Program-made: the position numbers and the translations under genes
Shown: positions 1-53,162 of the stretch, piece by piece
Layout of the letters: each line of letters starts with the position of its first letter
How positions within the stretch are numbered: position 1 is the stretch's first letter
Notes under the pieces: generated by a model
Told to the model about the DNA's origin: nothing
Databases searched by the model: none
What the model saw: the letters and a program-made list of their open reading frames with translations, nothing else
IMG/VR virus record: IMGVR_UViG_3300024323_000009
Span: 1 to 53,162 of that record
Strand: one strand, 5' to 3'
DNA length: 53,162 nt
DNA from: a virus

Positions 1-34
1 TCGCCCTCCCCCCTCCCCCCCCCCCCCCCCCCCC
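1..34. other. Poly-C tract at contig end
   Basis: The left edge is almost pure C, with an uninterrupted 20-C run at 15-34 and a 6-C run at 8-13 separated by single Ts. It may be a sequencing or assembly artefact (poly-G base calling read on the other strand) or a real G-rich tract that stopped the assembly. It lies exactly where a leftward promoter at 35-63 would start transcription, so the true sequence here matters. Confidence 0.6.
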
Positions 35-63
35 AATATCGCACACTTCCCAGGGGTTGTCAA
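35..63 (-). promoter_or_regulatory. Candidate sigma70-type promoter, leftward
   Basis: On the minus strand a perfect TTGACA (63 to 58) is followed after 17 bases by GATATT (40 to 35), which matches four of six -10 positions. It points off the left edge. If the genome is circular or circularly permuted, it would read into the leftward arm that begins at 53108. This is inference from motif and spacing only. Confidence 0.35.
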
Positions 64-141
64 GCGCGTATCACTTTTGGGCCGTCCCTATTGCCTCAAA
101 TGGGTGTCCGGGGGTTTGAGCCGCGAAATCCCCTTTGTCAA

Positions 142-157
142 GCATTTTCCGTGCCAT
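142..157 (-). promoter_or_regulatory. Candidate sigma54 (-24/-12) promoter, leftward
   Basis: The minus strand reads TGGCACGGAAAATGCT. This is the -24 element TGGCAC, five bases, then ATGC, with the GG and GC dinucleotides correctly spaced. It differs from consensus TTGC only at the first T of the -12 box. It shares TGGCACG and TGCT with the sites at 9656-9671 and 45845-45864. It points off the contig, towards the leftward arm if the ends join. Confidence 0.4.
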
Positions 158-198
158 AACCCGCCCTACTTCACTTGGGACTAGTCTGCTCACTGGTA

Positions 199-216
199 AA
201 ATAGTTTGAACTATTT
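199..216. promoter_or_regulatory. Perfect palindrome, possible operator
   Basis: AAATAGTT and AACTATTT form an 8-base perfect inverted repeat around a TG centre. The palindrome lies between the leftward promoter candidates (35-157) and a TTGACA at 229-234 that precedes the first rightward gene. The -10-like TATAGC at 256-261 is 21 bases from that TTGACA, which is too far for a typical sigma70 promoter. A repressor or activator site controlling a divergent region is plausible but unproven. Confidence 0.35.
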
Positions 217-319
217 CACTCCGGGGAGTTGACACTAGCTCTAGCTGTGCCATTGTATAGCTACGGTGACGGCGCGGCAATGAAGCAACGCCCGATGCCG
301 GTAGAACACAGAACAACAT

Positions 320-1009
320 ATGAGTAATGAAGCAAAACCAGTAGTCGCGCCAGTAGTGGCGGACGTTCCCGCATACAATACCCGTGGTGATCGCAACGGT
401 ATCGCCTTTGACCTTGGCAAGCGTGAGACAGAACGCGCTAAGAAGGGCGAAGATACGGTAACGTATTGGGGGTTTGACATTGGGCAGTATCTCAATGCCA
501 GTGTCCCTGGCGAACGTCCCCTGCCACAACTTGCGGCCAATGCCACTGACGCGCAGAAGAAAGCACATGCGGAGATTATTGCGGCGAACATTCAGTCACG
601 CCGTGAGTATGCAATCGCGCAGCTTGATACGCTGTTAGGGAGTGACAGTGACGGCAAGTGTATCCTCTTAGATATGGTTGAATCTAAGATGAACGGCTCA
701 CTACTTGCCGCACAAAAAGACAAGGGCAAGGACAACTATGACATGACTACCAAGCTGCAACGCGCATTCGCTTGGTTCAATAACCTTAGCGTTGCCCGGG
801 CTGTCCAAAAATCCCCGATGGACATTGCCAAGGACGAAATGGTAACGGCGATTCAGGACTCCGCAAAAGCGTTAGCGGCTGGCACCATTGATGCCGCTGC
901 GAATGCTCTTGCGGTGCAATCGGCCATTGCGAGCTATCAGAAGCGCGTCGCAGAACTGTCCGCTGCAATGACGGCGCAAGCACTCGCCGATGCCGGTATC
1001 ACGCTGTAA
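320..1009 (+). CDS. Hypothetical protein, solitary first gene
   Basis: This is a 229-residue protein of unknown function. It has a Pro/Val-rich N-terminus, a central part with aromatic and charged residues (around 40-60), and an Ala-rich helical C-terminus (about 165-229) likely to form a coiled coil. The ATG at 320 follows AGAACAACAT, a leader motif seen before several other genes. It forms its own transcription unit, with a terminator 27 bases downstream and about 1 kb of non-coding DNA after that. Unlike its surroundings it contains no CTAG tetranucleotide, and it uses G/C-ending codons more often, so it may have been acquired separately. I do not recognise the family. Confidence 0.85.
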   Translation: MSNEAKPVVAPVVADVPAYNTRGDRNGIAFDLGKRETERAKKGEDTVTYWGFDIGQYLNASVPGERPLPQLAANATDAQKKAHAEIIAANIQSRREYAIAQLDTLLGSDSDGKCILLDMVESKMNGSLLAAQKDKGKDNYDMTTKLQRAFAWFNNLSVARAVQKSPMDIAKDEMVTAIQDSAKALAAGTIDAAANALAVQSAIASYQKRVAELSAAMTAQALADAGITL

Positions 1010-1035
1010 GCCTCACTAACAGCCACTACAAATAG

Positions 1036-1064
1036 CCCCTTGGTTCACAGCCAAGGGGTTTTTT
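1036..1064 (+). terminator. Rho-independent terminator
   Basis: CCCCTTGG (1036-1043) pairs perfectly with CCAAGGGG (1051-1058) across a 7-base loop and is followed by six Ts (1059-1064). It closes the transcription unit of the gene at 320-1009. Confidence 0.93.
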
Positions 1065-2099
1065 GTCACTACTCCCAATCGCTTCCGGCGTTGTCAGGTT
1101 ACCTACTTCCCCATGCTTGCTAGTAATCCCTATGCGCTAGCTAGCAGACCCATACGTGAGCTAGTAGAAAGCTAGTGTTGCTTTGCGATAAATCGTAAAT
1201 CCTTTTCAGCCAGCATATCCGCCAGTGTTGGCATTTACCCTTCAGGTTACCTATTTGCCCCATCCTGCTAGTCCTACTCCGATCACTCTCCTAGCGAGTC
1301 GCTATCTCCTGCTAGCTTGCTCAAAAACTAGGAGTAGTAAGTAGTGGCATCTGACTAAGATCATAATGGTAAGTGTTTAAGTTTAAAAAGACCCCCCACA
1401 CCGTGTATATTAGAATATATAATTTATATACATTATAGTTGTTTACTGGCGTTTAACCCGTAAATTCTCGCAAACACTTCACGGGCACCCCTTAAACACT
1501 CCGCTCGTTCAATGGCGTTTATCGGAGACCTACAACGACACCCTTGCTACTCGACACCTAGTGCTAGCTAGCAATCCTTATCGTCTTTGTAGTGACACAA
1601 GCGCAACTAAAGACTAGCACTATTCCGACGTGTATAAATAAATACAGCTAACATCACACTCGCGTTTAATTGTTGCGCTTATCTTACGAGTTGACTAATG
1701 ACATTTACTACTCATTACTAACAAGCATCACGCTGTTACTAATAACGTCGCTAGTTAGCGGCAGATAATTAAACGCCGTTTATCCCACCGTGCTAGTCAT
1801 CACGCCAGTTACTACTCCACCGCTAGTTATTACCATAGCTAATCATGTGCTATTACTAGGGAGGGGTAGCCCCCAGAAACATTTTTGCTGGCCCGAACCA
1901 TCATACTCTCTCGAAACGCTAATTTTCGAGTATTCGAGGTTCTTAATGATAGCAACTAGCTACTCGATACTATTACCCAGATGTTGGCATAAGAAATGCT
2001 CTGTTAGATAGTGATTTATGGATACTAGTTTGTGGAGCACATCTAATAATGGTAACGGATGGAGTATAACTTCACAGAGAATTGTGGCGGAGAGTGGTT
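1065..2099. other. Long non-coding region, CTAG-rich with short repeats
   Basis: No convincing gene is visible across about 1 kb. It holds 19 CTAG tetranucleotides between 1081 and 2040, where about four are expected. The palindrome GCTAGCTAGC occurs twice (1136-1145 and 1563-1572). A GCTAG[T/C]AATCC[C/T]TAT repeat occurs near 1119 and 1567. Four copies of a GCGTTTA-type element occur (1448-1460, 1514-1525, 1661-1672 and, as CGCCGTTTAT, 1774-1783). A very AT-rich stretch lies at about 1400-1435. Repeats plus an AT-rich block in the largest gene-free region suggest a replication origin, packaging site or control region. I found no tRNA. Confidence 0.6.
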
Positions 2100-2270
2100 A
2101 TGGACGATTACAGAACATTAGCAGCGAAGCGGGACAGTCTAGTAAAGACGATGCAGCAAGCACAACAGTTGAAGAACAGGGTAGTCGAGAGAACGACGCG
2201 GTTGCAGTTGCAGCAAGTTAGGGACCAAATAAAGCAGGTGGTTAAGAACTATAATAACAGTAAAAGATAA
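2100..2270 (+). CDS. Small coiled-coil protein
   Basis: This 56-residue protein starts MDDYRTLAAKRDSL. It is rich in Gln, Lys, Arg and Leu and is probably one long amphipathic helix. An upstream TTG at 2082 would add six residues. An ATG frame from 2018 to 2221 overlaps it but gives low-complexity sequence and is less likely. The stop lies eight bases before the next ATG, so it probably begins the TerS/TerL gene run. Function unknown. Confidence 0.5.
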   Translation: MDDYRTLAAKRDSLVKTMQQAQQLKNRVVERTTRLQLQQVRDQIKQVVKNYNNSKR

Positions 2271-2277
2271 TAATAAT

Positions 2278-2475
2278 ATGAAAAAAGGACTTCAAGTTAG
2301 TTGGCAAGTTAAAGGAGCACCAATGCCGGGTTATGGTACAGTTATCTCCGATGAGGAGAATGGTTGTGTGTTGGTGGCAGTGGATACTCTCGATGGTAGT
2401 CCTAATCCGGGTTACCATATTGTGATTCACTGTACTGTGACATGGTTGACGCCAGTTAATACCAGCACGAACTAG
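2278..2475 (+). CDS. Small beta-rich protein
   Basis: This 65-residue protein has alternating Gly and hydrophobic residues (GYGTVISDEENGCVLVAVD, about 19-37), as in a small SH3- or KOW-like barrel. It is preceded by an A-rich, SD-less leader and followed with 1-base spacing (TAG-T-ATG) by the next gene. Function unknown. Confidence 0.6.
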   Translation: MKKGLQVSWQVKGAPMPGYGTVISDEENGCVLVAVDTLDGSPNPGYHIVIHCTVTWLTPVNTSTN

Positions 2476-2476
2476 T

Positions 2477-2614
2477 ATGGACCTTACTAATCCGAAAACG
2501 ATTTTGTGCATCATCGCGGTAATACTCGCAGTGGTAGGCATCGTGAAACCGCAGTGGCCATGTGTGGCGGTAGCTGTGTTGCTAGTGGCGATAGCGACGT
2601 TGATTAAGTCGTAG
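2477..2614 (+). CDS. Small two-TM membrane protein
   Basis: This 45-residue ORF reads MDLTNPKTILCIIAVILAVV at its start. It contains two hydrophobic segments (about 8-23 and 28-42) separated by a short KPQWP turn. It sits exactly between the preceding TAG (TAG-T-ATG) and the TerS start, which supports its being real. A hairpin membrane protein could be a holin-like or pore-forming peptide. That is inference. Confidence 0.6.
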   Translation: MDLTNPKTILCIIAVILAVVGIVKPQWPCVAVAVLLVAIATLIKS

Positions 2615-2618
2615 TAGT

Positions 2619-3056
2619 ATGGGCTTCGACAGCAGACAGATACTAGAGCTAGGCAAGCAAGGGTTAAATGCCGAGGAGATAGCTGCCGCTTTGGGGTATG
2701 ATGTAGAGCTAGTCACTACTGTCTTGACGAAGGGGGCGGAAGTTCCGGCCCTAGCTGATACTACTCTCGAAAAGCCTAAAGCTAGAGGGATGATGTTTGA
2801 TGATAGTATGGAGCAACTCGCAGTTGCGACGGTGAAGGATATTCTATTAGATACAGAAGTGAAAGCACAAACACGTCTTAATGCGGCTCGAACTGTCATC
2901 GAGGAACGCAAGGGCCTACTAGAACCCAAAGTCGCTACTAACGTCACTTTCAATATCATGGACTTTAACGAACGGTTGCAGCAGATGCGCCGACGGCGGG
3001 AGGAATTGGAGAGGGTGATAGATGTGCAGGGAGATACTAAATTGGTAGCTGCATGA
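2619..3056 (+). CDS. terS: Putative terminase small subunit
   Basis: The protein has 145 residues. Residues about 5-37 look like a helix-turn-helix (QILELGKQGLNAEEIAAALG), followed by a helical oligomerisation region and a charged coiled coil near 105-135 (RLQQMRRRREELERV). This is the usual TerS layout of N-terminal DNA-binding HTH plus central helices, and the gene lies one small gene upstream of TerL. TerS recognises the packaging site and stimulates the TerL ATPase. The start follows TAGTAGT-ATG, and the stop overlaps the next start as ATGA. The assignment rests on architecture and position. Confidence 0.7.
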   Translation: MGFDSRQILELGKQGLNAEEIAAALGYDVELVTTVLTKGAEVPALADTTLEKPKARGMMFDDSMEQLAVATVKDILLDTEVKAQTRLNAARTVIEERKGLLEPKVATNVTFNIMDFNERLQQMRRRREELERVIDVQGDTKLVAA

Positions 3057-3349
3057 ACACAAGAACATTCATCAAATCACTGCTAGTCGGCGCTATCGCA
3101 CCTTCGGTATTTTTGCCGAAAGCTAGTGACTCGTTTAAGTGGAAACGCACGGCTAGTGGAATCTATGTTGTTAGTGACGTTGACAAATTTCAAAGACTTC
3201 CTTATTACTTAACCAAGGTTGAATTAGAGCATTTTCCCAGCTGGAATAGTTTTGAAATGTTGTATGGAACCAATATCTGGAAACCAGATATGGGTGATAC
3301 TAAAAGAGCAATTACTATTCGCTCCGATTTTTACGCTTCTGGATTCTAG
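3053..3349 (+). CDS. Partial duplicate of the MCP N-terminal arm
   Basis: This is a 98-residue protein. Residues 42-88 align without gaps to residues 18-64 of the major capsid protein (9817-11097). I count 28 identities in 47, including the shared FQ.LP.YL, FP.WN.F, LYG and MG.T.RA motifs. The first 41 residues are different: a hydrophobic stretch at 7-22 resembles a signal or membrane segment, followed by FKWKRTASGIYVV. After the homologous block the protein ends within ten residues. Its start overlaps the TerS stop (ATGA). The DNA is visibly more AT-rich and uses different codons from the MCP gene, so it is not a recent local copy. It could be a remnant of another phage's capsid gene or a working MCP-arm mimic. 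Confidence 0.8.
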   Translation: MNTRTFIKSLLVGAIAPSVFLPKASDSFKWKRTASGIYVVSDVDKFQRLPYYLTKVELEHFPSWNSFEMLYGTNIWKPDMGDTKRAITIRSDFYASGF

Positions 3350-3351
3350 TT

Positions 3352-4959
3352 GTGGACTCCAACACCTCCATCGTCCCCTTCGATTTCAAAGACCCGATAG
3401 ATATGCTACTAGCGATAGATGATATGCTACTTCGAGGCTCCGCGAATGGTGGCATTGACCTCTATAAGTGGCAAATGGAAGTAATGAAAGACTTCGCACA
3501 GGAGAGTAGCGACCGAGAGCCATTCCTAGCAGTAGCTCGAACCTGTAATGGTGCCGGTAAGGACCATATGCTAATTGCGCCCTGTGCTACATGGTTGTGC
3601 TGTCACTATGCCTACGCACAAGTTGTGATAACGTCGAAGTCCGGCCCACAGCTAGACAAGCAGACGAACACCCGCATACAACAGATATGCGAAGCATTTA
3701 ATGCTAAGTGCGGCGAAGAGATATGGAAGATCAACTACCGGCACTATGAGAACCTTCGCACTCGCTCTACTATTGAAATGTTTGTTACAGATGAGGCTGG
3801 ACGCGCCGAAGGATGGCACCCTAAAGTTCCGGGAGGCAAGCAGGCGATATTTACTAGCGAAGCGAAGTCCATCGAAGAAGAGATATTCCAAGCCCTCGCT
3901 AGATGCACCGGAACTACTCACCGACTCGACTGTTCTACACCGGGGTTACCTATGGGGCATTTCTTTAACAGATGCACTAGTGGCAACTGGCGCAAGTACC
4001 ATGTGACGGCGTTCGACTGTCCCCATATCTCACCGGCGGAGATAGCTAGCGTTGCAGAGATGTATGGTGAAGGCTCTCCGACGTATAAGTCCATGATCCT
4101 CGCAGAGTTCTCCACTACCGACGACTTAGTAGTAATTCCGTATTTTCGTGTAGTAGCAGCGATGTCGGGGAACGGGAAGATTCCGCATACTCGGGAAGTG
4201 CATAACACCGGCGGTCTAGACCTATCGGCGGGTGGAGACGAGACTGTGCTAGCGGTTAGGAATGGTAACAAACTACTCTCTATATATGGATGGCGATATG
4301 ATGATACCAGTAGAACAGTCGAACATGTCGAAAAACTGCTCAAGGAGAATGGGTTACAAGACCCTAAAACTACAATCTGGGCTGACGCCGGAGGACTTGG
4401 GAAACCAATCATTGATAATCTACGTTCGAGAGGATGGTACAATATCAAGTATGTTGTTAATCAAGGCTCCCCCAACGACAAGCGAGTCTATCTCAACCGT
4501 GGAACAGAAATGTACTTCACCCTCAACCGATGGCTAGAAAATGGCGAGATCATACTACTCCCAGATGAACGATTACGACGACAACTATCCACTCGTTACT
4601 ATGTTGCGACCGATAACAGGTATCGTCTTGAATCAAAGCTACAAGCGAGGGCCAAAGGGCATCCGTCCCCGGACAGAGCTGATGCCGTTGTATTGGCATT
4701 CTCGAACTACCGAACTCAATTTCGAGATGGCGTACCAGATGATCGGCTCCCGCTACCACCACGAGTTATACAGTCACCTCCTACGGGGGGAGACTTCACT
4801 CTGAAAGGTCATGCACAGGGAGGGGATGATGTGCAACGATACCTCGATCAGAAGTATGGTTCATGGTCAGCGAACGGCAAAGATGATAGCTATTTGAGGG
4901 AGCAGATTGCGGAGTTGAATGCGAAGAGGAAAGCAGTAACCACTAATGAAAATAACTGA
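3352..4959 (+). CDS. terL: Terminase large subunit
   Basis: This 535-residue packaging motor protein has an N-terminal ATPase and a C-terminal nuclease. The P-loop is at about 67-71 (CNGAGKD), where Asp replaces the usual Ser/Thr after Lys. The Walker B region is AIFTSE (165-170), and an STP coupling motif sits near 195. RNase H-like nuclease acids are at D290 (GGLDLS), D345 (IWADAGG) and D441/D444 (SPDRADAV). Length fits the family. The start is GTG just after the preceding TAG; no in-frame ATG precedes M18. It follows TerS and precedes portal. Identification is secure. The unusual P-loop is noted separately. Confidence 0.93.
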   Translation: MDSNTSIVPFDFKDPIDMLLAIDDMLLRGSANGGIDLYKWQMEVMKDFAQESSDREPFLAVARTCNGAGKDHMLIAPCATWLCCHYAYAQVVITSKSGPQLDKQTNTRIQQICEAFNAKCGEEIWKINYRHYENLRTRSTIEMFVTDEAGRAEGWHPKVPGGKQAIFTSEAKSIEEEIFQALARCTGTTHRLDCSTPGLPMGHFFNRCTSGNWRKYHVTAFDCPHISPAEIASVAEMYGEGSPTYKSMILAEFSTTDDLVVIPYFRVVAAMSGNGKIPHTREVHNTGGLDLSAGGDETVLAVRNGNKLLSIYGWRYDDTSRTVEHVEKLLKENGLQDPKTTIWADAGGLGKPIIDNLRSRGWYNIKYVVNQGSPNDKRVYLNRGTEMYFTLNRWLENGEIILLPDERLRRQLSTRYYVATDNRYRLESKLQARAKGHPSPDRADAVVLAFSNYRTQFRDGVPDDRLPLPPRVIQSPPTGGDFTLKGHAQGGDDVQRYLDQKYGSWSANGKDDSYLREQIAELNAKRKAVTTNENN

Positions 4960-5260
4960 CACTATTCCAGCGGCGACCGAAGGGAGTAGAGATACAAGCG
5001 GCTATGCAGTTGAGAGCACTCTTTTCTTAGCACGTAGAGTTCTTGACGATCATGCGTTAGTGTTCAAGCAGTTCTATGAAGAGAGCTTGAAAGAGCAGGG
5101 TGGACAAATGAGCGAGCTATCACGTAGGTATGCAGCGCAATATAACAGCTTAGTAGATTTACGCAAGAAACTAAATCAAGAGACTGCATCGCAGATGGTA
5201 AGATGGGATGGACCAGAAGCAACACAGAAAATTTACTTTAGTACAACAACAAACAACTGA
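4946..5260 (+). CDS. Hypothetical protein between TerL and portal
   Basis: This 104-residue, mostly helical protein overlaps the TerL 3' end by 14 bases, which implies translational coupling. Its charged central region (about 30-90) may form a coiled coil. Small proteins in this position sometimes act in head completion, but nothing in the sequence shows that here. Confidence 0.7.
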   Translation: MKITDTIPAATEGSRDTSGYAVESTLFLARRVLDDHALVFKQFYEESLKEQGGQMSELSRRYAAQYNSLVDLRKKLNQETASQMVRWDGPEATQKIYFSTTTNN

Positions 5261-5268
5261 TTACTATT

Positions 5269-5550
5269 ATGATGGACAAAGTTAACACAGATGGCGCAGA
5301 TGGTCAGGGTGATGCGGTAGCTAGTGGCGCGCTAGATAGTGGTGCAGAAGAACGTGGTGAACCCTCCTCCGAGGGAGTAGTAATCTCCGAGCAGTTCCAA
5401 AAAGCATTGTATGAATTGTTGGAAGATGCGAGTATGGAAGAGCTACAATTCGCATCAAACTGTGCGAACGAAAAGCGATATGAGCTAGAGCAAGCGAAGA
5501 GGGAAGAGGAAGCGCCAGAACTCTCCACTGAGGGGATGCCCTCTGACTAG
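5269..5550 (+). CDS. Acidic hypothetical protein
   Basis: This 93-residue, strongly acidic protein has a disordered Asp/Gly/Glu-rich N-terminal half and a helical C-terminal half (about 45-80). The start is preceded by ACAACAACAAACAAC, the A/C-rich leader type common in this genome. Function unknown. Confidence 0.65.
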   Translation: MMDKVNTDGADGQGDAVASGALDSGAEERGEPSSEGVVISEQFQKALYELLEDASMEELQFASNCANEKRYELEQAKREEEAPELSTEGMPSD

Positions 5551-5551
5551 T

Positions 5552-5665
5552 ATGTCTAAAGACCTTAAAGAGCGTATAGTGGCAGTTTTGATAGGTGTTG
5601 GCGCTGGTATAGTAGTCGGCACAATCATTTTAGTCATCATCCATTTCTACAATCAACCTCTATGA
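5552..5665 (+). CDS. Small single-TM protein
   Basis: This 37-residue ORF begins MSKDLKERIVAVLIGVGAGI. It has one hydrophobic segment (about 9-30) after a charged N-terminus. The preceding TAG and its ATG are separated by one base, and its TGA overlaps the portal ATG (ATGA), so it fits a coupled operon exactly. Possibly a holin-like or regulatory membrane peptide. Confidence 0.6.
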   Translation: MSKDLKERIVAVLIGVGAGIVVGTIILVIIHFYNQPL

Positions 5666-7626
5666 GCGCCACTACCGACAATCAACCCGCCTCTTCTGAC
5701 ACCTACAAAGTCCCCAACCTCCTAGTATTCGACGAGGCAAAGGACATGATTAAGAAGCTCGTCTCTGTCATGGAGGAGCAAGATAAGGTATTGAAGACGA
5801 ATCGGAACTTACGGTATGCGGAGATAGATATAGAAGCAGAACGCAAAGCGGGCAGGATAGCGCCAGATGAACTCTACGTTCCTCAGCATGTCATTGATGC
5901 TAATATCCGGCGCGAACAGTCCGTCTATGTCGGTTATCTTACCGCTCCTCCACGCTCTTTAGTGCTATCAAACATTCAGAATCCATCCACAGTTACCGAG
6001 CCGATTGAGCGTGATATAACGAACCGCATTCGCTACGATGGCTGGCAAATGCCACTCTATCGAGCCGTCGACTCCATGCAACAGAACGGCTACGGAGTAG
6101 TAGAAATCGTCCAAGACCAGTCGAAGCCGGGCCACTTAGTAATACAAGATGTAGCTTATGACGACTTCGGCTACTGTCTCGACTCGAAGGATATTCAGAG
6201 TGCGGAGATGATAACGCGGCAATATCACTTCACTAAGACGCAGTTGATAGCGTTGACGAAGATCAAAGACCCTACGAAGAGGTTCGACATAGAACAAGTA
6301 GAACGTATCGTCACTGCGAAGGACCGCGAAGCAGAGGACTACAAGGAGACTTCGCTGTTCAAAGTAGAGAAAGTAATGTTCCGCAAGAAGGGAGTAGTGC
6401 AAGTGGGGTGGTCTTGTCAGTTGAAGTGTGATGATTGGTTACGAGCACCACGGCCATTATATATCGGGCGTCAGCGTCGCTCTCCAATCGGCTTCTGGAT
6501 GAAGGATTTTGAGACAGATTACCCCTTCTTTATCCTTCCCTATACTATCACTGAGAACACCACCATCCGGCAATTCCGAGGACGGGCGTATTTCGATCAA
6601 GATGTGCAGGAAGCTATCTCCTCGCTCATGTCGTCCGTGGTGACTGGCTACCGACGTTCCACCTACTTCATGTTCTCCAAAGATATTGACAATGACCCCA
6701 ATGGAGATGTGGCGACACAGACGGTAGTAGTAGGCAACGGCAAAGTGGTGAACAGTAAGGTAAGGCAGTTCATGCTAGCGGCGCCGGATGCCACCTCTCT
6801 ATCCGCGATACAAGCCCTCACTTCTGCTAATCTCCAAGAACAATCCCAGATCAACTATGCTGCAAACAACCGTCAAGACTCTCGTAAAACTGCAACTGAG
6901 ATACAGGCTGCACAGCAGAACTCACAACAACTATCCACTATTCAGTTGGCGTTGTTTTCCACTAGCATCAAAGCTATCTATTCGACATTCTTCGAGGTGT
7001 GTCGTAGTAGAGTGCTAGCTCAGTTGATACTAGACTTACCGCCGCAGCTTGTGGAGTTGTATGGCGCTACATACTCGATTCGACCGGCGGGTGACTCCGA
7101 TGTAGTCGAACGTCAACAGAAGATTCAACAGATGCAACAAGCATGGCCAGTGATGGAACATACTCCGGCAGCGCAGATGTTCCTCTCGAAGTTATTGATG
7201 CTATTGTTCCCCGAAGATGCTCCGCAGTACTTGACGGCATTCCAAGTAGATCAGACGAAGGATAAAGCGTTACAATCCTGTCTCCAAGTACTAGGCGCGT
7301 TAGTCCAAGACCCCAACGCCTTATCTCCCCAAGAGCGTCAGAATGTGCCGCAGATACTAGGACTGATACAGAATATTATCCAGATACTCCATCCTCAGCA
7401 GCAACCGGGCCAAGGCAAGGGCCAACAACAAGGTAGTGGTAAAGGTATCGGTGGCCAACCTGCTATCGGCGCTAACTCCCCCATGCAACCCCAAGGTGGT
7501 AATCGTCCACAGATGCCTCAAGGTGGTAGTGGAGGCGGTCCTAGTCCTAGCATGGGTCAATTACTCTCTACTCGGCTTCTCCAGATGGCGAGGCCAGCAC
7601 AGCAACTACAACAGCAGAATCCATAG
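5662..7626 (+). CDS. Portal protein
   Basis: This 654-residue protein is the ring at the capsid vertex through which DNA passes. A helical N-terminus is followed by a mixed core with a clip/wing-like region. A long helical segment contains SALQ-type repeats and ANNRQDSRKTATEIQAAQQN near 405-425, a stretch typical of podovirus portals. The C-terminal 80 residues are Gln/Gly/Pro-rich and disordered. Position (TerL, portal, scaffold, MCP) and size support the call. Confidence 0.85.
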   Translation: MSATTDNQPASSDTYKVPNLLVFDEAKDMIKKLVSVMEEQDKVLKTNRNLRYAEIDIEAERKAGRIAPDELYVPQHVIDANIRREQSVYVGYLTAPPRSLVLSNIQNPSTVTEPIERDITNRIRYDGWQMPLYRAVDSMQQNGYGVVEIVQDQSKPGHLVIQDVAYDDFGYCLDSKDIQSAEMITRQYHFTKTQLIALTKIKDPTKRFDIEQVERIVTAKDREAEDYKETSLFKVEKVMFRKKGVVQVGWSCQLKCDDWLRAPRPLYIGRQRRSPIGFWMKDFETDYPFFILPYTITENTTIRQFRGRAYFDQDVQEAISSLMSSVVTGYRRSTYFMFSKDIDNDPNGDVATQTVVVGNGKVVNSKVRQFMLAAPDATSLSAIQALTSANLQEQSQINYAANNRQDSRKTATEIQAAQQNSQQLSTIQLALFSTSIKAIYSTFFEVCRSRVLAQLILDLPPQLVELYGATYSIRPAGDSDVVERQQKIQQMQQAWPVMEHTPAAQMFLSKLLMLLFPEDAPQYLTAFQVDQTKDKALQSCLQVLGALVQDPNALSPQERQNVPQILGLIQNIIQILHPQQQPGQGKGQQQGSGKGIGGQPAIGANSPMQPQGGNRPQMPQGGSGGGPSPSMGQLLSTRLLQMARPAQQLQQQNP

Positions 7627-7633
7627 TACTATT

Positions 7634-7831
7634 ATGTTAACACTCCAAGACCGTATCCGAATGTTTCGAGGCACTAAACGCTTCGACTCCTTACACGAAG
7701 TTCCAGCTGATCTCGTTCATGCTCAAGATGTGCGTGATGATACTCATCCAGTGCCAGAAACACCAGCGCCGCTTACTGAGTCAGCGGAAGTAACGCCGAA
7801 GAAGAGTAAGGCGAAGACGAGACATAACTAA
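7634..7831 (+). CDS. Small hypothetical protein
   Basis: This 65-residue protein starts at the ATG just after the portal stop. The open frame extends upstream into the portal gene, but that part is a shadow. A short amphipathic N-terminus is followed by a Pro/Glu/Lys-rich disordered tail. It ends TAA-T-ATG into the next gene. Function unknown. Confidence 0.6.
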   Translation: MLTLQDRIRMFRGTKRFDSLHEVPADLVHAQDVRDDTHPVPETPAPLTESAEVTPKKSKAKTRHN

Positions 7832-7832
7832 T

Positions 7833-8135
7833 ATGAATCCATCTCAAACTACACAGCTTCCTGATGGTTCTGCTTTCTTTACAGCAGAGATAATGTCAAA
7901 GGATGAAGCATTAGCACTTCCGATCAACAAGCGTCCCATTTGTTATCGTGTTTCATCTGAACTTTACCATGATGTCTTTCAAGCTGTAGGTTCTGCATCT
8001 ATGTGCTGGAAGCCAGATACAGGAAGTGCTGTATTTCAAAGTGAGCAGGCTTCCGATATTGCAATTAAACTGTTGTTTAAGATAGCAAATGAAAAAGAGA
8101 AAGCAGTAGAAGAAGCTTTGAGCTTAAAGAAGTGA
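7833..8135 (+). CDS. Hypothetical protein, AT-richer gene
   Basis: This 100-residue, probably compact alpha/beta protein has KRPICYRVSSELYHDVFQAV near 33-52 and an acidic helical C-terminus. Codon choice is noticeably more AT-ending than in portal or scaffold, hinting at a separate origin. It is coupled on both sides (TAA-T-ATG in, overlapping stop/start out). I do not recognise it. Confidence 0.65.
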   Translation: MNPSQTTQLPDGSAFFTAEIMSKDEALALPINKRPICYRVSSELYHDVFQAVGSASMCWKPDTGSAVFQSEQASDIAIKLLFKIANEKEKAVEEALSLKK

Positions 8136-8416
8136 AACAGCTACCACCACAACTAGCTACTCCTGAGAACATTGAACTCGTAGCTCTCCACGAAAAGTGG
8201 CTCCAATCACCAGTAGCAGCGAAGGTGCGACAATTACTAGACCACTGGGTTACTAACTACACTAACTTTGCTGCTACTGGTTCAGTTACTTCTGAAATAT
8301 CAGCCGAATCTGTTCGCATACGCGCGGCACAACTTCACACACTCCTAAAACTCCGAGACACACTATATGACACTGAACGCTTCATCACAGAGATTGCTAG
8401 ACCCCACACCAGTTGA
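8132..8416 (+). CDS. Small helical protein
   Basis: This 94-residue, mostly helical protein starts at GTG overlapping the previous TGA. Its 3' end overlaps the scaffold start by 50 bases. Small proteins just upstream of the scaffold gene are common in podoviruses. No function can be read from the sequence. Confidence 0.6.
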   Translation: MKQLPPQLATPENIELVALHEKWLQSPVAAKVRQLLDHWVTNYTNFAATGSVTSEISAESVRIRAAQLHTLLKLRDTLYDTERFITEIARPHTS

Positions 8417-9635
8417 GGGCGGGAATGGTGGCACTACCACTACTACGGAGCCTCCGGCTTCTGCTACCACACTCACTCCTGACCAACAGAAGATAGCCTC
8501 GGCAGTTGAGAAGGTAGCAGCAGCGGAGCCATCACCAGCGCCACGAACTAGCACTACGCCTAAGATCACCAAGCCACTAGTACCCACAGGTGTTCCAGAC
8601 GATGTGTTGAAGATCAACTTTGGGATGGATGATAATGATGTTTTGTCCACACTTGAACAGGAGCAAGAGGTTCCAGTTAAGAAGGAGGGTGAGAAGAAAG
8701 TAGAGCCGAAGGTTGAGGCTAAAGTCGAGCCAAAGAAAGATGAAAAAGCTCCCACCGAAGATGGTATCATTCGGCCCAAAGCCGCGCAACAGCGCCAACA
8801 GCAACAGCAACAGCAACCCGACTCGCGTGACTATAACGGATTCGATGCTGAGACAGTTGCCGCGTTGAAGAGGATGCCGAACGAGTCGTATAACGTAGTG
8901 CATAAGCAGTTGCGAGAGTTCGAGCAGTTGAAACAACAGAAGGTGGGTAGTTACTTGCAGCATCCACAAGCTTATACTTTGAGTCCCGAGTATGCTCAAG
9001 CGTCGGCAATGGTAGGACAAGCTGAATACGAGATACAGCATTACGAACAGCAATTACTAAATATCCGCGCCGGTAAAGACTGGACTGTCCTCACTGGCTT
9101 CGATCAGAAGACTGGTCAACCAATAGTATCTCCGGCGCAGAAAGCTAGTGACGAGTCGGATATACGAGTAGCGAACACCCTCTCTCAACTCTCGCAACAA
9201 GCCGAACAGTTCCGGCGTCAACGCTCTGATATAACCGCGAACTTCCAGAAGCGTATTGAAGCCGAGAACCAGATGATTAACCAAGTCAGGGCGCAACGGT
9301 TCGGATGGGTAGCTGACCCCAAAACTCTTGATGATACTGTCGAGGTTGTGATTAAGGGTACTCCTACTCCCATTCCTATCAAGCAGGTCATCGCTGACTT
9401 TAAGAACTTATTCCCTCCTCACCATCACGCATCACCTATCCTCGATGTTGCTGCTGATATGTTCGTAGCTATGCAGATCAAAGAACAGGAGAACCGCGAA
9501 CTACGAAGTAAGACCGAGACTCAATCGCGGTTGCGAGAAGACTCGGACGCTGCTGAGATTAACGTCGAGACTGCTAGTAACGGAGCACCTAATAAGGGTG
9601 AGACTGTGTTTGATATGGCAGGGTTGGAGGACTAG
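8367..9635 (+). CDS. Putative scaffolding protein
   Basis: This 422-residue, highly charged, low-complexity protein lies directly before the capsid gene. A Thr/Pro/Ala-rich N-terminus (1-70) is followed by a Lys/Glu-rich stretch (about 98-125), a Gln run (around 140-150), then long coiled-coil helices (about 160-330) and a helical C-terminus. Scaffolds usually combine acidic coiled coils with a basic capsid-binding end. It would assemble MCP into the procapsid. No protease motif is visible. Confidence 0.75.
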   Translation: MTLNASSQRLLDPTPVEGGNGGTTTTTEPPASATTLTPDQQKIASAVEKVAAAEPSPAPRTSTTPKITKPLVPTGVPDDVLKINFGMDDNDVLSTLEQEQEVPVKKEGEKKVEPKVEAKVEPKKDEKAPTEDGIIRPKAAQQRQQQQQQQPDSRDYNGFDAETVAALKRMPNESYNVVHKQLREFEQLKQQKVGSYLQHPQAYTLSPEYAQASAMVGQAEYEIQHYEQQLLNIRAGKDWTVLTGFDQKTGQPIVSPAQKASDESDIRVANTLSQLSQQAEQFRRQRSDITANFQKRIEAENQMINQVRAQRFGWVADPKTLDDTVEVVIKGTPTPIPIKQVIADFKNLFPPHHHASPILDVAADMFVAMQIKEQENRELRSKTETQSRLREDSDAAEINVETASNGAPNKGETVFDMAGLED

Positions 9636-9655
9636 CATTGCTAGTAACTCAGTCT

Positions 9656-9671
9656 TGGCACGAATCTTGCT
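9656..9671 (+). promoter_or_regulatory. Consensus sigma54 promoter of the capsid unit
   Basis: TGGCACGAATCTTGCT matches the sigma54 (RpoN) consensus TGGCAC-N5-TTGC exactly, including invariant GG (9657-9658) and GC (9669-9670). Transcription would start near 9681, leaving a leader of about 135 bases before the MCP ATG. It lies in the 181-base gap between scaffold and MCP. A terminator at 11679-11716 closes the unit after one further gene. The phage encodes its own sigma54-activator ATPase (46504-47376), which makes chance occurrence less likely. Confidence 0.8.
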
Positions 9672-9699
9672 AATACCCAAGTAGTTCGGCGCTCGACGC

Positions 9700-9800
9700 C
9701 ATTGCTTCTAGTCGTAGTAAGGGCATACTACATTGCTTCTGAAGTAGAAGGGCATCTACAGCGATAACAGGCTGTCTGTTATACTGTCAGATAACTTTTT
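9700..9800 (+). promoter_or_regulatory. Structured 5' leader of the MCP mRNA
   Basis: Two imperfect tandem copies of ATTGCTTCT...GGGCAT..CTAC lie at 9701-9731 and 9732-9759. They are followed by ATAACAG (9764-9770) pairing with CTGTTAT (9776-9782). A competing stem pairs GTTAT (9778-9782) with ATAAC (9791-9795) and is followed directly by TTTTT (9796-9800). The two stems share bases and cannot form together. Stability, attenuation or activator binding are possible roles. Confidence 0.45.
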
Positions 9801-9816
9801 ACAACAGGACAATTAA

Positions 9817-11097
9817 ATGCCAAATTACTATGAGCAGCCTGCTTCCTTCGCTAATGCGATTGTGGAAGATAAGGACCGCTTCCAGAAACTTCCCTTCTAT
9901 CTCGTCAAAAACGAACTCGAAGTGTTCCCACGCTGGAATATCTTCGATCAACTCTATGGTAACATCTCATGGGAACCCAACATGGGTAACACCATGCGAG
10001 CAGTTACGCCGCAGAAAAGCCCAGTAGCTAACTCATTCGCGTTCCCTAACAATATCGACGTTCTCCCTAATAAGAACGTCTATCAGGTTACGGAGTCGAG
10101 CGAAGACGCGAGAGTAAAGGCGCAGCGGTTCGAGTCACAGCAATTCTCGTTTGTTCCCTACTTCACGTCGTTCTGGCGCGATCACTTACAGTTTGCGAAC
10201 CGTGATATTGCGACGCAGATTCAGAACTATAACAATCAGTTCATACGAACGAATATGCTGGCGAAGAGCAACTATGCTTATATCGCCGGTAAGGGACTCA
10301 TCGGGCAAGCTCCTACTGCGGACCTTGGCACTGTTACTACGGATGCGAATGGTAACACGTTGACAGCAGCCGCAAACTCTAAGACCTCCGCATGGTTCGC
10401 TGCACAAGCCGCACTCATTAAGAACAATCTCTCGCTCCGGGATGTGTATAACGCGATGCTCAGCCATACGGAAGACCTCGCTGCTCCACCGTTCGATGGC
10501 GTGAAGAATATGCCTACTGACAATGAAGGACTGAAAGGGAAGTATGTCATTGTTGGTAGCACAGAAGCGTGGGCAGCATTTCCCTACGACCCTGATACTA
10601 ATCTCCTCAAGAGCTTGGAACAGAATATCCTGTTCAAAGACTTCACTGGGCTGTTGTTCGGCAAGGTGACGTGGAAGTTTGACCGCTATCCTCTGCGGTT
10701 CGATGCTACTGGCGCATTCATTGCTCCCGAAGCGTATGATGACACGGTGAAGAAGTGCATTCCTAATCCGAACTACACTTCGTTGCTCACTGCACCCTAC
10801 GAAATCGCATGGATGCTCGGACAAGACGCCTGCAAGACGATCAAAGTCGGACCTCCACCGAAAGAGTTCGCTGCTACTAGCATGGCTGCGAAGAAGTTCT
10901 ACTCTCTCAAGTGGAATGGTGAGATTCAGCTTACCGATCAAGTGTTGATTACCTACGCGGATGGCACTACTGACCTCAACACCTACGGCACTCAGTTGAA
11001 GTTCATCTCGCAATGCACTCACGGCTACCTTACTGGTGAGCCTCGCTATGCGTTCCCCATTCTGTTCAAGCGCGCTCGTCCGGCGTTGGCAGTCTAA
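9817..11097 (+). CDS. Major capsid protein
   Basis: This 426-residue protein has the size, position (after scaffold) and promoter strength expected of the capsid protein, probably with an HK97-type fold. Residues 1-65 form an extended arm containing FQKLPFYL and LYGNISWEPNMGNTMRA, the part duplicated in the 3053-3349 gene. The C-terminal half contains NYTSLLTAPYEIAWMLGQ (about 316-333) and ends in a strand-rich domain. The ATG follows ACAACAGGACAATTAA. The next gene is cotranscribed, and a terminator follows it. I assign it by context and family features, not a database match. Confidence 0.88.
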   Translation: MPNYYEQPASFANAIVEDKDRFQKLPFYLVKNELEVFPRWNIFDQLYGNISWEPNMGNTMRAVTPQKSPVANSFAFPNNIDVLPNKNVYQVTESSEDARVKAQRFESQQFSFVPYFTSFWRDHLQFANRDIATQIQNYNNQFIRTNMLAKSNYAYIAGKGLIGQAPTADLGTVTTDANGNTLTAAANSKTSAWFAAQAALIKNNLSLRDVYNAMLSHTEDLAAPPFDGVKNMPTDNEGLKGKYVIVGSTEAWAAFPYDPDTNLLKSLEQNILFKDFTGLLFGKVTWKFDRYPLRFDATGAFIAPEAYDDTVKKCIPNPNYTSLLTAPYEIAWMLGQDACKTIKVGPPPKEFAATSMAAKKFYSLKWNGEIQLTDQVLITYADGTTDLNTYGTQLKFISQCTHGYLTGEPRYAFPILFKRARPALAV

Positions 11098-11138
11098 CCA
11101 CTAACGATAACCTTTTATACAAAGAAAGATATAAGACA

Positions 11139-11660
11139 ATGAAAAAACTTATCGCTATTATCGCACTCCTTGGAGCGTCACTTGCATCCTATGGAGCTTC
11201 CACCACCATCAACACTCCCGCAGGTGTTACTCCTACCATCTTGGTGAGTAACTCTTGTAGGAGTGTCCAGTTCATCATCTCAAACACGAACTTGATCGCT
11301 AATGCGTATCATACGTTCTTCGATGCACCGGCAGTTACGACAACAACTACACCAGCAACAGCAGGTGCGGCGATTACCAATGTGCTCGCTAGCTATACCT
11401 ATGTGTCGTTGACGTTCTCGCACATTACGAACGTATACACTTACTACACTGGCGTAGCTCAAACTACGAACGTGCAGTATGATGCATGGACTCACACGAC
11501 TAATACCGTGGCACAGACAACAAATGGTTATCCGGCGTTGTTAACCCTAGTAGTGCCTACCAACTCCACACTGACGATTGACTTCAATCAGCGTTGGATT
11601 AACGGCATTCTCAATACTAACTCTGGGGCAGGTAGTGTAACTACCGTCTTCACCCAGTAA
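11139..11660 (+). CDS. Secreted-type protein in the capsid unit
   Basis: This 173-residue protein has a clear Sec signal: MKK, a hydrophobic core (4-16), then a likely cleavage after ASYGA. The mature part is Thr/Asn-rich and beta-predicted, with many TN pairs. It lies between MCP and a strong terminator and so shares the sigma54 promoter. A decoration protein would be expected here, yet a signal peptide implies export to the periplasm. Roles in envelope modification or lysis, or a retained N-terminal helix, are alternatives. Confidence 0.8.
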   Translation: MKKLIAIIALLGASLASYGASTTINTPAGVTPTILVSNSCRSVQFIISNTNLIANAYHTFFDAPAVTTTTTPATAGAAITNVLASYTYVSLTFSHITNVYTYYTGVAQTTNVQYDAWTHTTNTVAQTTNGYPALLTLVVPTNSTLTIDFNQRWINGILNTNSGAGSVTTVFTQ

Positions 11661-11678
11661 GGAGGGGCTTGGTTTGGG

Positions 11679-11716
11679 GGCACTCACTGACACCTTGTAG
11701 TTGGTGAGTGCCTTTT
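11679..11716 (+). terminator. Terminator after the capsid unit
   Basis: GGCACTCAC (11679-11687) pairs perfectly with GTGAGTGCC (11704-11712) across a 16-base loop and is followed by TTTTCTCCTTT. An outer AAGGAG/CTCCTT pairing (11659-11664 with 11717-11722) can extend the structure. It delimits the MCP transcription unit. Confidence 0.8.
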
Positions 11717-11760
11717 CTCCTTTAAGTGAATGATTAGAAGAAAGGAACGATAATAGTAAT

Positions 11761-12090
11761 ATGATAAATGTTGCACTAGCAGTTGAGGGTCTAAGCCCAA
11801 CAGCGCCGAATATAGTAGCGGGGAATGCAGGGCAGACGAAGGATGTGCTCACAGATAGGACTGGCGATGACCGCACAGACAAGCAACTCGCGTATAGGTT
11901 TATCCAGAACCTTGATGCTAATAATGACCTCTACTACGCGATGGGTACAGACTGCACTACCAATCAAAACAACTATCATGGTATTATACCTCCGAAGACT
12001 CAGTTGAGTGTGCCGACGAAACAACGAGTGTCGTGTTTTGCACCGGGAGCATGGACAGCGGCGGTCCTAGAGTTGCATCGAGTGAGATAG
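11761..12090 (+). CDS. Small beta-sandwich virion protein (putative)
   Basis: This 109-residue protein contains the pattern YRFIQNLDANNDLYYAMGTD, a HGIIPPKTQLSVP loop and a C-terminal strand. The pattern resembles small beta-sandwich head or tail proteins of podoviruses. It is the first gene after the capsid terminator and is coupled to the next (TAG-T-ATG). A head decoration or fibre-attachment role is possible. Confidence 0.55.
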   Translation: MINVALAVEGLSPTAPNIVAGNAGQTKDVLTDRTGDDRTDKQLAYRFIQNLDANNDLYYAMGTDCTTNQNNYHGIIPPKTQLSVPTKQRVSCFAPGAWTAAVLELHRVR

Positions 12091-12091
12091 T

Positions 12092-13798
12092 ATGAAACGA
12101 TTTTTCTTGTTTCCATTATTAGTAACACTATCCACTAGTGCTCAGTTAGGACCAACGCCGATTATTAGTGGAGGCAACACTGCTCCAAAAGTTCTTGCTA
12201 GAGGCATAGTGTATCGCAACGGTTCTGCTATCAATAACTTCGAGTCTGCTTTTAGTGGTTCTAGCGTTGGAGATTCATTTATTCTTGGGCCGGGAGTCTT
12301 CTGCATGACTAATCAAATAGTTATGAAGAACAACCAAAGTATCATAGGATATGACCCTATTCAGACAGCAGTGATATTTGCTGGTGGGCAGTATTCGTCG
12401 AACAATAATGGACTTTGGACTGGTATTGAGTTAGCCACTAATGTGTATCTAGCTAACTTTAGTATTTATGCCACTAATTGGCAAGCAAACTTTTTCGCTG
12501 CTTGTATTGGTGGTAGCACAGGCGGGAAGGGTTTTAGCAATGCAGTTGTTCAGAATGTGTGGATGTATGGAGATACTGATAACTTTTATGTGGATAACAC
12601 ATTCCATGCTGATGGAACGTTAAATAACTGTCGGTTCTATTCGCAGTGGGACACATTAGCAGTCAATACGAGTGGACACCCCGGAAGTATTATTCGGGTT
12701 AATAATAGCACGTTCAATAATCTTGGTCCTAGTGTAAGTAGCCCATCGTCACCTGCTGTTTGCCTTAGAAATAGTAATGCGCGAACTGCCTTAATTTTGA
12801 ATAACTGTGACTTTACTTCTAGTCAGTATATAGGTAGTGGGGGTAATATGCGCTTAATGCACTGTAGAATAAACACTACGAATCAACTTGCTTTCTATAA
12901 CAATATAACTCTGTTGCCATTATACTTTGAAGACGTTAACATTATACCTCTACAGATAGACGCTTCTGCTAATAACAATATGTCTAGTTATGTGCAGATA
13001 AATAACTCGTCTAGTAACTTCGTTGCTCAATCACTAGGAGGAATAGGAACGCCGTCTTACGGTTGGAATATCGAAGACACAAATAGATTTCCACAGGTAG
13101 GACTAGGACAGATTTACTTTGATAACACTACAAAGGGACTACGTATTTTTAATGGTATAGAATGGCAAGCCTTGACTCCTGCTATGGATACTAATAAAGC
13201 TGTATTGAGCGGACGTGGAGATGCTTATGATGGAGTGTATAAACAGGATAGCTACGTGGTTGATGCTTTGCCGGGTGTATCGTGGACTAATCGAGATGGT
13301 GTTTTCTTTATGTTCACAACGAATGCGAACGCAGATGGTGTAGTTGGTATTAGTGCTACTAAAAGCATGATTAGTGGGGCTGAGATAGATTTAGGAGGTG
13401 TGAATATAGATAACACACATTACGCCCTTGCACCAAAAGGCTCATGGGCAAATACACCTACTACACTTACTTTTGCAGATAAGACTACTTTAAGTAATGC
13501 AGTATTAGTAATAGGAACAGCTTATACTAATCAGACAGGAAAAGTGCAAACAATTTGTGGGCTGAACGGGACGGCGACAGTTGCCGCAGTTAGTGGAAAA
13601 TGCACAATACAGTTAGAATTATCTGACTGCTTCACAAATGAAGTCTTTTCTATGCCAACCACAGCGAGTAGTATTACTGGAACTTACACGAATGCGTTAC
13701 CAACTATTATGGTGCCATCAGGCAGTAGATATTTATTTAAGAACACTAGCACTGGCACAGGAAACTCCACAGCACTCGCAAATGGTCAACGTCTCTAA
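12092..13798 (+). CDS. Tail spike-like beta-helix protein with signal peptide
   Basis: This 568-residue protein has a signal-like N-terminus (MKRFFLFPLLVTLSTSAQ). Residues about 45-310 repeat short Asn/Gly-turned strands (for example LNNCRFYSQWDTL, INNSSSN), typical of right-handed parallel beta-helices of the pectate lyase type found in phage spikes. The rest (about 330-568) is a beta-rich, probably trimeric or receptor-binding region. It would bind or degrade surface polysaccharide. No catalytic residues can be assigned. A signal peptide on a tail spike is unusual. Confidence 0.7.
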   Translation: MKRFFLFPLLVTLSTSAQLGPTPIISGGNTAPKVLARGIVYRNGSAINNFESAFSGSSVGDSFILGPGVFCMTNQIVMKNNQSIIGYDPIQTAVIFAGGQYSSNNNGLWTGIELATNVYLANFSIYATNWQANFFAACIGGSTGGKGFSNAVVQNVWMYGDTDNFYVDNTFHADGTLNNCRFYSQWDTLAVNTSGHPGSIIRVNNSTFNNLGPSVSSPSSPAVCLRNSNARTALILNNCDFTSSQYIGSGGNMRLMHCRINTTNQLAFYNNITLLPLYFEDVNIIPLQIDASANNNMSSYVQINNSSSNFVAQSLGGIGTPSYGWNIEDTNRFPQVGLGQIYFDNTTKGLRIFNGIEWQALTPAMDTNKAVLSGRGDAYDGVYKQDSYVVDALPGVSWTNRDGVFFMFTTNANADGVVGISATKSMISGAEIDLGGVNIDNTHYALAPKGSWANTPTTLTFADKTTLSNAVLVIGTAYTNQTGKVQTICGLNGTATVAAVSGKCTIQLELSDCFTNEVFSMPTTASSITGTYTNALPTIMVPSGSRYLFKNTSTGTGNSTALANGQRL

Positions 13799-13806
13799 TC
13801 ACTAGA

Positions 13807-14235
13807 ATGTCCAACTCTCTCACCACCATCCCCGGCACTAACATTGACGTTGGGCACTTAACTACATTCCTAGAGAGTCTCTATGGAATGCCGAAGGTAG
13901 GGCTAGTCCTGATATTTTGCACTGCATTCTGTTTGTGGTTGCACTTCTTCATCAAGAAGATGCCATTCATACCCAACTACGTCATTCCTATCGCAGTTCC
14001 ATGTATAGTGCCATTCATCGGCGCTATCCTACTCATCGCTTGCCAAGACTTTCAGGATAGCAAGATTAAGACATTTGGCTCATTCATCTTCATCAATGGG
14101 ATGATCGGCTTCGTATCTGGGACAGTTTCAACGATGGTATATTACTTTGCGTTGCTGCCTGCCATCCGCAAGTTCCGTCCTCGCACGAATGGAGGACTAG
14201 ATGATACGACAACATTTACAGCTAAGAGTAATTAG
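13807..14235 (+). CDS. Putative holin
   Basis: This 142-residue membrane protein has three hydrophobic segments at about 30-49, 58-79 and 90-117 and a charged C-terminal tail, the layout of class I-like phage holins. Holins pore the inner membrane to time lysis. No endolysin is recognisable beside it, so an unrelated membrane protein remains possible. It sits between two fibre genes. Confidence 0.65.
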   Translation: MSNSLTTIPGTNIDVGHLTTFLESLYGMPKVGLVLIFCTAFCLWLHFFIKKMPFIPNYVIPIAVPCIVPFIGAILLIACQDFQDSKIKTFGSFIFINGMIGFVSGTVSTMVYYFALLPAIRKFRPRTNGGLDDTTTFTAKSN

Positions 14236-15645
14236 ATGACTTTATCGCTAGCTATGTTGTGTGGCGCAGTAGTCAGTGGCAATTTGCATGACGAGATTGG
14301 CACATATACGTCTCCTATTGTGCCGGTGTTTAATTCGCTGCCGACACCATTGATGACTAATGTGGTAGCTGTACTAGACGTGAATCGCAAAGCTAGTGCG
14401 GCGAACGGATTGTTTGCATCCTTTTGTGTGGGTGGACTCTATAGGGTGGATTTCGGTGACGTAAAGAGTGAGTTAATAATGGTGCCACTACACGACACGA
14501 ACACTTACCAGTATGTCGCAATGCGCGACAATGCGACGAATGTGACACTAGCAGCAGCGTGGTTGAATGGAGTGATGCAGACGAATATCTCATATGTGGA
14601 GGTGACTAATTCGCCGTGGGCTGACACGAACCTCACCACTATGATGAGCAACTCGCTATACTTGTCTATAGTCGCAGCAACGAATGGCTTTGTAAGTGCT
14701 TCTCAGACTAACATCTCATATACTGTGGTGACTAATGCGCCGTGGTTACAGACTAACGGTAACGGTAGTGCATTGACAGGCTTCACTAGTAATCAGTTGC
14801 CGGGAATTAGTGCAACGGGGATTGTTAGTGGGACATTGCAGGGGACATTGATACCAACAAGTGTGACGAATGGAGCAGCGTGGCTAAGTGCTAATCAAAC
14901 TTTTAGTGGTGTCAATACTTATTTAACTAGCAATCTATTCAATCAGTCCGTCATGGTGAGTAATTCAACCAGTGCAGCAGGTGTTCAGCTAAACACGAAT
15001 GGAACAATTAAGGCTACTGGAGCAATAACTACGGGGAGTACTATCTCAAGTGGTGGAGCAATAAAAGCAACTGCGGGAGAGGTTATAGCAACCGCTTCAG
15101 GCTCAAGTGCTGGTGGTTCTAGTGGAGACTTAGAGGCTGTTAGGAGTGGAACGGCTGGCGCTTTGTGGCTCGGGAGTGATGGTAACTGTTATATTTTTAG
15201 AAGTAGTGGTGATATAAGTGTTCCTTCGACAATTACTACGTTCACTATGGGTTCGGTTGCGTCTTCTTTGAAATCAGTTGCGGTAACAGCGGCCAGCACT
15301 ATTCAAACAAACAACGCGGGATTCAACTTCTTCCCTGCCAATCCCGGCAACTGGGTAACGGCGTTAAACACTCGGACTACGAATGGAGTGCGTCGTGCTA
15401 CACTCGAAGTTGATATTTCATTCACTGATGCAGTTGGTGGAACACCAGTGGCACAAGTTGTGATTGAACATCAAGGCGTCATTACTAACACTTGGATTTC
15501 CTCAATGCCCGGTGGTATTTCATCCACGGTCACAAATCATTACTTCTATCGTTTGACGACCAATTCCGTTGTGAACATCACTGACATTTCTCGCGGGACA
15601 GGCGCAAGTGTTGGTATCTCTCAATCACAACTTACAAGCGAATGA
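14236..15645 (+). CDS. Thr/Asn-rich fibre protein
   Basis: This 469-residue protein is rich in Thr, Asn, Ser and Gly. Two copies of QTNISY..VTN.PW occur about 40 residues apart (near 115 and 155), then a repetitive GTLQGTLIPTS and ATG-type stalk, and a compact C-terminal domain from about 370 (NPGNWVTALNTRTTNGVRR). This suggests a trimeric tail or head fibre with a distal binding domain. The N-terminus (MTLSLAMLCGAVVSG) is weakly signal-like. The start directly follows the holin stop. Confidence 0.6.
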   Translation: MTLSLAMLCGAVVSGNLHDEIGTYTSPIVPVFNSLPTPLMTNVVAVLDVNRKASAANGLFASFCVGGLYRVDFGDVKSELIMVPLHDTNTYQYVAMRDNATNVTLAAAWLNGVMQTNISYVEVTNSPWADTNLTTMMSNSLYLSIVAATNGFVSASQTNISYTVVTNAPWLQTNGNGSALTGFTSNQLPGISATGIVSGTLQGTLIPTSVTNGAAWLSANQTFSGVNTYLTSNLFNQSVMVSNSTSAAGVQLNTNGTIKATGAITTGSTISSGGAIKATAGEVIATASGSSAGGSSGDLEAVRSGTAGALWLGSDGNCYIFRSSGDISVPSTITTFTMGSVASSLKSVAVTAASTIQTNNAGFNFFPANPGNWVTALNTRTTNGVRRATLEVDISFTDAVGGTPVAQVVIEHQGVITNTWISSMPGGISSTVTNHYFYRLTTNSVVNITDISRGTGASVGISQSQLTSE

Positions 15646-15716
15646 AACGAAGAATCATAACTCTTCCTTGATAACAGTGAACCAATACAAACAAAAAGAA
15701 AGGCAATGATAGTAGT

Positions 15717-16265
15717 ATGAAGAAAGTAATTATTAGTATCCTACTTGGTAGCACATTAGTAGTCGGTGCCCAAACCAATAACACCGGTGTCACTGGTTTT
15801 GTCACTCAAGTGACACAGTGGATTGCGTCATTCAACACTAACTACGATGTGGCAATCGCAGCTTGTAAAATGCGGTTGTGGACAGGGGTGGACTCTGTGC
15901 AGGGTGGAAACGAATCGTTGGTGAATGAAATCGGCGTCTCCTACGATGCACTCACGAAGAACAAGGTGCTATCTCTAGAGGCAGTCGAGAGGAATGGAGG
16001 TGTTGCTGGCACACTAATATCGGTGCAAGGAGGCGCTAGTCTCAACTTCCTCGTCCATGACTTTATGCTTTCACTCTATTGCGATGGTGGCAAGTATATG
16101 GATAATATCGTGAGTGATAAAGGCAAGAAGAATGAGATGTTTGGTGAGATAGGTATTCGTGGGTTCAAAGCGTTGGGGCCGAACACCTACACAGGAGTAG
16201 GATTAGGAACACAGTTTCCCACGTCGAGACAGTTGTATATGGCATATGTTGGTATTCGGCTCTAA
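15717..16265 (+). CDS. Putative outer-membrane beta-barrel protein
   Basis: This 182-residue protein has a good signal peptide (MKKVIISILLGSTLVVGAQ). The mature protein alternates short beta strands (SLVNEIGVSYDAL, EMFGEIGIRGFKAL, YTGVGLGTQF) and ends QLYMAYVGIRL, which fits a small 8-stranded barrel. The start follows an A-rich leader (CAAACAAAAAGAAAGG). A phage-made outer-membrane barrel could block superinfection or alter the receptor. That role is inference. Confidence 0.6.
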   Translation: MKKVIISILLGSTLVVGAQTNNTGVTGFVTQVTQWIASFNTNYDVAIAACKMRLWTGVDSVQGGNESLVNEIGVSYDALTKNKVLSLEAVERNGGVAGTLISVQGGASLNFLVHDFMLSLYCDGGKYMDNIVSDKGKKNEMFGEIGIRGFKALGPNTYTGVGLGTQFPTSRQLYMAYVGIRL

Positions 16266-16286
16266 TACTACTCAACTCTTAACTCT

Positions 16287-16385
16287 ATGATTCTCGGCAT
16301 CCTCCCATTACTCGAAGTTGGCGACGTGGCATTGCCTTTCGTTGCTGGCTTAGTGGTGGGAGTGATGCTTCTCTCCGTAGAGTAG
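16287..16385 (+). CDS. Very small hydrophobic protein
   Basis: This 32-residue ORF starts MILGILPLLEVGDVALPFVA and is almost entirely hydrophobic, with one or two membrane-spanning stretches. It fits tightly between its neighbours, and its stop is coupled to the next gene (TAG-T-ATG). Possibly a pore or regulatory peptide. Confidence 0.45.
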   Translation: MILGILPLLEVGDVALPFVAGLVVGVMLLSVE

Positions 16386-16386
16386 T

Positions 16387-17067
16387 ATGGGTACACCTAA
16401 TATCCAACAGCAGGGACCACCTACACTGAATAGGTGGTTGAATATCAATTCGGTGTTGAGGAATCAACGCGAGAGAGGCTCAGTGTTTGTGCCCACTGAC
16501 CAGCTAGAGCTTGCTAGTCATAATCTGTCTGCTGTGTGGAATGGTACGTTTAGCGATAAAGTAATACAGTTTAACTTCGCAGTGACTAACAACATTTCAC
16601 TATTGCGAAGTTCGTTCTTCAATACTGATGGCACTTTCAAACTACCTTTCGGAGATTTGATGCTTTGGAATGTGGCGCGACACAGCACTACTAAACCATA
16701 CCGTCCTACATTTCCGTTAAATCCTGTGGGATACGCATCAGTTGATAGATTTAGATTGAATAACGCTACAGATTATACTATCAATTTAGATGGAGATTAT
16801 ACTGGTCAAACACTAGGTTCTAGTTTCTCGATAGAAGCATGGACTACTCCGAGTTCGGATTTCCAGCTATCTCCGTCAACAGCAGTAGAGATTCTGACTT
16901 CGATACTGTCTCCTACTGTTGACGTTAGGACTAACGGTGCTAACTTTAATATTGCAACACACACCTCTTCCTATCAGCACTTCGAGAATACTAGCTTTAG
17001 CCAAGCAGGAGTAGGATGGGATTTACCTATGGCCTTTCCGCAGTATATCATTGACTTCACACTCTAA
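16387..17067 (+). CDS. Hypothetical virion protein
   Basis: This 226-residue, beta-rich protein without signal peptide contains LSAVWNGTFSDKVIQFNFAV (about 46-65) and ends in FPQYIIDFTL. It lies between fibre and tail genes and is likely part of the tail or fibre base. I do not recognise the family. Confidence 0.65.
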   Translation: MGTPNIQQQGPPTLNRWLNINSVLRNQRERGSVFVPTDQLELASHNLSAVWNGTFSDKVIQFNFAVTNNISLLRSSFFNTDGTFKLPFGDLMLWNVARHSTTKPYRPTFPLNPVGYASVDRFRLNNATDYTINLDGDYTGQTLGSSFSIEAWTTPSSDFQLSPSTAVEILTSILSPTVDVRTNGANFNIATHTSSYQHFENTSFSQAGVGWDLPMAFPQYIIDFTL

Positions 17068-17082
17068 TAACCAAATAAAAAT

Positions 17083-18207
17083 ATGCCAGCCTCAGCACAA
17101 GATTTTATCGGTGGTTTTGACCCATCTGCCGCAGGGAGTATAACAGGACCGCAGTTACTCGCATTGATACAGTCGGGGACACCATATGGTGATAAGGGAC
17201 TTATCGTAGTTACGGCTGATGATGGTTCTGGTAATCCTGATGTGCCTAACGCAGTAGCTACGACAAAATGGCAAGCATATGTGTGGGTGCGGCACTTAGC
17301 GTCATCGGCGGTTGCCTACCTGTGGAACCCCGCTGCCGCTAGTGATGCAACATTCCTCAAGTGGCAGCAAATCAACGTTACTGGTATTGCGGATTTCTCT
17401 ATTACCAACCAGAAGATCGCTCCCGCAGCAGTAACAGACGACAAGATCACTAGTGTCTCATATGCGAAAGTGATAGGAGCGCCGACTGGACTACCACCTA
17501 CTGGTAACGCTGGTGGTGACTTGACCGGCGTATATCCTAATCCGACAGTTGCAGCGAATGCTATCACTTCGACGAAGTTGAGTAGTGATGCGGCAGTTGA
17601 TGCTAACCGAGCAGTCGGCGCTGACCACGTTAAGAATCAAGCGATTTCGCCACTACGCCATTTACTAGTAGGTGCCGCGTATCAGTATCCCCAGACGAAC
17701 TCGGGGGCTACTAACTACGAGTTTGTATATCCTGCGGTGTTGCAGAACTTATACAAAGCAACCACTGCTGCCGATAGCACCAACGTCTCCATTCCAGCAG
17801 ACGACACTATTCCACAAGTGACAGAGGGCAAGGAGTATATTTCTACCTCGATTACGATGAAGTCGGCGTCGTCGCTATTGCGAGTGCAGTTCTCAGGACG
17901 TGTATCGGATGGGACTAACACTACATCGGTTGTAGTCGCAGCGTTTGCCACCTATGCTGGCAGCACTAGCAACGCTATCCAAACAGCCTTCACTCATATT
18001 CCTACTGCTGGAACATCGCAGAACGTGATTATTGATATAGTAATTGCATCGCCGGGACTAGGAACAGTAGTGACAGTTGCGGTTAGGTTCGGCCCTGCTG
18101 GTGGTGGTTCGACTGCTTATATGAATCAACCTTCTACTGGGCACTTATATGGGGTGTCAGCGGGTAGTATTTTAACGGTTCAGGAAATGTTCGGAGTGCT
18201 CTCTTAA
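17083..18207 (+). CDS. Tail fibre protein
   Basis: This 374-residue protein has a globular N-terminus (1-100) that may attach to the tail. A central region contains GGDLTGVYPNPTVAANAITS (about 147-166) and several A/I-T-x-x-KI/KL repeats, a signature of many phage fibre stalks. The C-terminal part (from about 205) is a Thr/Ser/Val-rich beta domain, probably the receptor-binding tip. Confidence 0.7.
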   Translation: MPASAQDFIGGFDPSAAGSITGPQLLALIQSGTPYGDKGLIVVTADDGSGNPDVPNAVATTKWQAYVWVRHLASSAVAYLWNPAAASDATFLKWQQINVTGIADFSITNQKIAPAAVTDDKITSVSYAKVIGAPTGLPPTGNAGGDLTGVYPNPTVAANAITSTKLSSDAAVDANRAVGADHVKNQAISPLRHLLVGAAYQYPQTNSGATNYEFVYPAVLQNLYKATTAADSTNVSIPADDTIPQVTEGKEYISTSITMKSASSLLRVQFSGRVSDGTNTTSVVVAAFATYAGSTSNAIQTAFTHIPTAGTSQNVIIDIVIASPGLGTVVTVAVRFGPAGGGSTAYMNQPSTGHLYGVSAGSILTVQEMFGVLS

Positions 18208-18208
18208 T

Positions 18209-19180
18209 ATGGCCGTCAAATACATCTTAGAGCAAGCTGGATTGAAGGTGGGACTCAATCCACAAGCGCCGGGAGATAGGGCAGTCCTACTCCGCTATTT
18301 GAATGAAGCTGCGTCGGAAGCATACGATCAAGCAGACGTAGATGATATGCTATTCGAGGGTTTGTTTCAGTGCAATGGCGACCAGCAAATAGCATTGCCG
18401 CCGGATGTTGGCCCTTTGCGTGCGATGCGCGAGTATTCGACGCATGTTACTTGGCGTTTGGAGCGTCAGCGTAACCGCTATAACCCCGTGAATTGGAAGA
18501 ATAGGTGGCGTAATTGGCGCGAGAAGGGAACGTCGCCGATTATGTATCCTGTCGTCAATCAAAGCACCGTGACTATAACGGTGCCCACTATTGAGAATCC
18601 GCCGATAGCGATTAGTGTGACTGGACCAACACAAGCAGCGAATAGTATCTCCGAGACAATAATAATGGATGCGTCGAGTAAGAGCACTATCGCGGCCTTT
18701 ATGAATATCACGGCGCTCAAGAAGGATAGGGTGAATACTCTCGATGTGACAGTGAAGGATGCTGATAGCACTGTTCTCGCGGTCATTCCTAACAACATGC
18801 TCCAGATGCGCTATCGCTTGCTCGACGTATCGCTATATCCGTGGACTTCTACTGCCCAAAGCGCGGTCGATCATTGGATGGAGGTCTTATATAAGCAAGC
18901 GTTGCCGTGGCTTTCTAATGATGAAGACGAGTATCCTGCGATTGGATACGATAACATACTAGTGAATAAGGTGCTCCAGCTGTGGGCCGAAGAGCAGGGT
19001 AAGGGTAGTGAAGCGATTGCGTATGATGCGAAGGCTACACGCAGTATGGCTCGTAAAAAGGAAGATCAGAATAGGGGAGTGCAAGACGAAGCTGTAATTG
19101 ACGAGAATCCACATGATACTTTGTTGCCACGCAATCGTCCACTAGGACCGGCACGCTATTCAGGACAGGTCTGGTACTAG
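18209..19180 (+). CDS. Head-tail adaptor / tail tubular A-like protein
   Basis: This 323-residue protein begins with helices (LLRYLNEAASEAYDQADVDD, about 28-47) typical of podovirus adaptor proteins that sit under the portal. A beta-rich insert (115-210) and a helical C-terminus follow. It directly precedes the nozzle-like gene, the usual gpA-gpB order. Assigned by architecture and order. Confidence 0.6.
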   Translation: MAVKYILEQAGLKVGLNPQAPGDRAVLLRYLNEAASEAYDQADVDDMLFEGLFQCNGDQQIALPPDVGPLRAMREYSTHVTWRLERQRNRYNPVNWKNRWRNWREKGTSPIMYPVVNQSTVTITVPTIENPPIAISVTGPTQAANSISETIIMDASSKSTIAAFMNITALKKDRVNTLDVTVKDADSTVLAVIPNNMLQMRYRLLDVSLYPWTSTAQSAVDHWMEVLYKQALPWLSNDEDEYPAIGYDNILVNKVLQLWAEEQGKGSEAIAYDAKATRSMARKKEDQNRGVQDEAVIDENPHDTLLPRNRPLGPARYSGQVWY

Positions 19181-19191
19181 TATTTCACTCA

Positions 19192-20943
19192 ATGAGCGAG
19201 TATAATCAAACATCATTCAAAGGTGGGATGAATCTCATCTATGATGATACGCGGATTGGTGAATCAGAATACCGCGAGGGTTTCAACATTCGCAATCGCT
19301 TCGACGTGCTAGACCAGATTCAAGGTGCAGCAGAGATTATTTCGCCACCCGGCCCTAAACAAGGGTTGTTTACGTTTGGAGACTACTTATTATTGTTCGT
19401 AGGTGGACTAGCCTTCTATCAATTCCGCGATACTCCGGGATGGCAAATAGTGCCGAACTTCAAAATGTCAGAGTCGGCACCGCGAGTATATGTCTGTGTT
19501 GTGCCAGTTAATACGACGAATTACGCGAGATTTGCAGTTCAACAGTCAGATGGTTCTGTGAATGCCGATGCTAAGATAAGTGTGCAACGCAATAACTCTA
19601 GCGCAGCATTCGGGAATGTATCGGGATTGGTTGTCCAGAATGGCATAGACCAACCGTGGTTCATATTTGTGAGCACAGTAGGGATAGTAGCGAAAGTAAC
19701 ACAGAAATATACAGAGTGGTTCTTTTCTGCTGAGGTTGACAAGCGCGAGTATGTGCCAGTCGGCACCTTCATGGAATGGTGGGAAGGGATGCTACTAGTG
19801 GTTGCGCCGGATTTTGAGAATATCTATCGTAGCGTTAGTGGACGCCCACTTGATTTCGTGATTGACGTAGATCAAAACGGTCAGAAGGCTGCGACTGAAA
19901 AGGGTGGTGGTGCAGATGTTACGTCGTATAGTGTGGGTATTGGCGGCATTACGTGTATCCGCGCTATGTCAGATGGTGGACTATTCGTCGCGTGTAGCAA
20001 TGTGACGTGCTTTAAGGTAACGGTAGATAGGTCGAACAATGCGAGGACGATATTCGGTGAACCCACCTTCATCCGTCAATTCCTCTTTAATGCTGGCTGC
20101 ATGAGTGATCGTACGATTGTAGATATTCTAGGAGACACTGCCTTCATAGACCTAGATGGATTACGGTCATTCAATGCAGTCCAGCAATACCAGAATGAGG
20201 GTAGAAACTCGGTGTTCTCATTGAAGTTAGCACCGATTTTCAAAGACATTACTCAGCTACCAGATACTACTGCTGCAATAGTCTTCGATAACTATGCGAT
20301 GTTTGGAGTCAACACACACTATGGCTACGTGATTGTGGTATATGACACGTTGAATTCGTGCTTCTCGTCACTCGATAACATCACTCAAGGGCGAGCAGTA
20401 CGGCAGTTTGCGAAGATTGACACCGATGTGAGGCGATTATATTGTATTACCGAGGATGACCGAGTACTACAGCTATATGCGCAGCGAGATGGCTTCGGCA
20501 ACCCTGTATTCGCTACTAGCACCGTCCGTCTCCAGAGTATGTGTGCGAGTGTTATGTATCAGGACTCGACTGTAAAGATGCAGTGTCCTAAGACGGAAAC
20601 ACGGTTGACGGAGTTTCGAGCACTACTCTCGGGATATAGGGCACCTTCGACAGTATCAGCTAGTGTCTATGTGGACAACCGTTTCGCAATAGCGTTACCA
20701 GATAAGCATTTGGAGTCGCCGGTCTATAATGGTTCTACTCCCTATGGTGATATAGGCTCTAGTGTCTCGAATCTAATGTGGACGATAGCAGCTTCCGGTT
20801 GCAAACAGGGATGGAAGACGTTCGTAACTCTAGAGTGGACTGGTGGAGGAACTATTACGAATGTGTATGCGTTGTTGCAAGATATTACACCGAAGAACTC
20901 CCTCAATACACAAGCTAACCTATTGTCTCAACCCTCGGCATGA
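19192..20943 (+). CDS. Tail nozzle / tubular B-like protein
   Basis: This 583-residue protein starts SEYNQTSFKGGMNLIYDDTR, then SEYREGFNIRNRFDVLDQI. This N-terminal pattern is characteristic of P22 gp10- or T7 gp12-type tail nozzle proteins. The rest is strand-rich, consistent with a beta-propeller. It forms the distal tail tube. Its stop overlaps the next start (ATGA). Confidence 0.75.
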   Translation: MSEYNQTSFKGGMNLIYDDTRIGESEYREGFNIRNRFDVLDQIQGAAEIISPPGPKQGLFTFGDYLLLFVGGLAFYQFRDTPGWQIVPNFKMSESAPRVYVCVVPVNTTNYARFAVQQSDGSVNADAKISVQRNNSSAAFGNVSGLVVQNGIDQPWFIFVSTVGIVAKVTQKYTEWFFSAEVDKREYVPVGTFMEWWEGMLLVVAPDFENIYRSVSGRPLDFVIDVDQNGQKAATEKGGGADVTSYSVGIGGITCIRAMSDGGLFVACSNVTCFKVTVDRSNNARTIFGEPTFIRQFLFNAGCMSDRTIVDILGDTAFIDLDGLRSFNAVQQYQNEGRNSVFSLKLAPIFKDITQLPDTTAAIVFDNYAMFGVNTHYGYVIVVYDTLNSCFSSLDNITQGRAVRQFAKIDTDVRRLYCITEDDRVLQLYAQRDGFGNPVFATSTVRLQSMCASVMYQDSTVKMQCPKTETRLTEFRALLSGYRAPSTVSASVYVDNRFAIALPDKHLESPVYNGSTPYGDIGSSVSNLMWTIAASGCKQGWKTFVTLEWTGGGTITNVYALLQDITPKNSLNTQANLLSQPSA

Positions 20944-21320
20944 AAGTTGCTACAGCAGTAACAGTTCCGCGATTAGTGAAGTGGGTTCTAGAGAATCGGC
21001 GCGATAGAGCTTTTCACGGATGGACACTAGAGCAGATTGGCTGCAATATACTCTATGGTATAGAACATCGTTGTATGTTCTACTCGACTGATAGTGAGGG
21101 AATGCTGAATGGTATTGCAGTATCGAGCCGTGATGACTCGAAGCGAGAGATATACGTTCACGCAATGCTAACAACTCAGCCACGAGTAATGCGAGATTTT
21201 GTACTGGCTTTTGCTAAGCACTTCCCCGGCTACTCACTAGTTGCAACTCGTCACGATAGACCACACACTTTCAACCTAAAACGATTGATTCCAAAACTCT
21301 TAAAAGGAGCACAGCACTAA
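20940..21320 (+). CDS. GNAT-like small virion protein (putative)
   Basis: This 126-residue protein has a GNAT-like order of elements: helices, then GMLNGIAVSSRDDSKREIYV strands, a helix (RDFVLAFAKHF) and a strand (YSLVATRHD). Podoviruses often carry a similar small protein between nozzle and internal proteins. No clear acetyl-CoA loop is seen, so catalytic activity is doubtful. Confidence 0.45.
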   Translation: MKVATAVTVPRLVKWVLENRRDRAFHGWTLEQIGCNILYGIEHRCMFYSTDSEGMLNGIAVSSRDDSKREIYVHAMLTTQPRVMRDFVLAFAKHFPGYSLVATRHDRPHTFNLKRLIPKLLKGAQH

Positions 21321-21321
21321 T

Positions 21322-22464
21322 ATGGGAGACTACGGCGGTTCAGCACCCAGCTACGGCGAGTATATGAATGCCCTCAGTAATTACTATACTGGGGACATTG
21401 GAAGCTATTCGCAGTCGGTCAACAATGCGTCGCAGCAGAACGATTTGAGTAACTTGGGTATCTCGAACCTACTCACGCAAGGATACTCGAATATAGGGTT
21501 GCAGAACCTTACTAACTATGCAATGCCCTACAATCAGATAGGACAGCAGATTGAGAATAGTAATGCACAAGCAGGTGCGAATACTAACCTCGCGCAGATT
21601 AGCGGTGCAGGTGGGCAAGTGTCTAGAGTGGCGAACCAGTTAGAGCAGCAGGTTAACCCAGAGTACTATCAAATACGCGGCGCAGCGGGTAATCAGGCGA
21701 CCAATCTCGTCAATAGCATCAATCTGAATGGATTGAGTGGTGGTGAACAAGCAGCAGTGGAGCGTTCATTAGCACAGAGCAATTATGCTAGTGGGAACTT
21801 GGGACTAGATAATGCTACTAATGCCGTATCGAACGCAATGAACTTTGGTGACTACTTGAATACGAAGCGGACGGCACTTAGTAATGCGTTGAACACTGCC
21901 TCTACTACGATGAATGCGGTGAATAATACGTCGTGGAACCCTGTATCAACAGCGTTGTCGCAGCCTGATAGTAGCACTCAGAGCAACTGGGGAACGTCGC
22001 AGTTCGCCGGAACTACTAAGGCATCCGGCACCAATGAGAATACTACCTCATCGGATTTAATGTCTAGCATATCGTCGTTACTAGGTTCTCAGATGGGTTA
22101 TCAGTATTCCGCGAACGCTAGTAACTCTTTCGGCGGCATCTTGAGCAGTCAAACCTCGTCAATAGGTGACGTTTGCTGCTTCATCTTTCTCGAAGCTTAT
22201 CATGGTACGTTGCCGTGGTGGGTTAGGGAGTGCCGAGACTATTATTATCGTGAGTGTCCGCAGCTAGCTTCCGGGTATCGCCGCATGGCGAAGTGGCTAG
22301 TGCCGATTATGCGGCACTCACGATTAGTTCGTGGACTGGTGTGGCATGTTATGGTGAAGCCGATTACAGAGTATGGGAAGTGGATGGTTGGACTATCCGC
22401 TAAAGCGAGTGGTCGTGCTAGTCGTAACTTCTGGTTCCGAGTGTGGAGCTACTTAGGGCGATGA
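21322..22464 (+). CDS. Internal virion protein with Cys-rich C-terminal domain
   Basis: This 380-residue protein's residues 1-275 are Asn/Gln/Ser-rich and helical, typical of internal or ejection proteins. From about 281 the composition changes abruptly to a basic, aromatic domain starting DVCCFIFLEAYHGTLPWWVR. It resembles the CFI-box C-terminal domain seen at the ends of diverse secreted or phage proteins (recalled, not searched). The stop overlaps the glycosyltransferase start (ATGA), suggesting coupled expression. Confidence 0.7.
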   Translation: MGDYGGSAPSYGEYMNALSNYYTGDIGSYSQSVNNASQQNDLSNLGISNLLTQGYSNIGLQNLTNYAMPYNQIGQQIENSNAQAGANTNLAQISGAGGQVSRVANQLEQQVNPEYYQIRGAAGNQATNLVNSINLNGLSGGEQAAVERSLAQSNYASGNLGLDNATNAVSNAMNFGDYLNTKRTALSNALNTASTTMNAVNNTSWNPVSTALSQPDSSTQSNWGTSQFAGTTKASGTNENTTSSDLMSSISSLLGSQMGYQYSANASNSFGGILSSQTSSIGDVCCFIFLEAYHGTLPWWVRECRDYYYRECPQLASGYRRMAKWLVPIMRHSRLVRGLVWHVMVKPITEYGKWMVGLSAKASGRASRNFWFRVWSYLGR

Positions 22465-23249
22465 CTGTCGTAGCTCTAGTATCAGTTCCAGAAGGTGCCG
22501 ACTTCGATGTTTGCACGTTAGCATTCTCGTCGCTACGAGTTGGCTTTCCCTCTGCGACAATTAAAGTGTATGATAATGGTAATGGCGAGGAAGTTACTAG
22601 TAGGTTGAAGCCTCTCGCAGACAGTATCGGCGCTGAACTCCATAGGTGTATCGAACCAAAACACCACGCTGATTGGATTAGCCTCATGGTTAGGATGCAC
22701 GATGGACCACTACGAGTAGTAGATACTGATACTATCTGGTGGGAGAGCTGTGAAGGATTCGATTTCGATTCTCCGCTAGCAGGCCGGTTCGTTCCTACTA
22801 TGTGGAATGAGTTCTCTCAGTGTCCGTCGTTTGCTCGCTTACATACGTCATTCATGTGGATACGTGATTGTGCAGAGTTATGCAACCGCATCAGGGAAGC
22901 GTATCCTCCAGCGCATTCGGCGTGCGGAGAGTATTGTCCATGCAACCCATTCCTACCAGCAGTTGGCTTCGTAGGTGGTAAGCCAGTGTTTTGGGATTCT
23001 ACTGCGATGCTCTACAATATGATAGGTGGTGCTCATTTCGAGCCGAAGCATTTGGAGTGCTATACGCATGTGAATTCGGCGTCGTTCTATAAAGTAATGC
23101 TCGAACGAGTAGAGAACAAGACAGCTTTCGCACGACAACATGAGCTAGCTAAGTATGAACCCGAGAAGCTTCGAGGATTCTGGCGTGCCGAGGACCGTTA
23201 CTATGCCGAGATGAATCGGCGATATTTGGAAGGAGTTAATAAGCAATAA
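22461..23249 (+). CDS. Putative glycosyltransferase (GT-A type)
   Basis: This 262-residue protein starts at the ATG overlapping the previous TGA. An N-terminal Rossmann-like start (MTVVALVSVPEG) and VYDNGNG fit GT-A enzymes, as does the DxD motif in RVVDTDTIWW (D88, D90), which usually binds metal and nucleotide sugar. Several Cys residues lie at about 140-165. Its place among ejection protein genes is odd. It may modify virion proteins, host surface or DNA. Confidence 0.6.
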   Translation: MTVVALVSVPEGADFDVCTLAFSSLRVGFPSATIKVYDNGNGEEVTSRLKPLADSIGAELHRCIEPKHHADWISLMVRMHDGPLRVVDTDTIWWESCEGFDFDSPLAGRFVPTMWNEFSQCPSFARLHTSFMWIRDCAELCNRIREAYPPAHSACGEYCPCNPFLPAVGFVGGKPVFWDSTAMLYNMIGGAHFEPKHLECYTHVNSASFYKVMLERVENKTAFARQHELAKYEPEKLRGFWRAEDRYYAEMNRRYLEGVNKQ

Positions 23250-23250
23250 T

Positions 23251-24888
23251 ATGGCTAGAAAGAAAAGCGGACACCACACAACGGCATTGGGGTTATTGGC
23301 TGGAACAGGACTAACTTCTATGTTGGGCGGCGATTCTACGCCTGACCCCAATGAGGCATATGGTTCTGAGAATCTTGCGGATGCTAACAGCACAAACCCA
23401 TTATATCTGGATAGTCAGGGTAATGATGTTAGCAGTGCCGCGCAGAAGTATGGAACGAAGAACCGTTATGTAGAGCCAACTGCGGGTCAACGGATGTTTA
23501 GACCGGCGTTGGCACAGCAGATTGACACTCTCAACACTAAGTATATCGATCAACCTCTAGCAGCTCAACAGCAAGAGCAAACTACACAGGACATACTTCG
23601 TCCGAAGGTTAGAGCGGTGATGGAACATGCTGCGAAGGTATCAGGTGGTGATCCGTCGAAGATCAGCAATGAAGATGTGGATGCGATGGTATTGCAACAT
23701 GGAGCAGAGGCTAGTAATAATGCGCTTTCGACGGGAGTGTTGAATACTGAAAGACTTAATCAAACCTTGTCTAAACTAGGAACACCAGAACGAGAAGCTT
23801 CACTGCAAGATTATACTACACGAACGGCACATGAAAAAGCTGCAAAGGATTACTATGCTGGACTAGGAGGCGCTCAATCTGACGAAGCTTTAGCGCAAGC
23901 TAGATATGGAAGTGCATTGGCGGGTGGGAGATTGAATATACTACCATTAACACTAGGAGCCGAAGCTTCTCAGGCAGCTTACGGGAGTGCTCTCAATGAC
24001 GCAAGATTGCCGTACGCTGGCAATGCTGCTAGTGCAGAAAATGCAGCAAACATACTTAGTACGGCACAAAGTAATGCAGAACTTCCCAATGTTAGTCGTA
24101 AGGCTCTAGCAAGTGGACTGATTGCTGACTATACAGGCACTAACACTAAGGACGAAATAGCAAATCTACCACTATCAAACGCTGCTCGTCAAGCCGAAGC
24201 ACAACGAGCGATTGTCAATGCTAGAACTATAAATCCCGGTCCTGATAATCCGAACATGAGGATGATAAATGAGAATGGAACAATATCGTCCGCTCCTAAT
24301 CTCTATTATAGTCCTTCGATGTTGAATAAGATGGGAACTATGCAGCAGTTTGGACAGCAGTATGGTGGCCAGAATACCCAAGGTGGAACAGCGATATTAC
24401 CGAATGGTTCGGCGGTAGTAGGGTTGCCTCGTAAAGCACAGACTATTCCGGCGCTCTCTGTACTTCCTATCTCGTCAGCTACTAGCACTAATGCGTCGGC
24501 TCCTCCTATCACTCAGTTCGCCTCTCAGCCCTCTAACTATGGATTAACTACTCCATATCCGACAGTCACGCCATCGAGTAGTCCAGCGGTGACTCCTACA
24601 CTCTCGTCACCTCCTACCGCTACATCGCCGGGTTACTATTCTCCACAGACGACACTACCTACTAGTAGCATGGGGCCAACTTCGCTGACGACTGGGCAGA
24701 GTGCGTTGCCACAAGGAATGCAACAGGCTATTCAAAGCAATCAGGCAATACGAGATGATAGGATTAAGTCGCTCCTCGACCGGCAGAAGAAGTATCCTAT
24801 CTATATGAAGTATAATGGTGAGGCTGAGGAACTGCAAAACTTGTTGCAGCAACAGCACCTACAACAGATCATGGATAACTCCCAGTAA
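23251..24888 (+). CDS. Internal virion (ejection) protein
   Basis: This 545-residue, low-complexity protein has a short Gly-rich hydrophobic stretch near 12-26 (LGLLAGTGLTSMLGG), long helical Ala/Gln-rich segments (60-330), a Pro/Thr/Ser-rich linker (395-480) and a charged helical tail. Internal proteins ejected with DNA look like this and lie here in podovirus genomes. No enzyme motif is visible. Confidence 0.7.
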   Translation: MARKKSGHHTTALGLLAGTGLTSMLGGDSTPDPNEAYGSENLADANSTNPLYLDSQGNDVSSAAQKYGTKNRYVEPTAGQRMFRPALAQQIDTLNTKYIDQPLAAQQQEQTTQDILRPKVRAVMEHAAKVSGGDPSKISNEDVDAMVLQHGAEASNNALSTGVLNTERLNQTLSKLGTPEREASLQDYTTRTAHEKAAKDYYAGLGGAQSDEALAQARYGSALAGGRLNILPLTLGAEASQAAYGSALNDARLPYAGNAASAENAANILSTAQSNAELPNVSRKALASGLIADYTGTNTKDEIANLPLSNAARQAEAQRAIVNARTINPGPDNPNMRMINENGTISSAPNLYYSPSMLNKMGTMQQFGQQYGGQNTQGGTAILPNGSAVVGLPRKAQTIPALSVLPISSATSTNASAPPITQFASQPSNYGLTTPYPTVTPSSSPAVTPTLSSPPTATSPGYYSPQTTLPTSSMGPTSLTTGQSALPQGMQQAIQSNQAIRDDRIKSLLDRQKKYPIYMKYNGEAEELQNLLQQQHLQQIMDNSQ

Positions 24889-24899
24889 CTACTCTGGTT

Positions 24900-27800
24900 A
24901 TGCCTATCAAACGTCAGTTGACAGATGAGGAATTGGCAGAGTTAGATCGTCAAGGGTATGATGTGTCACAGGTGCCGAAGGATGGAGTGACGGTATTATC
25001 GCCAGAGGAGCAGCAACAACAGGCACTCAAGGCACAAGGAGAGCAGCAGGGACAACTCGGCGCTGTCGGCGCTACTCTCAAGGGACATGCTGGTTCTCTC
25101 ATAGGTGGTGGTGCAGGGGCATTAACAGCTGGTGCAGTAGTGCCAGCTATTGCCGCATCATGGGCAGGTGGGCCGGTTACTGGCATACCGGGAACATTGC
25201 TAGGACTAGGTGCGATGGCGGCGGGTGGATTAGCTGGGTCTTATGCTGGCCAAAAAGCACAAGAGGCGATATTGCCGCAAGCGACGAATCAACAGTTACA
25301 GCAGGCAGCAGTGGCAGCACAGGCAGCGTATCCAAAGACAGCACTAGCTACTGATGTGGGTGCTGGAGCACTACTAAGTGGTGGCAGACCATCATTGACA
25401 GTTCCGAGTCTAGCAGGTAGTGGACTTAAGAAGATATTGACTCAAGGCATAGCTTCACAGTTACTCCCACAAGAAGCTAGTGCGATACGTAACGTGGTGA
25501 CTATGAACGCGGCGAATCTAGGTGTGAATGCCGGATTGCAGGCTGCGACGACTGGGAAGGTGGACCCCACTGAGCTTGCTGCGTCAGGACTAGCAGGAGT
25601 TGCGTTCTCACAACCTAACTTCCTTGGTCGAAAACTGTTGAAGTGGGAACCGCTATCACGAAGTGCCGCACCACAAGCTGAGACTCAAGCGACTCCTTAT
25701 ACTATTGAGGATGGTCAGATACAAACTGTGGAGCAACGTCAAGCGAGGCAGAAGCAGCAGGGCAACGAGGATTGGCAGCGCCAGCAACTAGAGACGCAGC
25801 AGGCGAATGAGTATTCGGCGCAACAGGCTGCACAACTAGAAGCGCAACAACAGCAACAGAGAGATGCCGCTGAGTATCGCCAAGCGAACTGGAAGTCCCT
25901 CTCTCCGGCTCAACCTGCTAATAAGGACGGGACTCCTAACTATATGGTAGGCGATCAGGGAGTGAAGAGGGCGTGGTTGAAGCGCAACTCGGAGCCGGTT
26001 CCTGATGATGCGGACGAGATTACCCGAGCATCGGTACAGGCGCGTAACAACCTCTTGAAGCAAACTCCTGTAAGTCAGATGCGCGACGAGATGTATGTGC
26101 AGGACTTGGCGACGAAAGACCCAGAGGGCTATCAGCAATATCAGCAACAGCAACAGGCTCAGATGCAACGCATCCAACAGATGCAACAAGATGTTGCTAG
26201 CCAGAATGCTAGAATAGCGAATCAGACAGAAGCGCAGAAGCAAGCGTTGGCACAACAGCAAGCGCAGGCTAAAGCGCAACAGGTGCAGGCTCAACAGCAA
26301 CTCGCGGCACGTCAGAAGCGTCACGATGATTTCGTAGCAGCATTCCAACGCGATCAACAGGCACAACGTCAGATAGAGGCGGAACAGCTTAGACAGCAGA
26401 TACTAGGGAGGGGTTTGGAGCAACGTAGCGCGGCGACTGGCACCGCCGAGATGCAAGCGAAAGCTGCGAGAGAGGCAGCATTTGCACAAGCGGAGCGAGA
26501 GGGTGAGGCTGCTAGACAGCGTGCGCTAGAGATAGAAGAGCAGCAGCGCCGAGATGAAGGGGATACACGCTATCAAGGTGTTACTCCCGGCGACAAAGAA
26601 GTATCTAGAGCTACTCCCGAACTCCTCGGAGAAGCCGCGAAACGAGCTACGACTATCGGCCAACTACAGCCAGAAGATCGCTTAACTATCCCAGAGACTG
26701 GCGGCGAGGCGAGAGGAGCGGCGAGGATAGGGGAGCGGTTGATCTTGCTATCAAGGATGGCGACGAAGGATACCGGCTATCACGAACTCCTACACCAGAC
26801 ATTGAGTGATATGGACAAGAGTGGCGATAGGTATATGATGGAACTCGCTGGGAGGATGCGCCGAGTCCATGCGGGAGAGGAGCAACTAGCGCAACAGGGT
26901 GGAGAGCAATACCAGCAGCAAGTCGAAGGTCGTAGGAATATGATGGCGAAGGCAGGCTCTACACTCAAAGATGTCTATGCTGCGTTATCGGCGCGATTGG
27001 GGACGGAGAATCCGGGCCTTTTGAGGAGGAACCTAATCGCTATCGCTAGAGGGGCGAGTGGGCCGGAGACACCATTGATAGCGAAAGCTAGTGCAGCAAT
27101 AGGCGGAAAAGGAATCATACACTATAATACTAATGATGACTTCAAACGCTACAATGAGTTAGTATCCAAAATCCGAACCGCTCAATTATCTGAAAGACCT
27201 TCTATCTGGAAAGAACTAGAAGAGATTAAGAACCGCAATGGTGGAATGCCACCACAAGGTGTTCATATTGATGGCTCTAACGGTACTAAGTATCAAGGTG
27301 TTGAACCTGAACAACAGCGTAGAGTGGCTGGAGCTAATGTTAATCGTGCTCTAGGACTACTCGGCGCTTCTATGTATGATAAGAACTATTCTCAAACTGC
27401 GGTTAAAGAGATGGTTCAGAATGCTTTTGATGCGGTTAAAGGAGTCAATGAACCAACTATTCGACTACACTTGGAAGAGAGTGGTGGAGAGACTATAGGA
27501 GTTTCTGATAATGGTCGTGGAATGACTCCAGAGATAGTGTTGACTAAGCTTCTTCCAGCATTTGAGAGCGGCAAAGAAAGCACAGAAAGTGCTGGCGGCT
27601 ATGGATTAGCGAAAGTTGCACTTTTTAGTGGTGCTGATGACTTTAGAGTAGTGACAGTTGCAGAACATCAAGGGCAGAAGTTGCAGACAGAGGTGAATGG
27701 TGATGGCAAAGCATGGCTAGACTTCGTGAATCATGGTGCTGATTTGCCACTTGACCTGAACCAACCGGGCAGACATACACTCGACAGCAAGGGTGATTTA

Positions 27801-30800
27801 GAAGTGTGGGTTAAGCCTGTGGATGCTGAGACTACTACTGGCACTAAGATGGAAATTACTCCGTCGAAGAATTACGACAAGTATGACGCTAGAAAAGTAT
27901 TCAAAAACATCGCCAAGAACGAGCCGGGAACCATCAAGTTCTTAGATGAATATGGTACAGAGATTAAGCCAGATGCGGCAGCTTTAGCACCGGCACAGCA
28001 TACAGTTATAACTAAGGGTGCAGAAGTAAAAGTTCACTATGATCCCAGTGAATCTCCAGAACGTCAATGGGGTTTTCCAGTGATGAATAATGGATTGGTT
28101 CAATTCGACTACCCTTTCTACGAAGATGTTAAACTACCTTCGATTAAAATTAACGTCAACCCTACAGTGGACGTAATGAATCCAGAGTATCCGTTCACCA
28201 ACAATCGTGATGCTTTGAAAGGTGAGTCTAGGCAAGCAGTTGAGAATATCTTGAAGAATATGTCTCAACAATATAAGCAGAAAGTGCTAGATGTATTTCA
28301 GTCTCGCATGAATGATACTACTAAAATCGAAGGCTCTCGACAGAGATTCCTCGATGTTAGTGGTAGAATGAAGCCGGAAGATGTTACTGAGATAGCCACG
28401 GATAAGAGGATACAGGACTTGAATAAAGCATTGAGTAGAGTTCATACTGCTGCATTCAAATATCTCAACCGGCGTTTTGGTGATTTCTGGTCTAATGCTA
28501 GATACAAAGGTTTTGCCAATGGTGGAGGTTTCAAAGGTGTGCGATTTGGAGTGCCAGAGAAGGGTAAGAAAGGGGAAATTTATTATGACTTACAGCACGT
28601 ATTCAATGATGGGATACAAGCATTTCGAGATGGTAAGTATGGACCAGCAGAGATGAATAAAGCGGTTGGTGAAAGTTTAGCAGGTGTAGTATTACATGAG
28701 ATTTCGCACCAGGTTTCACACTCCGAAGGTGAAGGTCATGCTATAGCAATGACTGACCTCGCTGGTCCAATGGCTGAATACATTCGTAAATCAATCCGAG
28801 CAGTAGAAAAAACATTCACACACGATAGTGATATATTAAACTTCTATGAATGGTACAGAGATAAAATTAAAAATACGGAACTCGCAGCAGATGAGGCGCG
28901 TGATTTCATTCGCCAAGGTCAACGCGGCGAACCAACAGGACAAATCTTCTCAGCAACTAATAGAGAAGCTAGCACCAGAACTAGTGAAGCAGGCGGAGAA
29001 ACCAAGTTTCAGCCAGTAGATATTGGTGATGTGTTAGAGCCACAAGAAGGACGATTAGGGAAGCAGGGCTATTACCACCTCCGCGATGAACGCCTACAAG
29101 CCTCGTCGGTTCACATTACTGACGACAAGATTCATGTCATTAACTTGCAAGTGCCACAAGAGAAACAAGGTAAAGGTATCGGCTCCGAAGTGCTCGGCAA
29201 ACTCAAAGGACTCTCCGACTCTATCGGTAAGCCTATCGAATTGATAGCACACCCCGATAGTGAAAAGCAACAGGAACAGTTGAACCGATTCTATGAGCGT
29301 AACGGATTCACAAAGCTAGAAGGCGACGATCGGAAGTTTAGCTATTTTCCACCAGCATCTAGTATGAAGTATCAACCCGTAGCTGGCCATCCTGAGGACG
29401 AATCACCAGTAGCGAAGGAGGCGTCGTTGAAGCTTACGCAATCGGCGATTGACCGCATTCGTAGTATTCCGGCGAAGATAGCACCGGAGCTAGGTGATGC
29501 GTTCCAGCAGACTCTAGCGAAGAAGCAGAACCTCCTTGGGCAGTGGTGGAACAAAGCGGCATACGCTATTAATAAGCTCTCGACTAACGAGCAGGCGACG
29601 TTACAAGATGTACTCTATAACGAGCGTGATAGTAGGCAGAAGATGTTTGTTCCACAGAAGCTGCGCGAGGCTTATGGCGCGATTCGGCAGGCATATCTCG
29701 ATAGCGCCGAACACCAACGTGCTATCAATGAACCCATCCAAGAGAGTGATGGCACTATGCGTCCTATCGAAGTGGACCCCTTCTACCATGCGACTACGAT
29801 GGAGCCGAAGGTAGCAGATGTGTTTCGGCAGGGGACGGATAAGGCTGAGGAGCAGCGGTTGACGGACATCTTTGTGCAACACCAACTCCGGCATATTGAC
29901 CCGAAGATCACTGACCCTGAGCAACGACTCGCGATTGCACATAGTAACCTCAAAGATATTATCGCGTCACTGCGCGGCTCCGCCAAGTTCGACACCGGCG
30001 ATCATAGCAACCAGACGTTCTATAATGCAGCGCGGAGAGCCGAGGGAATACTCCTTCCTAAAGAGTTCATGCGCCAAGATTTGAAGCGCAACCTACAAGT
30101 GTATTTCATGCGACGTGCAGCGGATAATGCTTATTATGAGCATATGGAGAGTCAGCCGAAGATAGCATCAGCGTTAGGTTATACTAAAGATGCGTGGGGT
30201 AACAAACTGCCGAAAGCTGACGAGTTACTATCGGGCAACGATCAAGTCCGTGCAGTAATGAACATGCTCAAGGGTGAGGGGATTACGAAGACGAGTATGC
30301 AGGAGCACGCGGTAGAGTCACTCGCGAGTGCAGTGATGCTAGGACCAACCACCGAAGGCCATAAGATAGTGGGTAGTCAAGCGATGGCGATGACCTACGC
30401 AGATAACCCAGTGGAAGCCGCGAAGATGTATCTGCACGCGATACGCAATCTTGGGAGTGGATGGGTTAATACTAAGAATGAGCCAACTGGTAGTTACGCA
30501 CACACGCTAGAGACTGGCTATCACGTCCTCGATAGTAAGTCGGCGCATGACATGCTCAATACTCACTTGACTGCTGCTGAACGACTCCGTGGGTTGACTA
30601 CTGGGATACGCGAGATTTATACTATTGGTGGGTTGACTGAACGGTTCAACAAGAGCATGTTGCAGGGGATGGCCGAATATCTCATACCCTCGAAACTAGC
30701 CGCAGCTAGGAATGGTGATGCCGGAGCTTTAGCACTAGTCCGGCATATAGACCCCTCCTTCACTCCCGACAAAGCTTATACTGACAAGCAACTCGTAGCA

Positions 30801-31847
30801 ATAGCATCCGAGTTCGCCAATCTGATGCACGGCACTAAGGATGCTAGGACATTGCCTGCGTGGATGCTACACGATAACGAAGTCTCATCATTCTTCAAGC
30901 TCGCTTCGTGGAACATCGCCCAGACTAATAACTTCATGCGTAACGTATGGACACCAGCCAAGCAGGGCAACTTCCAACCGCTGCTAATGTCCACCCTTGG
31001 CGCTGCCCTCGGAGGTTATGCCTTGACTCAGTTGCGGGAGGCAATCAATGCGAAGCGTTCCGGCGTCCCGTCCTTCGGGGAAATGGCCGCCTCGGAGCGG
31101 GGATTGTTTCAACCGGCGCTCGCATATCAGGCGATGGCGATGGCCAGCTATGCCGGATTTGGGGGGATACTCTCGACGGTCGCAAGGTGGCCATTCGACA
31201 TTGCGTTCCGAAACGCTCCACAAGGCGCGACGTTTCCACTCGACGAAGAGGTTAGCGGACTAGTGAAGGTGGGCAACAACGTAGTGGATGCGTTGTTGAA
31301 TGACCCTACTGGCAACTGGATGAACATAGGCGCTCATGGTATTGCGGACATATTGAAAAATAACATTCAACTAGCGCGAGTGGGATATAACCACATGGCC
31401 GATTTAGGAATGCTATCGCCGGAGCGTAACGAGTTGAAGGCGACTAGTGATAAGATGGCCGAGTTACGCCGGTTCAAACAGGTGAGTGGTTATACTGTTG
31501 ATTTACAGGGTGGTGCTGGTGATGAGAACCCCTATATGAACTTAGAGCAGCGTAGCTTTAAGAGGGAGCAAGATATGGGCAAAGCAATGCAGGAGTTGCC
31601 GGCGCTAGTGAACACGTTAGTTACGAAGTATGGTGATAAGCCTGACGTGATGCTATCGAAACTAAGGTCATTGAAGAGCAATAGCACTTACGAAACTATG
31701 CCCTCGTTTGAAGATACTCCATTGGTGTTCACCAGATACTTGTCCTTCTTGCAGAAACGTGAGGGTAACAATGCCGCAAATGCTAGGCTGATGGACTATA
31801 TGCAGCACAAGATTGTGAATGCGGCTAAAGCTTCGGCAGTTCCTTAA
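24900..31847 (+). CDS. Giant polyvalent ejection protein
   Basis: This is a 2315-residue protein. A Gly/Ala-rich membrane-like stretch at about 60-125 is followed by Gln-rich coiled coils to 557. HELLH (628-632) is an HExxH zinc-protease motif. A GHKL/Hsp90-type ATP fold follows: E837/N841, DNGRGM (870-875), GGYGLAK (899-905). A second zinc-protease motif HEISH is at 1266-1270. A GNAT domain contains QGKGIG (1423-1428) and FYERNGF (1464-1470). The long helical C-terminus (1495-2315) has a hydrophobic patch near 2030-2110. YQGV or (Y/F)QPV occurs at 558, 798, 1370 and 1491, at the domain borders. Such multi-domain proteins are packaged in the virion and injected to act before phage genes are expressed. 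The 798-1369 part is AT-richer, suggesting domain insertion. Confidence 0.85.
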   Translation: MPIKRQLTDEELAELDRQGYDVSQVPKDGVTVLSPEEQQQQALKAQGEQQGQLGAVGATLKGHAGSLIGGGAGALTAGAVVPAIAASWAGGPVTGIPGTLLGLGAMAAGGLAGSYAGQKAQEAILPQATNQQLQQAAVAAQAAYPKTALATDVGAGALLSGGRPSLTVPSLAGSGLKKILTQGIASQLLPQEASAIRNVVTMNAANLGVNAGLQAATTGKVDPTELAASGLAGVAFSQPNFLGRKLLKWEPLSRSAAPQAETQATPYTIEDGQIQTVEQRQARQKQQGNEDWQRQQLETQQANEYSAQQAAQLEAQQQQQRDAAEYRQANWKSLSPAQPANKDGTPNYMVGDQGVKRAWLKRNSEPVPDDADEITRASVQARNNLLKQTPVSQMRDEMYVQDLATKDPEGYQQYQQQQQAQMQRIQQMQQDVASQNARIANQTEAQKQALAQQQAQAKAQQVQAQQQLAARQKRHDDFVAAFQRDQQAQRQIEAEQLRQQILGRGLEQRSAATGTAEMQAKAAREAAFAQAEREGEAARQRALEIEEQQRRDEGDTRYQGVTPGDKEVSRATPELLGEAAKRATTIGQLQPEDRLTIPETGGEARGAARIGERLILLSRMATKDTGYHELLHQTLSDMDKSGDRYMMELAGRMRRVHAGEEQLAQQGGEQYQQQVEGRRNMMAKAGSTLKDVYAALSARLGTENPGLLRRNLIAIARGASGPETPLIAKASAAIGGKGIIHYNTNDDFKRYNELVSKIRTAQLSERPSIWKELEEIKNRNGGMPPQGVHIDGSNGTKYQGVEPEQQRRVAGANVNRALGLLGASMYDKNYSQTAVKEMVQNAFDAVKGVNEPTIRLHLEESGGETIGVSDNGRGMTPEIVLTKLLPAFESGKESTESAGGYGLAKVALFSGADDFRVVTVAEHQGQKLQTEVNGDGKAWLDFVNHGADLPLDLNQPGRHTLDSKGDLEVWVKPVDAETTTGTKMEITPSKNYDKYDARKVFKNIAKNEPGTIKFLDEYGTEIKPDAAALAPAQHTVITKGAEVKVHYDPSESPERQWGFPVMNNGLVQFDYPFYEDVKLPSIKINVNPTVDVMNPEYPFTNNRDALKGESRQAVENILKNMSQQYKQKVLDVFQSRMNDTTKIEGSRQRFLDVSGRMKPEDVTEIATDKRIQDLNKALSRVHTAAFKYLNRRFGDFWSNARYKGFANGGGFKGVRFGVPEKGKKGEIYYDLQHVFNDGIQAFRDGKYGPAEMNKAVGESLAGVVLHEISHQVSHSEGEGHAIAMTDLAGPMAEYIRKSIRAVEKTFTHDSDILNFYEWYRDKIKNTELAADEARDFIRQGQRGEPTGQIFSATNREASTRTSEAGGETKFQPVDIGDVLEPQEGRLGKQGYYHLRDERLQASSVHITDDKIHVINLQVPQEKQGKGIGSEVLGKLKGLSDSIGKPIELIAHPDSEKQQEQLNRFYERNGFTKLEGDDRKFSYFPPASSMKYQPVAGHPEDESPVAKEASLKLTQSAIDRIRSIPAKIAPELGDAFQQTLAKKQNLLGQWWNKAAYAINKLSTNEQATLQDVLYNERDSRQKMFVPQKLREAYGAIRQAYLDSAEHQRAINEPIQESDGTMRPIEVDPFYHATTMEPKVADVFRQGTDKAEEQRLTDIFVQHQLRHIDPKITDPEQRLAIAHSNLKDIIASLRGSAKFDTGDHSNQTFYNAARRAEGILLPKEFMRQDLKRNLQVYFMRRAADNAYYEHMESQPKIASALGYTKDAWGNKLPKADELLSGNDQVRAVMNMLKGEGITKTSMQEHAVESLASAVMLGPTTEGHKIVGSQAMAMTYADNPVEAAKMYLHAIRNLGSGWVNTKNEPTGSYAHTLETGYHVLDSKSAHDMLNTHLTAAERLRGLTTGIREIYTIGGLTERFNKSMLQGMAEYLIPSKLAAARNGDAGALALVRHIDPSFTPDKAYTDKQLVAIASEFANLMHGTKDARTLPAWMLHDNEVSSFFKLASWNIAQTNNFMRNVWTPAKQGNFQPLLMSTLGAALGGYALTQLREAINAKRSGVPSFGEMAASERGLFQPALAYQAMAMASYAGFGGILSTVARWPFDIAFRNAPQGATFPLDEEVSGLVKVGNNVVDALLNDPTGNWMNIGAHGIADILKNNIQLARVGYNHMADLGMLSPERNELKATSDKMAELRRFKQVSGYTVDLQGGAGDENPYMNLEQRSFKREQDMGKAMQELPALVNTLVTKYGDKPDVMLSKLRSLKSNSTYETMPSFEDTPLVFTRYLSFLQKREGNNAANARLMDYMQHKIVNAAKASAVP

Positions 31848-32169
31848 TAATTTGTTTGTAGTCTTTTCCACGCAAGTAGTCTTCGTAGATACTATTACCT
31901 TCGTATCGGCATCGTCTCTCCTCTTCTTCATACCTACTCATAGTTCTGCCACCACGACGTTGTAATTCTTCCTCTACTACTTTGCGAATCCAGTTGGTTC
32001 TATAAATCATCTCTCGTTCTACGGCTTCAAGACGCCCTTCCAAGTCTTTTACTCGCTTCTCCAACTGCTTATTCTCTACCGTCAACTTGACATTTTTCGC
32101 GCCGATTTCTACCTTCTCGAACAACGAGTTGAAAGTGTCTCGAAGAGTGTTGCTAGACGGTTTGCTCAT
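31825..32169 (-). CDS. Coiled-coil protein at the 3' end of the leftward arm
   Basis: This 114-residue protein has a long heptad-like segment (about 17-55, EKVEIGAKNVKLTVENKQLE) and a very charged C-terminus. Its start overlaps the preceding lipoprotein stop (ATGA). Its last 23 bases are antisense to the end of the giant ejection gene. No membrane segment is seen, which argues against a classical inner-membrane spanin. Function unknown. Confidence 0.7.
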   Translation of the reverse strand: MSKPSSNTLRDTFNSLFEKVEIGAKNVKLTVENKQLEKRVKDLEGRLEAVEREMIYRTNWIRKVVEEELQRRGGRTMSRYEEEERRCRYEGNSIYEDYLRGKDYKQIIKELPKL

Positions 32170-32402
32170 TTTGTGTTGTTAGTGTGATTCGTCCTACTCT
32201 CTCGCATCTTCGATTCCCAACTCATCCGCTCCCGCTTATCAGCTTCATGTTGGTAGTGCCACATTAGCGTTTTGCGAATGTTCACTTGGACGCTAGTATT
32301 AGCGATAGTGTTAGTATGTTCGTTCTCCGGCAACTTCGTCAAGTAGGTTGGTGACTTAGTAGTGCAACCAGAGGCGAGCATTGCTAACCATAGTGCTCTC
32401 AT
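32166..32402 (-). CDS. Small lipoprotein, possible o-spanin
   Basis: This 78-residue protein starts at the ATG sharing a base with the previous stop (TAATG). MRALWLAMLASGCTTKSP contains a lipobox (LASGC) after a short hydrophobic core. The mature part is polar and helical. An outer-membrane lipoprotein near the end of an operon could be an Rz1-like spanin, but it lacks the usual Pro-rich body and a clear partner. Confidence 0.65.
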   Translation of the reverse strand: MRALWLAMLASGCTTKSPTYLTKLPENEHTNTIANTSVQVNIRKTLMWHYQHEADKRERMSWESKMRESRTNHTNNTK

Positions 32403-32668
32403 TATAGCTGTCCCCACTTCTTCATCACCTCCTTTATGAACGGAACACTCTCATGTTCAGGAAACCAACACACTAGTGTAATGCAGCATACGTCACATAA
32501 GTTGTCAAAGTTACCGTGAATGCTATGCCTACCCTTGCATCGAGGACACTGGACATATGTGTTGGAGTCTAGCTTACGTTCGTCTTCGGCTTGCAGTGCT
32601 AGTAGCCTGACGATACTAGGTGGTGTGCCGCCTTCAATGAGACTATCTCTAGCTTGGGCTGGAGTCAT
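32402..32668 (-). CDS. Small zinc-ribbon protein
   Basis: This 88-residue protein has a helical N-terminus (QARDSLIEGGTPPSIVRLLA) followed by CPRC (about 42-45) and CDVC (about 58-61), two pairs fitting a zinc ribbon. Function unknown; such proteins often bind nucleic acid or act as antihost factors. Confidence 0.65.
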   Translation of the reverse strand: MTPAQARDSLIEGGTPPSIVRLLALQAEDERKLDSNTYVQCPRCKGRHSIHGNFDNLCDVCCITLVCWFPEHESVPFIKEVMKKWGQL

Positions 32669-32671
32669 ACT

Positions 32672-33049
32672 CTATTTCCACTTCTCGGGCCAAAGTGTGC
32701 GACAAAGAGCCTCGCAGCGTTGGGAGGCGGTAGCTGAAATTAAATGCCAAGTGCCATGCCATAGATACCCATGTTGATCCTTACCTCTGGATACAACCTC
32801 GCCGAGTATGGCCATGTAACGTCCAGTTGTGCCGTTTATCGTTACTGGAATTCTCCCCTCGGTTAACTCTTTTTCATGTTCTGCGCATAGTTTGGATTCG
32901 AGGGCATGGACCGAATCAAGATCGCGAGTATAATCTGGCTCGTATTGGTAGTAAGAGCCAGAGGCTAGCTCAACTTCTGTTGGTTTATGGTATGGAGTGC
33001 CATTCCACTCCGCCAACGCAATCCGCTGTTCTTCTGGTGTCATGCTCAT
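32672..33049 (-). CDS. Phage ABA-sandwich-like protein
   Basis: This 125-residue protein has an N-terminal EWNG.P, then YTRDLDSVHALESKL, and ends with HLISATASQRCEALCRTLWP. This arrangement matches small phage proteins with the alpha-beta-alpha sandwich domain (family recalled, not searched). Role unknown. It overlaps the upstream gene as ATGA. Confidence 0.6.
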   Translation of the reverse strand: MSMTPEEQRIALAEWNGTPYHKPTEVELASGSYYQYEPDYTRDLDSVHALESKLCAEHEKELTEGRIPVTINGTTGRYMAILGEVVSRGKDQHGYLWHGTWHLISATASQRCEALCRTLWPEKWK

Positions 33050-33258
33050 TTACCATCATCCTCCTGTCTCAAATAGTTAGCTACATTCTCTCGATGTTGC
33101 TGCGGTACGAAGATAGTCGCCAAGTTCCTAAACTTCGAGCTACCTTCTTTATGCTCTACTAAGTCGAGTATTACGGTTCCGTCACTCTCCTCTTGCATAC
33201 GTATATGAACGGTAGCATTACACTGTAAGTTCTGAATCATTTTAGGTGGCTTCTTCAT
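33046..33258 (-). CDS. Small hypothetical protein
   Basis: This 70-residue protein has a beta-rich centre (ATVHIRMQEESDGTVILDLV) and a charged C-terminal helix. It overlaps both neighbours by a few bases. Function unknown. Confidence 0.6.
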   Translation of the reverse strand: MKKPPKMIQNLQCNATVHIRMQEESDGTVILDLVEHKEGSSKFRNLATIFVPQQHRENVANYLRQEDDGK

Positions 33259-33430
33259 GGTGATAGTCTAGTATTTCTGGTCTTATGATGATTTTGGTGT
33301 TGCGTCCTGTAGAGACTGTTATGCCCATCTTCTCCGCGATTGCTAGTAAGGTGTTCATTTCCGAACGAATGAGGTTCTTGCAGCGTAACGCGACACGACG
33401 ACGCGGCGCTTTTGTGGGATGGTGGGGCAT
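33242..33430 (-). CDS. Small basic protein
   Basis: This 62-residue protein starts at the ATG at 33430, one base after the upstream stop (TAG-T-ATG). The longer open frame to 33619 is antisense or overlap noise. It begins MPHHPTKAPRRRVALRCKNL, strongly basic, followed by a helix (MNTLLAIAEKMGI). It could bind nucleic acid. Confidence 0.55.
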   Translation of the reverse strand: MPHHPTKAPRRRVALRCKNLIRSEMNTLLAIAEKMGITVSTGRNTKIIIRPEILDYHHEEAT

Positions 33431-33431
33431 A

Positions 33432-33701
33432 CTACGGAATGAGTTGATATGTTGGACCTTGACGGTGGAGACGAAACTCTTCGAGTGGTAACAAATGTCC
33501 GTTAGTCCGCAGTATATCAGCATTAGTATTTTGAAGCCCTGCCATATTCCGGCGTAACACATCCCATGTTCGCCAATGATTAGTACTACGTTGTAGTTCC
33601 CACAGATAGTTAGTGGCATCTTTTGGTAATCGTATAGCGATGAATCGGTCAGGAGTAGGAGGCTTCACAATCGCTTTAGTCATCGCCGGAAAATTCGCCA
33701 T
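33432..33701 (-). CDS. Hypothetical protein
   Basis: This 89-residue protein starts at the ATG five bases after the helicase stop. The frame extends to 33917 inside the helicase gene, but that part encodes a Leu run and is a shadow. The real part contains PPTPDRFIAIRLPKDATNYL and basic residues. Function unknown. Confidence 0.5.
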   Translation of the reverse strand: MANFPAMTKAIVKPPTPDRFIAIRLPKDATNYLWELQRSTNHWRTWDVLRRNMAGLQNTNADILRTNGHLLPLEEFRLHRQGPTYQLIP

Positions 33702-33705
33702 AGTT

Positions 33706-35142
33706 TTAGGAGGCGCTATTACTATCTCGGCTCGCCGCATTCGGTGATGGGTTTTGACTTGTGGAGGTAGTGGTGGCTCTTGACTCCACAACTTGAGTGC
33801 CGTCAGCAACAATAGTAACAACACTAGGAGTAGGAGTGATGGTGGGGGGAATAGCGGTAGCTTGTTGTTTTTGTTGGAGTGCTTCATGGTGAGATTTGGA
33901 GATGCGGAAGGTTCCACGATCTATGTTTTGAGTTTGGGGATTGGTGTTGATAGCTCTGTCGGTGGCTACAAGAGACTCCATCACTTCCATCAACTCGGTC
34001 TTCTTGAGGTCGTTGCCGAACTGGAGTTGGAGGCGTTTGAACGACGTAGTAGATTCGCCTTGCTCTGCGAGATACCGTACTATGTCATTCCCCGATTCAT
34101 GCAAGACGTTTCTCCCTGAGTTAGCAAACGCTAGGTGCATATTGACTTCGGCTTCTCCTAGCGTGTCGAAGGCTTCCTTAGCAGTAGCAATGGAGATGAC
34201 ATTCGTATCATATCGCTCCGCGTAGTGTAGTATGGTCATCAACTTGAGCCAGTGTATCTTCTTCCTCCCGTAGTAGTCATCGAGTCGAGGATTCTTATTG
34301 ACTCGATGCTTTATCATATCTCCCGACTCATACATCGTGTTGAAGTAGTGTTCAGCTTCGGGGGAGAGCGTGACTTCTCCCACTACGCGAGTAGCTATCT
34401 CCTTCACATGCGCGACAATCTCTACATACGCTTGTTGTTGCTCTGGTGATAGCTCTCTCGGCGCACGGAAGAACCTAGCACCATCAGCATAAATCATAAT
34501 CGTCCTCGACGTGAATCCTTTCTTGACAACTCTATCAGCCAAGAGATCACGTATGCTATTGGGAGTAGTGCCAGCAAGCATATTGACACACACGTTCTTG
34601 ATATGATGGACTCCTTGGTGACGGGTTTCATAGCTTAGATTACCAGCATCGTAGAGGTCGTTTAGTACAGCTACCATATCGGCCATATCACGGGAGAAGA
34701 GGACTTCTAGTTCTTCGATGTTGAAGGAGCATGAACAGTGAGCGGTAATGCGTTTCTCGCCGTTCGAGGACTTGTACTCGGCGCTCCGTATCTCCTTGGA
34801 GAGGAGTTCGATAATACGTTGGCATGTGACTTTCGATGGTGATGTTTTGATTAGCTGGATGATACGGCCATCCTTGTCCACTGTAGTCATTAGTGGGTGA
34901 AGTATCACGGAGAGCACTTGTTTGATAGTTCGCCCTTTGCCAGTAGCAGGAGGGCCGATGAGTATGGAGTAGAGGTTCGAGAATATGGAGTTGTGGTCGG
35001 GTAGTTCAGTGATGCGATTGGCGCGTAACCAGACCTTGCGTTGGAGCGCACTGGCGATCATGTGGATAAAGCCCCACCGTATGAAGATTAGGGGCGATTC
35101 TAGGTCTTGTGTGTATAGTAGCCATCTGTCATAGTTTGTCAT
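33706..35142 (-). CDS. DUF3987-like helicase / primase-helicase ATPase
   Basis: This 478-residue protein has a P-loop GPPATGKGRT (63-72), with Gly after the P-loop Lys as I recall for this phage family, and an acidic ELEVLFSRDMADM region. Polar-helical motifs such as LLAGTTPNSIRDLL (about 190-203) and SRTIMIY follow. The N-terminus (PLIFIRWGFIHMIASALQRKVWLR) is typical of DUF3987-type replicative helicases. From about 425 the tail is Thr/Ser/Pro-rich and disordered. It lies with DNA polymerase and SSB genes and probably unwinds DNA at the fork. Confidence 0.7.
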   Translation of the reverse strand: MTNYDRWLLYTQDLESPLIFIRWGFIHMIASALQRKVWLRANRITELPDHNSIFSNLYSILIGPPATGKGRTIKQVLSVILHPLMTTVDKDGRIIQLIKTSPSKVTCQRIIELLSKEIRSAEYKSSNGEKRITAHCSCSFNIEELEVLFSRDMADMVAVLNDLYDAGNLSYETRHQGVHHIKNVCVNMLAGTTPNSIRDLLADRVVKKGFTSRTIMIYADGARFFRAPRELSPEQQQAYVEIVAHVKEIATRVVGEVTLSPEAEHYFNTMYESGDMIKHRVNKNPRLDDYYGRKKIHWLKLMTILHYAERYDTNVISIATAKEAFDTLGEAEVNMHLAFANSGRNVLHESGNDIVRYLAEQGESTTSFKRLQLQFGNDLKKTELMEVMESLVATDRAINTNPQTQNIDRGTFRISKSHHEALQQKQQATAIPPTITPTPSVVTIVADGTQVVESRATTTSTSQNPSPNAASRDSNSAS

Positions 35143-35608
35143 GAGCTATTGTGGCGCTATGTTGTTGGTAGTTCAGTTCTCGCTGCCATTGACTAAACAT
35201 ATAGCTAAGTTCTTGTGGGACTTCTTTATATCTAGCAGCAGGGTGAGGACCATTAATAAATGATATATTAGGGAACACTATTGGAATAACTGCTTCTTGT
35301 GCGATTTTGCCGAACAGTAGTATTACTACAGGCTTGTATAAGTCTATCGCTTCTCGAATATGCTTATCGTCAGCAGTGAATCGAGAAGAAGCGTGTCCTC
35401 TTATCTCACGTGAGGTTTCTTCCCATACGATATTATCTACGTTATCACCAAATGCTCGTAGTATTCGCTGACCAGTCAAGCATCCGGCGAATAGTGTTCG
35501 CTTAATCCACAGACGCCGAAACTTTTCATCTCGGCGTGATAGTATAAGCTTAACCTTTTCAGGATTGCGAAACCATTGGTTTTGTAGGAAGGCTAGTGTT
35601 GTTGTCAT
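35129..35608 (-). CDS. Uracil-DNA glycosylase superfamily-like protein
   Basis: This 159-residue protein starts at the ATG at 35608. TLFAGCLTGQRILRAFG (about 40-56), a central KPVVILLFGKIAQEAV strand-helix and GPHPAARY near 123-130 follow the UDG fold order, with the last resembling the HPS/HPA loop. The canonical catalytic Asp/Asn is not clear, so it may bind rather than excise. It is adjacent to polA, whose N-terminus also looks UDG-like. Its 3' end overlaps the helicase start. Confidence 0.5.
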   Translation of the reverse strand: MTTTLAFLQNQWFRNPEKVKLILSRRDEKFRRLWIKRTLFAGCLTGQRILRAFGDNVDNIVWEETSREIRGHASSRFTADDKHIREAIDLYKPVVILLFGKIAQEAVIPIVFPNISFINGPHPAARYKEVPQELSYMFSQWQRELNYQQHSATIAHDKL

Positions 35609-35617
35609 AGAAAAGCT

Positions 35618-35725
35618 GTAGCTGCAACTCACAAGGTAATATTTCGCATCAGTGGCTTATGTTGGAAGCTATAAACTTCCGTTTATTCCACCCAGTCCTT
35701 TGGGCTTTATTGTGAGAGCAGCCAC
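35618..35725 (-). ncRNA. Structured intergenic RNA between polA and the UDG-like gene
   Basis: The gap is closed by a long stem. CTCACAA pairs with TTGTGAG, extended by GTAGCTGC against GCAGCCAC (7 of 8), with arms at 35618-35634 and 35710-35725. Inside are GGAAG/CTTCC (35664-35668 with 35676-35680) and a CCCA/TGGG pairing. This is a multi-branched fold of about 108 bases. The reading strand is inferred from gene direction. It may be a regulatory leader or a small RNA. Confidence 0.4.
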
Positions 35726-35734
35726 AAAATAGTA

Positions 35735-38227
35735 TTAGTTCAATTTCAAAATCTCCATCTCTCCCCACGACGATTCACTCCACTTTGCCTCCGTCTTCAT
35801 ATAGAACTCTTCGCCGCGAGGGGATACTAACCGGCGATTCATATGCCTTGCTATCTCCTTAGCCATAGCCTCCTTGTGGGAAGGGTAACACTGCGCGAGG
35901 ATGCTATCATGGTTGTTCTGTAGGATGTCAAGACCGGCTTCTTCGAGCACCTTATCGCCGTCCATCAACCTCTCTTGTAGTTCGGTGATAGCATAGTTCG
36001 TGATTTGTCCAATAGTAGATTGCGGTGGGAAAGCGTAGTATTCCTTATACTTCGACTCTTCAATGATGCCAGTTATCACGCGAGGATGGCCGAATGCATT
36101 ACGAAGGATGCCGGTGCGTCGCACTTCCATCACTAGGTCACGCTGCCATTCTTGGATTTCGGGGAACAACCGTTGGCGAACGTCTATGATCTTCTGTGCT
36201 TCGACCATAGAGAGAGCGACGGCGCCACCACTCTTTACTAGAGTGTTAAGACGAAATGCTCTCGCCTTAGCATCATAGTTCAAGCTGTGGTTGCCTTGCT
36301 TCGCCATAAAGTAGTAGCGTCGTTCGGCTGGCCACTTATCTGACTCTTTGCAGCACTTGGCTATCTCTGGCCACTTACTCTCCTTTACTAACTCCCTAAC
36401 TGGTAATGCTCGATAGTGGTCTAGCTTATAGCCTAACTCGGCTTCAAACTGCTCCGCGAAGATGTGCATTGCTAGCCACGAATGAGGGTTGATACCACAC
36501 AAGAAGATGTCTCGGAACTGACCAGCGCGACACAAGTAGGCGACGTGTAACGCTTCTGCTCCAGCTTGGTCTAGTTGTAGCATACCCTTACCGTAATCCG
36601 GTGTTATCTCCTTCCTCAACTCTTCTTCCCAGTTCTGCAAGTTATCCCCCCACCGTCTGAGAAGCTTGCTTGAACCAAGTCGCATAGTAATAGTTTTGCC
36701 GAGACGCCAGCTAGTAGTAATCCGGGGAGTAGTTCCCTCTTTGGTGTAAAGACCAAAGTAATATCGAGGTTCTCCTTTTTTAGATTTAAGTCCAGCTTTG
36801 CTAATACGTTTCTGATTTCCTCTGTACTTAAGAATTGCATGGATAGCTGGCACGTCGTATTTGAGCAACAGTTGAAGGAGAGTCTTTTCGTTTGTAGGGT
36901 CTTCCGCTGGTTTGGGGATTTTGAAGGTGGTGTTGTCATATAAATACGCGCTGACTTGTTGCCAAGAGTTAGGGTTGAAATCGTAGCCTGTGATGATGTG
37001 GAGGATGCGTTTGATTTGGATGTTGAACCGCTCATGGTAATCTACTACTTTAGCGATGCGAGTGGTGTCGAGACGTATCCCTTGGAGGGTCATCGTGAGA
37101 TAAGGTATGACCATCCTATTAACCTGCTCCACACTCTCTACTGCTTTGAGCCGCACAGCAGTAGCATCTATCCCCTTCTTAATCTCGACGAGTGCTAGCA
37201 CGTCTTTGCCGTTATACTCGTAGAGTTGTTGGGCTTGTATGTGAGAGCGCGGCTCGAAGATGCCTTCGTTCTTATGGTAGGGGAGTGTGTCGCTATAGAG
37301 ACTTATACAGTGGCCCAAGGATTTTTCGACTTCGATATAACATCGGTTATGCGCCAGCATAGTGTCATAGACACGACGGCCAAGAGGAATACCATAACGC
37401 CACGCGAGCACAAAGAGGTCAAAACAAGCGTTATGAATAATTGCGGTATTATCCCGAAGAGCCACAGCCAAAGCTCGGAGCAATAGTGCGGTGTTGAGTT
37501 CACCATAATAATATGTGGGTTGAGGTTGTATGTGAGTTTGGAGCATTGGCACTACGTAGATATTCGCTCCTTCGTCTAGTGAGAAGCCGAAACACGTAAG
37601 CTGTAAGTTCGAGTCGGTTTCAATGTCAAAATAAAATTGTGTTCGCTTATTGGTGTATAGCAGGTGAAGGATAGTATTAAGGTCTGGGTAGTAATGGTAG
37701 GATGGACTGCTACGCTGTGATAACGCGCTAAGCAGTCTAACAGCTTTCCGTATATCCTGCCGCATCCAGAACCGCCAGTTCTTCCTCTGCGTCCTACCAT
37801 GCGTCGTTTTCCCTTCTGCTGTTTCAGCATCGTCTTTGTCATCATCTTCTTCGCCTTCTGACGAGAAGTAGTCATAGCGGTCGTTAGCGTCTTGTGGTGC
37901 ATATGTTGGTATAAGAGTGAGGTCGTTGTAGTGTAGGGGACACCCTCGGTATTCGTGGAGGTTAGCGCCGGGGAGCCATCTGCGGAGGGAGGCTTCACCC
38001 ATTAGCAATAAGACTTTAGTGTTAGGCAAGAATGGTTGTTGTACGTCACAGGTGCGTATCTCTACTGTTGCGCGGTGTATCATTGGGTTACCACCGGCGA
38101 GTAGGGAGGAGTCGAAGTATTGACCGGCGTTACCACTAATCAACTCCTTCTTGTCAAACCTCGACGGCTTGTCTAGTATCGCGGTGATGCCGGAGTAGGA
38201 GAACTTGGGATGGTGGGTAGTAATCAT
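35735..38227 (-). CDS. polA: Family A DNA polymerase with UDG-like N-terminus
   Basis: This 830-residue replicative polymerase has a UDG-like region at about 70-112 (KVLLLMGEASLRRW, LTLIPTYAPQ) and an acidic linker (121-139). A 3'-5' exonuclease follows, with D201/E203 (FDIET), HNACFD (265-270) and YNGKD (338-342). The polymerase has motif A LQLDQAGAE (D553, E558), motif B K643 with H647 in the position of E. coli F762 and Y651, and motif C HDS (783-785) where HDE is usual. It proofreads and copies the phage genome. The start overlaps the upstream stop. Confidence 0.92.
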   Translation of the reverse strand: MITTHHPKFSYSGITAILDKPSRFDKKELISGNAGQYFDSSLLAGGNPMIHRATVEIRTCDVQQPFLPNTKVLLLMGEASLRRWLPGANLHEYRGCPLHYNDLTLIPTYAPQDANDRYDYFSSEGEEDDDKDDAETAEGKTTHGRTQRKNWRFWMRQDIRKAVRLLSALSQRSSPSYHYYPDLNTILHLLYTNKRTQFYFDIETDSNLQLTCFGFSLDEGANIYVVPMLQTHIQPQPTYYYGELNTALLLRALAVALRDNTAIIHNACFDLFVLAWRYGIPLGRRVYDTMLAHNRCYIEVEKSLGHCISLYSDTLPYHKNEGIFEPRSHIQAQQLYEYNGKDVLALVEIKKGIDATAVRLKAVESVEQVNRMVIPYLTMTLQGIRLDTTRIAKVVDYHERFNIQIKRILHIITGYDFNPNSWQQVSAYLYDNTTFKIPKPAEDPTNEKTLLQLLLKYDVPAIHAILKYRGNQKRISKAGLKSKKGEPRYYFGLYTKEGTTPRITTSWRLGKTITMRLGSSKLLRRWGDNLQNWEEELRKEITPDYGKGMLQLDQAGAEALHVAYLCRAGQFRDIFLCGINPHSWLAMHIFAEQFEAELGYKLDHYRALPVRELVKESKWPEIAKCCKESDKWPAERRYYFMAKQGNHSLNYDAKARAFRLNTLVKSGGAVALSMVEAQKIIDVRQRLFPEIQEWQRDLVMEVRRTGILRNAFGHPRVITGIIEESKYKEYYAFPPQSTIGQITNYAITELQERLMDGDKVLEEAGLDILQNNHDSILAQCYPSHKEAMAKEIARHMNRRLVSPRGEEFYMKTEAKWSESSWGEMEILKLN

Positions 38228-38415
38228 CTAGCTCTCATAGTCCATTGACCATGACAGTCATAGCCTCGTTGCTGAATCATTGTTAGTAATTGCTTAAGCT
38301 TATTCTCCCACTGCGAAGTAGTCATCACTCCATGTTCAGGACCATCTATACACCAGTCTACTAGTTTGAATAGTTCTTCTAGTTCAGCAGTAGAGTATCG
38401 TTCTTTTTTGCCCAT
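38224..38415 (-). CDS. Small protein preceding polA
   Basis: This 63-residue helical protein contains MGKKERYSTAELEELFKLVD and a Cys/His-bearing C-terminus. It overlaps the polA start by four bases and is therefore coupled to it. A structured intergenic element lies just upstream. Function unknown. Confidence 0.6.
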   Translation of the reverse strand: MGKKERYSTAELEELFKLVDWCIDGPEHGVMTTSQWENKLKQLLTMIQQRGYDCHGQWTMRAR

Positions 38416-38425
38416 AAAAAGTGTC

Positions 38426-38503
38426 GCAGCATTTCGTATCGCAGTGCTGCTTACCGTCTGCGCTCACCACTAGCTTACGGCCCAAAACCTAGGGCTAGTA
38501 GTG
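38426..38503 (-). promoter_or_regulatory. Hairpin pair upstream of the polA gene pair
   Basis: CACCACTAGC (38465-38474) pairs with GCTAGTAGTG (38494-38503), ten base pairs with one wobble. GCAGCA (38426-38431) pairs with TGCTGC (38445-38450). Both fill the 95-base gap between the SSB-like gene and the polA pair. The first could end or slow transcription after the SSB-like gene; the second sits in the leader of the next gene. Confidence 0.45.
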
Positions 38504-38510
38504 GAGAGGG

Positions 38511-39035
38511 TTAATAGGCGACGTTCTCTGCCGGAATCGTGAACTCATCATTCGCACCTACGTATGCGGTGATGCGATAGTTGTTGTTGATGATGGGATG
38601 CCCTTCACCGTCAAGCATAGGCTGCTTTGTAACTTCGTCAATGTCAACCTTCGACTCGGTGTAGCTATGAGCATACACAGCTTTGCCGATGTAGTGGCGT
38701 AGTTGGGTAGGGTCTTCGATGTCCACTTTGTCGCCTCCGGGGTGCTTCACGCTTTGGTTGAGTGATTTGAAGCGGTTCTTGCTACGCTCCGAACCCGGCC
38801 CATCAAAGAACACGATGCAGTCTGTTGTCTGTAATCCGGCAATCTTCAACTCATGGTCGCCTACTTTGATGCTATCAGGCGCCGCGATTTCCTCGGTGAG
38901 CAAGACCATCTTGTTACCCGCCGCGCTAGTGCGAAACTCCGCATTCAAGATGCGCCATGTGAGTTTCGTCTTGGGGATAACAGGTTTGTTCTGAGGCTTA
39001 CCTGTTACGTCTGATGTGTCAATAACTGTTGCCAT
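38511..39035 (-). CDS. Putative single-stranded DNA-binding protein
   Basis: This 174-residue protein has an OB-like strand order: LTWRILNAEFRTSAAGNKMV (25-44), LQTTDCIVFFDG, then a helix NRFKSLNQSV and RHYIGKAVYAHSY. Lack of catalytic motifs and position beside polA fit a phage SSB. The leader is extremely A/C-rich (AAAACAAAACAAAAAC) and lacks an SD sequence, as expected for strong non-SD translation. Moderate confidence. Confidence 0.55.
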   Translation of the reverse strand: MATVIDTSDVTGKPQNKPVIPKTKLTWRILNAEFRTSAAGNKMVLLTEEIAAPDSIKVGDHELKIAGLQTTDCIVFFDGPGSERSKNRFKSLNQSVKHPGGDKVDIEDPTQLRHYIGKAVYAHSYTESKVDIDEVTKQPMLDGEGHPIINNNYRITAYVGANDEFTIPAENVAY

Positions 39036-39117
39036 ATGTTTTGTTTGTTACTATGTTTTTGTTTTGTTTTACGTGTTACGTATTTTGCCATGTTATCGCT
39101 ATGGCGAGCGTCTGCCA
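39036..39117 (-). promoter_or_regulatory. Leader of the SSB-like gene with three hairpins
   Basis: On the minus strand CCACTAG/CTAGTGG, a 7-bp stem with a 3-base loop, overlaps the upstream stop codon. GCCAT/ATGGC and TACGT/ACGTA follow, then an A/C-rich run to the ATG. The first hairpin may be a processing or termination site. The unpaired tail probably serves ribosome entry. Confidence 0.4.
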
Positions 39118-39384
39118 CTAGGGACTAGTGGAAAGTGATGCTAATTCTTGCTCAATAATTCTAGCGTGGCAGGTTGGACTATCATATCCACAACCTGCAC
39201 AATAAAGTCTTGCTCCATTCTGTAGTTGTTCTTTAAGCCATTTGACTTTGTTAGGATGAACAACCATTACTCTTCTAAAGTGTTCTCTATATGACTCGCT
39301 AACAACCTTCTCACGTTTAGGATTGCCAAACAAACCACCAAATATACCACCAGAAGTTGAGCGACTTACATTTACTATGTTCAT
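39118..39384 (-). CDS. Small Cys-containing protein
   Basis: This 88-residue protein has a Gly/Phe-rich N-terminus (GGIFGGLFGNPKREK) and a C-terminal CAGCGYDSPTCHARI cluster that might bind metal. Codons are AT-richer than neighbours. It overlaps the upstream small gene as ATGA. Function unknown. Confidence 0.6.
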   Translation of the reverse strand: MNIVNVSRSTSGGIFGGLFGNPKREKVVSESYREHFRRVMVVHPNKVKWLKEQLQNGARLYCAGCGYDSPTCHARIIEQELASLSTSP

Positions 39385-39521
39385 TTCTTCTTACTACGTT
39401 GAGTGCTAGGAGTCCATCCAGTTTTGCGTAAGGTGCCATATACATAGGCATCCTGTCGTTCTTTGCTGGTGAACTTCTTCGCTGCTTCCTTCTTCAATTT
39501 ACGTTCGAGTTTGGTGGGCAT
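39381..39521 (-). CDS. Small basic conserved-type protein
   Basis: This 46-residue ORF is very Lys-rich: MPTKLERKLKKEAAKKF, then AYVYGTLRKTGWTPS. The YVYGTLRKTGW motif occurs in many small phage proteins. It fits exactly between neighbours, and its TGA overlaps the next ATG. Function unknown. Confidence 0.65.
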   Translation of the reverse strand: MPTKLERKLKKEAAKKFTSKERQDAYVYGTLRKTGWTPSTQRSKKK

Positions 39522-39525
39522 ATCG

Positions 39526-39759
39526 TCAATCTCCCTCCTTCGGTTGTAGTCCTAGCAAGCGTTGCTCTAGTCCCTGTAGCGCCGCATTCACTCCACGAAT
39601 ACTATACAGCGCACTTCTCACTGGCACTAGGTGTTCCGTTGCGTTAAGACCACGCTTATCACCATCTAGTATCACGCGAGGTAATGCTTGTAGGTGAGCT
39701 TCAGCACTCAATATGCCATCACGCGCCTTTGTTAGTAGTTGGATTTTACTCTCTGGCAT
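39526..39759 (-). CDS. Small helical protein
   Basis: This 77-residue protein consists of two predicted helices around RVILDGDKRGLN. It overlaps the upstream gene by 14 bases. Function unknown. Confidence 0.55.
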   Translation of the reverse strand: MPESKIQLLTKARDGILSAEAHLQALPRVILDGDKRGLNATEHLVPVRSALYSIRGVNAALQGLEQRLLGLQPKEGD

Positions 39760-40045
39760 ACTCAGTAGTGGTTTGTTCTCGCTTCCACTCGAATGGAATA
39801 CGATTCACATTGTCCTCCGACTCGTTTAGTCGCACCACTATCTCGTCTATCATTGCGTCGGCAACGTCAGGAGTGGAGTTGGTGGGGATATTGAGTTCGC
39901 CCCGGATGGTGTAGCGGACGTTAGTCATAGCTTTGATAAAGACTTTCTTCTTATTGTTCAGTTCGGCTTTTATCTCTTTGTAAAGACAAGAGTTCTTATC
40001 TCTTAACACTAATCCTACAGAGTCAACAGCAGAGAATTTTGTCAT
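39746..40045 (-). CDS. Hypothetical protein
   Basis: This 99-residue protein contains IKAELNNKKKVFIKAMTNVR, a beta-rich middle and an acidic helix (DVADAMIDEIVVRLNESED). Function unknown. Confidence 0.55.
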   Translation of the reverse strand: MTKFSAVDSVGLVLRDKNSCLYKEIKAELNNKKKVFIKAMTNVRYTIRGELNIPTNSTPDVADAMIDEIVVRLNESEDNVNRIPFEWKREQTTTEYARE

Positions 40046-40047
40046 AG

Positions 40048-40533
40048 CTATTCTATCGGCCTAACATCTCTATCTCGCAACTCCATATTGATAGCGTTGC
40101 GGGAGTTCCAGATGTAGTTAGCTAAACAAGTTTTATTGCTCACTAATCCTGCCATTTCTTGTGATGTTTCTCCTTTATAGAGCCGGTAGTCAGCTTCCCA
40201 CCACAGCCATGATAGATACGATTCGGGAACGTCTTGCAGACATTCACCACTGTGCTTGCCAAACCATATTCGGTCTAGGTCTGTAAATGCTGGTTCGAGT
40301 TTGTTCTGTTGTCCTAATGCGTTTTGGCTCATAGTAAAAGATGCCGTCTCTCCGGCTGCCAAGCTTTTTGATACTAGGGTTACTTCATCCCTATATGCGC
40401 CACTAGCACACCACCGCGAACAACACCGAACGGTAGCAGAGGGCGCAATCCCCCGCCCACAAGTCCTCGGTAACATATACTTAACATCGTCGAGAGGTGT
40501 ATAGCCATAAGGATGAGAATGGGGATGGTTCAC
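40048..40533 (-). CDS. DUF3820-like protein
   Basis: This protein has up to 161 residues. The C-terminal half contains IWFGKHSGECLQDVPESYLS, the pattern of the DUF3820 or exonuclease X C-terminal-like domain (FGKHKG...L..VP..YL). The N-terminal 67 residues are Cys-rich and less typical. An internal ATG at 40332 would give only the domain. It may bind DNA ends. Confidence 0.55.
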   Translation of the reverse strand: MNHPHSHPYGYTPLDDVKYMLPRTCGRGIAPSATVRCCSRWCASGAYRDEVTLVSKSLAAGETASFTMSQNALGQQNKLEPAFTDLDRIWFGKHSGECLQDVPESYLSWLWWEADYRLYKGETSQEMAGLVSNKTCLANYIWNSRNAINMELRDRDVRPIE

Positions 40534-40538
40534 TCCAC

Positions 40539-40787
40539 CTAGGTCGAACTAGGAACTGATGGAGTAAAGTTATGGATGATGCCGAGTGCAAAGCGACGGC
40601 GATGTTGGCACTCTTTGCCTTCTCGCCTAGCTCTAGCTACTGACTCACGATAAAAGTCACGGCGACTAGCTACCTTTGGAGTGAGTGTGAAGATAGCACT
40701 AGCTGGATACGCCTTTGCAGGTGGCTGAATAGTGGGGTTATACTTGTTATCCGGTTTCGCTGGTGGTTGTTCTTTAGTATCGTTCAT
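40539..40787 (-). CDS. Small basic protein
   Basis: This 82-residue protein has a Pro/Lys-rich N-terminus and a basic segment (RRDFYRESVARARREGKE). The start overlaps the upstream ATPase stop (ATGA) and follows AAAAACAAC. It may bind nucleic acid or partner with the ATPase. Confidence 0.55.
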   Translation of the reverse strand: MNDTKEQPPAKPDNKYNPTIQPPAKAYPASAIFTLTPKVASRRDFYRESVARARREGKECQHRRRFALGIIHNFTPSVPSST

Positions 40788-41461
40788 GTTGTTTTTGGTT
40801 CACCATTATAGTAACTCTTCGCTCTTGCAATCACTGCTGCTAAATCGTTCGGCACTAGTTGGTCAGTGAACATTTCTAGTGGAGTCTTCGCTGTCGTCGA
40901 ACCGTCCGTGTTCGTCTGAAACCAATACTCCATAGCTCCGGCTTTATTGCGTCGGGGTTCAGTGAACAACACCAGTAAGAACTCCTTCTCAATCTTGCCG
41001 CGTTGTTCCTTGCCATCTACTGCCATCATTCGCTTATTCGTAGTTGAGCCATCCACATTCACTAGTTCTACTATGTCGTCTATGCTAGTGACTGCTACGG
41101 CACACTTATCATTTTTGTATTGGTTGAGAGTAGCTTGGACCATCTTCGAGTATTGTCCGTAAATCTCAAATCCCTTGTAGCACTTTTGGCATAGCTCTTT
41201 GATCTGCTCGAAACGTTTAGTGAGTGAGTCTACTACAATCAACTCTACGTTAGGTGTCTTGAGTGCGAGTTGGAACTGTGAATCATGCTCGGCAGGATTA
41301 GCAAAGGGAAGGATTCGGAACTTATTTGAGCCACGAAAGGGGAACCCCTTACGTTCGCCGTCTAGTATCACAGTTGTATCAGGATTAAGATTTCGTAGCG
41401 AGGTACTCTTCCCAGACCCCGATGGTCCTACAATCGCGATTAGTGCCTTGTGTTCGGACAT
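40784..41461 (-). CDS. RecA-like AAA ATPase (Sak4-like)
   Basis: This 225-residue protein has a P-loop GPSGSGKST (12-20), then ILDGERKG and a Walker B strand ELIVVDSLT (about 73-81). This matches phage Sak4/AAA_24-type recombination ATPases, which load SSB-coated DNA for annealing or repair. It lies between the nuclease and SSB-like genes, consistent with a phage recombination module. Confidence 0.7.
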   Translation of the reverse strand: MSEHKALIAIVGPSGSGKSTSLRNLNPDTTVILDGERKGFPFRGSNKFRILPFANPAEHDSQFQLALKTPNVELIVVDSLTKRFEQIKELCQKCYKGFEIYGQYSKMVQATLNQYKNDKCAVAVTSIDDIVELVNVDGSTTNKRMMAVDGKEQRGKIEKEFLLVLFTEPRRNKAGAMEYWFQTNTDGSTTAKTPLEMFTDQLVPNDLAAVIARAKSYYNGEPKTT

Positions 41462-41532
41462 AGCTAGTAGATAGTGATGGTGTTGTTACTGTTTAACTGA
41501 GTGAAAACATAGAGCATTTTCTATGCCAACTT

Positions 41533-41781
41533 TTAGAGCAATGCTACACGCATCGGTTTGATAGTGTCAATTCGCCGTTCAGCACGATTGAGGATGCCGA
41601 GTATTCTATCAGCTTCACGTGTGGAAAGATATGGAGTGCGACAGACGAAAGCTTTAGCGCCGCGTAACCGTAGTTTGTGCCAGTTGCGGACAGCAGCGGC
41701 GCGGGAGAGTGGTGATTGGTCGTGGCCGGGATGCTTAGGAGTGTTCATCCCGTGTGCGTATTTATAGTTGGTGTTTTTCAT
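41533..41781 (-). CDS. Small basic protein
   Basis: This 82-residue basic protein contains SRAAAVRNWHKLRLRGAKAF and TREADRILGILNRAERRID. It probably binds DNA or RNA. Its start overlaps the nuclease stop. Confidence 0.55.
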   Translation of the reverse strand: MKNTNYKYAHGMNTPKHPGHDQSPLSRAAAVRNWHKLRLRGAKAFVCRTPYLSTREADRILGILNRAERRIDTIKPMRVALL

Positions 41782-42722
41782 GTTTGGAATTGGAGGGGAT
41801 CATACTTCTTGCTCACAAAATTACTACTCGCAATCGCCGCTCTACTATCAGCATCGAGGCATCTACACATAGGGACAAACTCGCACATACCATACTCGGC
41901 AGAGCAGCAGGTGAAGTTGGGAGGGAACAACTCGGCGGGGTCTTCGCCGGGTTTCGATGCTAGCACTGACTCGAACCGCGATATGATTTCCTTCGCTTTC
42001 CCTATCAGTGCGTTTTTGTGGTGTCGCAACTGCCACTCAGTAGGCTCTATTAAGTCGCTGCGTTGGAACACATTCTTATTAGTGCGGTTGAGGAAGATGC
42101 CGTTCAACATCACGCCGATGGGTGGCTCCGTAGGAAATAGGAGAGAGTTGATAGTAGCGTATGTCAGGAGTTGCGCCGAGGGGTCCGCCTTAGCTAGATA
42201 GCCAGTGGGGTTCTGAGACATGCTAGTGGTCTTGTGGTCGCAGATAACGTGCCGATTCATACACTCACCTTTGAGGTCTATGGTGCCACAGAGGAGTAGC
42301 TCGGTGGTGTCGGTGCGATAGAATGGGTAAGCGAAGTTCTTCTCTACTAGATACTCGGTGCCGATACGTCCAGCGACGAGAGTATCCCCACTACCATAGT
42401 GCTCAAAGTACTGCATCAGACAGTTCACTAGATGGGCTAGGGAGCGCCAGTCGGAGGTGGGAACTGTCACAGGAGCATAGTGAGCGACTGCTAACGCAAT
42501 ACACTGTTCGGGGTTATGATTCCCACGATACCAATGTGCTAACGCTTTGTGGAACGCCGTACCATATTCCATCTTGAAGTCTTTATGTTCAGTAGTGAGT
42601 CCTAGGAACAACCTATTCCAGACATACATATAGCAGTTAGACTTGGAGTGGAGAGAGGCGTCGTAGCGGAGGATATACCTGCCTGTCTCTTTATCCTGTT
42701 CGATGGGGAGTTGTAGTGTCAT
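41778..42722 (-). CDS. Cas4/RecB-like PD-(D/E)XK nuclease
   Basis: This 314-residue protein has GTAFHKAL (54-61), then GTIDLKGE with D149, then VICDHKTTS with D162 and K164: the H, D, D/E-x-K active site. Cys residues at 30 and in CCSAEYGMCEFVPMC near the C-terminus suggest a 4Fe-4S cluster as in Cas4/AddB. It probably works as an exonuclease with the Sak4-like ATPase in recombination. The start overlaps the upstream stop (ATGA). Confidence 0.8.
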   Translation of the reverse strand: MTLQLPIEQDKETGRYILRYDASLHSKSNCYMYVWNRLFLGLTTEHKDFKMEYGTAFHKALAHWYRGNHNPEQCIALAVAHYAPVTVPTSDWRSLAHLVNCLMQYFEHYGSGDTLVAGRIGTEYLVEKNFAYPFYRTDTTELLLCGTIDLKGECMNRHVICDHKTTSMSQNPTGYLAKADPSAQLLTYATINSLLFPTEPPIGVMLNGIFLNRTNKNVFQRSDLIEPTEWQLRHHKNALIGKAKEIISRFESVLASKPGEDPAELFPPNFTCCSAEYGMCEFVPMCRCLDADSRAAIASSNFVSKKYDPLQFQT

Positions 42723-42943
42723 ATAATAGAAGCGTCTTTCATTCTATCTCTAGCCCACTCTGCTCTAGCTACGAAATACTCGCCTACAAACTCCATGATA
42801 CGACTCTGTAGTTTGTCGTTATCATACATATCGAAGCCACAGTGTTCACAGTGGCAGTCAGGATAGTAGTCAGAGGGTGACTCTATCACTATATCTATGT
42901 CAGTATCCTTGTGACAGTTAGTGCATTCAAATGGCATTGTCAT
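42719..42943 (-). CDS. Small zinc-finger protein
   Basis: This 74-residue protein has CTNC (7-10) and, at about 30-35, CHCEHC, giving two Cys pairs for zinc. The C-terminal helix (SRIMEFVGEYFVARAEWARD) may mediate pairing. Both ends overlap neighbouring genes as ATGA. Function unknown. Confidence 0.65.
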   Translation of the reverse strand: MTMPFECTNCHKDTDIDIVIESPSDYYPDCHCEHCGFDMYDNDKLQSRIMEFVGEYFVARAEWARDRMKDASII

Positions 42944-43221
42944 ATCTTCTTTATCTCTTTCGGTAGTTCCACATTCGTTATTCCATGTCTCGCCTTGAGG
43001 CGTTCTAGTTCTAGTAGCCAGTCGCTAGCGGTCTTAGGACTACTCTTACCACTAGCTTTAGTCTTCGGCTCTTTAGGTTCCTTTGGCTCTTCTTTCTCCT
43101 TCAACTCGACTACTCGGATATACGGAGCGCAGTGTTGGAGTAGTTCCTCTTGAGTCATCCGCTCCAGCACCTCCACAGGGTCATCGGTGGTGTTGAAGCC
43201 GAGGAGTTGTTTGATGGTCAT
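42940..43221 (-). CDS. Hypothetical protein with charged linker
   Basis: This 93-residue protein starts at the ATG at 43221 just after the upstream TAA; the longer frame overlaps that gene. N-terminal helices (MTIKQLLGFNTTDDPVEVLE) are followed by a Lys/Glu/Pro repeat (EKEEPKEPKEPKTK) and a last helix. Function unknown. Confidence 0.55.
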   Translation of the reverse strand: MTIKQLLGFNTTDDPVEVLERMTQEELLQHCAPYIRVVELKEKEEPKEPKEPKTKASGKSSPKTASDWLLELERLKARHGITNVELPKEIKKI

Positions 43222-43222
43222 T

Positions 43223-43621
43223 TTAGAATATCTTAAATCCACCACAGTTACGTAGGAACACAACGAACTCTTTGATATGATCTAAGCTGACTGAATAAGC
43301 TGATTCAGTTTCGCCTTTGTAGTCAGATGAAGCAAACACTCCTGTTCCTTTTTTTACTCTACAGGTAGGATGCTCTAACACAAACTGCTTTGCAGTCATT
43401 GCTTTATGTTTCTCGATAGCATCTGCCAGCTTGTTGCAGTCCTCCTGAGTAGTGAGTCCTTCACCATCGTTGCTATCCCACCATTTAGTAGATAGTCCTA
43501 AGCTGTGTTCTTCGATTACTTCTCGGCAAATCTGTAGCATGGGTCGCCATGACCACACATTGAATCTAATATATTTGCCATCTTCGTTTGCCGGATTACG
43601 ACCTTCAATGTCCATTCCCAT
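43223..43621 (-). CDS. Conserved-type hypothetical protein (MGMDI family)
   Basis: This 132-residue protein begins MGMDIEGRNPANEDGKYIRF and continues NVWSWRPMLQICR. That start is shared by a widespread bacterial and phage family of unknown function. The gene is AT-richer than neighbours. The leader AAAGAACAACACTAT precedes its ATG. Confidence 0.7.
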   Translation of the reverse strand: MGMDIEGRNPANEDGKYIRFNVWSWRPMLQICREVIEEHSLGLSTKWWDSNDGEGLTTQEDCNKLADAIEKHKAMTAKQFVLEHPTCRVKKGTGVFASSDYKGETESAYSVSLDHIKEFVVFLRNCGGFKIF

Positions 43622-43648
43622 ATAGTGTTGTTCTTTCTAGTGTTGCCG

Positions 43649-44032
43649 TTAATTGCCAAACAGGTTGTCGCGCTTCGGAGCCTCGAAGGGACTAGGAGTA
43701 GGAGTCGTCGGCTCTCCACTACTCTTTATCTCTTCCATCACTTTATCGAACATCTTCATCATCTCAACAGCGTTCTTCATACCAGCCATCGCATGTTGGA
43801 CACGTACTTCACTGATCTGTCTGAGTAACCAGTCTGCGACTACAGCTACTAATGTCCTGGTAGAGCACTTTGCTACTTCTTCCTTGATAATCTCTGTGAA
43901 CTCTTTGCGTCCTCTCTCGAAGTTCTCTACTGAGAAGCCACCCTTTATTACTTCGGCTTCAGCGAGTTTTAGACGTGGAGCGATACGATTAATTGCGCTA
44001 GCTAACTCTTTGATTTGTTGTTCTTTTGTCAT
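43649..44032 (-). CDS. Helical hypothetical protein
   Basis: This 127-residue, mostly helical protein (MTKEQQIKELASAINRIAPR) has a Pro/Thr-rich C-terminal tail. The leader contains AACAACACAAACAACAAAC. Function unknown. Confidence 0.6.
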   Translation of the reverse strand: MTKEQQIKELASAINRIAPRLKLAEAEVIKGGFSVENFERGRKEFTEIIKEEVAKCSTRTLVAVVADWLLRQISEVRVQHAMAGMKNAVEMMKMFDKVMEEIKSSGEPTTPTPSPFEAPKRDNLFGN

Positions 44033-44062
44033 ACTATACTATTGTGTTTGTTGTTTGTGTTG

Positions 44063-44674
44063 TTATCTCATTACTCTCACATAAGTCTGTTGTATATCTG
44101 CCTCTACTCCCTCGATACCCGCAAACAGTTGGACTAGCCACTCCTTATCGGCGTCGGAGATAGGAATGCCATTTGCGTATAGCTTCCGACTATCCCATAT
44201 CTCTTCCGACTGTGCGACTTGTAACCACTCCTGCAATGCATCTTTCCAGTTAGCTTCGGGTCTGGAAGCATCAACTACGTTAGTCACTGAGCTAGCTAGT
44301 ATCGCAGACATAGTGTTCTTGAAGTAGAGGATGATACCGATAGCTTCTCCCTCAGCGTTCCACTCTTTGCTAATACCTATTTGCTGTCTGAACTGTAAAT
44401 AGCGTCCGGGTTGTGGGTCGAACTCGCTCAACCAGCGGAGGGCGTCGTTAGCTTTGATATACAACGTGCTAGCGGAATAGCCAGAGAGTTGACAGCTAAC
44501 CTTCTTCGTCTGCCTATCTGCTATCATTCCATCAAAGATCGGCTTCCACGCAGCCGCGTTCTCAGGAGTGAACGATGGACGATGCTTCGCTATAGTCCCT
44601 TTCGGTCTGCGGGTGTTAGCTAGCACCGGCGCTGCCACACTAATCGCTTCGAGAGGGGGATTATCGTTGGGCAT
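44063..44674 (-). CDS. Hypothetical protein
   Basis: This 203-residue protein has a basic N-terminus (NTRRPKGTIAKHRPSF), then a segment SCQLSGYSASTLYIKANDAL that could be a helix-turn-helix, and an acidic C-terminus. A DNA-binding role is possible but unproven. Confidence 0.6.
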   Translation of the reverse strand: MPNDNPPLEAISVAAPVLANTRRPKGTIAKHRPSFTPENAAAWKPIFDGMIADRQTKKVSCQLSGYSASTLYIKANDALRWLSEFDPQPGRYLQFRQQIGISKEWNAEGEAIGIILYFKNTMSAILASSVTNVVDASRPEANWKDALQEWLQVAQSEEIWDSRKLYANGIPISDADKEWLVQLFAGIEGVEADIQQTYVRVMR

Positions 44675-44679
44675 AAACG

Positions 44680-44823
44680 CTATCGAGAGAGTTGGTGTTT
44701 ATTGGCATAGCAAAAATTAAAGAGTGACAACAGTAGGGCTTCATACCTTGCGACTCGGCTCAATCCCCGATATGTTGCATACTTAGTAACCATCTCTATG
44801 CTCACTAGTGAATCACTTGGCAT
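44680..44823 (-). CDS. Small hypothetical protein
   Basis: This 47-residue protein contains MVTKYATYRGLSRVARYEAL. The chosen ATG at 44823 is preceded by AGGAGA at a good distance, one of few SD-like sites here. The frame remains open to 44928. It overlaps an opposite-strand ORF at 44798-45028. Function unknown. Confidence 0.4.
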   Translation of the reverse strand: MPSDSLVSIEMVTKYATYRGLSRVARYEALLLSLFNFCYANKHQLSR

Positions 44824-45028
44824 AGATACTCTCCTGTTCTGCGGTCGCTTCGGCGTCGGGGCTAGCACGCCGGATACTGGTTCTAACAACAACCACGCGA
44901 AGGCTATTGCTGATTCCGATTTTATCATCTACTGTTGTCACAAAATTATTCCCACAGTCCAACAACTAGGCTCTAGGTACGACTGGCAGAACTACACTAA
45001 ACGAGCCGTCACACACATTGTCAGTTAG
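44798..45028 (+). CDS. Candidate rightward gene within the leftward arm
   Basis: This 76-residue ORF begins MLTSESLGIDTLLFCGRFGV and contains ADSDFIIYCCHKIIPTVQQL. It occupies a stretch with no leftward gene (44824-45192) and its composition looks protein-like, but there is no clear promoter or ribosome site and no recognised family. Confidence 0.3.
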   Translation: MLTSESLGIDTLLFCGRFGVGASTPDTGSNNNHAKAIADSDFIIYCCHKIIPTVQQLGSRYDWQNYTKRAVTHIVS

Positions 45029-45086
45029 CGATGATGCTGTGGGAGCCATCATATGTTTGAAATGTTTAGTGTAGGAAAGAGAAAGT

Positions 45087-45172
45087 CCTCACCACTACTC
45101 CCAACTCTACGTTGCTTTCGTGGTGAGGTTCCACAACCTTCCTCTATTGAAATTGAAGGATAACGATAGAGG
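45087..45172 (-). terminator. Tandem hairpins, probable leftward terminator
   Basis: CCTCACCAC (45087-45095) pairs perfectly with GTGGTGAGG (45120-45128), and CCTCTAT (45141-45147) with ATAGAGG (45166-45172). On the minus strand the larger stem is followed by ACTTTCTCTTTC. They lie just after the 45193-45774 gene and would end a transcript begun at the sigma54-type promoter at 45845-45864. Confidence 0.5.
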
Positions 45173-45192
45173 CGTTGTGTTGATTGTTGCGA

Positions 45193-45774
45193 TTACGTAG
45201 TCGCAGTAGTCGCCTGTGCCGCAGCCGCAGCAGCTTCTCCCTGCGCCATTTCTGTCATTACCTTCTGCATCTTGAGCAGCAAGGCAACACCCTCTTGTAT
45301 CTTCGCCGGGTCTTTTGACTCCATCAGCTCGCGAGCTTGCTTGAACATCTGATTGGGCGAGAGTTCGCGCACGTCTGGACGCCAGCTAGCAGCTTCGTCC
45401 TGAGTGTAGAGGATGCCGTCTTTGAACTTCGCTAGTAACGTCTGTTGCAGTTGGATACCAGCAGCGACATTCTTAGTATCGAACTTTTCGGGGACGTTAT
45501 CATTCTTCACCTTCGTCCTGATACGAGCAGCGCCGACACTGGCCATCACTCCCATAATCGCTTCTTTGCCGAGCCGAGTTACCATAGTGTCGAAGTCGGA
45601 ATACACAGGAGAGTAGAACTTGAAGTTCTTGAGTGGGCCTTCGGAGATTTCGTTAAGCTCGAAGGTGATGGGAGCACCATTGGTAGCAGCGGGTGCTGCG
45701 GTAGTTGTAGTAGCAGCAGTGCCTCCACTATCTGCAACTGTGGGGTCAAGGAGGATGTTTCGATTATTATTCAT
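45193..45774 (-). CDS. Hypothetical protein behind a sigma54-type promoter
   Basis: This 193-residue protein has a Thr/Ala-rich N-terminus (1-35), a compact middle (FELNEISEGPLKNFKFYSPV) and an Ala/Gln-rich helical C-terminus. It appears to be a single-gene unit between a -24/-12 promoter (45845-45864) and tandem hairpins (45087-45172). If the sigma54 circuit controls late genes, this may be a virion or assembly protein despite its location. Family unknown. Confidence 0.75.
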   Translation of the reverse strand: MNNNRNILLDPTVADSGGTAATTTTAAPAATNGAPITFELNEISEGPLKNFKFYSPVYSDFDTMVTRLGKEAIMGVMASVGAARIRTKVKNDNVPEKFDTKNVAAGIQLQQTLLAKFKDGILYTQDEAASWRPDVRELSPNQMFKQARELMESKDPAKIQEGVALLLKMQKVMTEMAQGEAAAAAAQATTATT

Positions 45775-45812
45775 ATTGCCTTTTTACTAACTGTTCTATT
45801 GTTTGGTTTAGA

Positions 45813-45829
45813 GGAGTAACTATTACTCC
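45813..45829. promoter_or_regulatory. Perfect hairpin in the 5' leader
   Basis: GGAGTAA and TTACTCC form a 7-bp perfect stem with a 3-base loop. It lies about 8-25 bases after the predicted start of the transcript from the sigma54-type promoter at 45845-45864. It could stabilise the mRNA or be a protein-binding site. Confidence 0.45.
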
Positions 45830-45844
45830 CGAATCGAGTTGAGG

Positions 45845-45864
45845 TTAAGCAGGAATCGTGCCAA
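45845..45864 (-). promoter_or_regulatory. Sigma54-type promoter, leftward
   Basis: The minus strand reads TTGGCACGATTCCTGCTTAA. This is TGGCAC, five bases, then CTGC, one mismatch from TGGCAC-N5-TTGC, with GG (45862-45861) and GC (45850-45849) in place. It closely resembles the MCP promoter (TTGGCACGAATCTTGCT). It lies in the gap of about 125 bases before the 45193-45774 gene. Confidence 0.65.
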
Positions 45865-45900
45865 CCCCGGAGAGATAGGACGAGGATTGAGATGTAGCTA

Positions 45901-46269
45901 TTACTTTCGCTTCTTGGTTGTGGTTCCTTTCTGCTGTTTCTTATAGATAAAAGTACTCCACGCCTTCCACATCACCGCTGCTCGTTCGCCAGTATAGGTG
46001 ATGGAGTGATTCGCGGAGAGTTGGAAGATGACACACTCTTTCCAGACATCAACTAGTCGTAGTCTTATACCACGTTCTAGTTCTGTCTCGCCGGGGTAGT
46101 CTGGATGAGGATAGGCTAGCTTGTTAGGGTAAATCAACTCCCTCCTAATAGTATTGAATCCACCCGGACCTTTTAACTTGCTCTGCTGCCCATACTGGTT
46201 CACCCAATAGTGGGTGCCGTGTTGGACATGACTAAAGTTTAGTAGACTGGTGTTGTTTGGTATTTTCAT
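45901..46269 (-). CDS. Hypothetical protein
   Basis: This 122-residue protein contains GPGGFNTIRRELIYPNKLAY and NHSITYTGERAAVMWKAWST, motifs I recall from small phage proteins of unknown role. The C-terminus is Lys-rich. It overlaps the upstream gene by 38 bases. It is the last gene before the 45845-45864 promoter. Confidence 0.6.
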   Translation of the reverse strand: MKIPNNTSLLNFSHVQHGTHYWVNQYGQQSKLKGPGGFNTIRRELIYPNKLAYPHPDYPGETELERGIRLRLVDVWKECVIFQLSANHSITYTGERAAVMWKAWSTFIYKKQQKGTTTKKRK

Positions 46270-46507
46270 TTTCTTTTCTGTAGTTTAGAATTTGGTTAAG
46301 CTCATCAATGAACATGCGACCTTTATCACACTTGGCACACAAGAAGTAATGCCGAACTTTGTTGGTAGGATTTATTCCTACAGATTCTATGGCGCTTCTT
46401 TCAACTTCGTATCCATTTAGTTCGCGTTTAGCATCTACCAAATCTTGTTCCACTTCACTAGTCGGTATGTGATTAACTTTGTTTATCTGTTCTACTGTTA
46501 GTGTCAT
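46232..46507 (-). CDS. Hypothetical protein
   Basis: This 91-residue protein is helical (EVEQDLVDAKRELNGYEVER) with one CAKC pair and a basic tail. Its start overlaps the activator ATPase stop (ATGA), so the two are coupled. It may modulate the activator, but that rests on position only. Confidence 0.55.
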   Translation of the reverse strand: MTLTVEQINKVNHIPTSEVEQDLVDAKRELNGYEVERSAIESVGINPTNKVRHYFLCAKCDKGRMFIDELNQILNYRKENENTKQHQSTKL

Positions 46508-47376
46508 TGTATATCCTCCACCGTTATCGCCTCTACCCCTAACACTTCGATGCGGAGCGCAAGGTTAAGGAGTTGCCGCACATTACCCGGCAACACTTTT
46601 TCTGGCGGGACAGTCTTAACTAGCTCTAGTATTCTAGTATAAGCAACACTATTAACTAGTAGTTTGCAGTCATCCATTTTCTCGCGGAGAGGCTTCACTT
46701 TCAATTCAAATACTGATAGCCTCTGATACAAGTCTAGTCTAAAAGTAGGAGGGTCTAACTTAGACATGGCTTTCAAGTCTTTATGTGTTGCAGCCACAAT
46801 GCGACACAATAATTGTTCATCCGTATTACCACCAACCTTGCGAAAGGTTCTATTGTTAATTGTGCGTAATAGCTTTACTTGCAAATCGGCAGGCATATCA
46901 CCTACCTCGTCTAGAAAAAGTGTGCCTCCTTCGGCTTGTTTGATAAGGCCATTACGTTCTCTCTCTGCTCCTGTGAAAGCACCTCTAGTATGGCCGAATA
47001 GTTCACTCTCGAATAATAGTGGACTGACAGCACACACATTGACGCCGACTAGTTGACCTCTACGTTCTCCATGTAGTATGTTAGCGAGCAGTTCTTTACC
47101 TACTCCACTGTCGCCTAAGATAAGAACAGGCTCTTCTCTAGGGGCTAGTTTAATAGTTTGCTCCTTCACTTTGATAGTGTCAGCGTCGTTAGTCTTGAAC
47201 GCTCTCGCTGCCTTCCACGCTGCTATTCGCCAAGGGTTGATGATGCCGGAGGCTACTGCGCCGGACATGAGAGCTACACTAGGTGACTTCTCCTTCTCTA
47301 GTAGTGTGGCCCATATCTCGGCTTGTTGCTCAATAGTGAGTTCGCTAGTGGAGGGTGCTATTTTTTGTTCACTCAT
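46504..47376 (-). CDS. Sigma54-activator AAA+ ATPase without DNA-binding domain
   Basis: This 290-residue protein is a bacterial enhancer-binding protein-type ATPase. It has Walker A GDSGVGKE (88-95), ESELFGHTRGAFTGA with the sigma54-contacting GAFTGA loop at 132-137, Walker B GGTLFLDEVGDMP (150-162; D156, E157), FRLDLYQRL with arginine-finger candidates R213/R219, and sensor II LPGNVRQL (R267). It uses ATP to remodel the closed RNA polymerase-sigma54 complex. A short N-terminal region (1-75) carries no recognised regulatory domain. The protein ends just after the AAA+ lid with no C-terminal helix-turn-helix, so it may act from solution. It starts one base after the upstream stop (TAA-T-ATG). 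Confidence 0.9.
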   Translation of the reverse strand: MSEQKIAPSTSELTIEQQAEIWATLLEKEKSPSVALMSGAVASGIINPWRIAAWKAARAFKTNDADTIKVKEQTIKLAPREEPVLILGDSGVGKELLANILHGERRGQLVGVNVCAVSPLLFESELFGHTRGAFTGAERERNGLIKQAEGGTLFLDEVGDMPADLQVKLLRTINNRTFRKVGGNTDEQLLCRIVAATHKDLKAMSKLDPPTFRLDLYQRLSVFELKVKPLREKMDDCKLLVNSVAYTRILELVKTVPPEKVLPGNVRQLLNLALRIEVLGVEAITVEDIQ

Positions 47377-47377
47377 A

Positions 47378-47578
47378 TTAGTATCTCGCTTGCATCTTAA
47401 CGTGTTCCATTGCTGTTGCTTCTATCATGTCGAGGCCGGACTTGACGGTGCGGCAGTAGGTCATCCAGTATTCCGGCTCCTTCTCCATAGGATGCAACAC
47501 TAACAGTTCGTTAATAATTGCATCTACTCTTGTTGCATCTCTGTATGCTTCTGCTCTTTTTGTCAGTATTGATTTCAT
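47378..47578 (-). CDS. Small helical protein
   Basis: This 66-residue helical protein contains MKSILTKRAEAYRDATRVDA. The AAAGAACAACATAGA leader precedes its ATG, and it is coupled to the sigma54-activator gene (TAA-T-ATG). Function unknown. Confidence 0.6.
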   Translation of the reverse strand: MKSILTKRAEAYRDATRVDAIINELLVLHPMEKEPEYWMTYCRTVKSGLDMIEATAMEHVKMQARY

Positions 47579-47609
47579 TCTATGTTGTTCTTTCTCTTGT
47601 TACTACTAA

Positions 47610-48509
47610 CTAAGCCTGTATCACATCCGTCGTCGCCCACTCCCGTAGGAGTCGCCGGAACTCGGCTAGCATCCTAGTGGGGTCATCTTGGTTCAATGAC
47701 GAAATCCAGATGGGGTTGAGGTTGGAGTCGAAAGGTAGGGTTACGGTGGAATGGGATAGCATGATAGGTATGCCATAACAACCATAGTTTTCAAATCCTA
47801 GTTGTTTACGCTCTTCTGTAGGATACATTTCTTCTATAACAAGACCTAGTCTTCGACACATATAAGAAGAGCATAATGCTATGGCTAACTTGTTAGTGTC
47901 GAATAACTCTCCAAACTCCTTCACCTTAATATATGTAACACACCTCATACCACTACCTTCACATGGTGATACTGTATAGACTTCTGTTGAATATCCACAT
48001 TGTTCCATATGCTCTATCATCAGATAGGTATAAGCTCCGCGATAGAAGAATGCGTTTTCGTCCATGTCTGAGTTATTACGAATGTTACAATAGATACTCT
48101 GCACCTTATTGCCTCGCTTCGTATCTCCACCATCTATCGGCACTTGTTCCGCGATAAACGTCTCCGGCGTCGCACCACTTAGATGCGCGGCAACGTCTAT
48201 CACTCCACCCGCTATCTGATGACGTAGCTCCGGCTTATACTCTGTAACTGGCATCACACAGTCGAATAGGTCTGGGGGTAGTGTGCGTTGTAGCTCGCGT
48301 ATCTTAGCGATACCTACTGGCCAGCCGTCGTGACAATAACGCAGAGCTTGTTGTAGAGAAGCGCCGGCCCAATCGTCATACTCGGAGTATAGTGACAAGT
48401 AGCTACGTGGCTCCGTTCGCTCTCCGTGTTCCACTTGATCTACGAACTCCGACCATGAGTGGAATATATGGGTATATTGTGAGGGAGTGGAGTAGTGTTG
48501 GCCTTTCAT
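47610..48509 (-). CDS. DUF7192-like phage protein, ATPase partner
   Basis: This 299-residue protein starts at the ATG overlapping the MoxR-like gene's TGA. It contains HIFHSWSEFVDQVEHGERT and LQQALRYCHDGWPVGIAKI, a pattern I recall from the phage DUF7192 family, and an Asp/Ser-containing middle (NNSDMDENAFFYRGAYTYLM). Genes paired with MoxR-like ATPases often encode VWA-type partners. Whether this has that fold is unproven. Confidence 0.5.
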   Translation of the reverse strand: MKGQHYSTPSQYTHIFHSWSEFVDQVEHGERTEPRSYLSLYSEYDDWAGASLQQALRYCHDGWPVGIAKIRELQRTLPPDLFDCVMPVTEYKPELRHQIAGGVIDVAAHLSGATPETFIAEQVPIDGGDTKRGNKVQSIYCNIRNNSDMDENAFFYRGAYTYLMIEHMEQCGYSTEVYTVSPCEGSGMRCVTYIKVKEFGELFDTNKLAIALCSSYMCRRLGLVIEEMYPTEERKQLGFENYGCYGIPIMLSHSTVTLPFDSNLNPIWISSLNQDDPTRMLAEFRRLLREWATTDVIQA

Positions 48510-50323
48510 ATCGGACACTCTCCTATCTCTTTTAACTTACTGCCTTCGCTTATTACTAGTCCAGTATCTTCGCTGTCGTGACTCGGCTCCTGATTCCCCA
48601 CATCCTTATGCTTCTTCCACACATGCGGCGCTTTCACCCTATCCACTTCTTCCTTCTTCAACCCCTTATACACGCTCTTCTGTAAGCATTTGTTCACACT
48701 CCACTTCTGGTTGCAGATGAGCATCTTAGCGACGTTGATGATGTTGCGGGTGGAGATAATGATACGTATGTTCTGCTTCTCGGCGTTGACTCGCATAGCA
48801 GAGAACATATCTAGTAGTGTTCGCATGTGTTCTAGCTTCCAACCACCCGCATCTTTGTAGCTCATATACAACCGTTGTAAGAGTGCCCACTCGAACGCTT
48901 CGTCATAGTTCCACTCTTGGAACTGGAACTCGTTGAGTAACGCTGCGTCTTGAGCACACCTACCTACATATTCGCGTGTAGCTCCGGTGCCCCACGTATT
49001 CATAGTAGCGATCACTACTACTTGCGGATTCACTTCCTGCATACCATAGGGCATCATTATCCTTCCGGTGTTTAGCGCCTTGAGTATCATAATGACGTTC
49101 TCGTTAGCATTGTCCATCTCGTCTACTATTATCATAGCGGGAGTGGAGAAGTGAGTAGTGGGTATCTTACCGCCATTACTGTTGTCGTAAACCTGACCTA
49201 GTATCGCATCTGTCCATGCTCCTTTACGATAGTGGCCACCAGCATCCATGAACCCAATGAGATCATGGGGTGCTATGATACGAGTCATTTGCTTGATACA
49301 CACGAGTTGTCGTGGTATCTTGAGTGCGTCGGCACACTGGAAAGCGCCGAGCGTCTTTCCGCCTCCTGATGGTCCCACTGCTGCACACCAACAACCACTT
49401 TGGACTATACCGATAACTTCGGGAACACTAGCATGAACAGCATCGGGTAGTTCAGTGATAGTTGGTGGAGTGGAGCGCCGGTCTTCGATGATTAGCCGAG
49501 AGGCTTGTAGTGTGTCTAGCTTAGCTTTGAGTGTGTCCTCTATCTCCTTCTTAACACTCTCTAGGCTATCACTTAGTTCCGCACGCAACTCTCCGGCGGA
49601 GGGTATCTTCTCCTTCACTTGCGCTAGGACTCTATCTACTAAATCCTTACACATTAGTTCGTATGGGTCGTTCATATTTCTAGTTTGTGGTTCATCTTTG
49701 TGTTGTTCTTTCGGCTTTGTATCCTTTCCGGTTTGTCTCCTAAGCCATCGTTCGGCTTCTTCTAGATAGTTCTCTCGTATTTGGAGTGGTTCTGGGTTAG
49801 CAGTTTCATACTCCAAACTAGCATGTAGAACTTCCTTTCTGCCGTTTGCTTTGAAGCAGATAGTATCATTTGAATATTGACAGCCACCATTCCAACCATA
49901 GAAAACAGCTAAGTCTTGGAGTTTGAAGAATGTATCCTTATCCACTCCAAGAAAGGCCACTCCAGTAGTATTGTATTTGTCTTCAATCTTATCCTCGTCT
50001 ATCCATAATCCTCCAACAGAAGGCATATCTTTAGTCTTCTCTTTAGTAGTTGGTTGTGGTTGTTCTCCTTTTCCATCCGTTATCCACTTGATAAACTCGG
50101 CGCAGTGATTGCTATAGACTGTAGTACGATTAACGTCATAAGTTGTATCATCAGCACTATGATTTATTACTAAACTACTACTATAAACTATAATGCTTTT
50201 GTGTGGTGACTCGTAAAGTTTTTGTCCATAATACCAGCAATAGCCGTATCTAAACGCTAATAGCTGCAACTCCCTACTAGTCTCCACTGTCAATCCGCGA
50301 GCTACGAAGTCGGTGGAGGGCAT
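48506..50323 (-). CDS. MoxR/CbbQ-like AAA+ ATPase
   Basis: This 605-residue protein starts at the ATG at 50323, directly after the upstream stop. The N-terminal third has two similar segments (LQLLAFRYGYCWYYG and LQDLAVFYGWNGGCQ), suggesting a duplicated binding domain, then a coiled coil (about 220-275). The AAA+ core has P-loop GPSGGGKT (317-324), Walker B MIIVDEMDNA (D401, E402) and TMNTWG as sensor I. MoxR-type ATPases remodel partner proteins, usually with a VWA protein; the downstream gene is the candidate. Confidence 0.75.
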   Translation of the reverse strand: MPSTDFVARGLTVETSRELQLLAFRYGYCWYYGQKLYESPHKSIIVYSSSLVINHSADDTTYDVNRTTVYSNHCAEFIKWITDGKGEQPQPTTKEKTKDMPSVGGLWIDEDKIEDKYNTTGVAFLGVDKDTFFKLQDLAVFYGWNGGCQYSNDTICFKANGRKEVLHASLEYETANPEPLQIRENYLEEAERWLRRQTGKDTKPKEQHKDEPQTRNMNDPYELMCKDLVDRVLAQVKEKIPSAGELRAELSDSLESVKKEIEDTLKAKLDTLQASRLIIEDRRSTPPTITELPDAVHASVPEVIGIVQSGCWCAAVGPSGGGKTLGAFQCADALKIPRQLVCIKQMTRIIAPHDLIGFMDAGGHYRKGAWTDAILGQVYDNSNGGKIPTTHFSTPAMIIVDEMDNANENVIMILKALNTGRIMMPYGMQEVNPQVVVIATMNTWGTGATREYVGRCAQDAALLNEFQFQEWNYDEAFEWALLQRLYMSYKDAGGWKLEHMRTLLDMFSAMRVNAEKQNIRIIISTRNIINVAKMLICNQKWSVNKCLQKSVYKGLKKEEVDRVKAPHVWKKHKDVGNQEPSHDSEDTGLVISEGSKLKEIGECPI

Positions 50324-50325
50324 AA

Positions 50326-50511
50326 CTACTCCTTTACTCGCCAAGGTTCTAGTGCTGCTTCAATGCGATCAGCTAACGATAAGCTGACATTGTATAGTTT
50401 AGCTCGTTCGATTGTAATAGCTGGTAGAGCATCCCTTGCTTCTAGCAATAGTTTAGCTTGCTCTATCACTATCTTCTCTAACTCTTCATGTGTTAAGTCT
50501 GCTATTTTCAT
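50326..50511 (-). CDS. Small helical protein
   Basis: This 61-residue helical protein contains MKIADLTHEELEKIVIEQAK. The leader AATAGAACAACACCGAT precedes its ATG. It is tightly linked to the MoxR-like ATPase gene. Function unknown. Confidence 0.6.
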   Translation of the reverse strand: MKIADLTHEELEKIVIEQAKLLLEARDALPAITIERAKLYNVSLSLADRIEAALEPWRVKE

Positions 50512-50523
50512 ATCGGTGTTGTT

Positions 50524-52146
50524 CTATTCTTGGTTTTCTAGTCCCTCTCCGGTGATTCCTTCCTCCGAATCATCTATTCCATTATCAGTATCACCCTTAT
50601 GTGCGTCTGTCTCCACAATCTCCGCTATCTTATCACTCTCTTCGCGGTCTATGTCATCGCCAGCGGAACGCTCGAACAGAGTGGAGAACTGTTCCTTCGC
50701 GGTAACTGACTTCGAGATACACTTCACTTTACGCTCTAACACTGGCATCACCTTTTGTGTCTCGATAGTGTCTGCGAACAAGAGCATATCTTGAGTAGTC
50801 GGGGACAAGCTAGTAAGGCGGTGCCCACGTCCTAGGAACTGTACTAGGTCTATCGCGCTCCAAGGTAGCGGTATTACTACATGCCTAGGCTTGGTGCTAG
50901 CACGGTCGTGGTGTAGTGAGATGCCTACTCCGCCGGAAGTAGTAGTGACGACGATGTAGTCACTCTTACCTTGCTGGAAATTATCCACAGCTAGCTGGCG
51001 TGCCTTCTCTGTCTGTCCGCCTACGATAAACGAGATACGTTCCTTCGGCACTCCTAATACCTTAACTAGGTGTGTCCATATTCCGCGAGCAGTATCTATG
51101 AAGTTGACGCCGAAGATTACTTGCTTACCACTCTGCGTTACTGCTTCGTAACCTCGCTCTGCTAACTGGGCGTAACGTAGGAATTCCGCTTTTTGCCGGA
51201 ACTTTTGCATCGCCACGAGTATCGCCATGCTGCCATGCTCCGTGTTCTTGTTAGCTTTACGTAGCTCTTCGAGATACTCTAGGTAAGCGTTCTCGTATTG
51301 TGTGCGCTGTTCACTAGTCTTGAACTGAATGACTTTGCACTTCGTTGACGACGGGTATTTGAAACGAACGCCCTTCAACTCTACTATCCACGGCTCTAAC
51401 GATTCGCGCAACCGCTCGACACTACTAGGACTGTATTCGTCTGGATGCTTAGGAGACGCGATAGAGTGGGTGATAGCTTCCACGTTCTTATAGTTAGCGG
51501 GGAAGTAATAGTATGGCTTGGGAGTTGCGGCTGTTCGTATTAGCGAGCATCGTGCATCACTAACTCGCTGCCACGGTGTTGCGGAAGCGCCGAGCCACTT
51601 CACGGAGCTAGGACAAGCACACATTACGCTAGTAATCATTGCTCCACGATTCTTCAACTTCTGTATCTCGTCACACTTCACGATAGCTGGCAGGAAAGAG
51701 TGTTTCCATACTGGTTTAATCACTGGTTGACCGTTCTCGATAGTAGTAACATATTCGAGGAACAAGTCGGTGCCTAGCTTAGCTTTTAGTTCGCCGTAGG
51801 ACATTACTAGACATAGGTGGAAGATACCACACTCCTTTAGGACGCGGTTAGTTTGTATCTTCACTGACTTAGGACAGAGCCATAGGACGGGGAAGGGAGT
51901 GATACTGCCAGCGGGCAATACTAGCTTACCCTCATCCACCATACGGCGAATAGCTAGTGCGGCGATATACATTTTGCCGAGACCCGTGCTACCACGTAAT
52001 ACGACACCTTGATAGTTCGTGTTACCATACAACTTATCCACTATCTCCTCTACTGCCCGTTGTTGCCAGTCTATTAGCTGGACACTAGGGAGGATAGGTA
52101 TGGTGGGAGCGATGGGGATAGTAGGTAGTGTGAGGGTGTCGAGCAT
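50524..52146 (-). CDS. SF2 (SNF2/DEAD-like) helicase
   Basis: This 540-residue protein has Q-region WQQRAVEEI (27-35), motif I GSTGLGKM (52-59) with Met in place of the usual Thr/Ser, motif II CDEIQKLKN (158-166), motif III GASATPW (186-192), motif V SGGVGISLHH and motif VI QFLGRGHR (436-443). The acidic tail (about 490-540) is disordered. It probably remodels or unwinds DNA in replication or recombination. The start is the ATG one base after the zinc-finger gene stop. Confidence 0.85.
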   Translation of the reverse strand: MLDTLTLPTIPIAPTIPILPSVQLIDWQQRAVEEIVDKLYGNTNYQGVVLRGSTGLGKMYIAALAIRRMVDEGKLVLPAGSITPFPVLWLCPKSVKIQTNRVLKECGIFHLCLVMSYGELKAKLGTDLFLEYVTTIENGQPVIKPVWKHSFLPAIVKCDEIQKLKNRGAMITSVMCACPSSVKWLGASATPWQRVSDARCSLIRTAATPKPYYYFPANYKNVEAITHSIASPKHPDEYSPSSVERLRESLEPWIVELKGVRFKYPSSTKCKVIQFKTSEQRTQYENAYLEYLEELRKANKNTEHGSMAILVAMQKFRQKAEFLRYAQLAERGYEAVTQSGKQVIFGVNFIDTARGIWTHLVKVLGVPKERISFIVGGQTEKARQLAVDNFQQGKSDYIVVTTTSGGVGISLHHDRASTKPRHVVIPLPWSAIDLVQFLGRGHRLTSLSPTTQDMLLFADTIETQKVMPVLERKVKCISKSVTAKEQFSTLFERSAGDDIDREESDKIAEIVETDAHKGDTDNGIDDSEEGITGEGLENQE

Positions 52147-52147
52147 A

Positions 52148-52324
52148 CTACTCCTTCGCCGGAAACTTCACTGTTCTAGGGTCAACTCGGAAGTATATTC
52201 CCTCTTTAGTTTCCTTACCACAATCGCAGCATTGTTCAGTATTAGGTTCTATTAGTTTGATAGGAGTTTGTCCGCCGGAGCGTTTGTTGTAGCATTCTTC
52301 ACATATAGGCTGTGTCCACTTCAT
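52148..52324 (-). CDS. Small zinc-ribbon protein
   Basis: This 58-residue ORF starts MKWTQPICEECYNKRSGG. It has CEEC (8-11) and CCDCG (about 32-36), a two-pair zinc ribbon. Exact fit between neighbours and coupling to the helicase gene support it. It may recruit the helicase or bind DNA. Confidence 0.7.
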   Translation of the reverse strand: MKWTQPICEECYNKRSGGQTPIKLIEPNTEQCCDCGKETKEGIYFRVDPRTVKFPAKE

Positions 52325-52367
52325 ATTAGTCCTTTCCTTTGCAGGTATTTTCTTTGTTGAAAGCGTA

Positions 52368-52787
52368 CTAACCTACTTTCTGTTGCTGTTGCATCTGCCA
52401 CATCGCCTCAATCGTAGCTTGTGGCAATCCTTTAACCATCTGTGTTGCTAGTAGGGGATTGATACCCTGATTGCAGAAACCAGCTACTACTGCATCCGCT
52501 TTACTCTGCCAAGCAGCTTGTAGCTCCGCAATACGCTCGTTAATAGCGCGGCGTTTGTTTTGGGAGCTATCCCAGTCGCGCTTGTGCCATAGCCTATATA
52601 GGCCAGCGTTTAATTGTGGCAATAGTGAGCCATCACTAGAGACAGCTTCCGAGCTATTCTCTATCTCGCACACTTGCCGATAGTCGGGATGCTCCCGCAC
52701 TATCCGTTCGCGGTCTAGCTCGTTTATAGTGGCCCAGTCACGGTGACGGACTACTAGGTCGAGATACTCAGTTAGTGTTAGTGTCAT
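52368..52787 (-). CDS. Hypothetical protein
   Basis: This 139-residue helical protein has EYLDLVVRHRDWATINELDR at the N-terminus and RRAINERIAELQAAWQSKAD in the middle, with a Gln-rich end. Function unknown. Confidence 0.65.
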   Translation of the reverse strand: MTLTLTEYLDLVVRHRDWATINELDRERIVREHPDYRQVCEIENSSEAVSSDGSLLPQLNAGLYRLWHKRDWDSSQNKRRAINERIAELQAAWQSKADAVVAGFCNQGINPLLATQMVKGLPQATIEAMWQMQQQQKVG

Positions 52788-52826
52788 ATCTAGCCTTTCT
52801 TTGGAGTAAGTAGATACTACTGTGGG

Positions 52827-53108
52827 TTATTCGTTACTGTCGTCACCGTTTGCCGGAGTTACGTCCACACCATTTACTAGTATAGACAATCCGGGATAGG
52901 TAGTGCCATCAGCGCGAGTCTTATTAACTTGCGTGAATCTGGCATGAGGCTGAAAGATAGAATTGAAGCAGTTATTGAACGCCGCATTGTTGCGACAACG
53001 CAATCGAACATGCTTGCACAACTTCACTAGTGTCCAAAGCTGTTGGGCGCTAAGAGTAGCGCCGAAGTCTCGTTCTATGTTTGCTTTAAGTGTGCTAGGT
53101 GTTGTCAT
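52827..53108 (-). CDS. Hypothetical protein, first gene of the leftward arm
   Basis: This 93-residue protein contains LWTLVKLCKHVRLRCRNNAA and ends in an acidic tail. It begins the leftward gene run. Only 54 bases remain upstream in the window, so its promoter may lie at the other contig end (35-157) if the molecule is circular. Function unknown. Confidence 0.65.
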   Translation of the reverse strand: MTTPSTLKANIERDFGATLSAQQLWTLVKLCKHVRLRCRNNAAFNNCFNSIFQPHARFTQVNKTRADGTTYPGLSILVNGVDVTPANGDDSNE

Positions 53109-53162
53109 ATATTACCTTGCTAATACTGTTAGTTAGTGTTGCTATTCGTTTTGACCGTCCCG

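Follow-up and report, generated by a model that had tools for sequence, protein, structure and literature searches.

A capsid-arm fragment behind a leader-like N-terminus at the terS/terL junction of a phage: a possible class of small capsid mimics

Why would a phage carry, between its two terminase genes, a separate small gene that repeats part of the N-terminal arm of its own major capsid protein (MCP)? This question is raised by an open reading frame in a viral sequence of 53,162 nucleotides (IMG/VR record IMGVR_UViG_3300024323_000009), the whole of which is hereafter called the window. Regulation of assembly, mimicry of the capsid arm, a decoy against capsid-sensing defence and a fossil of another capsid gene had all been put forward in the original prediction for this locus.

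The ORF at 3053-3349 and its similarity to the capsid arm

The ORF, here designated P0001, occupies positions 3053-3349 of the plus strand and encodes 98 amino acids from an ATG start to a TAG stop. As first described, it lies between terS (2619-3056, plus) and terL (3352-4959, plus). Its start overlaps the terS stop in an ATGA at 3053-3056, an overlap found identically in a related phage (L067), and the GTG start of terL at 3352 follows its stop by 2 nt. Such an overlap suggests translational coupling from terS to P0001. TerL matched 139 phage records at E<=0.01, many of them annotated as terminase large subunit, and the terS label follows from position, an HTH-like start and the gene order of relatives, with PF13936 reaching only E 0.026. 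Among annotated phages, the TerL matches at the top of the list came from Akkermansia phages at 31-33% identity; therefore, the host is likely verrucomicrobial, and the phage group carrying this kind of gene is probably so as well. Directly upstream of terS, a strongly hydrophobic 45-aa ORF (2477-2614, plus) possibly encodes a small membrane protein.

The gene whose arm is repeated lies at 9817-11097 (plus) and gave no family match in family-profile searches. Its AlphaFold2 model, made from 20 input sequences with a mean pLDDT of 61, has an HK97 fold, gave 46 PDB matches at E<=1e-3 to phage and satellite capsids, and resembles N4-type and cyanophage shells. The label MCP is used for an HK97-fold capsid protein as judged by predicted structure, not by family match.

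P0001 falls into three parts. Residues 1-32 (3053-3148; MNTRTFIK..FLP..KWKR) form a leader with a short hydrophobic core, a basic c-region and an n-region resembling that of twin-arginine (Tat) signals minus one arginine. Residues 37-88 (3161-3316) resemble the MCP found in this phage group and correspond to MCP residues 13-64 (9853-10008), as recognized by BLASTP and by an MCP profile (44.6 bits, E 4e-12; 0 of 2000 shuffles). The C-terminal tail, residues 89-98 (3317-3346), has lost the MCP-invariant P and SP positions. The 28 identities in 47 residues reported earlier between P0001 42-88 and MCP 18-64 are exact by count, and BLASTP gives a gapless alignment of P0001 39-98 with MCP 15-74 (31/60 identical, E 1e-20). 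The Smith-Waterman score of P0001 against the MCP was 174, whereas the highest-scoring of 1000 shuffles reached 58; the profile, built from 63 MCPs and run against 10,145 ORFs, returned P0001 as the top non-MCP match; and within the window the two were the sole similar pair at E<=1e-4 among ORFs of at least 60 aa.

The whole HK97 fold is absent from P0001, which holds 52 of about 426 residues and is missing the spine helix (MCP 116-150). At 18 positions invariant in 21 MCPs, a set that omits L035, which the search pattern failed to pick up, and L008 and L028, which were judged too distant, the arm of P0001 retains 11 and loses 7. Since three of the seven losses fall in its last ten residues, the similarity proper stops near residue 88. 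P0001 itself had no match in Pfam, NCBIfam or PADLOC and a best PHROG match of only E 0.13; its AlphaFold2 model, with a pLDDT of 52, was uninformative.

The related set consisted of 88 phage records (27 contigs and 61 new ones) from MCP-profile and TerL-profile scans. A whole-record search with the MCP profile recovered an MCP in 80 of the 88 (42/50 and 38/38); one record has its MCP split across the record ends. This search revealed no second strong MCP copy in the 88 records, and the weak MCP-like segments described below for L067, L002 and L084 were not among its matches. An arm profile run over the fetched loci never detected more than one arm in a locus below E 0.1, that of the MCP, except in the window, which has two, and P0001 matched each of 27 whole records once, inside the long MCP frame. 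Sought in other phages, the arm copy is therefore a singleton within the set of 88; what seems to recur instead is different MCP-like segments behind similar leaders. The whole ORF had no close relative in viral contigs, gave only chance matches in the phages collection (E 5 or worse) and produced one weak, probably chance, match in a single scan of genome contigs. A scan for the arm pattern W[EKQ]PDMG returned three proteins, all unrelated.

Origin of the arm copy and signs of selection

Across 60 codons, P0001 and the MCP gene share 94 of 180 nucleotides and 21 of 60 third positions, which indicates an old or fast-diverged copy rather than a recent duplication. In a tree built on 50 columns of the arm with 13 MCPs, where the row of P0001 is long and no branch attains the tool's starred support level, P0001 falls beside the MCP of the window itself (support 92/95). 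That MCP is also the closest of the 13, with 29/50 identical residues as against 25/50 for the runner-up. The best reading of these comparisons is that the arm was derived from the window's own MCP lineage.

A codon model rejected neutrality on the P0001 branch with both topologies, at 2dlnL 9.9 (p about 0.002) for the favoured tree and 2dlnL 3.9 (p about 0.05) for the alternative, with the branch at its upper bound (saturated) and base-composition differences lying outside the model. Part of the constraint seen by this model may have acted while the sequence still belonged to an MCP gene and is inseparable from that on P0001 itself, so the result is read as some sign of purifying selection on P0001. 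Together with the intact frame and the grouping with the window's own MCP, this sign speaks against the earlier suggestion that the ORF is a fossil of another capsid gene, and a full-length second capsid gene is disfavoured.

MCP paralogues and truncations are known, as are small phage leader proteins. The Caulobacter phage Colossus has a diverged MCP paralogue, gene 36, beside its MCP gene 81 (PMC3556154). As in the present case, a second copy has diverged and moved to another locus in a single member of a phage group. However, gene 36 is a duplicated gene for which the available part of that paper mentions no leader or small fragment, whereas P0001 has only 98 aa, consisting of a leader and one arm.

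Similar leaders and the segments behind them

The N-terminus of P0001, originally described as different and hydrophobic, is indeed so, with a best 15-residue Kyte-Doolittle mean of 1.85 at residues 7-21. It has the form [NS]-x-R-x-F-[LI], about 13 hydrophobic residues, [IF]LP and then W-K, which is common to a few small ORFs in other phages. A search with the leader pattern listed about 50 ORFs, mostly of antisense or overlapping-frame appearance, from which sense ORFs in operon gaps were chosen by eye. Three were picked on N-terminus and position, all upstream of terL: L067 (9445-9705), where the order terS-ATGA-ORF-terL is as in the window, L069 (9504-9749) and L084 (9538-9822). A fourth, from the closest relative, L002 (6287-6739, between terL and portal), was picked on its N-terminus. 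All four choices preceded any comparison with the MCP. The fifth, L128, a 116-aa ORF in the early, non-structural region of the L011 record, came from a leader-profile search. The ORFs of the window, L067, L069 and L084 lie upstream of terL, and those of L002 and L128 lie elsewhere.

Over the 88 records (50 + 38), the leader profile matched in those of L067, L069, L084 and L011; a weak match in the L012 record (E 0.002, covering model residues 9-26 only) was not counted. Leader genes are therefore rare, being present in 5 of 88 records with that of L002 included, and three Akkermansia phages whose ORFs were included in a leader-profile search gave no match. In leave-one-out searches of 16,121 ORFs, the profile recovered L067 at E 2e-12, L084 at E 4e-11 and L128 at E 5e-7. 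P0001 was the top non-training ORF at E 0.1, the weakest of the four, and the leaders of L069 and L002 were not clearly recovered. Compared pairwise with the leaders of L067 and L084, P0001 residues 1-34 scored higher than all 1000 shuffles. L067 and L084 are identical at 25 of 44 aligned residues and at 20 of 44 third positions, which argues for constraint at the protein level.

The resemblance to Tat signal peptides (PF10518, TIGR01409) lies in an RRxFL-like n-region, a short core and a basic c-region in L084, L128 and, in part, L067. In contrast, the window has T-R in place of the twin arginine (NTRTFIK) and gives no match to the Pfam and NCBIfam Tat models, and L128 scores 14.1 and 12.9 bits against the two, under both cut-offs. 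As no curated Tat model reaches its cut-off and none matches the window, export by the Tat system is not claimed; by its sequence, the leader of P0001 may be described as Tat/Sec-like and possibly envelope-targeting.

Behind the leaders, the MCP profile scored 44.6 bits in the window, 14.7 in L067, 6.2 in L002 and 4.1 in L084. With MCPs set aside, these ORFs ranked first, second (E 0.005), fourth (E 1.2) and ninth (E 7.4), respectively, among the 10,145. In 2000 shuffles of the sequence behind an unchanged leader, the real score was reached by none for the window, L067 and L002 and by one for L084, so that four of the six leader ORFs have an MCP segment at no more than 1/2000 shuffles. The same test gave no significant match for L128 (156) or L069 (1064); a possible collinear match of L128 to MCP 294-349, with a score of 53, is covered by that result. 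Against portal, TerL, scaffold and two further profiles, none of the six fell below 40/2000. Among 400 control ORFs, taken from 930 others of 80-150 aa on the plus strand of the same loci, none reached 4.1 bits and none beat all of its own 300 shuffles. With the window excluded, a Fisher test by hand on 3/5 leader ORFs versus 0/400 gives about 1e-6; L067 and L084 are related and not independent cases, and merging them as one (2/4 versus 0/400) gives about 7e-5.

The segments differ from phage to phage, corresponding to MCP 13-64 in the window, 300-341 in L067, 371-406 in L002 and 407-424 in L084. The best segment of L067 reads IPNPAYVNAEYEVSFMV against IPNPAYVNAQFEVAFLV of an MCP, and that of L084 reads KRNIVPILFKR against KRNIVPIIFKR. 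In the AlphaFold2 model of the MCP, the segments of L067, L002 and L084 fall on strands in its C-terminal third. The phage's own MCP ranks first among 63 in the window, and 13th, 34th and 9th in L067, L002 and L084, respectively, whose best matches are the MCPs of other phages.

A further lead concerned small leader ORFs ending in a DVLYG..RPELA.R motif, which may occur in environmental phages. The motif proved to be the C-terminus of P22-type coat proteins, and ten such records contained no leader ORF with it. One of the P22-type records, L115 (MW202674.1, 16569-18084), has a coat gene annotated as two pieces, 16569-16871 and 17089-18084, separated by a small ORF; the coat profile recognizes the first piece at E 8e-33.

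What the gene may do

The explanation that we put first, though only tentatively, is that P0001 belongs to a small functional class in which an envelope-targeting leader is joined to an MCP fragment, the product being a capsid mimic and the fragment in the window being the N-arm. The leader would be recognisable across the class and the MCP segment behind it would vary by phage. Made alongside the packaging proteins, the product would be directed by its leader to or through the inner membrane, and at the envelope it would expose an MCP surface to a usual partner of the MCP, be it the MCP itself, the scaffold or a host MCP-binding protein. In favour of this class are the intact frame of P0001 with its overlapping and near-abutting neighbours, the similar leader at the equivalent junction of L067, and the MCP-like segments that score above controls in three of the five other leader ORFs. 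Among the interpretations offered at the outset, mimicry fits best and the fossil is not favoured. Several points speak against the class: the window's leader is the weakest of four by profile and has no second arginine, the MCP matches of L002 and L084 are weak over all ORFs, the leader of L002 is missed by the profile, the genes of L002 and L128 lie away from terS/terL, and most phages of the group have no leader ORF. Relaxed constraint would likewise give the loss of seven of 18 invariant MCP positions. In addition, no action of capsids is known at the periplasmic face, which makes the leader hard to square with a role in assembly. The sequences hint at a recurring, unexplained kind of capsid mimic across related phages.

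An unlikely but serious alternative is that P0001 is a recombinational relic, in which illegitimate recombination added a piece of the MCP to a leader-like ORF or spacer at a terS/terL hotspot, with an inert product. The terS-terL gap is indeed variable, with different ORFs in L006/L018, L011 and L012 and none in L007, L013 and L014. The restriction of the arm copy to one record, its lost invariant positions and its GC content of 36%, within the lowest 0.8% of 621 windows of the same size, would also be expected of such a relic. However, the 98-codon frame is intact, whereas in neutral simulations at the fitted branch length it stays open in only 6% of runs; the codon model rejects neutrality, at a strength that depends on topology; and leader ORFs with MCP-like segments recur in other phages.

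It is rather improbable that the protein is a cytoplasmic or membrane-bound assembly modulator, with the arm binding MCP or scaffold to tune the nucleation or timing of procapsids and the leader acting as an anchor or hydrophobic handle. N-arms of HK97-fold shells generally make inter-subunit contacts, the copied piece is such an arm, and its position implies expression with the packaging genes; the mapping of the other three segments to strands of the MCP would also suit this role. However, because 80 of the 88 records have an MCP and nearly all of them do so without a leader ORF, such an ORF is dispensable for assembly, and the segments differ between phages. The structure model of P0001 does not help. 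P4 Sid and other satellite capsid modifiers are likewise small capsid-acting proteins, but P0001 has no family match, and Sid is not known to be MCP-derived or to have a leader. Another phage product that interferes with assembly is encoded by a prophage and stops invading phages from forming virions (PMC10884400); it is not known here as a capsid fragment.

A counter-defence decoy is less probable again. In this reading, the MCP piece would serve as an epitope that keeps a capsid-sensing immune protein of the host occupied, and the leader would carry this piece to the membrane or away from the cytoplasm. Defences that sense capsid proteins do exist (CapRel-SJ46; T4 Gol/Lit, PifA), and short or defined MCP regions, such as the Gol segment of T4 Gp23 and the CapRel triggers, are recognized by host immune proteins (PMC9712102). 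A variable epitope behind a conserved leader is what an arms race would be expected to produce. In those systems, as far as the available part of the source describes them, the sensed region lies inside the MCP itself, whereas P0001 is a separate gene with a leader (PMC9712102). Against the decoy, no such defence is known here, and the leader ORFs have no counter-defence annotation, nor did PADLOC return a defence-protein match for any of the six. A long shot of the same kind is that exported or membrane-held capsid epitopes, made of a Tat-like leader and interchangeable MCP pieces, bind immune sensors and clear them from the cytoplasm, e.g., by co-export with a folded leader protein, the MCP piece tracking the epitope read by the local sensor.

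An assembly chimera or chance similarity, for which the single record and an arm GC content unlike that of the genome could be cited, is hardly credible, as the genes on either side belong to one phage lineage and P0001 overlaps or abuts both of them, the insert fitting exactly between the ATGA upstream and the 2-nt gap downstream; in addition, the match has an E of 1e-20, L067 is arranged alike at its start, and no MCP sequence follows beyond the stop of P0001.

In the open-licence PMC full text, we came across no account of a recurrent type of gene that joins a secretory-type leader to MCP pieces. If the class is true, capsid sequence would be tied to an envelope-directed function, which would offer a practical way into capsid sensing and counter-sensing and could be tested with short synthetic genes. 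If, on the other hand, the relic is true, the terS/terL junction would repeatedly collect capsid fragments in frame behind leaders, which itself needs explaining.

Some further genes were observed in the course of this analysis. At the same junction, L006 (5078-5431), L018, L019, L021 and L052 carry a staphylococcal-nuclease-like gene (PF00565, E 8e-16 in L006) and a 72-77-aa ORF between terS and terL, so the junction is an insertion site in that sub-group as well. In the window, the structural region includes a 268-aa ORF (22443-23249, plus) that looks glycosyltransferase-like by eye and has no Pfam match. A 290-aa sigma-54 activator-like protein (46504-47376, minus) has a sigma-54 activator AAA+ domain (PF00158, E 6e-52) and matches PADLOC RtcR-type CARF_AAA_HTH models over residues 66-290 (E 6.5e-64). 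Finally, the ORF at 24900-31847 (plus) encodes a large multi-domain protein of 2315 aa, perhaps ejected with the DNA, in which a GHKL ATPase domain of the HSP90/histidine-kinase type (PF13589, E 1e-8) is accompanied by a weak match to GNAT.

Follow-up and report, generated by a model that had tools for sequence, protein, structure and literature searches.

Which sigma factor transcribes the capsid gene of this phage? The viral record analysed here (IMGVR_UViG_3300024323_000009, 53,162 nucleotides in full; hereafter the window) carries a sequence resembling a sigma54 promoter in the 181-b gap between the stop of a scaffold-like ORF (9635) and the capsid ATG (9817). Positions 9656-9670 on the plus strand read TGGCACGAATCTTGC and are followed by a T at 9671; extended by one base upstream, the stretch TTGGCACGAATCTTGCT (9655-9671, plus strand) meets the sigma54 consensus YTGGCACG-N4-TTGCW, with GG-N10-GC. 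The perfect match to TGGCAC-N5-TTGC before the capsid gene, pointed out in a preliminary description, is indeed exact, and it is the sole such match within the 53,162 b, as compared to about 0.09 expected. When up to two mismatches were allowed, the window contained 71 matches versus 43 ± 6 in shuffled sequences. From the usual sigma54 geometry, which places the start about 12 nt past the GC element, transcription is predicted to begin near 9682 (Table 1).

Table 1. Coordinates of the promoter sites, genes and RNA elements discussed in the text, as positions in the window
Feature	Position	Strand	Remarks
Sigma54-like site TGGCACGGAAAATGCT	141..156	-	Near contig end, facing outwards
Sigma54 site TGGCATAAGAAATGCT	1985..2000	+	Heads packaging/structural module; equivalent in 18/21 records
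Scaffold-like gene	8367..9635	+	Named by position and composition; stops just before promoter; homologue in 20/20 relatives
Sigma54 (-24/-12) promoter TGGCACGAATCTTGCT	9656..9671	+	Ahead of capsid gene; start predicted at about 9682
Capsid mRNA leader, predicted start	9682..9816	+	Sigma54 geometry; fold z -3.7
Leader unit 1	9704..9731	+	GCTTCT box 9704-9709; hairpin GTAGTA-agggca-TACTAC 9714-9731
Leader unit 2	9735..9759	+	GCTTCT box 9735-9740; hairpin GTAGA-agggca-TCTAC 9744-9759
Major capsid protein (MCP) gene	9817..11097	+	Structural match to HK97-fold capsids; 20/20 relatives
Second capsid-unit gene	11139..11660	+	173 aa, signal-like N-terminus
Intrinsic terminator closing capsid unit	11676..11715	+	16-bp stem and U tract
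Sigma54 site TGGCATAGAAAATGCT	41513..41528	-	Ahead of Sak4-like gene 40784-41461
First gene past activator-proximal site, function unknown	45193..45774	-	13/20 relatives; no Pfam or PHROG match
Sigma54 site TGGCACGATTCCTGCT	45848..45863	-	Past activator, ahead of 45193-45774; equivalent in 20/20 records
Sigma54 activator, AAA+-only enhancer-binding protein	46504..47376	-	GAFTGA loop, no HTH; PF00158; 19/20 relatives

The first relative was a single close MCP match; a search with the activator described below yielded 54 viral contigs, and an MCP profile built from ten activator-bearing phages yielded 31 loci. The set used for comparison comprised 21 IMG/VR records including the window (0.92 Mb), taken in full or nearly so. 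Intergenic DNA accounts for only 10% of the bases in these records, and within it the pattern TGGCAY-Nk-NTGC was found 66 times at k = 5 versus 17 times summed over twelve other spacings (k from 0 to 12); the 21 records are related, so that these and the following site counts do not represent independent events. Bases that the search pattern left free also agreed with the sigma54 consensus (G in 80% after TGGCAY, T in 97% after TGC), and the family consensus reads TTGGCAYG-N5-TGCT. At k = 5, the genomes of T7, N4, phiKMV and DP SC_2_H4 and 50 kb of Lak-C1 had 0-2 sites, with no peak. A chance match as the source of the capsid-gene site was ruled out by the exact-match expectation, the spacing control and the comparative positions. 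Coding or composition bias behind the excess of weak matches was likewise rejected, the excess in the family being intergenic and confined to N5.

The sites occupy recurrent positions. The capsid gene has a site 100-190 b ahead of it in 17 of the 21 records, and likewise in 21 of 30 loci selected by MCP, those without it belonging to one clade; poor conservation at this place had been named beforehand as the result that would speak against the promoter. Another heads the packaging and structural module 6.4-10 kb before MCP (18/21 records). In each of the 20 activator-bearing records, a site on the same strand as the activator follows the activator's stop by 3 b to 2 kb, and no record of the 20 has one within 3 kb upstream of the activator. 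Further along the same strand, by 4-10 kb, lies polA; a helicase-like gene, where found, is located upstream, and MCP is on the opposite strand. With several sigma54 sites per genome and an activator that belongs to the family's core genes, the initial proposal of a sigma54 promoter before the capsid gene was too modest in scale. We searched upstream of the sites for an enhancer (UAS) motif and found none that was convincing, the excess of k-mers being slight and clade-limited; this fits an activator that has no HTH, though it is not positive evidence. At the end of the contig, positions 1-34 form a long C-rich run that is possibly an assembly artefact.

The anticipated order of promoter, capsid gene, one further gene and terminator was borne out by the site at 9655-9671, the structural match of the MCP and the stem at 11676-11715. 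The 426-aa product of 9817-11097 had no Pfam or PHROG match. A capsid model built from 29 relatives matched HK97-fold capsids, best that of phage N4 (Foldseek E = 3e-6, for a low-confidence model with mean pLDDT of 54); an earlier fold from 10 sequences was of very low confidence, and using 29 sequences gave a better one that is still low. In 17 of the 21 records an equivalent terminator, its stem differing in sequence, stands after the capsid gene or after the gene that follows it. Terminase, portal and scaffold genes were named from their order and size. A 98-aa ORF at 3053-3349 (plus strand), which lies between the putative genes for the small and large terminase, carries a divergent version of the MCP N-terminus, with about 51% identity.

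Capsid transcription might be simple read-through from the upstream structural operon, with the pre-MCP promoter dispensable. This would suit the clade of G026, G029, G030 and G038, in which the MCP-proximal site is absent, the module-head site is kept in three of the four records, and the scaffold-like ORF extends as far as the hairpins described below and into them. Elsewhere the site before MCP persists despite diverged surroundings, and a terminator bounds the capsid unit, which makes read-through as the main source very unlikely. A sigma70-type promoter of the extended -10 kind could also be the main driver of the capsid gene, leaving the sigma54 site secondary, as the window has a TG-N-TATACT sequence (TGTTATACT, 9777-9785) some 35 b ahead of the capsid ATG. 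It has no -35 match, however, was unlisted by a consensus scan and, judged by eye, has no counterpart at this place in most relatives, unlike the sigma54 site; we regard this explanation as highly improbable.

Sigma54 absolutely needs an ATP-driven activator, and is therefore silent until one appears. That the phage makes its own activator had been predicted, and such a protein was found on the minus strand, where the product of 46504-47376 (290 aa) matched PF00158 with E = 6e-52 over 162 residues in a profile search and has intact Walker A (GDSGVGK), Walker B (FLDEV) and sigma54-contacting GAFTGA motifs, the loop being GSFTGA or GSYTGA in most relatives. FleQ, NtrC-family proteins, ZraR and PspF are among its nearest solved structures, and its domain is also matched by phrog_7998, a PHROG of unknown function. 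The protein stops right after the AAA+ domain: no match to a C-terminal Fis-type HTH was found, the activators of MCP-bearing relatives likewise being without one, and no known N-terminal sensor or regulatory domain was found in the window protein. A Fis-type HTH is usual but not universal in bacterial enhancer-binding proteins, so that its absence is no bar to membership. Just before the activator gene, 47610-50344 (minus strand) encodes a DUF7192 protein and an AAA_5 ATPase, a pair common to 5 of the 20 relatives.

Among the 20 relatives, the activator is missing only from a 22-kb fragment and is as much a core gene as TerL, portal, MCP and polA; all 11 MCP-selected records of at least 40 kb encode it. 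The pairwise distances of the activator are correlated with those of polA (r = 0.82), TerL (0.77) and MCP (0.59), as expected of a long-resident gene. A phage-encoded RpoN was sought in the window and in family members, and none was found. The single-subunit RNA polymerase profile PF00940 had no match in 10 records, but the control of that search was silent too; only two ORFs of the window exceed 700 aa, polA and one whose 2315-aa product has a GHKL ATPase domain (24900-31847, plus strand; HATPase_c_3 at 1e-8 and a RIIA-like PHROG, with a weak GNAT match). A search for the host with MCP against 84,980 genomes gave no match.

An activator without an HTH could fire host sigma54 promoters too, and its main role might be to turn on host genes, for takeover or auxiliary metabolism, rather than phage genes. 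We find this hard to accept, since promoters of the matching type stand at fixed positions in the phage sequence of all 20 activator-bearing records; any effect on the host may be a side effect. That the -24/-12 sites are read by another factor (a DNA-binding protein made by the phage, for instance, or a sigma factor so far unrecognised), their likeness to sigma54 being convergent, draws on the lack of a known function for most phage genes and is barely credible, since a sigma54 activator whose GAFTGA-type loop is intact is encoded alongside the sites and the consensus and spacing fit sigma54 at positions outside the search pattern. We estimate, with a probability of roughly 0.9 on sequence evidence, that 9656-9671 is the sigma54 promoter of a two-gene capsid unit and belongs to a phage-wide sigma54 regulon switched by the activator.

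The components closely resemble those of bacterial sigma54 promoters and of NtrC, PspF, FleQ and ZraR, with the same consensus, spacing, AAA+ domain, GAFTGA loop and Walker motifs. Unlike the bacterial enhancer-binding proteins, the activator described here is phage-encoded and has neither an HTH nor a known regulatory domain, and its putative regulon is the replication and structural programme of a phage. FlgR of Helicobacter and CtcC of Chlamydia are HTH-less activators, in which the central AAA+ domain works without a DNA-binding domain of its own; these proteins, however, have response-regulator receiver domains and partner kinases, whereas neither is seen for the phage activator.

Among phages, T7 and phiKMV share with the window the order of scaffold, promoter, capsid and terminator (scaffold, phi10, capsid and Tphi in T7). 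In the T7 record gene 1, encoding the RNA polymerase, ends at 5822 and phi1.1A lies at 5848, so that the first phage promoter directly follows the switch gene, like the activator-proximal sigma54 site. The T7 switch is a single-subunit RNA polymerase, whereas here it would be a sigma54 activator using the host RNA polymerase. Lambda Q and P2 Ogr are phage proteins that switch the host RNA polymerase to late genes. For T4 late genes this role of a phage-made activator of host RNA polymerase is filled by the gp45 clamp (PMC2988020). These three systems work with sigma70, a phage sigma or antitermination, and not by remodelling of sigma54. Xp10 P7 (PMC5053324) and T7 Ocr (PMC7064336) do act on the sigma54 holoenzyme, but inhibit it, whereas here sigma54 appears to serve phage genes; Gifsy-1 and RtcR provide an indirect link between phage and sigma54 (PMC9879122). 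We found no phage using sigma54 positively in the open-access papers of the PMC library. The parts are known; in the same literature we met no description of them serving as the early-to-late switch of a phage.

We also looked for precedents among cultured phages. The tblastn matches of the activator in the phage collection are, or resemble, bacterial chromosome fragments filed as phage, with the exception of MT121960 (faecal phage DP SC_2_H4_2017), which encodes an AAA-only activator with GAFTGA at 22340-23263 and has no N5 sigma54 sites; no precedent was retained. As MT121960 indicates, phage-borne sigma54 activators may extend beyond the present family. More distant sigma54-activator domains, several with C-terminal extensions, occur in a further group of putatively viral IMG/VR contigs (L047-L058).

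In the switch that we propose, an early operon running from the helicase-like gene through the activator would be read by host RNA polymerase with another sigma factor. The GAFTGA loop of the activator would contact the host sigma54 polymerase and drive open-complex formation. Since the protein has no DNA-binding domain and no known sensor domain, its action is probably from solution, with the timing set by when it is made. It would fire the promoter that immediately follows the activator gene, turning on replication genes, as well as the promoter heading the structural module, and the pre-MCP promoter would provide extra, terminator-bounded capsid mRNA for high output.

The predicted capsid mRNA leader carries a second conserved element, composed of two tandem hairpins whose AGGGCA loop is invariant and closed by an A-U pair, each preceded by a GCUWCU-type box. 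These hairpins were found in 30 of 30 MCP upstream regions, one of them (L096) with a single exact copy. Among 25 different hairpins, the inner three of the variable pairs formed without exception, by several pair types, with 50 double-change cells and a covariation score of 0.93 as compared to 0.15 ± 0.04 in shuffles. In the window the leader folds with a z of -3.7, hairpin 2 being missing from the minimum-energy structure. Rfam gave no match to the leader at the gathering cut-off, the only hit being a chance one to narK.

A loop that stays constant while the stems vary points to recognition of RNA rather than to a DNA operator. The hairpins are kept even in the clade that has no MCP-proximal promoter, and the element therefore probably acts on RNA, where it may well tune translation or stability. 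The hairpin loop might pair with the GCUWCU box as a pseudoknot; both elements are nearly invariant, and such pairing was judged unlikely on geometry. When the viral collection was scanned with the leader pattern only, ten loci had two real stems, and all ten had a sigma54 site just upstream; nine had MCP directly downstream, the tenth (L179) being the G002 record, whose MCP start had already been placed. One new contig retrieved by the RNA pattern alone (L178) encoded MCP, a sigma54 site and an activator (E = 5e-56), as predicted. In bacterial and archaeal genomes the pattern had 54 matches, none of them with both stems.

We consider it likely that these phages form a widespread tailed-phage family, seen in metagenomes only, in which an AAA+-only sigma54 activator takes the role of the T7 polymerase as the early-to-late switch, host sigma54 serves as the sigma factor of replication and late genes, and a new tandem-hairpin leader RNA regulates capsid output. 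Sigma54 would then be a ready-made, tight switch, with a clean change from early to late expression obtained from one gene of about 250-290 aa. Compact, constitutive sigma54 activators of this kind could be used as tools, and the capsid leader RNA would stand as a separate new element. Dependence on RpoN would limit the host range of such phages to bacteria that have rpoN, and would mean that phages can take over the second and unrelated branch of bacterial sigma factors to express their own genes.

Follow-up and report, generated by a model that had tools for sequence, protein, structure and literature searches.

A polyvalent ejection-type protein of a short-tailed phage with a GHKL ATPase joined to a zincin, and a GNAT domain, between conserved ends

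In an uncultured short-tailed phage represented by an IMG/VR virus record of 53,162 bases, the whole of which was analysed (hereafter the window), we identified a giant polyvalent protein, probably an ejection protein, with exchangeable cargo in the middle of the chain between conserved ends. Its cargo consists of a zincin (zincin A), a GHKL ATPase joined to a second zincin (zincin B) and an acetyltransferase of the GNAT fold. As the best explanation, which we regard as reasonably probable, we propose an ejection scaffold that delivers this cargo, with the GHKL-zincin B pair acting as an ATP-gated cutter of host targets and the GNAT domain acetylating host or defence proteins. The computed part of this explanation comprises the ORF, the modelled GHKL and GNAT folds, the catalytic motifs invariant in 23 giants, the scaffold fold and the exchange of cargo; presence in the virion, catalysis by the cargo enzymes, the targets assigned to them and cleavage of the linkers between domains by the zincins of the giant are presumed.

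Results

Genome context and domain organization of the giant protein

The plus strand of the window carries the late genes and the minus strand the replication genes (DNA polymerase, primase/helicase, exonuclease and helicase). The giant ORF is the final late gene and is convergent with the primase and the replication genes (Table 1). The late gene immediately upstream of it lacked a homologue at E 1e-3 among the 15 loci compared. Elsewhere among the late genes, a 268-aa product (22443-23249, plus strand) looks glycosyltransferase-like by eye and is without a PHROG match; on the replication arm, next to the helicase, a 612-aa protein (48506-50344, minus strand) matches phrog_249, which is labelled porphyrin biosynthesis.

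A preliminary description of this DNA had delimited the ORF exactly as we find it and had proposed a giant multi-enzyme ejection protein with the N, G1 and G2 boxes of a GHKL ATPase, two HExxH motifs, an acetyltransferase core and a membrane-like segment. Each of these elements was recovered in our analysis, the last of them as the single hydrophobic segment of the protein, and the ejection role gains support from the gene position, the fold of the C-terminus and the match of zincin A to a solved internal virion protein (see below). At least two HExxH motifs arose in only 2 of 2000 shuffles of the protein (chance probability about 0.001). With GHKL, GNAT and zincin domains all in one ORF, the protein is polyvalent in the sense of having at least two unrelated catalytic domains per chain. 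What that description had missed are the recurrence of the GHKL domain and the second HExxH motif as one composite module, the conserved ejection scaffold formed by both ends, and a repeated linker motif. By inspection of the sequence, a long Q/A-rich stretch lies upstream of aa 556.

Table 1. Coordinates of the features discussed; positions refer to the window, and in the last three rows to the locus named
Feature	Position	Strand	Residues	Remarks
Late gene preceding the giant gene, also conserved there in relatives	21322..22464	+	380 aa	possible ejection partner
Late gene immediately upstream of the giant gene	23251..24888	+	545 aa	
Giant protein ORF	24900..31847	+	2315 aa	ATG start
N-terminal scaffold	24900..25649	+	aa 1-250	glycine-rich; includes hydrophobic segment aa 67-85; kept in related giants
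Linker motif 1, RYQGV	26568..26582	+	aa 557-561	before zincin A
Zincin A	26622..27134	+	approx. aa 575-745	HELLH 628-632; candidate third ligand E660/E661; profile match 9sfn_G
Linker motif 2, KYQGV	27288..27302	+	aa 797-801	before GHKL
GHKL ATP-binding domain and transducer	27297..28310	+	approx. aa 800-1137	N-box, G1, G2, fold
Zincin B	28467..28934	+	approx. aa 1190-1345	HEISH 1266-1270; Glu1276 replacing third His; WLM/YgjP/SprT-like via relatives
Linker motif 3, KFQPV	29004..29018	+	aa 1369-1373	before GNAT
AcrVA5-like GNAT acetyltransferase	29034..29360	+	aa 1379-1487	Pfam, structure model
Linker motif 4, KYQPV	29367..29381	+	aa 1490-1494	start of C-terminal scaffold
C-terminal all-helical ejection scaffold	29382..31844	+	aa 1495-2315	T7-core/ejectosome-like fold
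Primase/helicase gene opposite the giant gene	33706..35142	-		served to locate syntenic relatives
L078 giant	14400-20447	-		sigma region
L080 giant	13886-18961	-	aa 799-991	ECF-type sigma factor domain
L086 giant	13520-19396	-	aa 1064-1235	ECF-type sigma factor domain

The two conserved ends probably form an ejection scaffold

Searches of annotated phages with TBLASTN, using the whole giant protein or its aa 1498-2315, gave zero matches, and pattern scans based solely on the window protein found nothing, so that alignments of conserved genes were required to find relatives. Among the relatives located through the primase alignment, most loci that include this region also contain a giant ORF, about 1300-2700 aa long and convergent with the primase; such an ORF occupies the same place in Desulfofustis phage LS06, Podoviridae ctLwi270 and Microcystis phage Mel-JY34. 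BLAST comparison of the window giant with these related giants showed the N-terminal 250 and the C-terminal 820 residues to be common to them, whereas the middle is mostly not.

The AlphaFold2 model of aa 1370-2315 (pLDDT 68) matched the PhiM1 ejectosome (8vb2_A; Foldseek E 9.7e-6) and, over 256 residues, the T7 core protein (Z 12.0), pointing to the core/ejectosome fold of T7 gp16-type ejection proteins. The Z-scores against ejection proteins (12.0, 10.2, 9.5 and 9.1) are moderate for a helical model and lie below 13, the level at which the tool warns of a common arrangement; still, the top matches outside the GNAT part are ejection proteins. Among the viral models in BFVD, the matches are internal virion, structural and large polyvalent proteins. 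Profile searches of the PDB with the sequence of the C-terminus returned chance matches only, and the ejection fold therefore rests on the model. By position and fold, the assignment of the giant as an internal-virion (ejection) protein is well supported, if short of proof; the protein would accordingly be present in the virion, and fold and gene position suggest its delivery into the host with the DNA.

Zincin A belongs to the same picture. Its profile matched the solved 'Internal virion protein' 9sfn_G (E 7.5e-9), and it is frequent in these giants irrespective of the other cargo. A HELLH zincin stands 204-373 residues ahead of the ATPase in L115, L119, L121, L122 and others, and the window has the same order at a distance of 209. 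BLASTP matches of window aa 560-796 in close relatives apparently reflect a short RYNEL segment rather than the zincin and were left uncounted. Separately, at the site where L132 has HEIGH, L139, L145, L147, L142 and other close scaffold relatives have EExxHS followed by a HEF/EFIA stretch; in the zincin of these loci the first metal-binding His is seemingly lost, and the domain is perhaps inactive.

The GHKL ATPase

The ATPase is defined by an N-box (EMVQNAFD, aa 837-844), a G1 box (DNGRG, aa 870-874) and a G2 box (GGYGLAK, aa 899-905), and both Pfam HATPase_c_3 (E 1.3e-8) and HATPase_c (E 9.6e-7) exceed their cut-offs. In the model of aa 575-1345 (overall pLDDT 56), the ATPase part mostly reaches 65-87 and the zincin B part mostly stays at or below 60. 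Across the ATP-binding and transducer domains, the modelled ATPase matches TRAP1 (E 1.5e-9), topoisomerase VI-B (Z 15.7), GyrB and MORC; topoisomerase VI-B is the top structural match, with Hsp90 equally good. The preliminary description had called this domain Hsp90-type. At the level of the superfamily that label stands, as the model predicts the GHKL plus middle/transducer fold that Hsp90 has; however, this fold is common to Hsp90, topoisomerase VI-B, GyrB and MORC and defines the superfamily only, and membership in the Hsp90 family proper was rejected, the NCBIfam HSP90 model scoring 23.7 bits against a cut-off of 455. The same description had placed its motifs in the expected folds, to be checked by HMMs and structure models: this held for the GHKL and GNAT domains, whereas the zincins are backed by alignments and profiles and not by a confident model.

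The sole PHROG match of the giant is RIIA (E 2.5e-5), and the GHKL profile matched the RIIA of P184 with 94% probability over the ATPase part only. This raises the alternative that the protein is not injected at all and, made late, works in the producing cell like rIIA. A relationship to RIIA over the whole protein was rejected, as the match is confined to about 130 of 735-825 positions. With the likeness ending at the ATPase domain, the fold and zincin matches leading to ejection proteins, and the gene position and the 2315-aa size also speaking against it, we deem a role confined to the producing cell highly improbable.

GHKL and zincin B form a recurrent module

When viral contigs were scanned with an alignment of the GHKL-zincin region from three giants, 31 loci were returned, and in all of them the GHKL domain lies in an ORF of 1631-4519 aa. 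An HExxH motif follows 428-629 aa past the N-box in 30 of the 31 loci, and in 21 of 22 once near-copies were removed; in an alignment of 23 sequences, the residues of the N, G1 and G2 boxes and the HExxH are invariant. As judged from sequence, the GHKL ATPase and zincin B are hence one joint module. Most of the GHKL-linked zincins display the pattern HExxH-x5-H-x3-F, the window (E1276) and L019 having Glu in place of the His that would supply the third ligand. Zincin B members match the YgjP-like family in 17 of 20 cases and the WLM family in 14 of 20, and the top PDB match of the zincin B profile is Wss1p (E 0.0018). The window zincin B itself scores with zero Pfam families, and thus its resemblance to the WLM/YgjP/SprT (Wss1-type) proteases is a remote one, drawn from its relatives.

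This resemblance, together with topoisomerase VI-B being the top structural match of the ATPase, would fit a function in clearing proteins from DNA: the GHKL clamp would close on DNA, as in topoisomerase VI-B and MORC, and a Wss1/SprT-like protease would strip bound or cross-linked proteins from incoming or replicating phage DNA. We think such a function quite unlikely, given that the family match is a remote one and does not extend to the zincin B sequence of the window, that no DNA-binding domain was recognised, and that the Hsp90 matches are as good as those to topoisomerase VI-B.

Relatives of the GHKL-zincin pair were absent from 84,980 prokaryote genomes, and a canonical member had zero matches among annotated phages; both scans were limited in reach, making these absences weak evidence. 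A plasmid search recovered free-standing GHKL ATP-binding proteins only, and PADLOC yielded nothing convincing. The C-terminal scaffold of the window has no detectable relation to those of the other GHKL giants (hhalign 1.5%). With such C-termini in its carriers from other lineages, the module has seemingly passed from one scaffold to another.

The GNAT domain

Acetyltransf_7 matched aa 1406-1471 with E 4e-4, which is under Pfam's own cut-off, and a GNAT fold is predicted by the structural model: against AcrVA5 (6IUF) it gave Z 10.4 and rmsd 2.7 with 92 of 95 residues aligned at 27% identity, the runner-up GNAT reaching Z 8.5. A single close relative of the segment lies in L072 (46%). Giants of Vibrio phage 1.185.O and of Tenacibaculum phage Gundel_1 contain GNAT segments as well, and the Gundel_1 protein carries a structural annotation. 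The proteins that AcrVA5 is reported to acetylate include Cas12a and many others (PMC11021501).

Cargo is exchanged on the scaffold

Scanning with the C-terminal scaffold gave 22 loci with 33-40% identity across about 800 residues, mostly in genomes of 49-55 kb. The GHKL-zincin B segment is present in 0 of these 22 scaffold-sharing loci, a GHKL search of 18 scaffold records found the window only, and a GNAT occurs in a single phage (two records) among the 22. Other domains take their place: one scaffold-sharing locus has the ADP-ribosyltransferase ART-PolyVal (E 4.6e-30), SLT transglycosylase is a further cargo of this or related scaffolds, and sigma factor domains (Table 1; Sigma70_r4_2 E 1e-16 and 1e-12) lie within giants at the same genomic place as that of the window. 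Sigma domains in giant ejection-type proteins would allow a sigma factor to be injected with the phage DNA, and we found no description in the literature of sigma factors inside such giants. LPD38 was not found in the window genome, and searches of the window protein revealed no LPD domain; LPD38 is present in L013 and one A3 member, and LPD23 in L086. By sequence pattern, the L149 giant (4872-10382, plus strand) has ART-PolyVal at about aa 910-1010, right before the conserved C-terminal scaffold. In the L061 giant, a segment at about aa 1267-1439 ending in DIRYQGD looks ART-PolyVal-like by eye and went undetected by Pfam.

A linker motif repeated at the domain junctions

The motif K/R-Y/F-Q-G/P-V occurs at all four junctions of the giant (4 observed versus 0.0075 expected from shuffles), as does the looser K/R-Y/F-Q-x-V (4 versus 0.053), both patterns having been chosen post hoc. 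The codons differ among most of the copies. Across all giants, K/R-Y/F-Q/S is found 162 times versus 140 expected, slightly above chance, and our claim is therefore confined to protein-specific repeats. As counterparts of the window motif, K/R-Y/F-S-E stands between segments in the giants of L065, L151, L152 and L153, being repeated in L065 (four times), L151 (three times) and L152; L061 has three copies of K/R-Y-QGD. Three readings of the motif are conceivable, namely a site of processing, a signal for docking or a remnant of past module exchange; if it is cut, the zincins of the giant itself may do the cutting.

Such cutting is central to an alternative in which the giant is a maturation machine devoid of a host target: its zincins would cleave the K/R-Y/F-Q-x-V linkers of the giant and perhaps of further head proteins, with the GHKL unit helping to fold, unfold or load the chain so that it can pass through the tail. 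The repetition of the motif at each domain junction and the commonness of zincin A in giants of whatever other cargo agree with this, as do the proposal by Iyer et al. of zincin autoprocessing in polyvalent proteins and the cutting of P1 DdrB before packaging (PMC5512222). Nevertheless, nearly all scaffold relatives manage without GHKL-zincin B, which is found in giants with a C-terminal scaffold that shows no detectable relation to that of the window; this is what one would expect of cargo and not of an assembly part. As the GNAT domain would, moreover, lack an obvious role, we hold a pure maturation function to be unlikely.

Discussion

A model for delivery and action

Under the favored explanation, that of an ejection scaffold with exchangeable cargo, the conserved N-terminus and the helical T7-core-type C-terminus would carry the protein in the head and then out via the tail. 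It would exit the head either ahead of the DNA or together with it, the ends would help to build or cross a conduit, and the cargo would refold in the cytoplasm; we infer these steps from the window data together with N4 gp50 and T7 gp16 (PMC12633501). Along the chain, the cargo would comprise zincin A, followed by the GHKL-transducer joined to zincin B and then the AcrVA5-like GNAT.

Proteins with a GHKL-transducer unit undergo ATP-driven closure as dimers, and fusion of such a unit to a protease suggests an ATP-gated cutter: on binding ATP, the GHKL dimer may close round a host protein or a DNA-protein complex, whereupon the attached zinc protease may cut the target. The GNAT domain might acetylate host or defence proteins ahead of any phage gene expression. 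We favor host or defence targets since the scaffold can do without the cassette; the relation of the GNAT to AcrVA5 points the same way. The targeting of host defence, suggested in the preliminary description, is presumed. Going further, the protein could represent a new class of injected effector, with a GHKL-transducer and Wss1/SprT-like zincin clamp-protease beside an AcrVA5-like GNAT, which cuts itself free at Lys-Tyr-Gln linkers and disables defences before phage genes are expressed. Taken as a whole, we consider this proposal doubtful. The N4 vRNAP has a zincin yet is packaged uncut (PMC5512222), which means that self-cutting cannot be taken for granted.

The arrangement of a conserved scaffold around an exchangeable middle may reveal the anatomy by which the ejection machinery of short-tailed phages is armed, and the middle segment is a defined spot in which to seek injected anti-defence enzymes. 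Recurrence of the GHKL-zincin pair in giant phage proteins means that one biochemical study informs many phages, and the repeated junction motif renders the long-standing idea of zincin self-processing directly testable.

Comparison with known systems

The GHKL-zincin module, a proposed ATP-gated metalloprotease, is apparently undescribed in the searchable literature: a search for GHKL or HSP90 domains with phage metallopeptidases or polyvalent proteins, covering few subscription papers, gave nothing further. The closest precedent in overall design is the polyvalent proteins of Iyer et al. 2017, for which zincins, GNATs and self-processing were described (PMC5512222); the text of that study mentions neither GHKL, HSP90 or histidine kinase ATPases, nor WLM/SprT domains or sigma factors. 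The window protein is like them in combining several unrelated enzymes in a chain with a zincin hub and a GNAT, and its relatives on the same or related scaffolds share ART-PolyVal, LPD38 and LPD23 with them.

The T7 gp16-type ejection proteins (T7 core, PhiM1, 9sfn) are similar in their helical C-terminal fold and late-gene position, with zincin A in common with 9sfn_G; the window differs in a C-terminus whose sequence likeness to them is below profile detection and in its large enzyme cargo in the middle. Judged from PHROG and profile comparison, the GHKL domain has its nearest phage relative in RIIA, which a jumbo-phage survey later than that of Iyer et al. describes as a GHKL protein with a variable C-terminus, but the RIIAs are separate proteins of about 735-825 aa with nothing alike beyond the ATPase. 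Whereas most GHKL-linked zincins share their active-site pattern with WLM/YgjP/SprT-like metallopeptidases such as Wss1, they are distinguished by fusion behind a GHKL-transducer and, in the window and L019, by Glu at the site of the third ligand. AcrVA5, the top structural match of the GNAT domain, is a small free-standing GNAT of fewer than 100 residues, unlike the window GNAT, which is a domain inside a 2315-aa chain.

The gene for N4 gp50 is likewise the final late gene at a point of convergence. Its product, the N4 vRNAP, is a giant ejected protein with an N-terminal membrane segment, a central enzyme, a zincin and a helical C-terminal part (PMC12633501), a layout that the window giant shares. 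In the window giant, however, no RNA polymerase family was detected at E 1 in Pfam or PHROGs, the centre is occupied instead by the GHKL-zincin module and the GNAT, and a zincin precedes the ATPase.

Follow-up and report, generated by a model that had tools for sequence, protein, structure and literature searches.

The window, as the whole stretch of DNA analyzed here is called, comprises an entire IMG/VR virus record (53,162 bp), and one of its genes raises the question of whether a phage can direct its host's sigma-54 transcription machinery with an activator that has no DNA-binding domain (DBD). To redirect host RNA polymerase, phages are known to employ sigma factors, co-activators, or anti-sigma factors of their own, or entire polymerases. 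An original prediction, made from the sequence, had proposed that the product of this gene redirects host polymerase carrying sigma-54 to phage promoters. Genes in the window were called with a simple ORF caller.

A phage-encoded sigma-54 activator that ends after the AAA+ domain

46504..47376, minus strand: DBD-less sigma-54 activator (AAA+ only, 290 aa), the main finding, based on Pfam, NCBIfam, PDB, AF2, and alignment

The ORF begins with ATG, and its 290-aa product was confirmed by domain and motifs as a member of the bacterial enhancer-binding protein (bEBP; PF00158) family. Residues 64 to 225 match Pfam PF00158 (Sigma54_activat) at 6.1e-52, well above the cutoff, and NCBIfam models, including RtcR, NtrC, NorR, and PspF, match at 1e-38 to 1e-56, below their full-length cutoffs because the AAA+ core alone aligns. 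The nearest PDB chains were bEBPs throughout (FleQ, NtrC, NtrC1, and PspF). Direct reading identified Walker A (GDSGVGKE), the GAFTGA sequence of loop 1 (RGAFTGA), Walker B (GTLFLDE), sensor II (GNVRQL), and an arginine-finger region (FRLDLYQRL) carrying R213 and R219. Residues G88/G91/G93/K94, N113, T135/G136/A137, D156/E157, R213, R219, and G264/N265/R267 were invariant in 20 aligned relatives. Every hallmark listed in the original prediction (GAFTGA, Walker A and B, and sensor II) is thus present, as is the arginine finger.

The claim that the protein stops after the AAA+ lid and has no recognized sensor domain also held: the C terminus lies approximately 20 residues past sensor II, where the TGA codon (46506-46504) is part of an ATGA shared with the next ORF, no helix-turn-helix (HTH) family was found in a Pfam search at E values of ≤0.1, and the N-terminal 60 residues had no Pfam family match. 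An AF2 model built from 20 relatives had a pLDDT of 77 and a pTM of 0.72, with most of the AAA+ core at 85 to 97, the lid at approximately 60 to 65, and the N-terminal stretch of approximately 60 residues at low confidence. Using VIA-align, residues 54 to 290 of the model were aligned with NtrC4 (Z = 25.6), FleQ/FlrC (Z = 25.2), and PspF (Z = 23.9), a fold match at Z values of about 24 to 26 to the PspF/NtrC1-type proteins named in that prediction. A Foldseek search of BFVD returned only CobS/MoxR/Lon-like AAA+ proteins among the 50 matches listed. Assignment to another AAA+ group was ruled out by Pfam, NCBIfam, PDB, and the tree described below; homology, fold, and tree all place the protein with sigma-54 activators, contrary to the homology outcome that the original prediction named as refuting it.

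DBD-less activators form one clade in a lineage of tailed phages

Homologues in other phage genomes were identified in IMG/VR, with 54 loci found by scan and 77 by profile scan. Most are short (approximately 240 to 300 aa), carry G[AS][FY]TGA, and lack a DBD; approximately 40 of them constitute a single DBD-less clade, whose members are all as short as the window activator. In a tree that also included bEBPs of cells and viral bEBPs with a DBD, the DBD-less proteins occupied one side of a branch with support of 100/97, or 83/95 once seven divergent members were added. The relatives mostly have GSFTGA or GSYTGA instead of GAFTGA, and in the most divergent member the loop is altered to FSFTGSA. 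Marine relatives have only approximately 20 residues N-terminal to the AAA+ domain.

The phages carrying these proteins have a common gene order: helicase, activator, F193, F203, exonuclease, Sak4, family A polymerase, and primase. The terminase, portal-like, and capsid-like genes make up a divergent structural arm. The corresponding genes of the window are as follows.

3352..4959, plus strand: terminase large subunit; its 50% identical orthologue, L070:6125-7675, matches the phrog_2 terminase at 4.9e-30
9817..11097, plus strand: capsid-like gene (426 aa), downstream of the promoter at 9656; orthologues 39 to 57% identical in eight phages; no strong family match
33706..35142, minus strand: primase/helicase (phrog_14296, 4.1e-33)
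35735..38227, minus strand: family A DNA polymerase (phrog_17, 3.7e-55; PF00476)
40784..41461, minus strand: Sak4-like recombinase (phrog_2872, 1.3e-26)
41778..42722, minus strand: exonuclease-like gene of the replication operon (phrog_1218, 1.7e-9)
44063..44674, minus strand: F203 (203 aa), conserved within the replication operon
45193..45774, minus strand: F193 (193 aa), first gene of the sigma-54-headed replication operon; orthologues in 11 relatives; no Pfam match
50524..52146, minus strand: SF2 helicase (phrog_62, 2.6e-21; PF00271), located in the early block, upstream of the activator, and syntenic in relatives

A "major capsid" label for 9817..11097 would be positional; the AF2 model of this protein was poor (pLDDT of 41) and gave no confirmation of a capsid, and the PHROGs "head protein" family matched one member at only 0.028. 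The activator was present in 12 of the 12 contigs of >25 kb retrieved via the capsid-like gene; the five contigs retrieved in this way that lack the activator are fragments of ≤24 kb. INPHARED contained no cultured relative of the capsid-like protein. RpoN (PF04552) was absent from 21 phage records, some of which are fragments, while control families were detected; no phage-encoded sigma-54 was thus found in these records, which implies the use of host sigma-54.

Sigma-54 sites in the window

Using TGGCAYR-N4-TTGCW as the -24/-12 consensus, the following sites were assigned.

9656..9671, plus strand: sigma-54 promoter TGGCACGAATCTTGCT, matching the consensus perfectly, in an intergenic region 145 bp upstream of the capsid-like ORF at 9817; same position in 18/18 phages
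45848..45863, minus strand: sigma-54 promoter TGGCACGATTCCTGCT, one mismatch, 73 bp upstream of F193 (193 aa), with which the replication operon begins; conserved in position, at ≤1 mismatch, in 14/15 phages
141..156, minus strand: candidate sigma-54 site TGGCACGGAAAATGCT, one mismatch; the F139 orthologue in G002 is preceded by a site
1985..2000, plus strand: weaker candidate sigma-54 site TGGCATAAGAAATGCT, one mismatch, before the terminase/portal operon
41513..41528, minus strand: weak candidate site TGGCATAGAAAATGCT, not conserved, 51 bp upstream of the Sak4-like gene

The promoter at 9656 to which the original prediction referred therefore exists. The sites at 141, 1985, and 41513 are each individually uncertain. 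The first points out of the contig at its left end and, on a circular or permuted map, would face the early operon. In support of the site at 1985, several relatives have sites near the F145 orthologue. Only 1 of 17 Sak4 orthologues is preceded by a site. Such -24/-12-like sequences could be due to chance or could serve another factor, for example, as a recombination or packaging signal. Within the window this reading has some footing, as eight sites with ≤2 mismatches were found and 7.2 in shuffles, and counts at ≤2 to 3 mismatches in the window alone were set aside as uninformative. The comparisons across genomes given below, namely the permutation and positional tests, the N4 spacer, and the link to DBD-less activators, make it hardly credible.

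Sigma-54 sites are conserved upstream of orthologous genes

In 12 nonredundant contigs (376 kb), 12 perfect sites were found and 0.087 were expected from 300 column-permuted motifs; nine of the perfect sites were positioned as promoters, with none in the 300 permutations. When spacers of N1 to N4 were compared, N4 was enriched (30 sites at ≤1 mismatch versus 7, 1, and 2 for N1 to N3). As a control, the reversed pattern gave 5 matches versus 43 for the forward pattern in 25 records and 1 versus 40 in 17 further records. Among the unselected flanks of the sites, T occurred at -1 in 69% and W followed GCT in 86%, both in agreement with the sigma-54 consensus.

Orthologous genes were then scored for a site, defined as ≤1 mismatch to the consensus in the 250 bp preceding the start codon. 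A site preceded the capsid-like gene in 18 of 18 distinct phages (permuted motifs had a mean of 0.05 and a maximum of 2) and F193 in 14 of 15 (permuted mean of 0.01), the fifteenth having a site with two mismatches; as the sequences are related, such counts are not fully independent. None was found upstream of the control genes: polA (0/26), terL (0/14), the portal-like gene (0/18), helicase (0/17), and the activator (0/24). F145, the first gene of the terminase block, had an upstream site in 5 of 13 cases, and in many marine relatives a site precedes the large gene just upstream of F145. This placement identifies the replication and structural units as the sigma-54 targets and, as a rule, excludes the activator gene itself.

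Sites were also associated with the type of activator. A site lay ≤700 bp downstream of 34 of 40 DBD-less viral activators versus 0 of 13 DBD-bearing ones (Fisher P = 3e-8, a value that overstates independence because the DBD-less proteins are one clade), and L200, L234, L240, L241, and L253, found in the second scan only, had the same downstream-site pattern. The notion that L046/G022, a divergent member with an altered loop, has no sigma-54 sites was dropped, since TGGCATGATACCTGCT lies 55 bp before its F193. The protein might still be an AAA+ protein derived from bEBPs that functions outside transcription, in replication, packaging, or as a chaperone; replication genes lie close to its gene, and one of the neighbors is of the CobS/MoxR AAA+ type (48506-50344). 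However, the G[AS][FY]TGA loop, which is needed for sigma-54 contact, is retained across the clade with few exceptions, and sigma-54 promoters co-occur with the activator, so a nontranscriptional role is highly improbable.

Another possibility is that the sigma-54 promoters are activated but that a separate DNA-binding protein of the phage or host recruits the ring to upstream sites. Most natural bEBPs work from enhancers, and in the window two small ORFs (46232-46507 and 45901-46269) come after the activator, within the 640 bp that separates it from the replication-operon promoter. These ORFs are poorly conserved, with the 91-aa ORF present in no relative and the 122-aa ORF in one, for which reason a split-off DBD encoded there was ruled out, and in most relatives the promoter begins only 2 to 50 bp past the activator stop codon. 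Further, no upstream motif common to the promoters of a genome was above shuffles in 17 of 19 genomes by an ungapped test of low power; no common enhancer motif clearly exceeded shuffles except in one genome with a duplicated 120-bp stretch. A recruiting protein thus appears unlikely.

Comparison with known systems

PspF of Escherichia coli also has no N-terminal sensor domain, and its AAA+ core aligned with the phage protein at a Z value of 23.9 and 36% identity, but PspF has a C-terminal HTH. PspF is inhibited by PspA. Residues 64 to 289 of the window protein match phrog_7998 at 8.9e-38, indicating that activator-type AAA+ proteins exist among phage or prophage proteins; that profile (339 long) has no annotated function and runs approximately 95 positions past the match, possibly a DBD. 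The phage proteins T4 gp55, SPO1 gp28, Mu C, and P2 Ogr redirect the RNA polymerase of the host to a later class of genes. These act with or replace sigma-70 family factors, whereas the phage ATPase described here would use host sigma-54.

Sigma-54 AAA+ activators without a C-terminal HTH are represented in bacteria by CtcC of Chlamydia, a natural bEBP without a DBD (PMC7482065), and FlgR of Helicobacter pylori, called an enhancer-independent activator in the title of Brahmachary 2004 (cited in PMC9449129). Both are chromosomal two-component response regulators, and CtcC has an N-terminal regulatory domain, whereas no sensor domain is recognized in the phage protein, a member of a viral clade. 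DctD250, an AAA+-only fragment of Sinorhizobium DctD, is constitutive, promiscuous, and enhancer independent and acts at many sigma-54 promoters (PMC3844500). It is an engineered laboratory construct without dedicated promoters, and the phage protein, likewise only an AAA+ core, is a natural version of the same design. A sigma-54-type regulator gene has been reported in phage phi1422, where the passage on the gene notes it only as possibly a co-opted host gene and describes no promoters or mechanism (PMC3391216). A search of the open-access literature found no report of a phage lineage with sigma-54 promoters for core or late genes, although subscription papers may contain a prior description; a known protein type, the DBD-less bEBP, thus appears here in a role that seems undescribed.

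Proposed mechanism

Sigma-54 closed complexes are silent until an AAA+ activator acts on them. Since they need such an activator, the simplest reading of the data is that an early phage protein opens host E-sigma54 complexes at phage promoters. The activator would be made early, from a non-sigma-54 promoter, and would assemble in solution as an AAA+ ring whose GAFTGA loop touches host E-sigma54 closed complexes on dedicated -24/-12 promoters within the phage genome, with ATP hydrolysis opening them. The promoter just 3' of the activator gene would drive the replication operon, another would act ahead of the capsid-like gene, and in many relatives a further promoter would precede the terminase/portal block. 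By opening these dedicated promoters, the activator would therefore constitute an early-to-middle/late switch that operates via host RpoN.

The redirection to phage promoters put forward in the original prediction is now strongly supported, both by conserved sigma-54 sites, which precede orthologous genes much more often than chance predicts and are limited to certain transcription units, and by their co-occurrence with the DBD-less activator. Together, the conserved sites and the activator suggest that the lineage runs its infection program through the host sigma-54 system. We consider it very probable that an early DBD-less activator switches host E-sigma54 to the phage replication and structural promoters. 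We infer that the protein contacts sigma-54, has ATPase activity, and works independently of enhancers, as we do the temporal order and the presence of RpoN in the host. Enhancer independence is expected because the protein has no DBD, the promoters have no common upstream motif, and DctD250 and CtcC provide a precedent; by analogy with DctD250, CtcC, and FlgR, the activator is presumably constitutive. As a counterpoint to a simple early-to-late order, a sigma-54 site also precedes the early block in some soil relatives (3/15). The wider proposal is that, throughout a clade of uncultured tailed phages found in marine and terrestrial metagenomes, host sigma-54 serves as the main sigma factor for middle/late genes and is switched on by a natural, AAA+-only, enhancer-free activator; we regard it as likely, with somewhat less confidence.

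Like DctD250 (PMC3844500), an activator without a DBD would be expected to act promiscuously, and host sigma-54 genes may therefore also fire during infection. The protein could accordingly be mainly a host-takeover or auxiliary metabolic gene that activates the host sigma-54 regulon (nitrogen, envelope, and motility), with the phage promoters secondary. This is quite improbable, as pure takeover does not require the conserved sigma-54 sites found before phage core genes; activation of the host regulon may instead be a side effect of the switch to phage promoters.

As closed complexes remain silent until the ATPase acts, switching by sigma-54 promoters would be very tight, and all phage promoters can be served at once by an activator without a DBD. 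If the mechanism is correct, phage genes answer to a phage ATPase and not to host nutrient signals, and infection succeeds only in hosts with rpoN; it is predicted that the hosts of the lineage have rpoN and that its loss leads to resistance. The lineage would be a natural test of enhancer-free bEBP activity, and a small constitutive sigma-54 activator is a possible tool akin to DctD250.

Host assignment and additional features

No tRNA genes that might identify the host were found. The sole GTDB match of the capsid-like gene was contig L179 (JACTVG010000014.1), which belongs to the same phage lineage, has a sigma-54 site before its capsid-like gene, and is binned in an archaeal metagenome-assembled genome (Methanoregulaceae, SPRUCE peat). 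To our knowledge, archaea lack RpoN; L179 is therefore probably misbinned.

Many of the INPHARED matches to the activator are bacterial contigs deposited as phage records, and Acinetobacter phage MD-2021a and Salmonella houtenae contigs, which have bEBP matches, are plainly from bacterial chromosomes. Two IMG/VR loci, L053:3005-5329 and L054:8258-10594, are single ORFs of 774 and 778 aa, respectively, that appear by eye to join a phage portal protein, via an excisionase-type HTH, to a sigma-54-activator-type AAA+ domain lacking GAFTGA; they look like portal-AAA+ fusions. In the G031 contig (L156:3310-5453), approximately 2 kb of mostly noncoding DNA contains seven sigma-54-like sites on both strands and is perhaps a divergent regulatory hub. 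The sites at 20104 and 20460 in the G025 contig (L159/L160) have a long common upstream stretch (ungapped score of 120), probably a duplicated promoter segment.

Within the window, the region between helicase and activator (47610-50344) contains the CobS/MoxR-like AAA+ gene (phrog_249; 48506-50344) and a DUF7192 gene, a pair found in few relatives. A 98-aa ORF beside the terminase gene (3053-3349) resembles the capsid-like protein of relatives (≤50% over approximately 50 residues) and is possibly a partial capsid gene duplication. A 2,315-aa protein encoded in a late position (24900-31847) contains an ATPase domain of the HSP90/histidine-kinase type (PF13589, 1.3e-8) and matches GNAT weakly, and giant homologues of it are carried by relatives.
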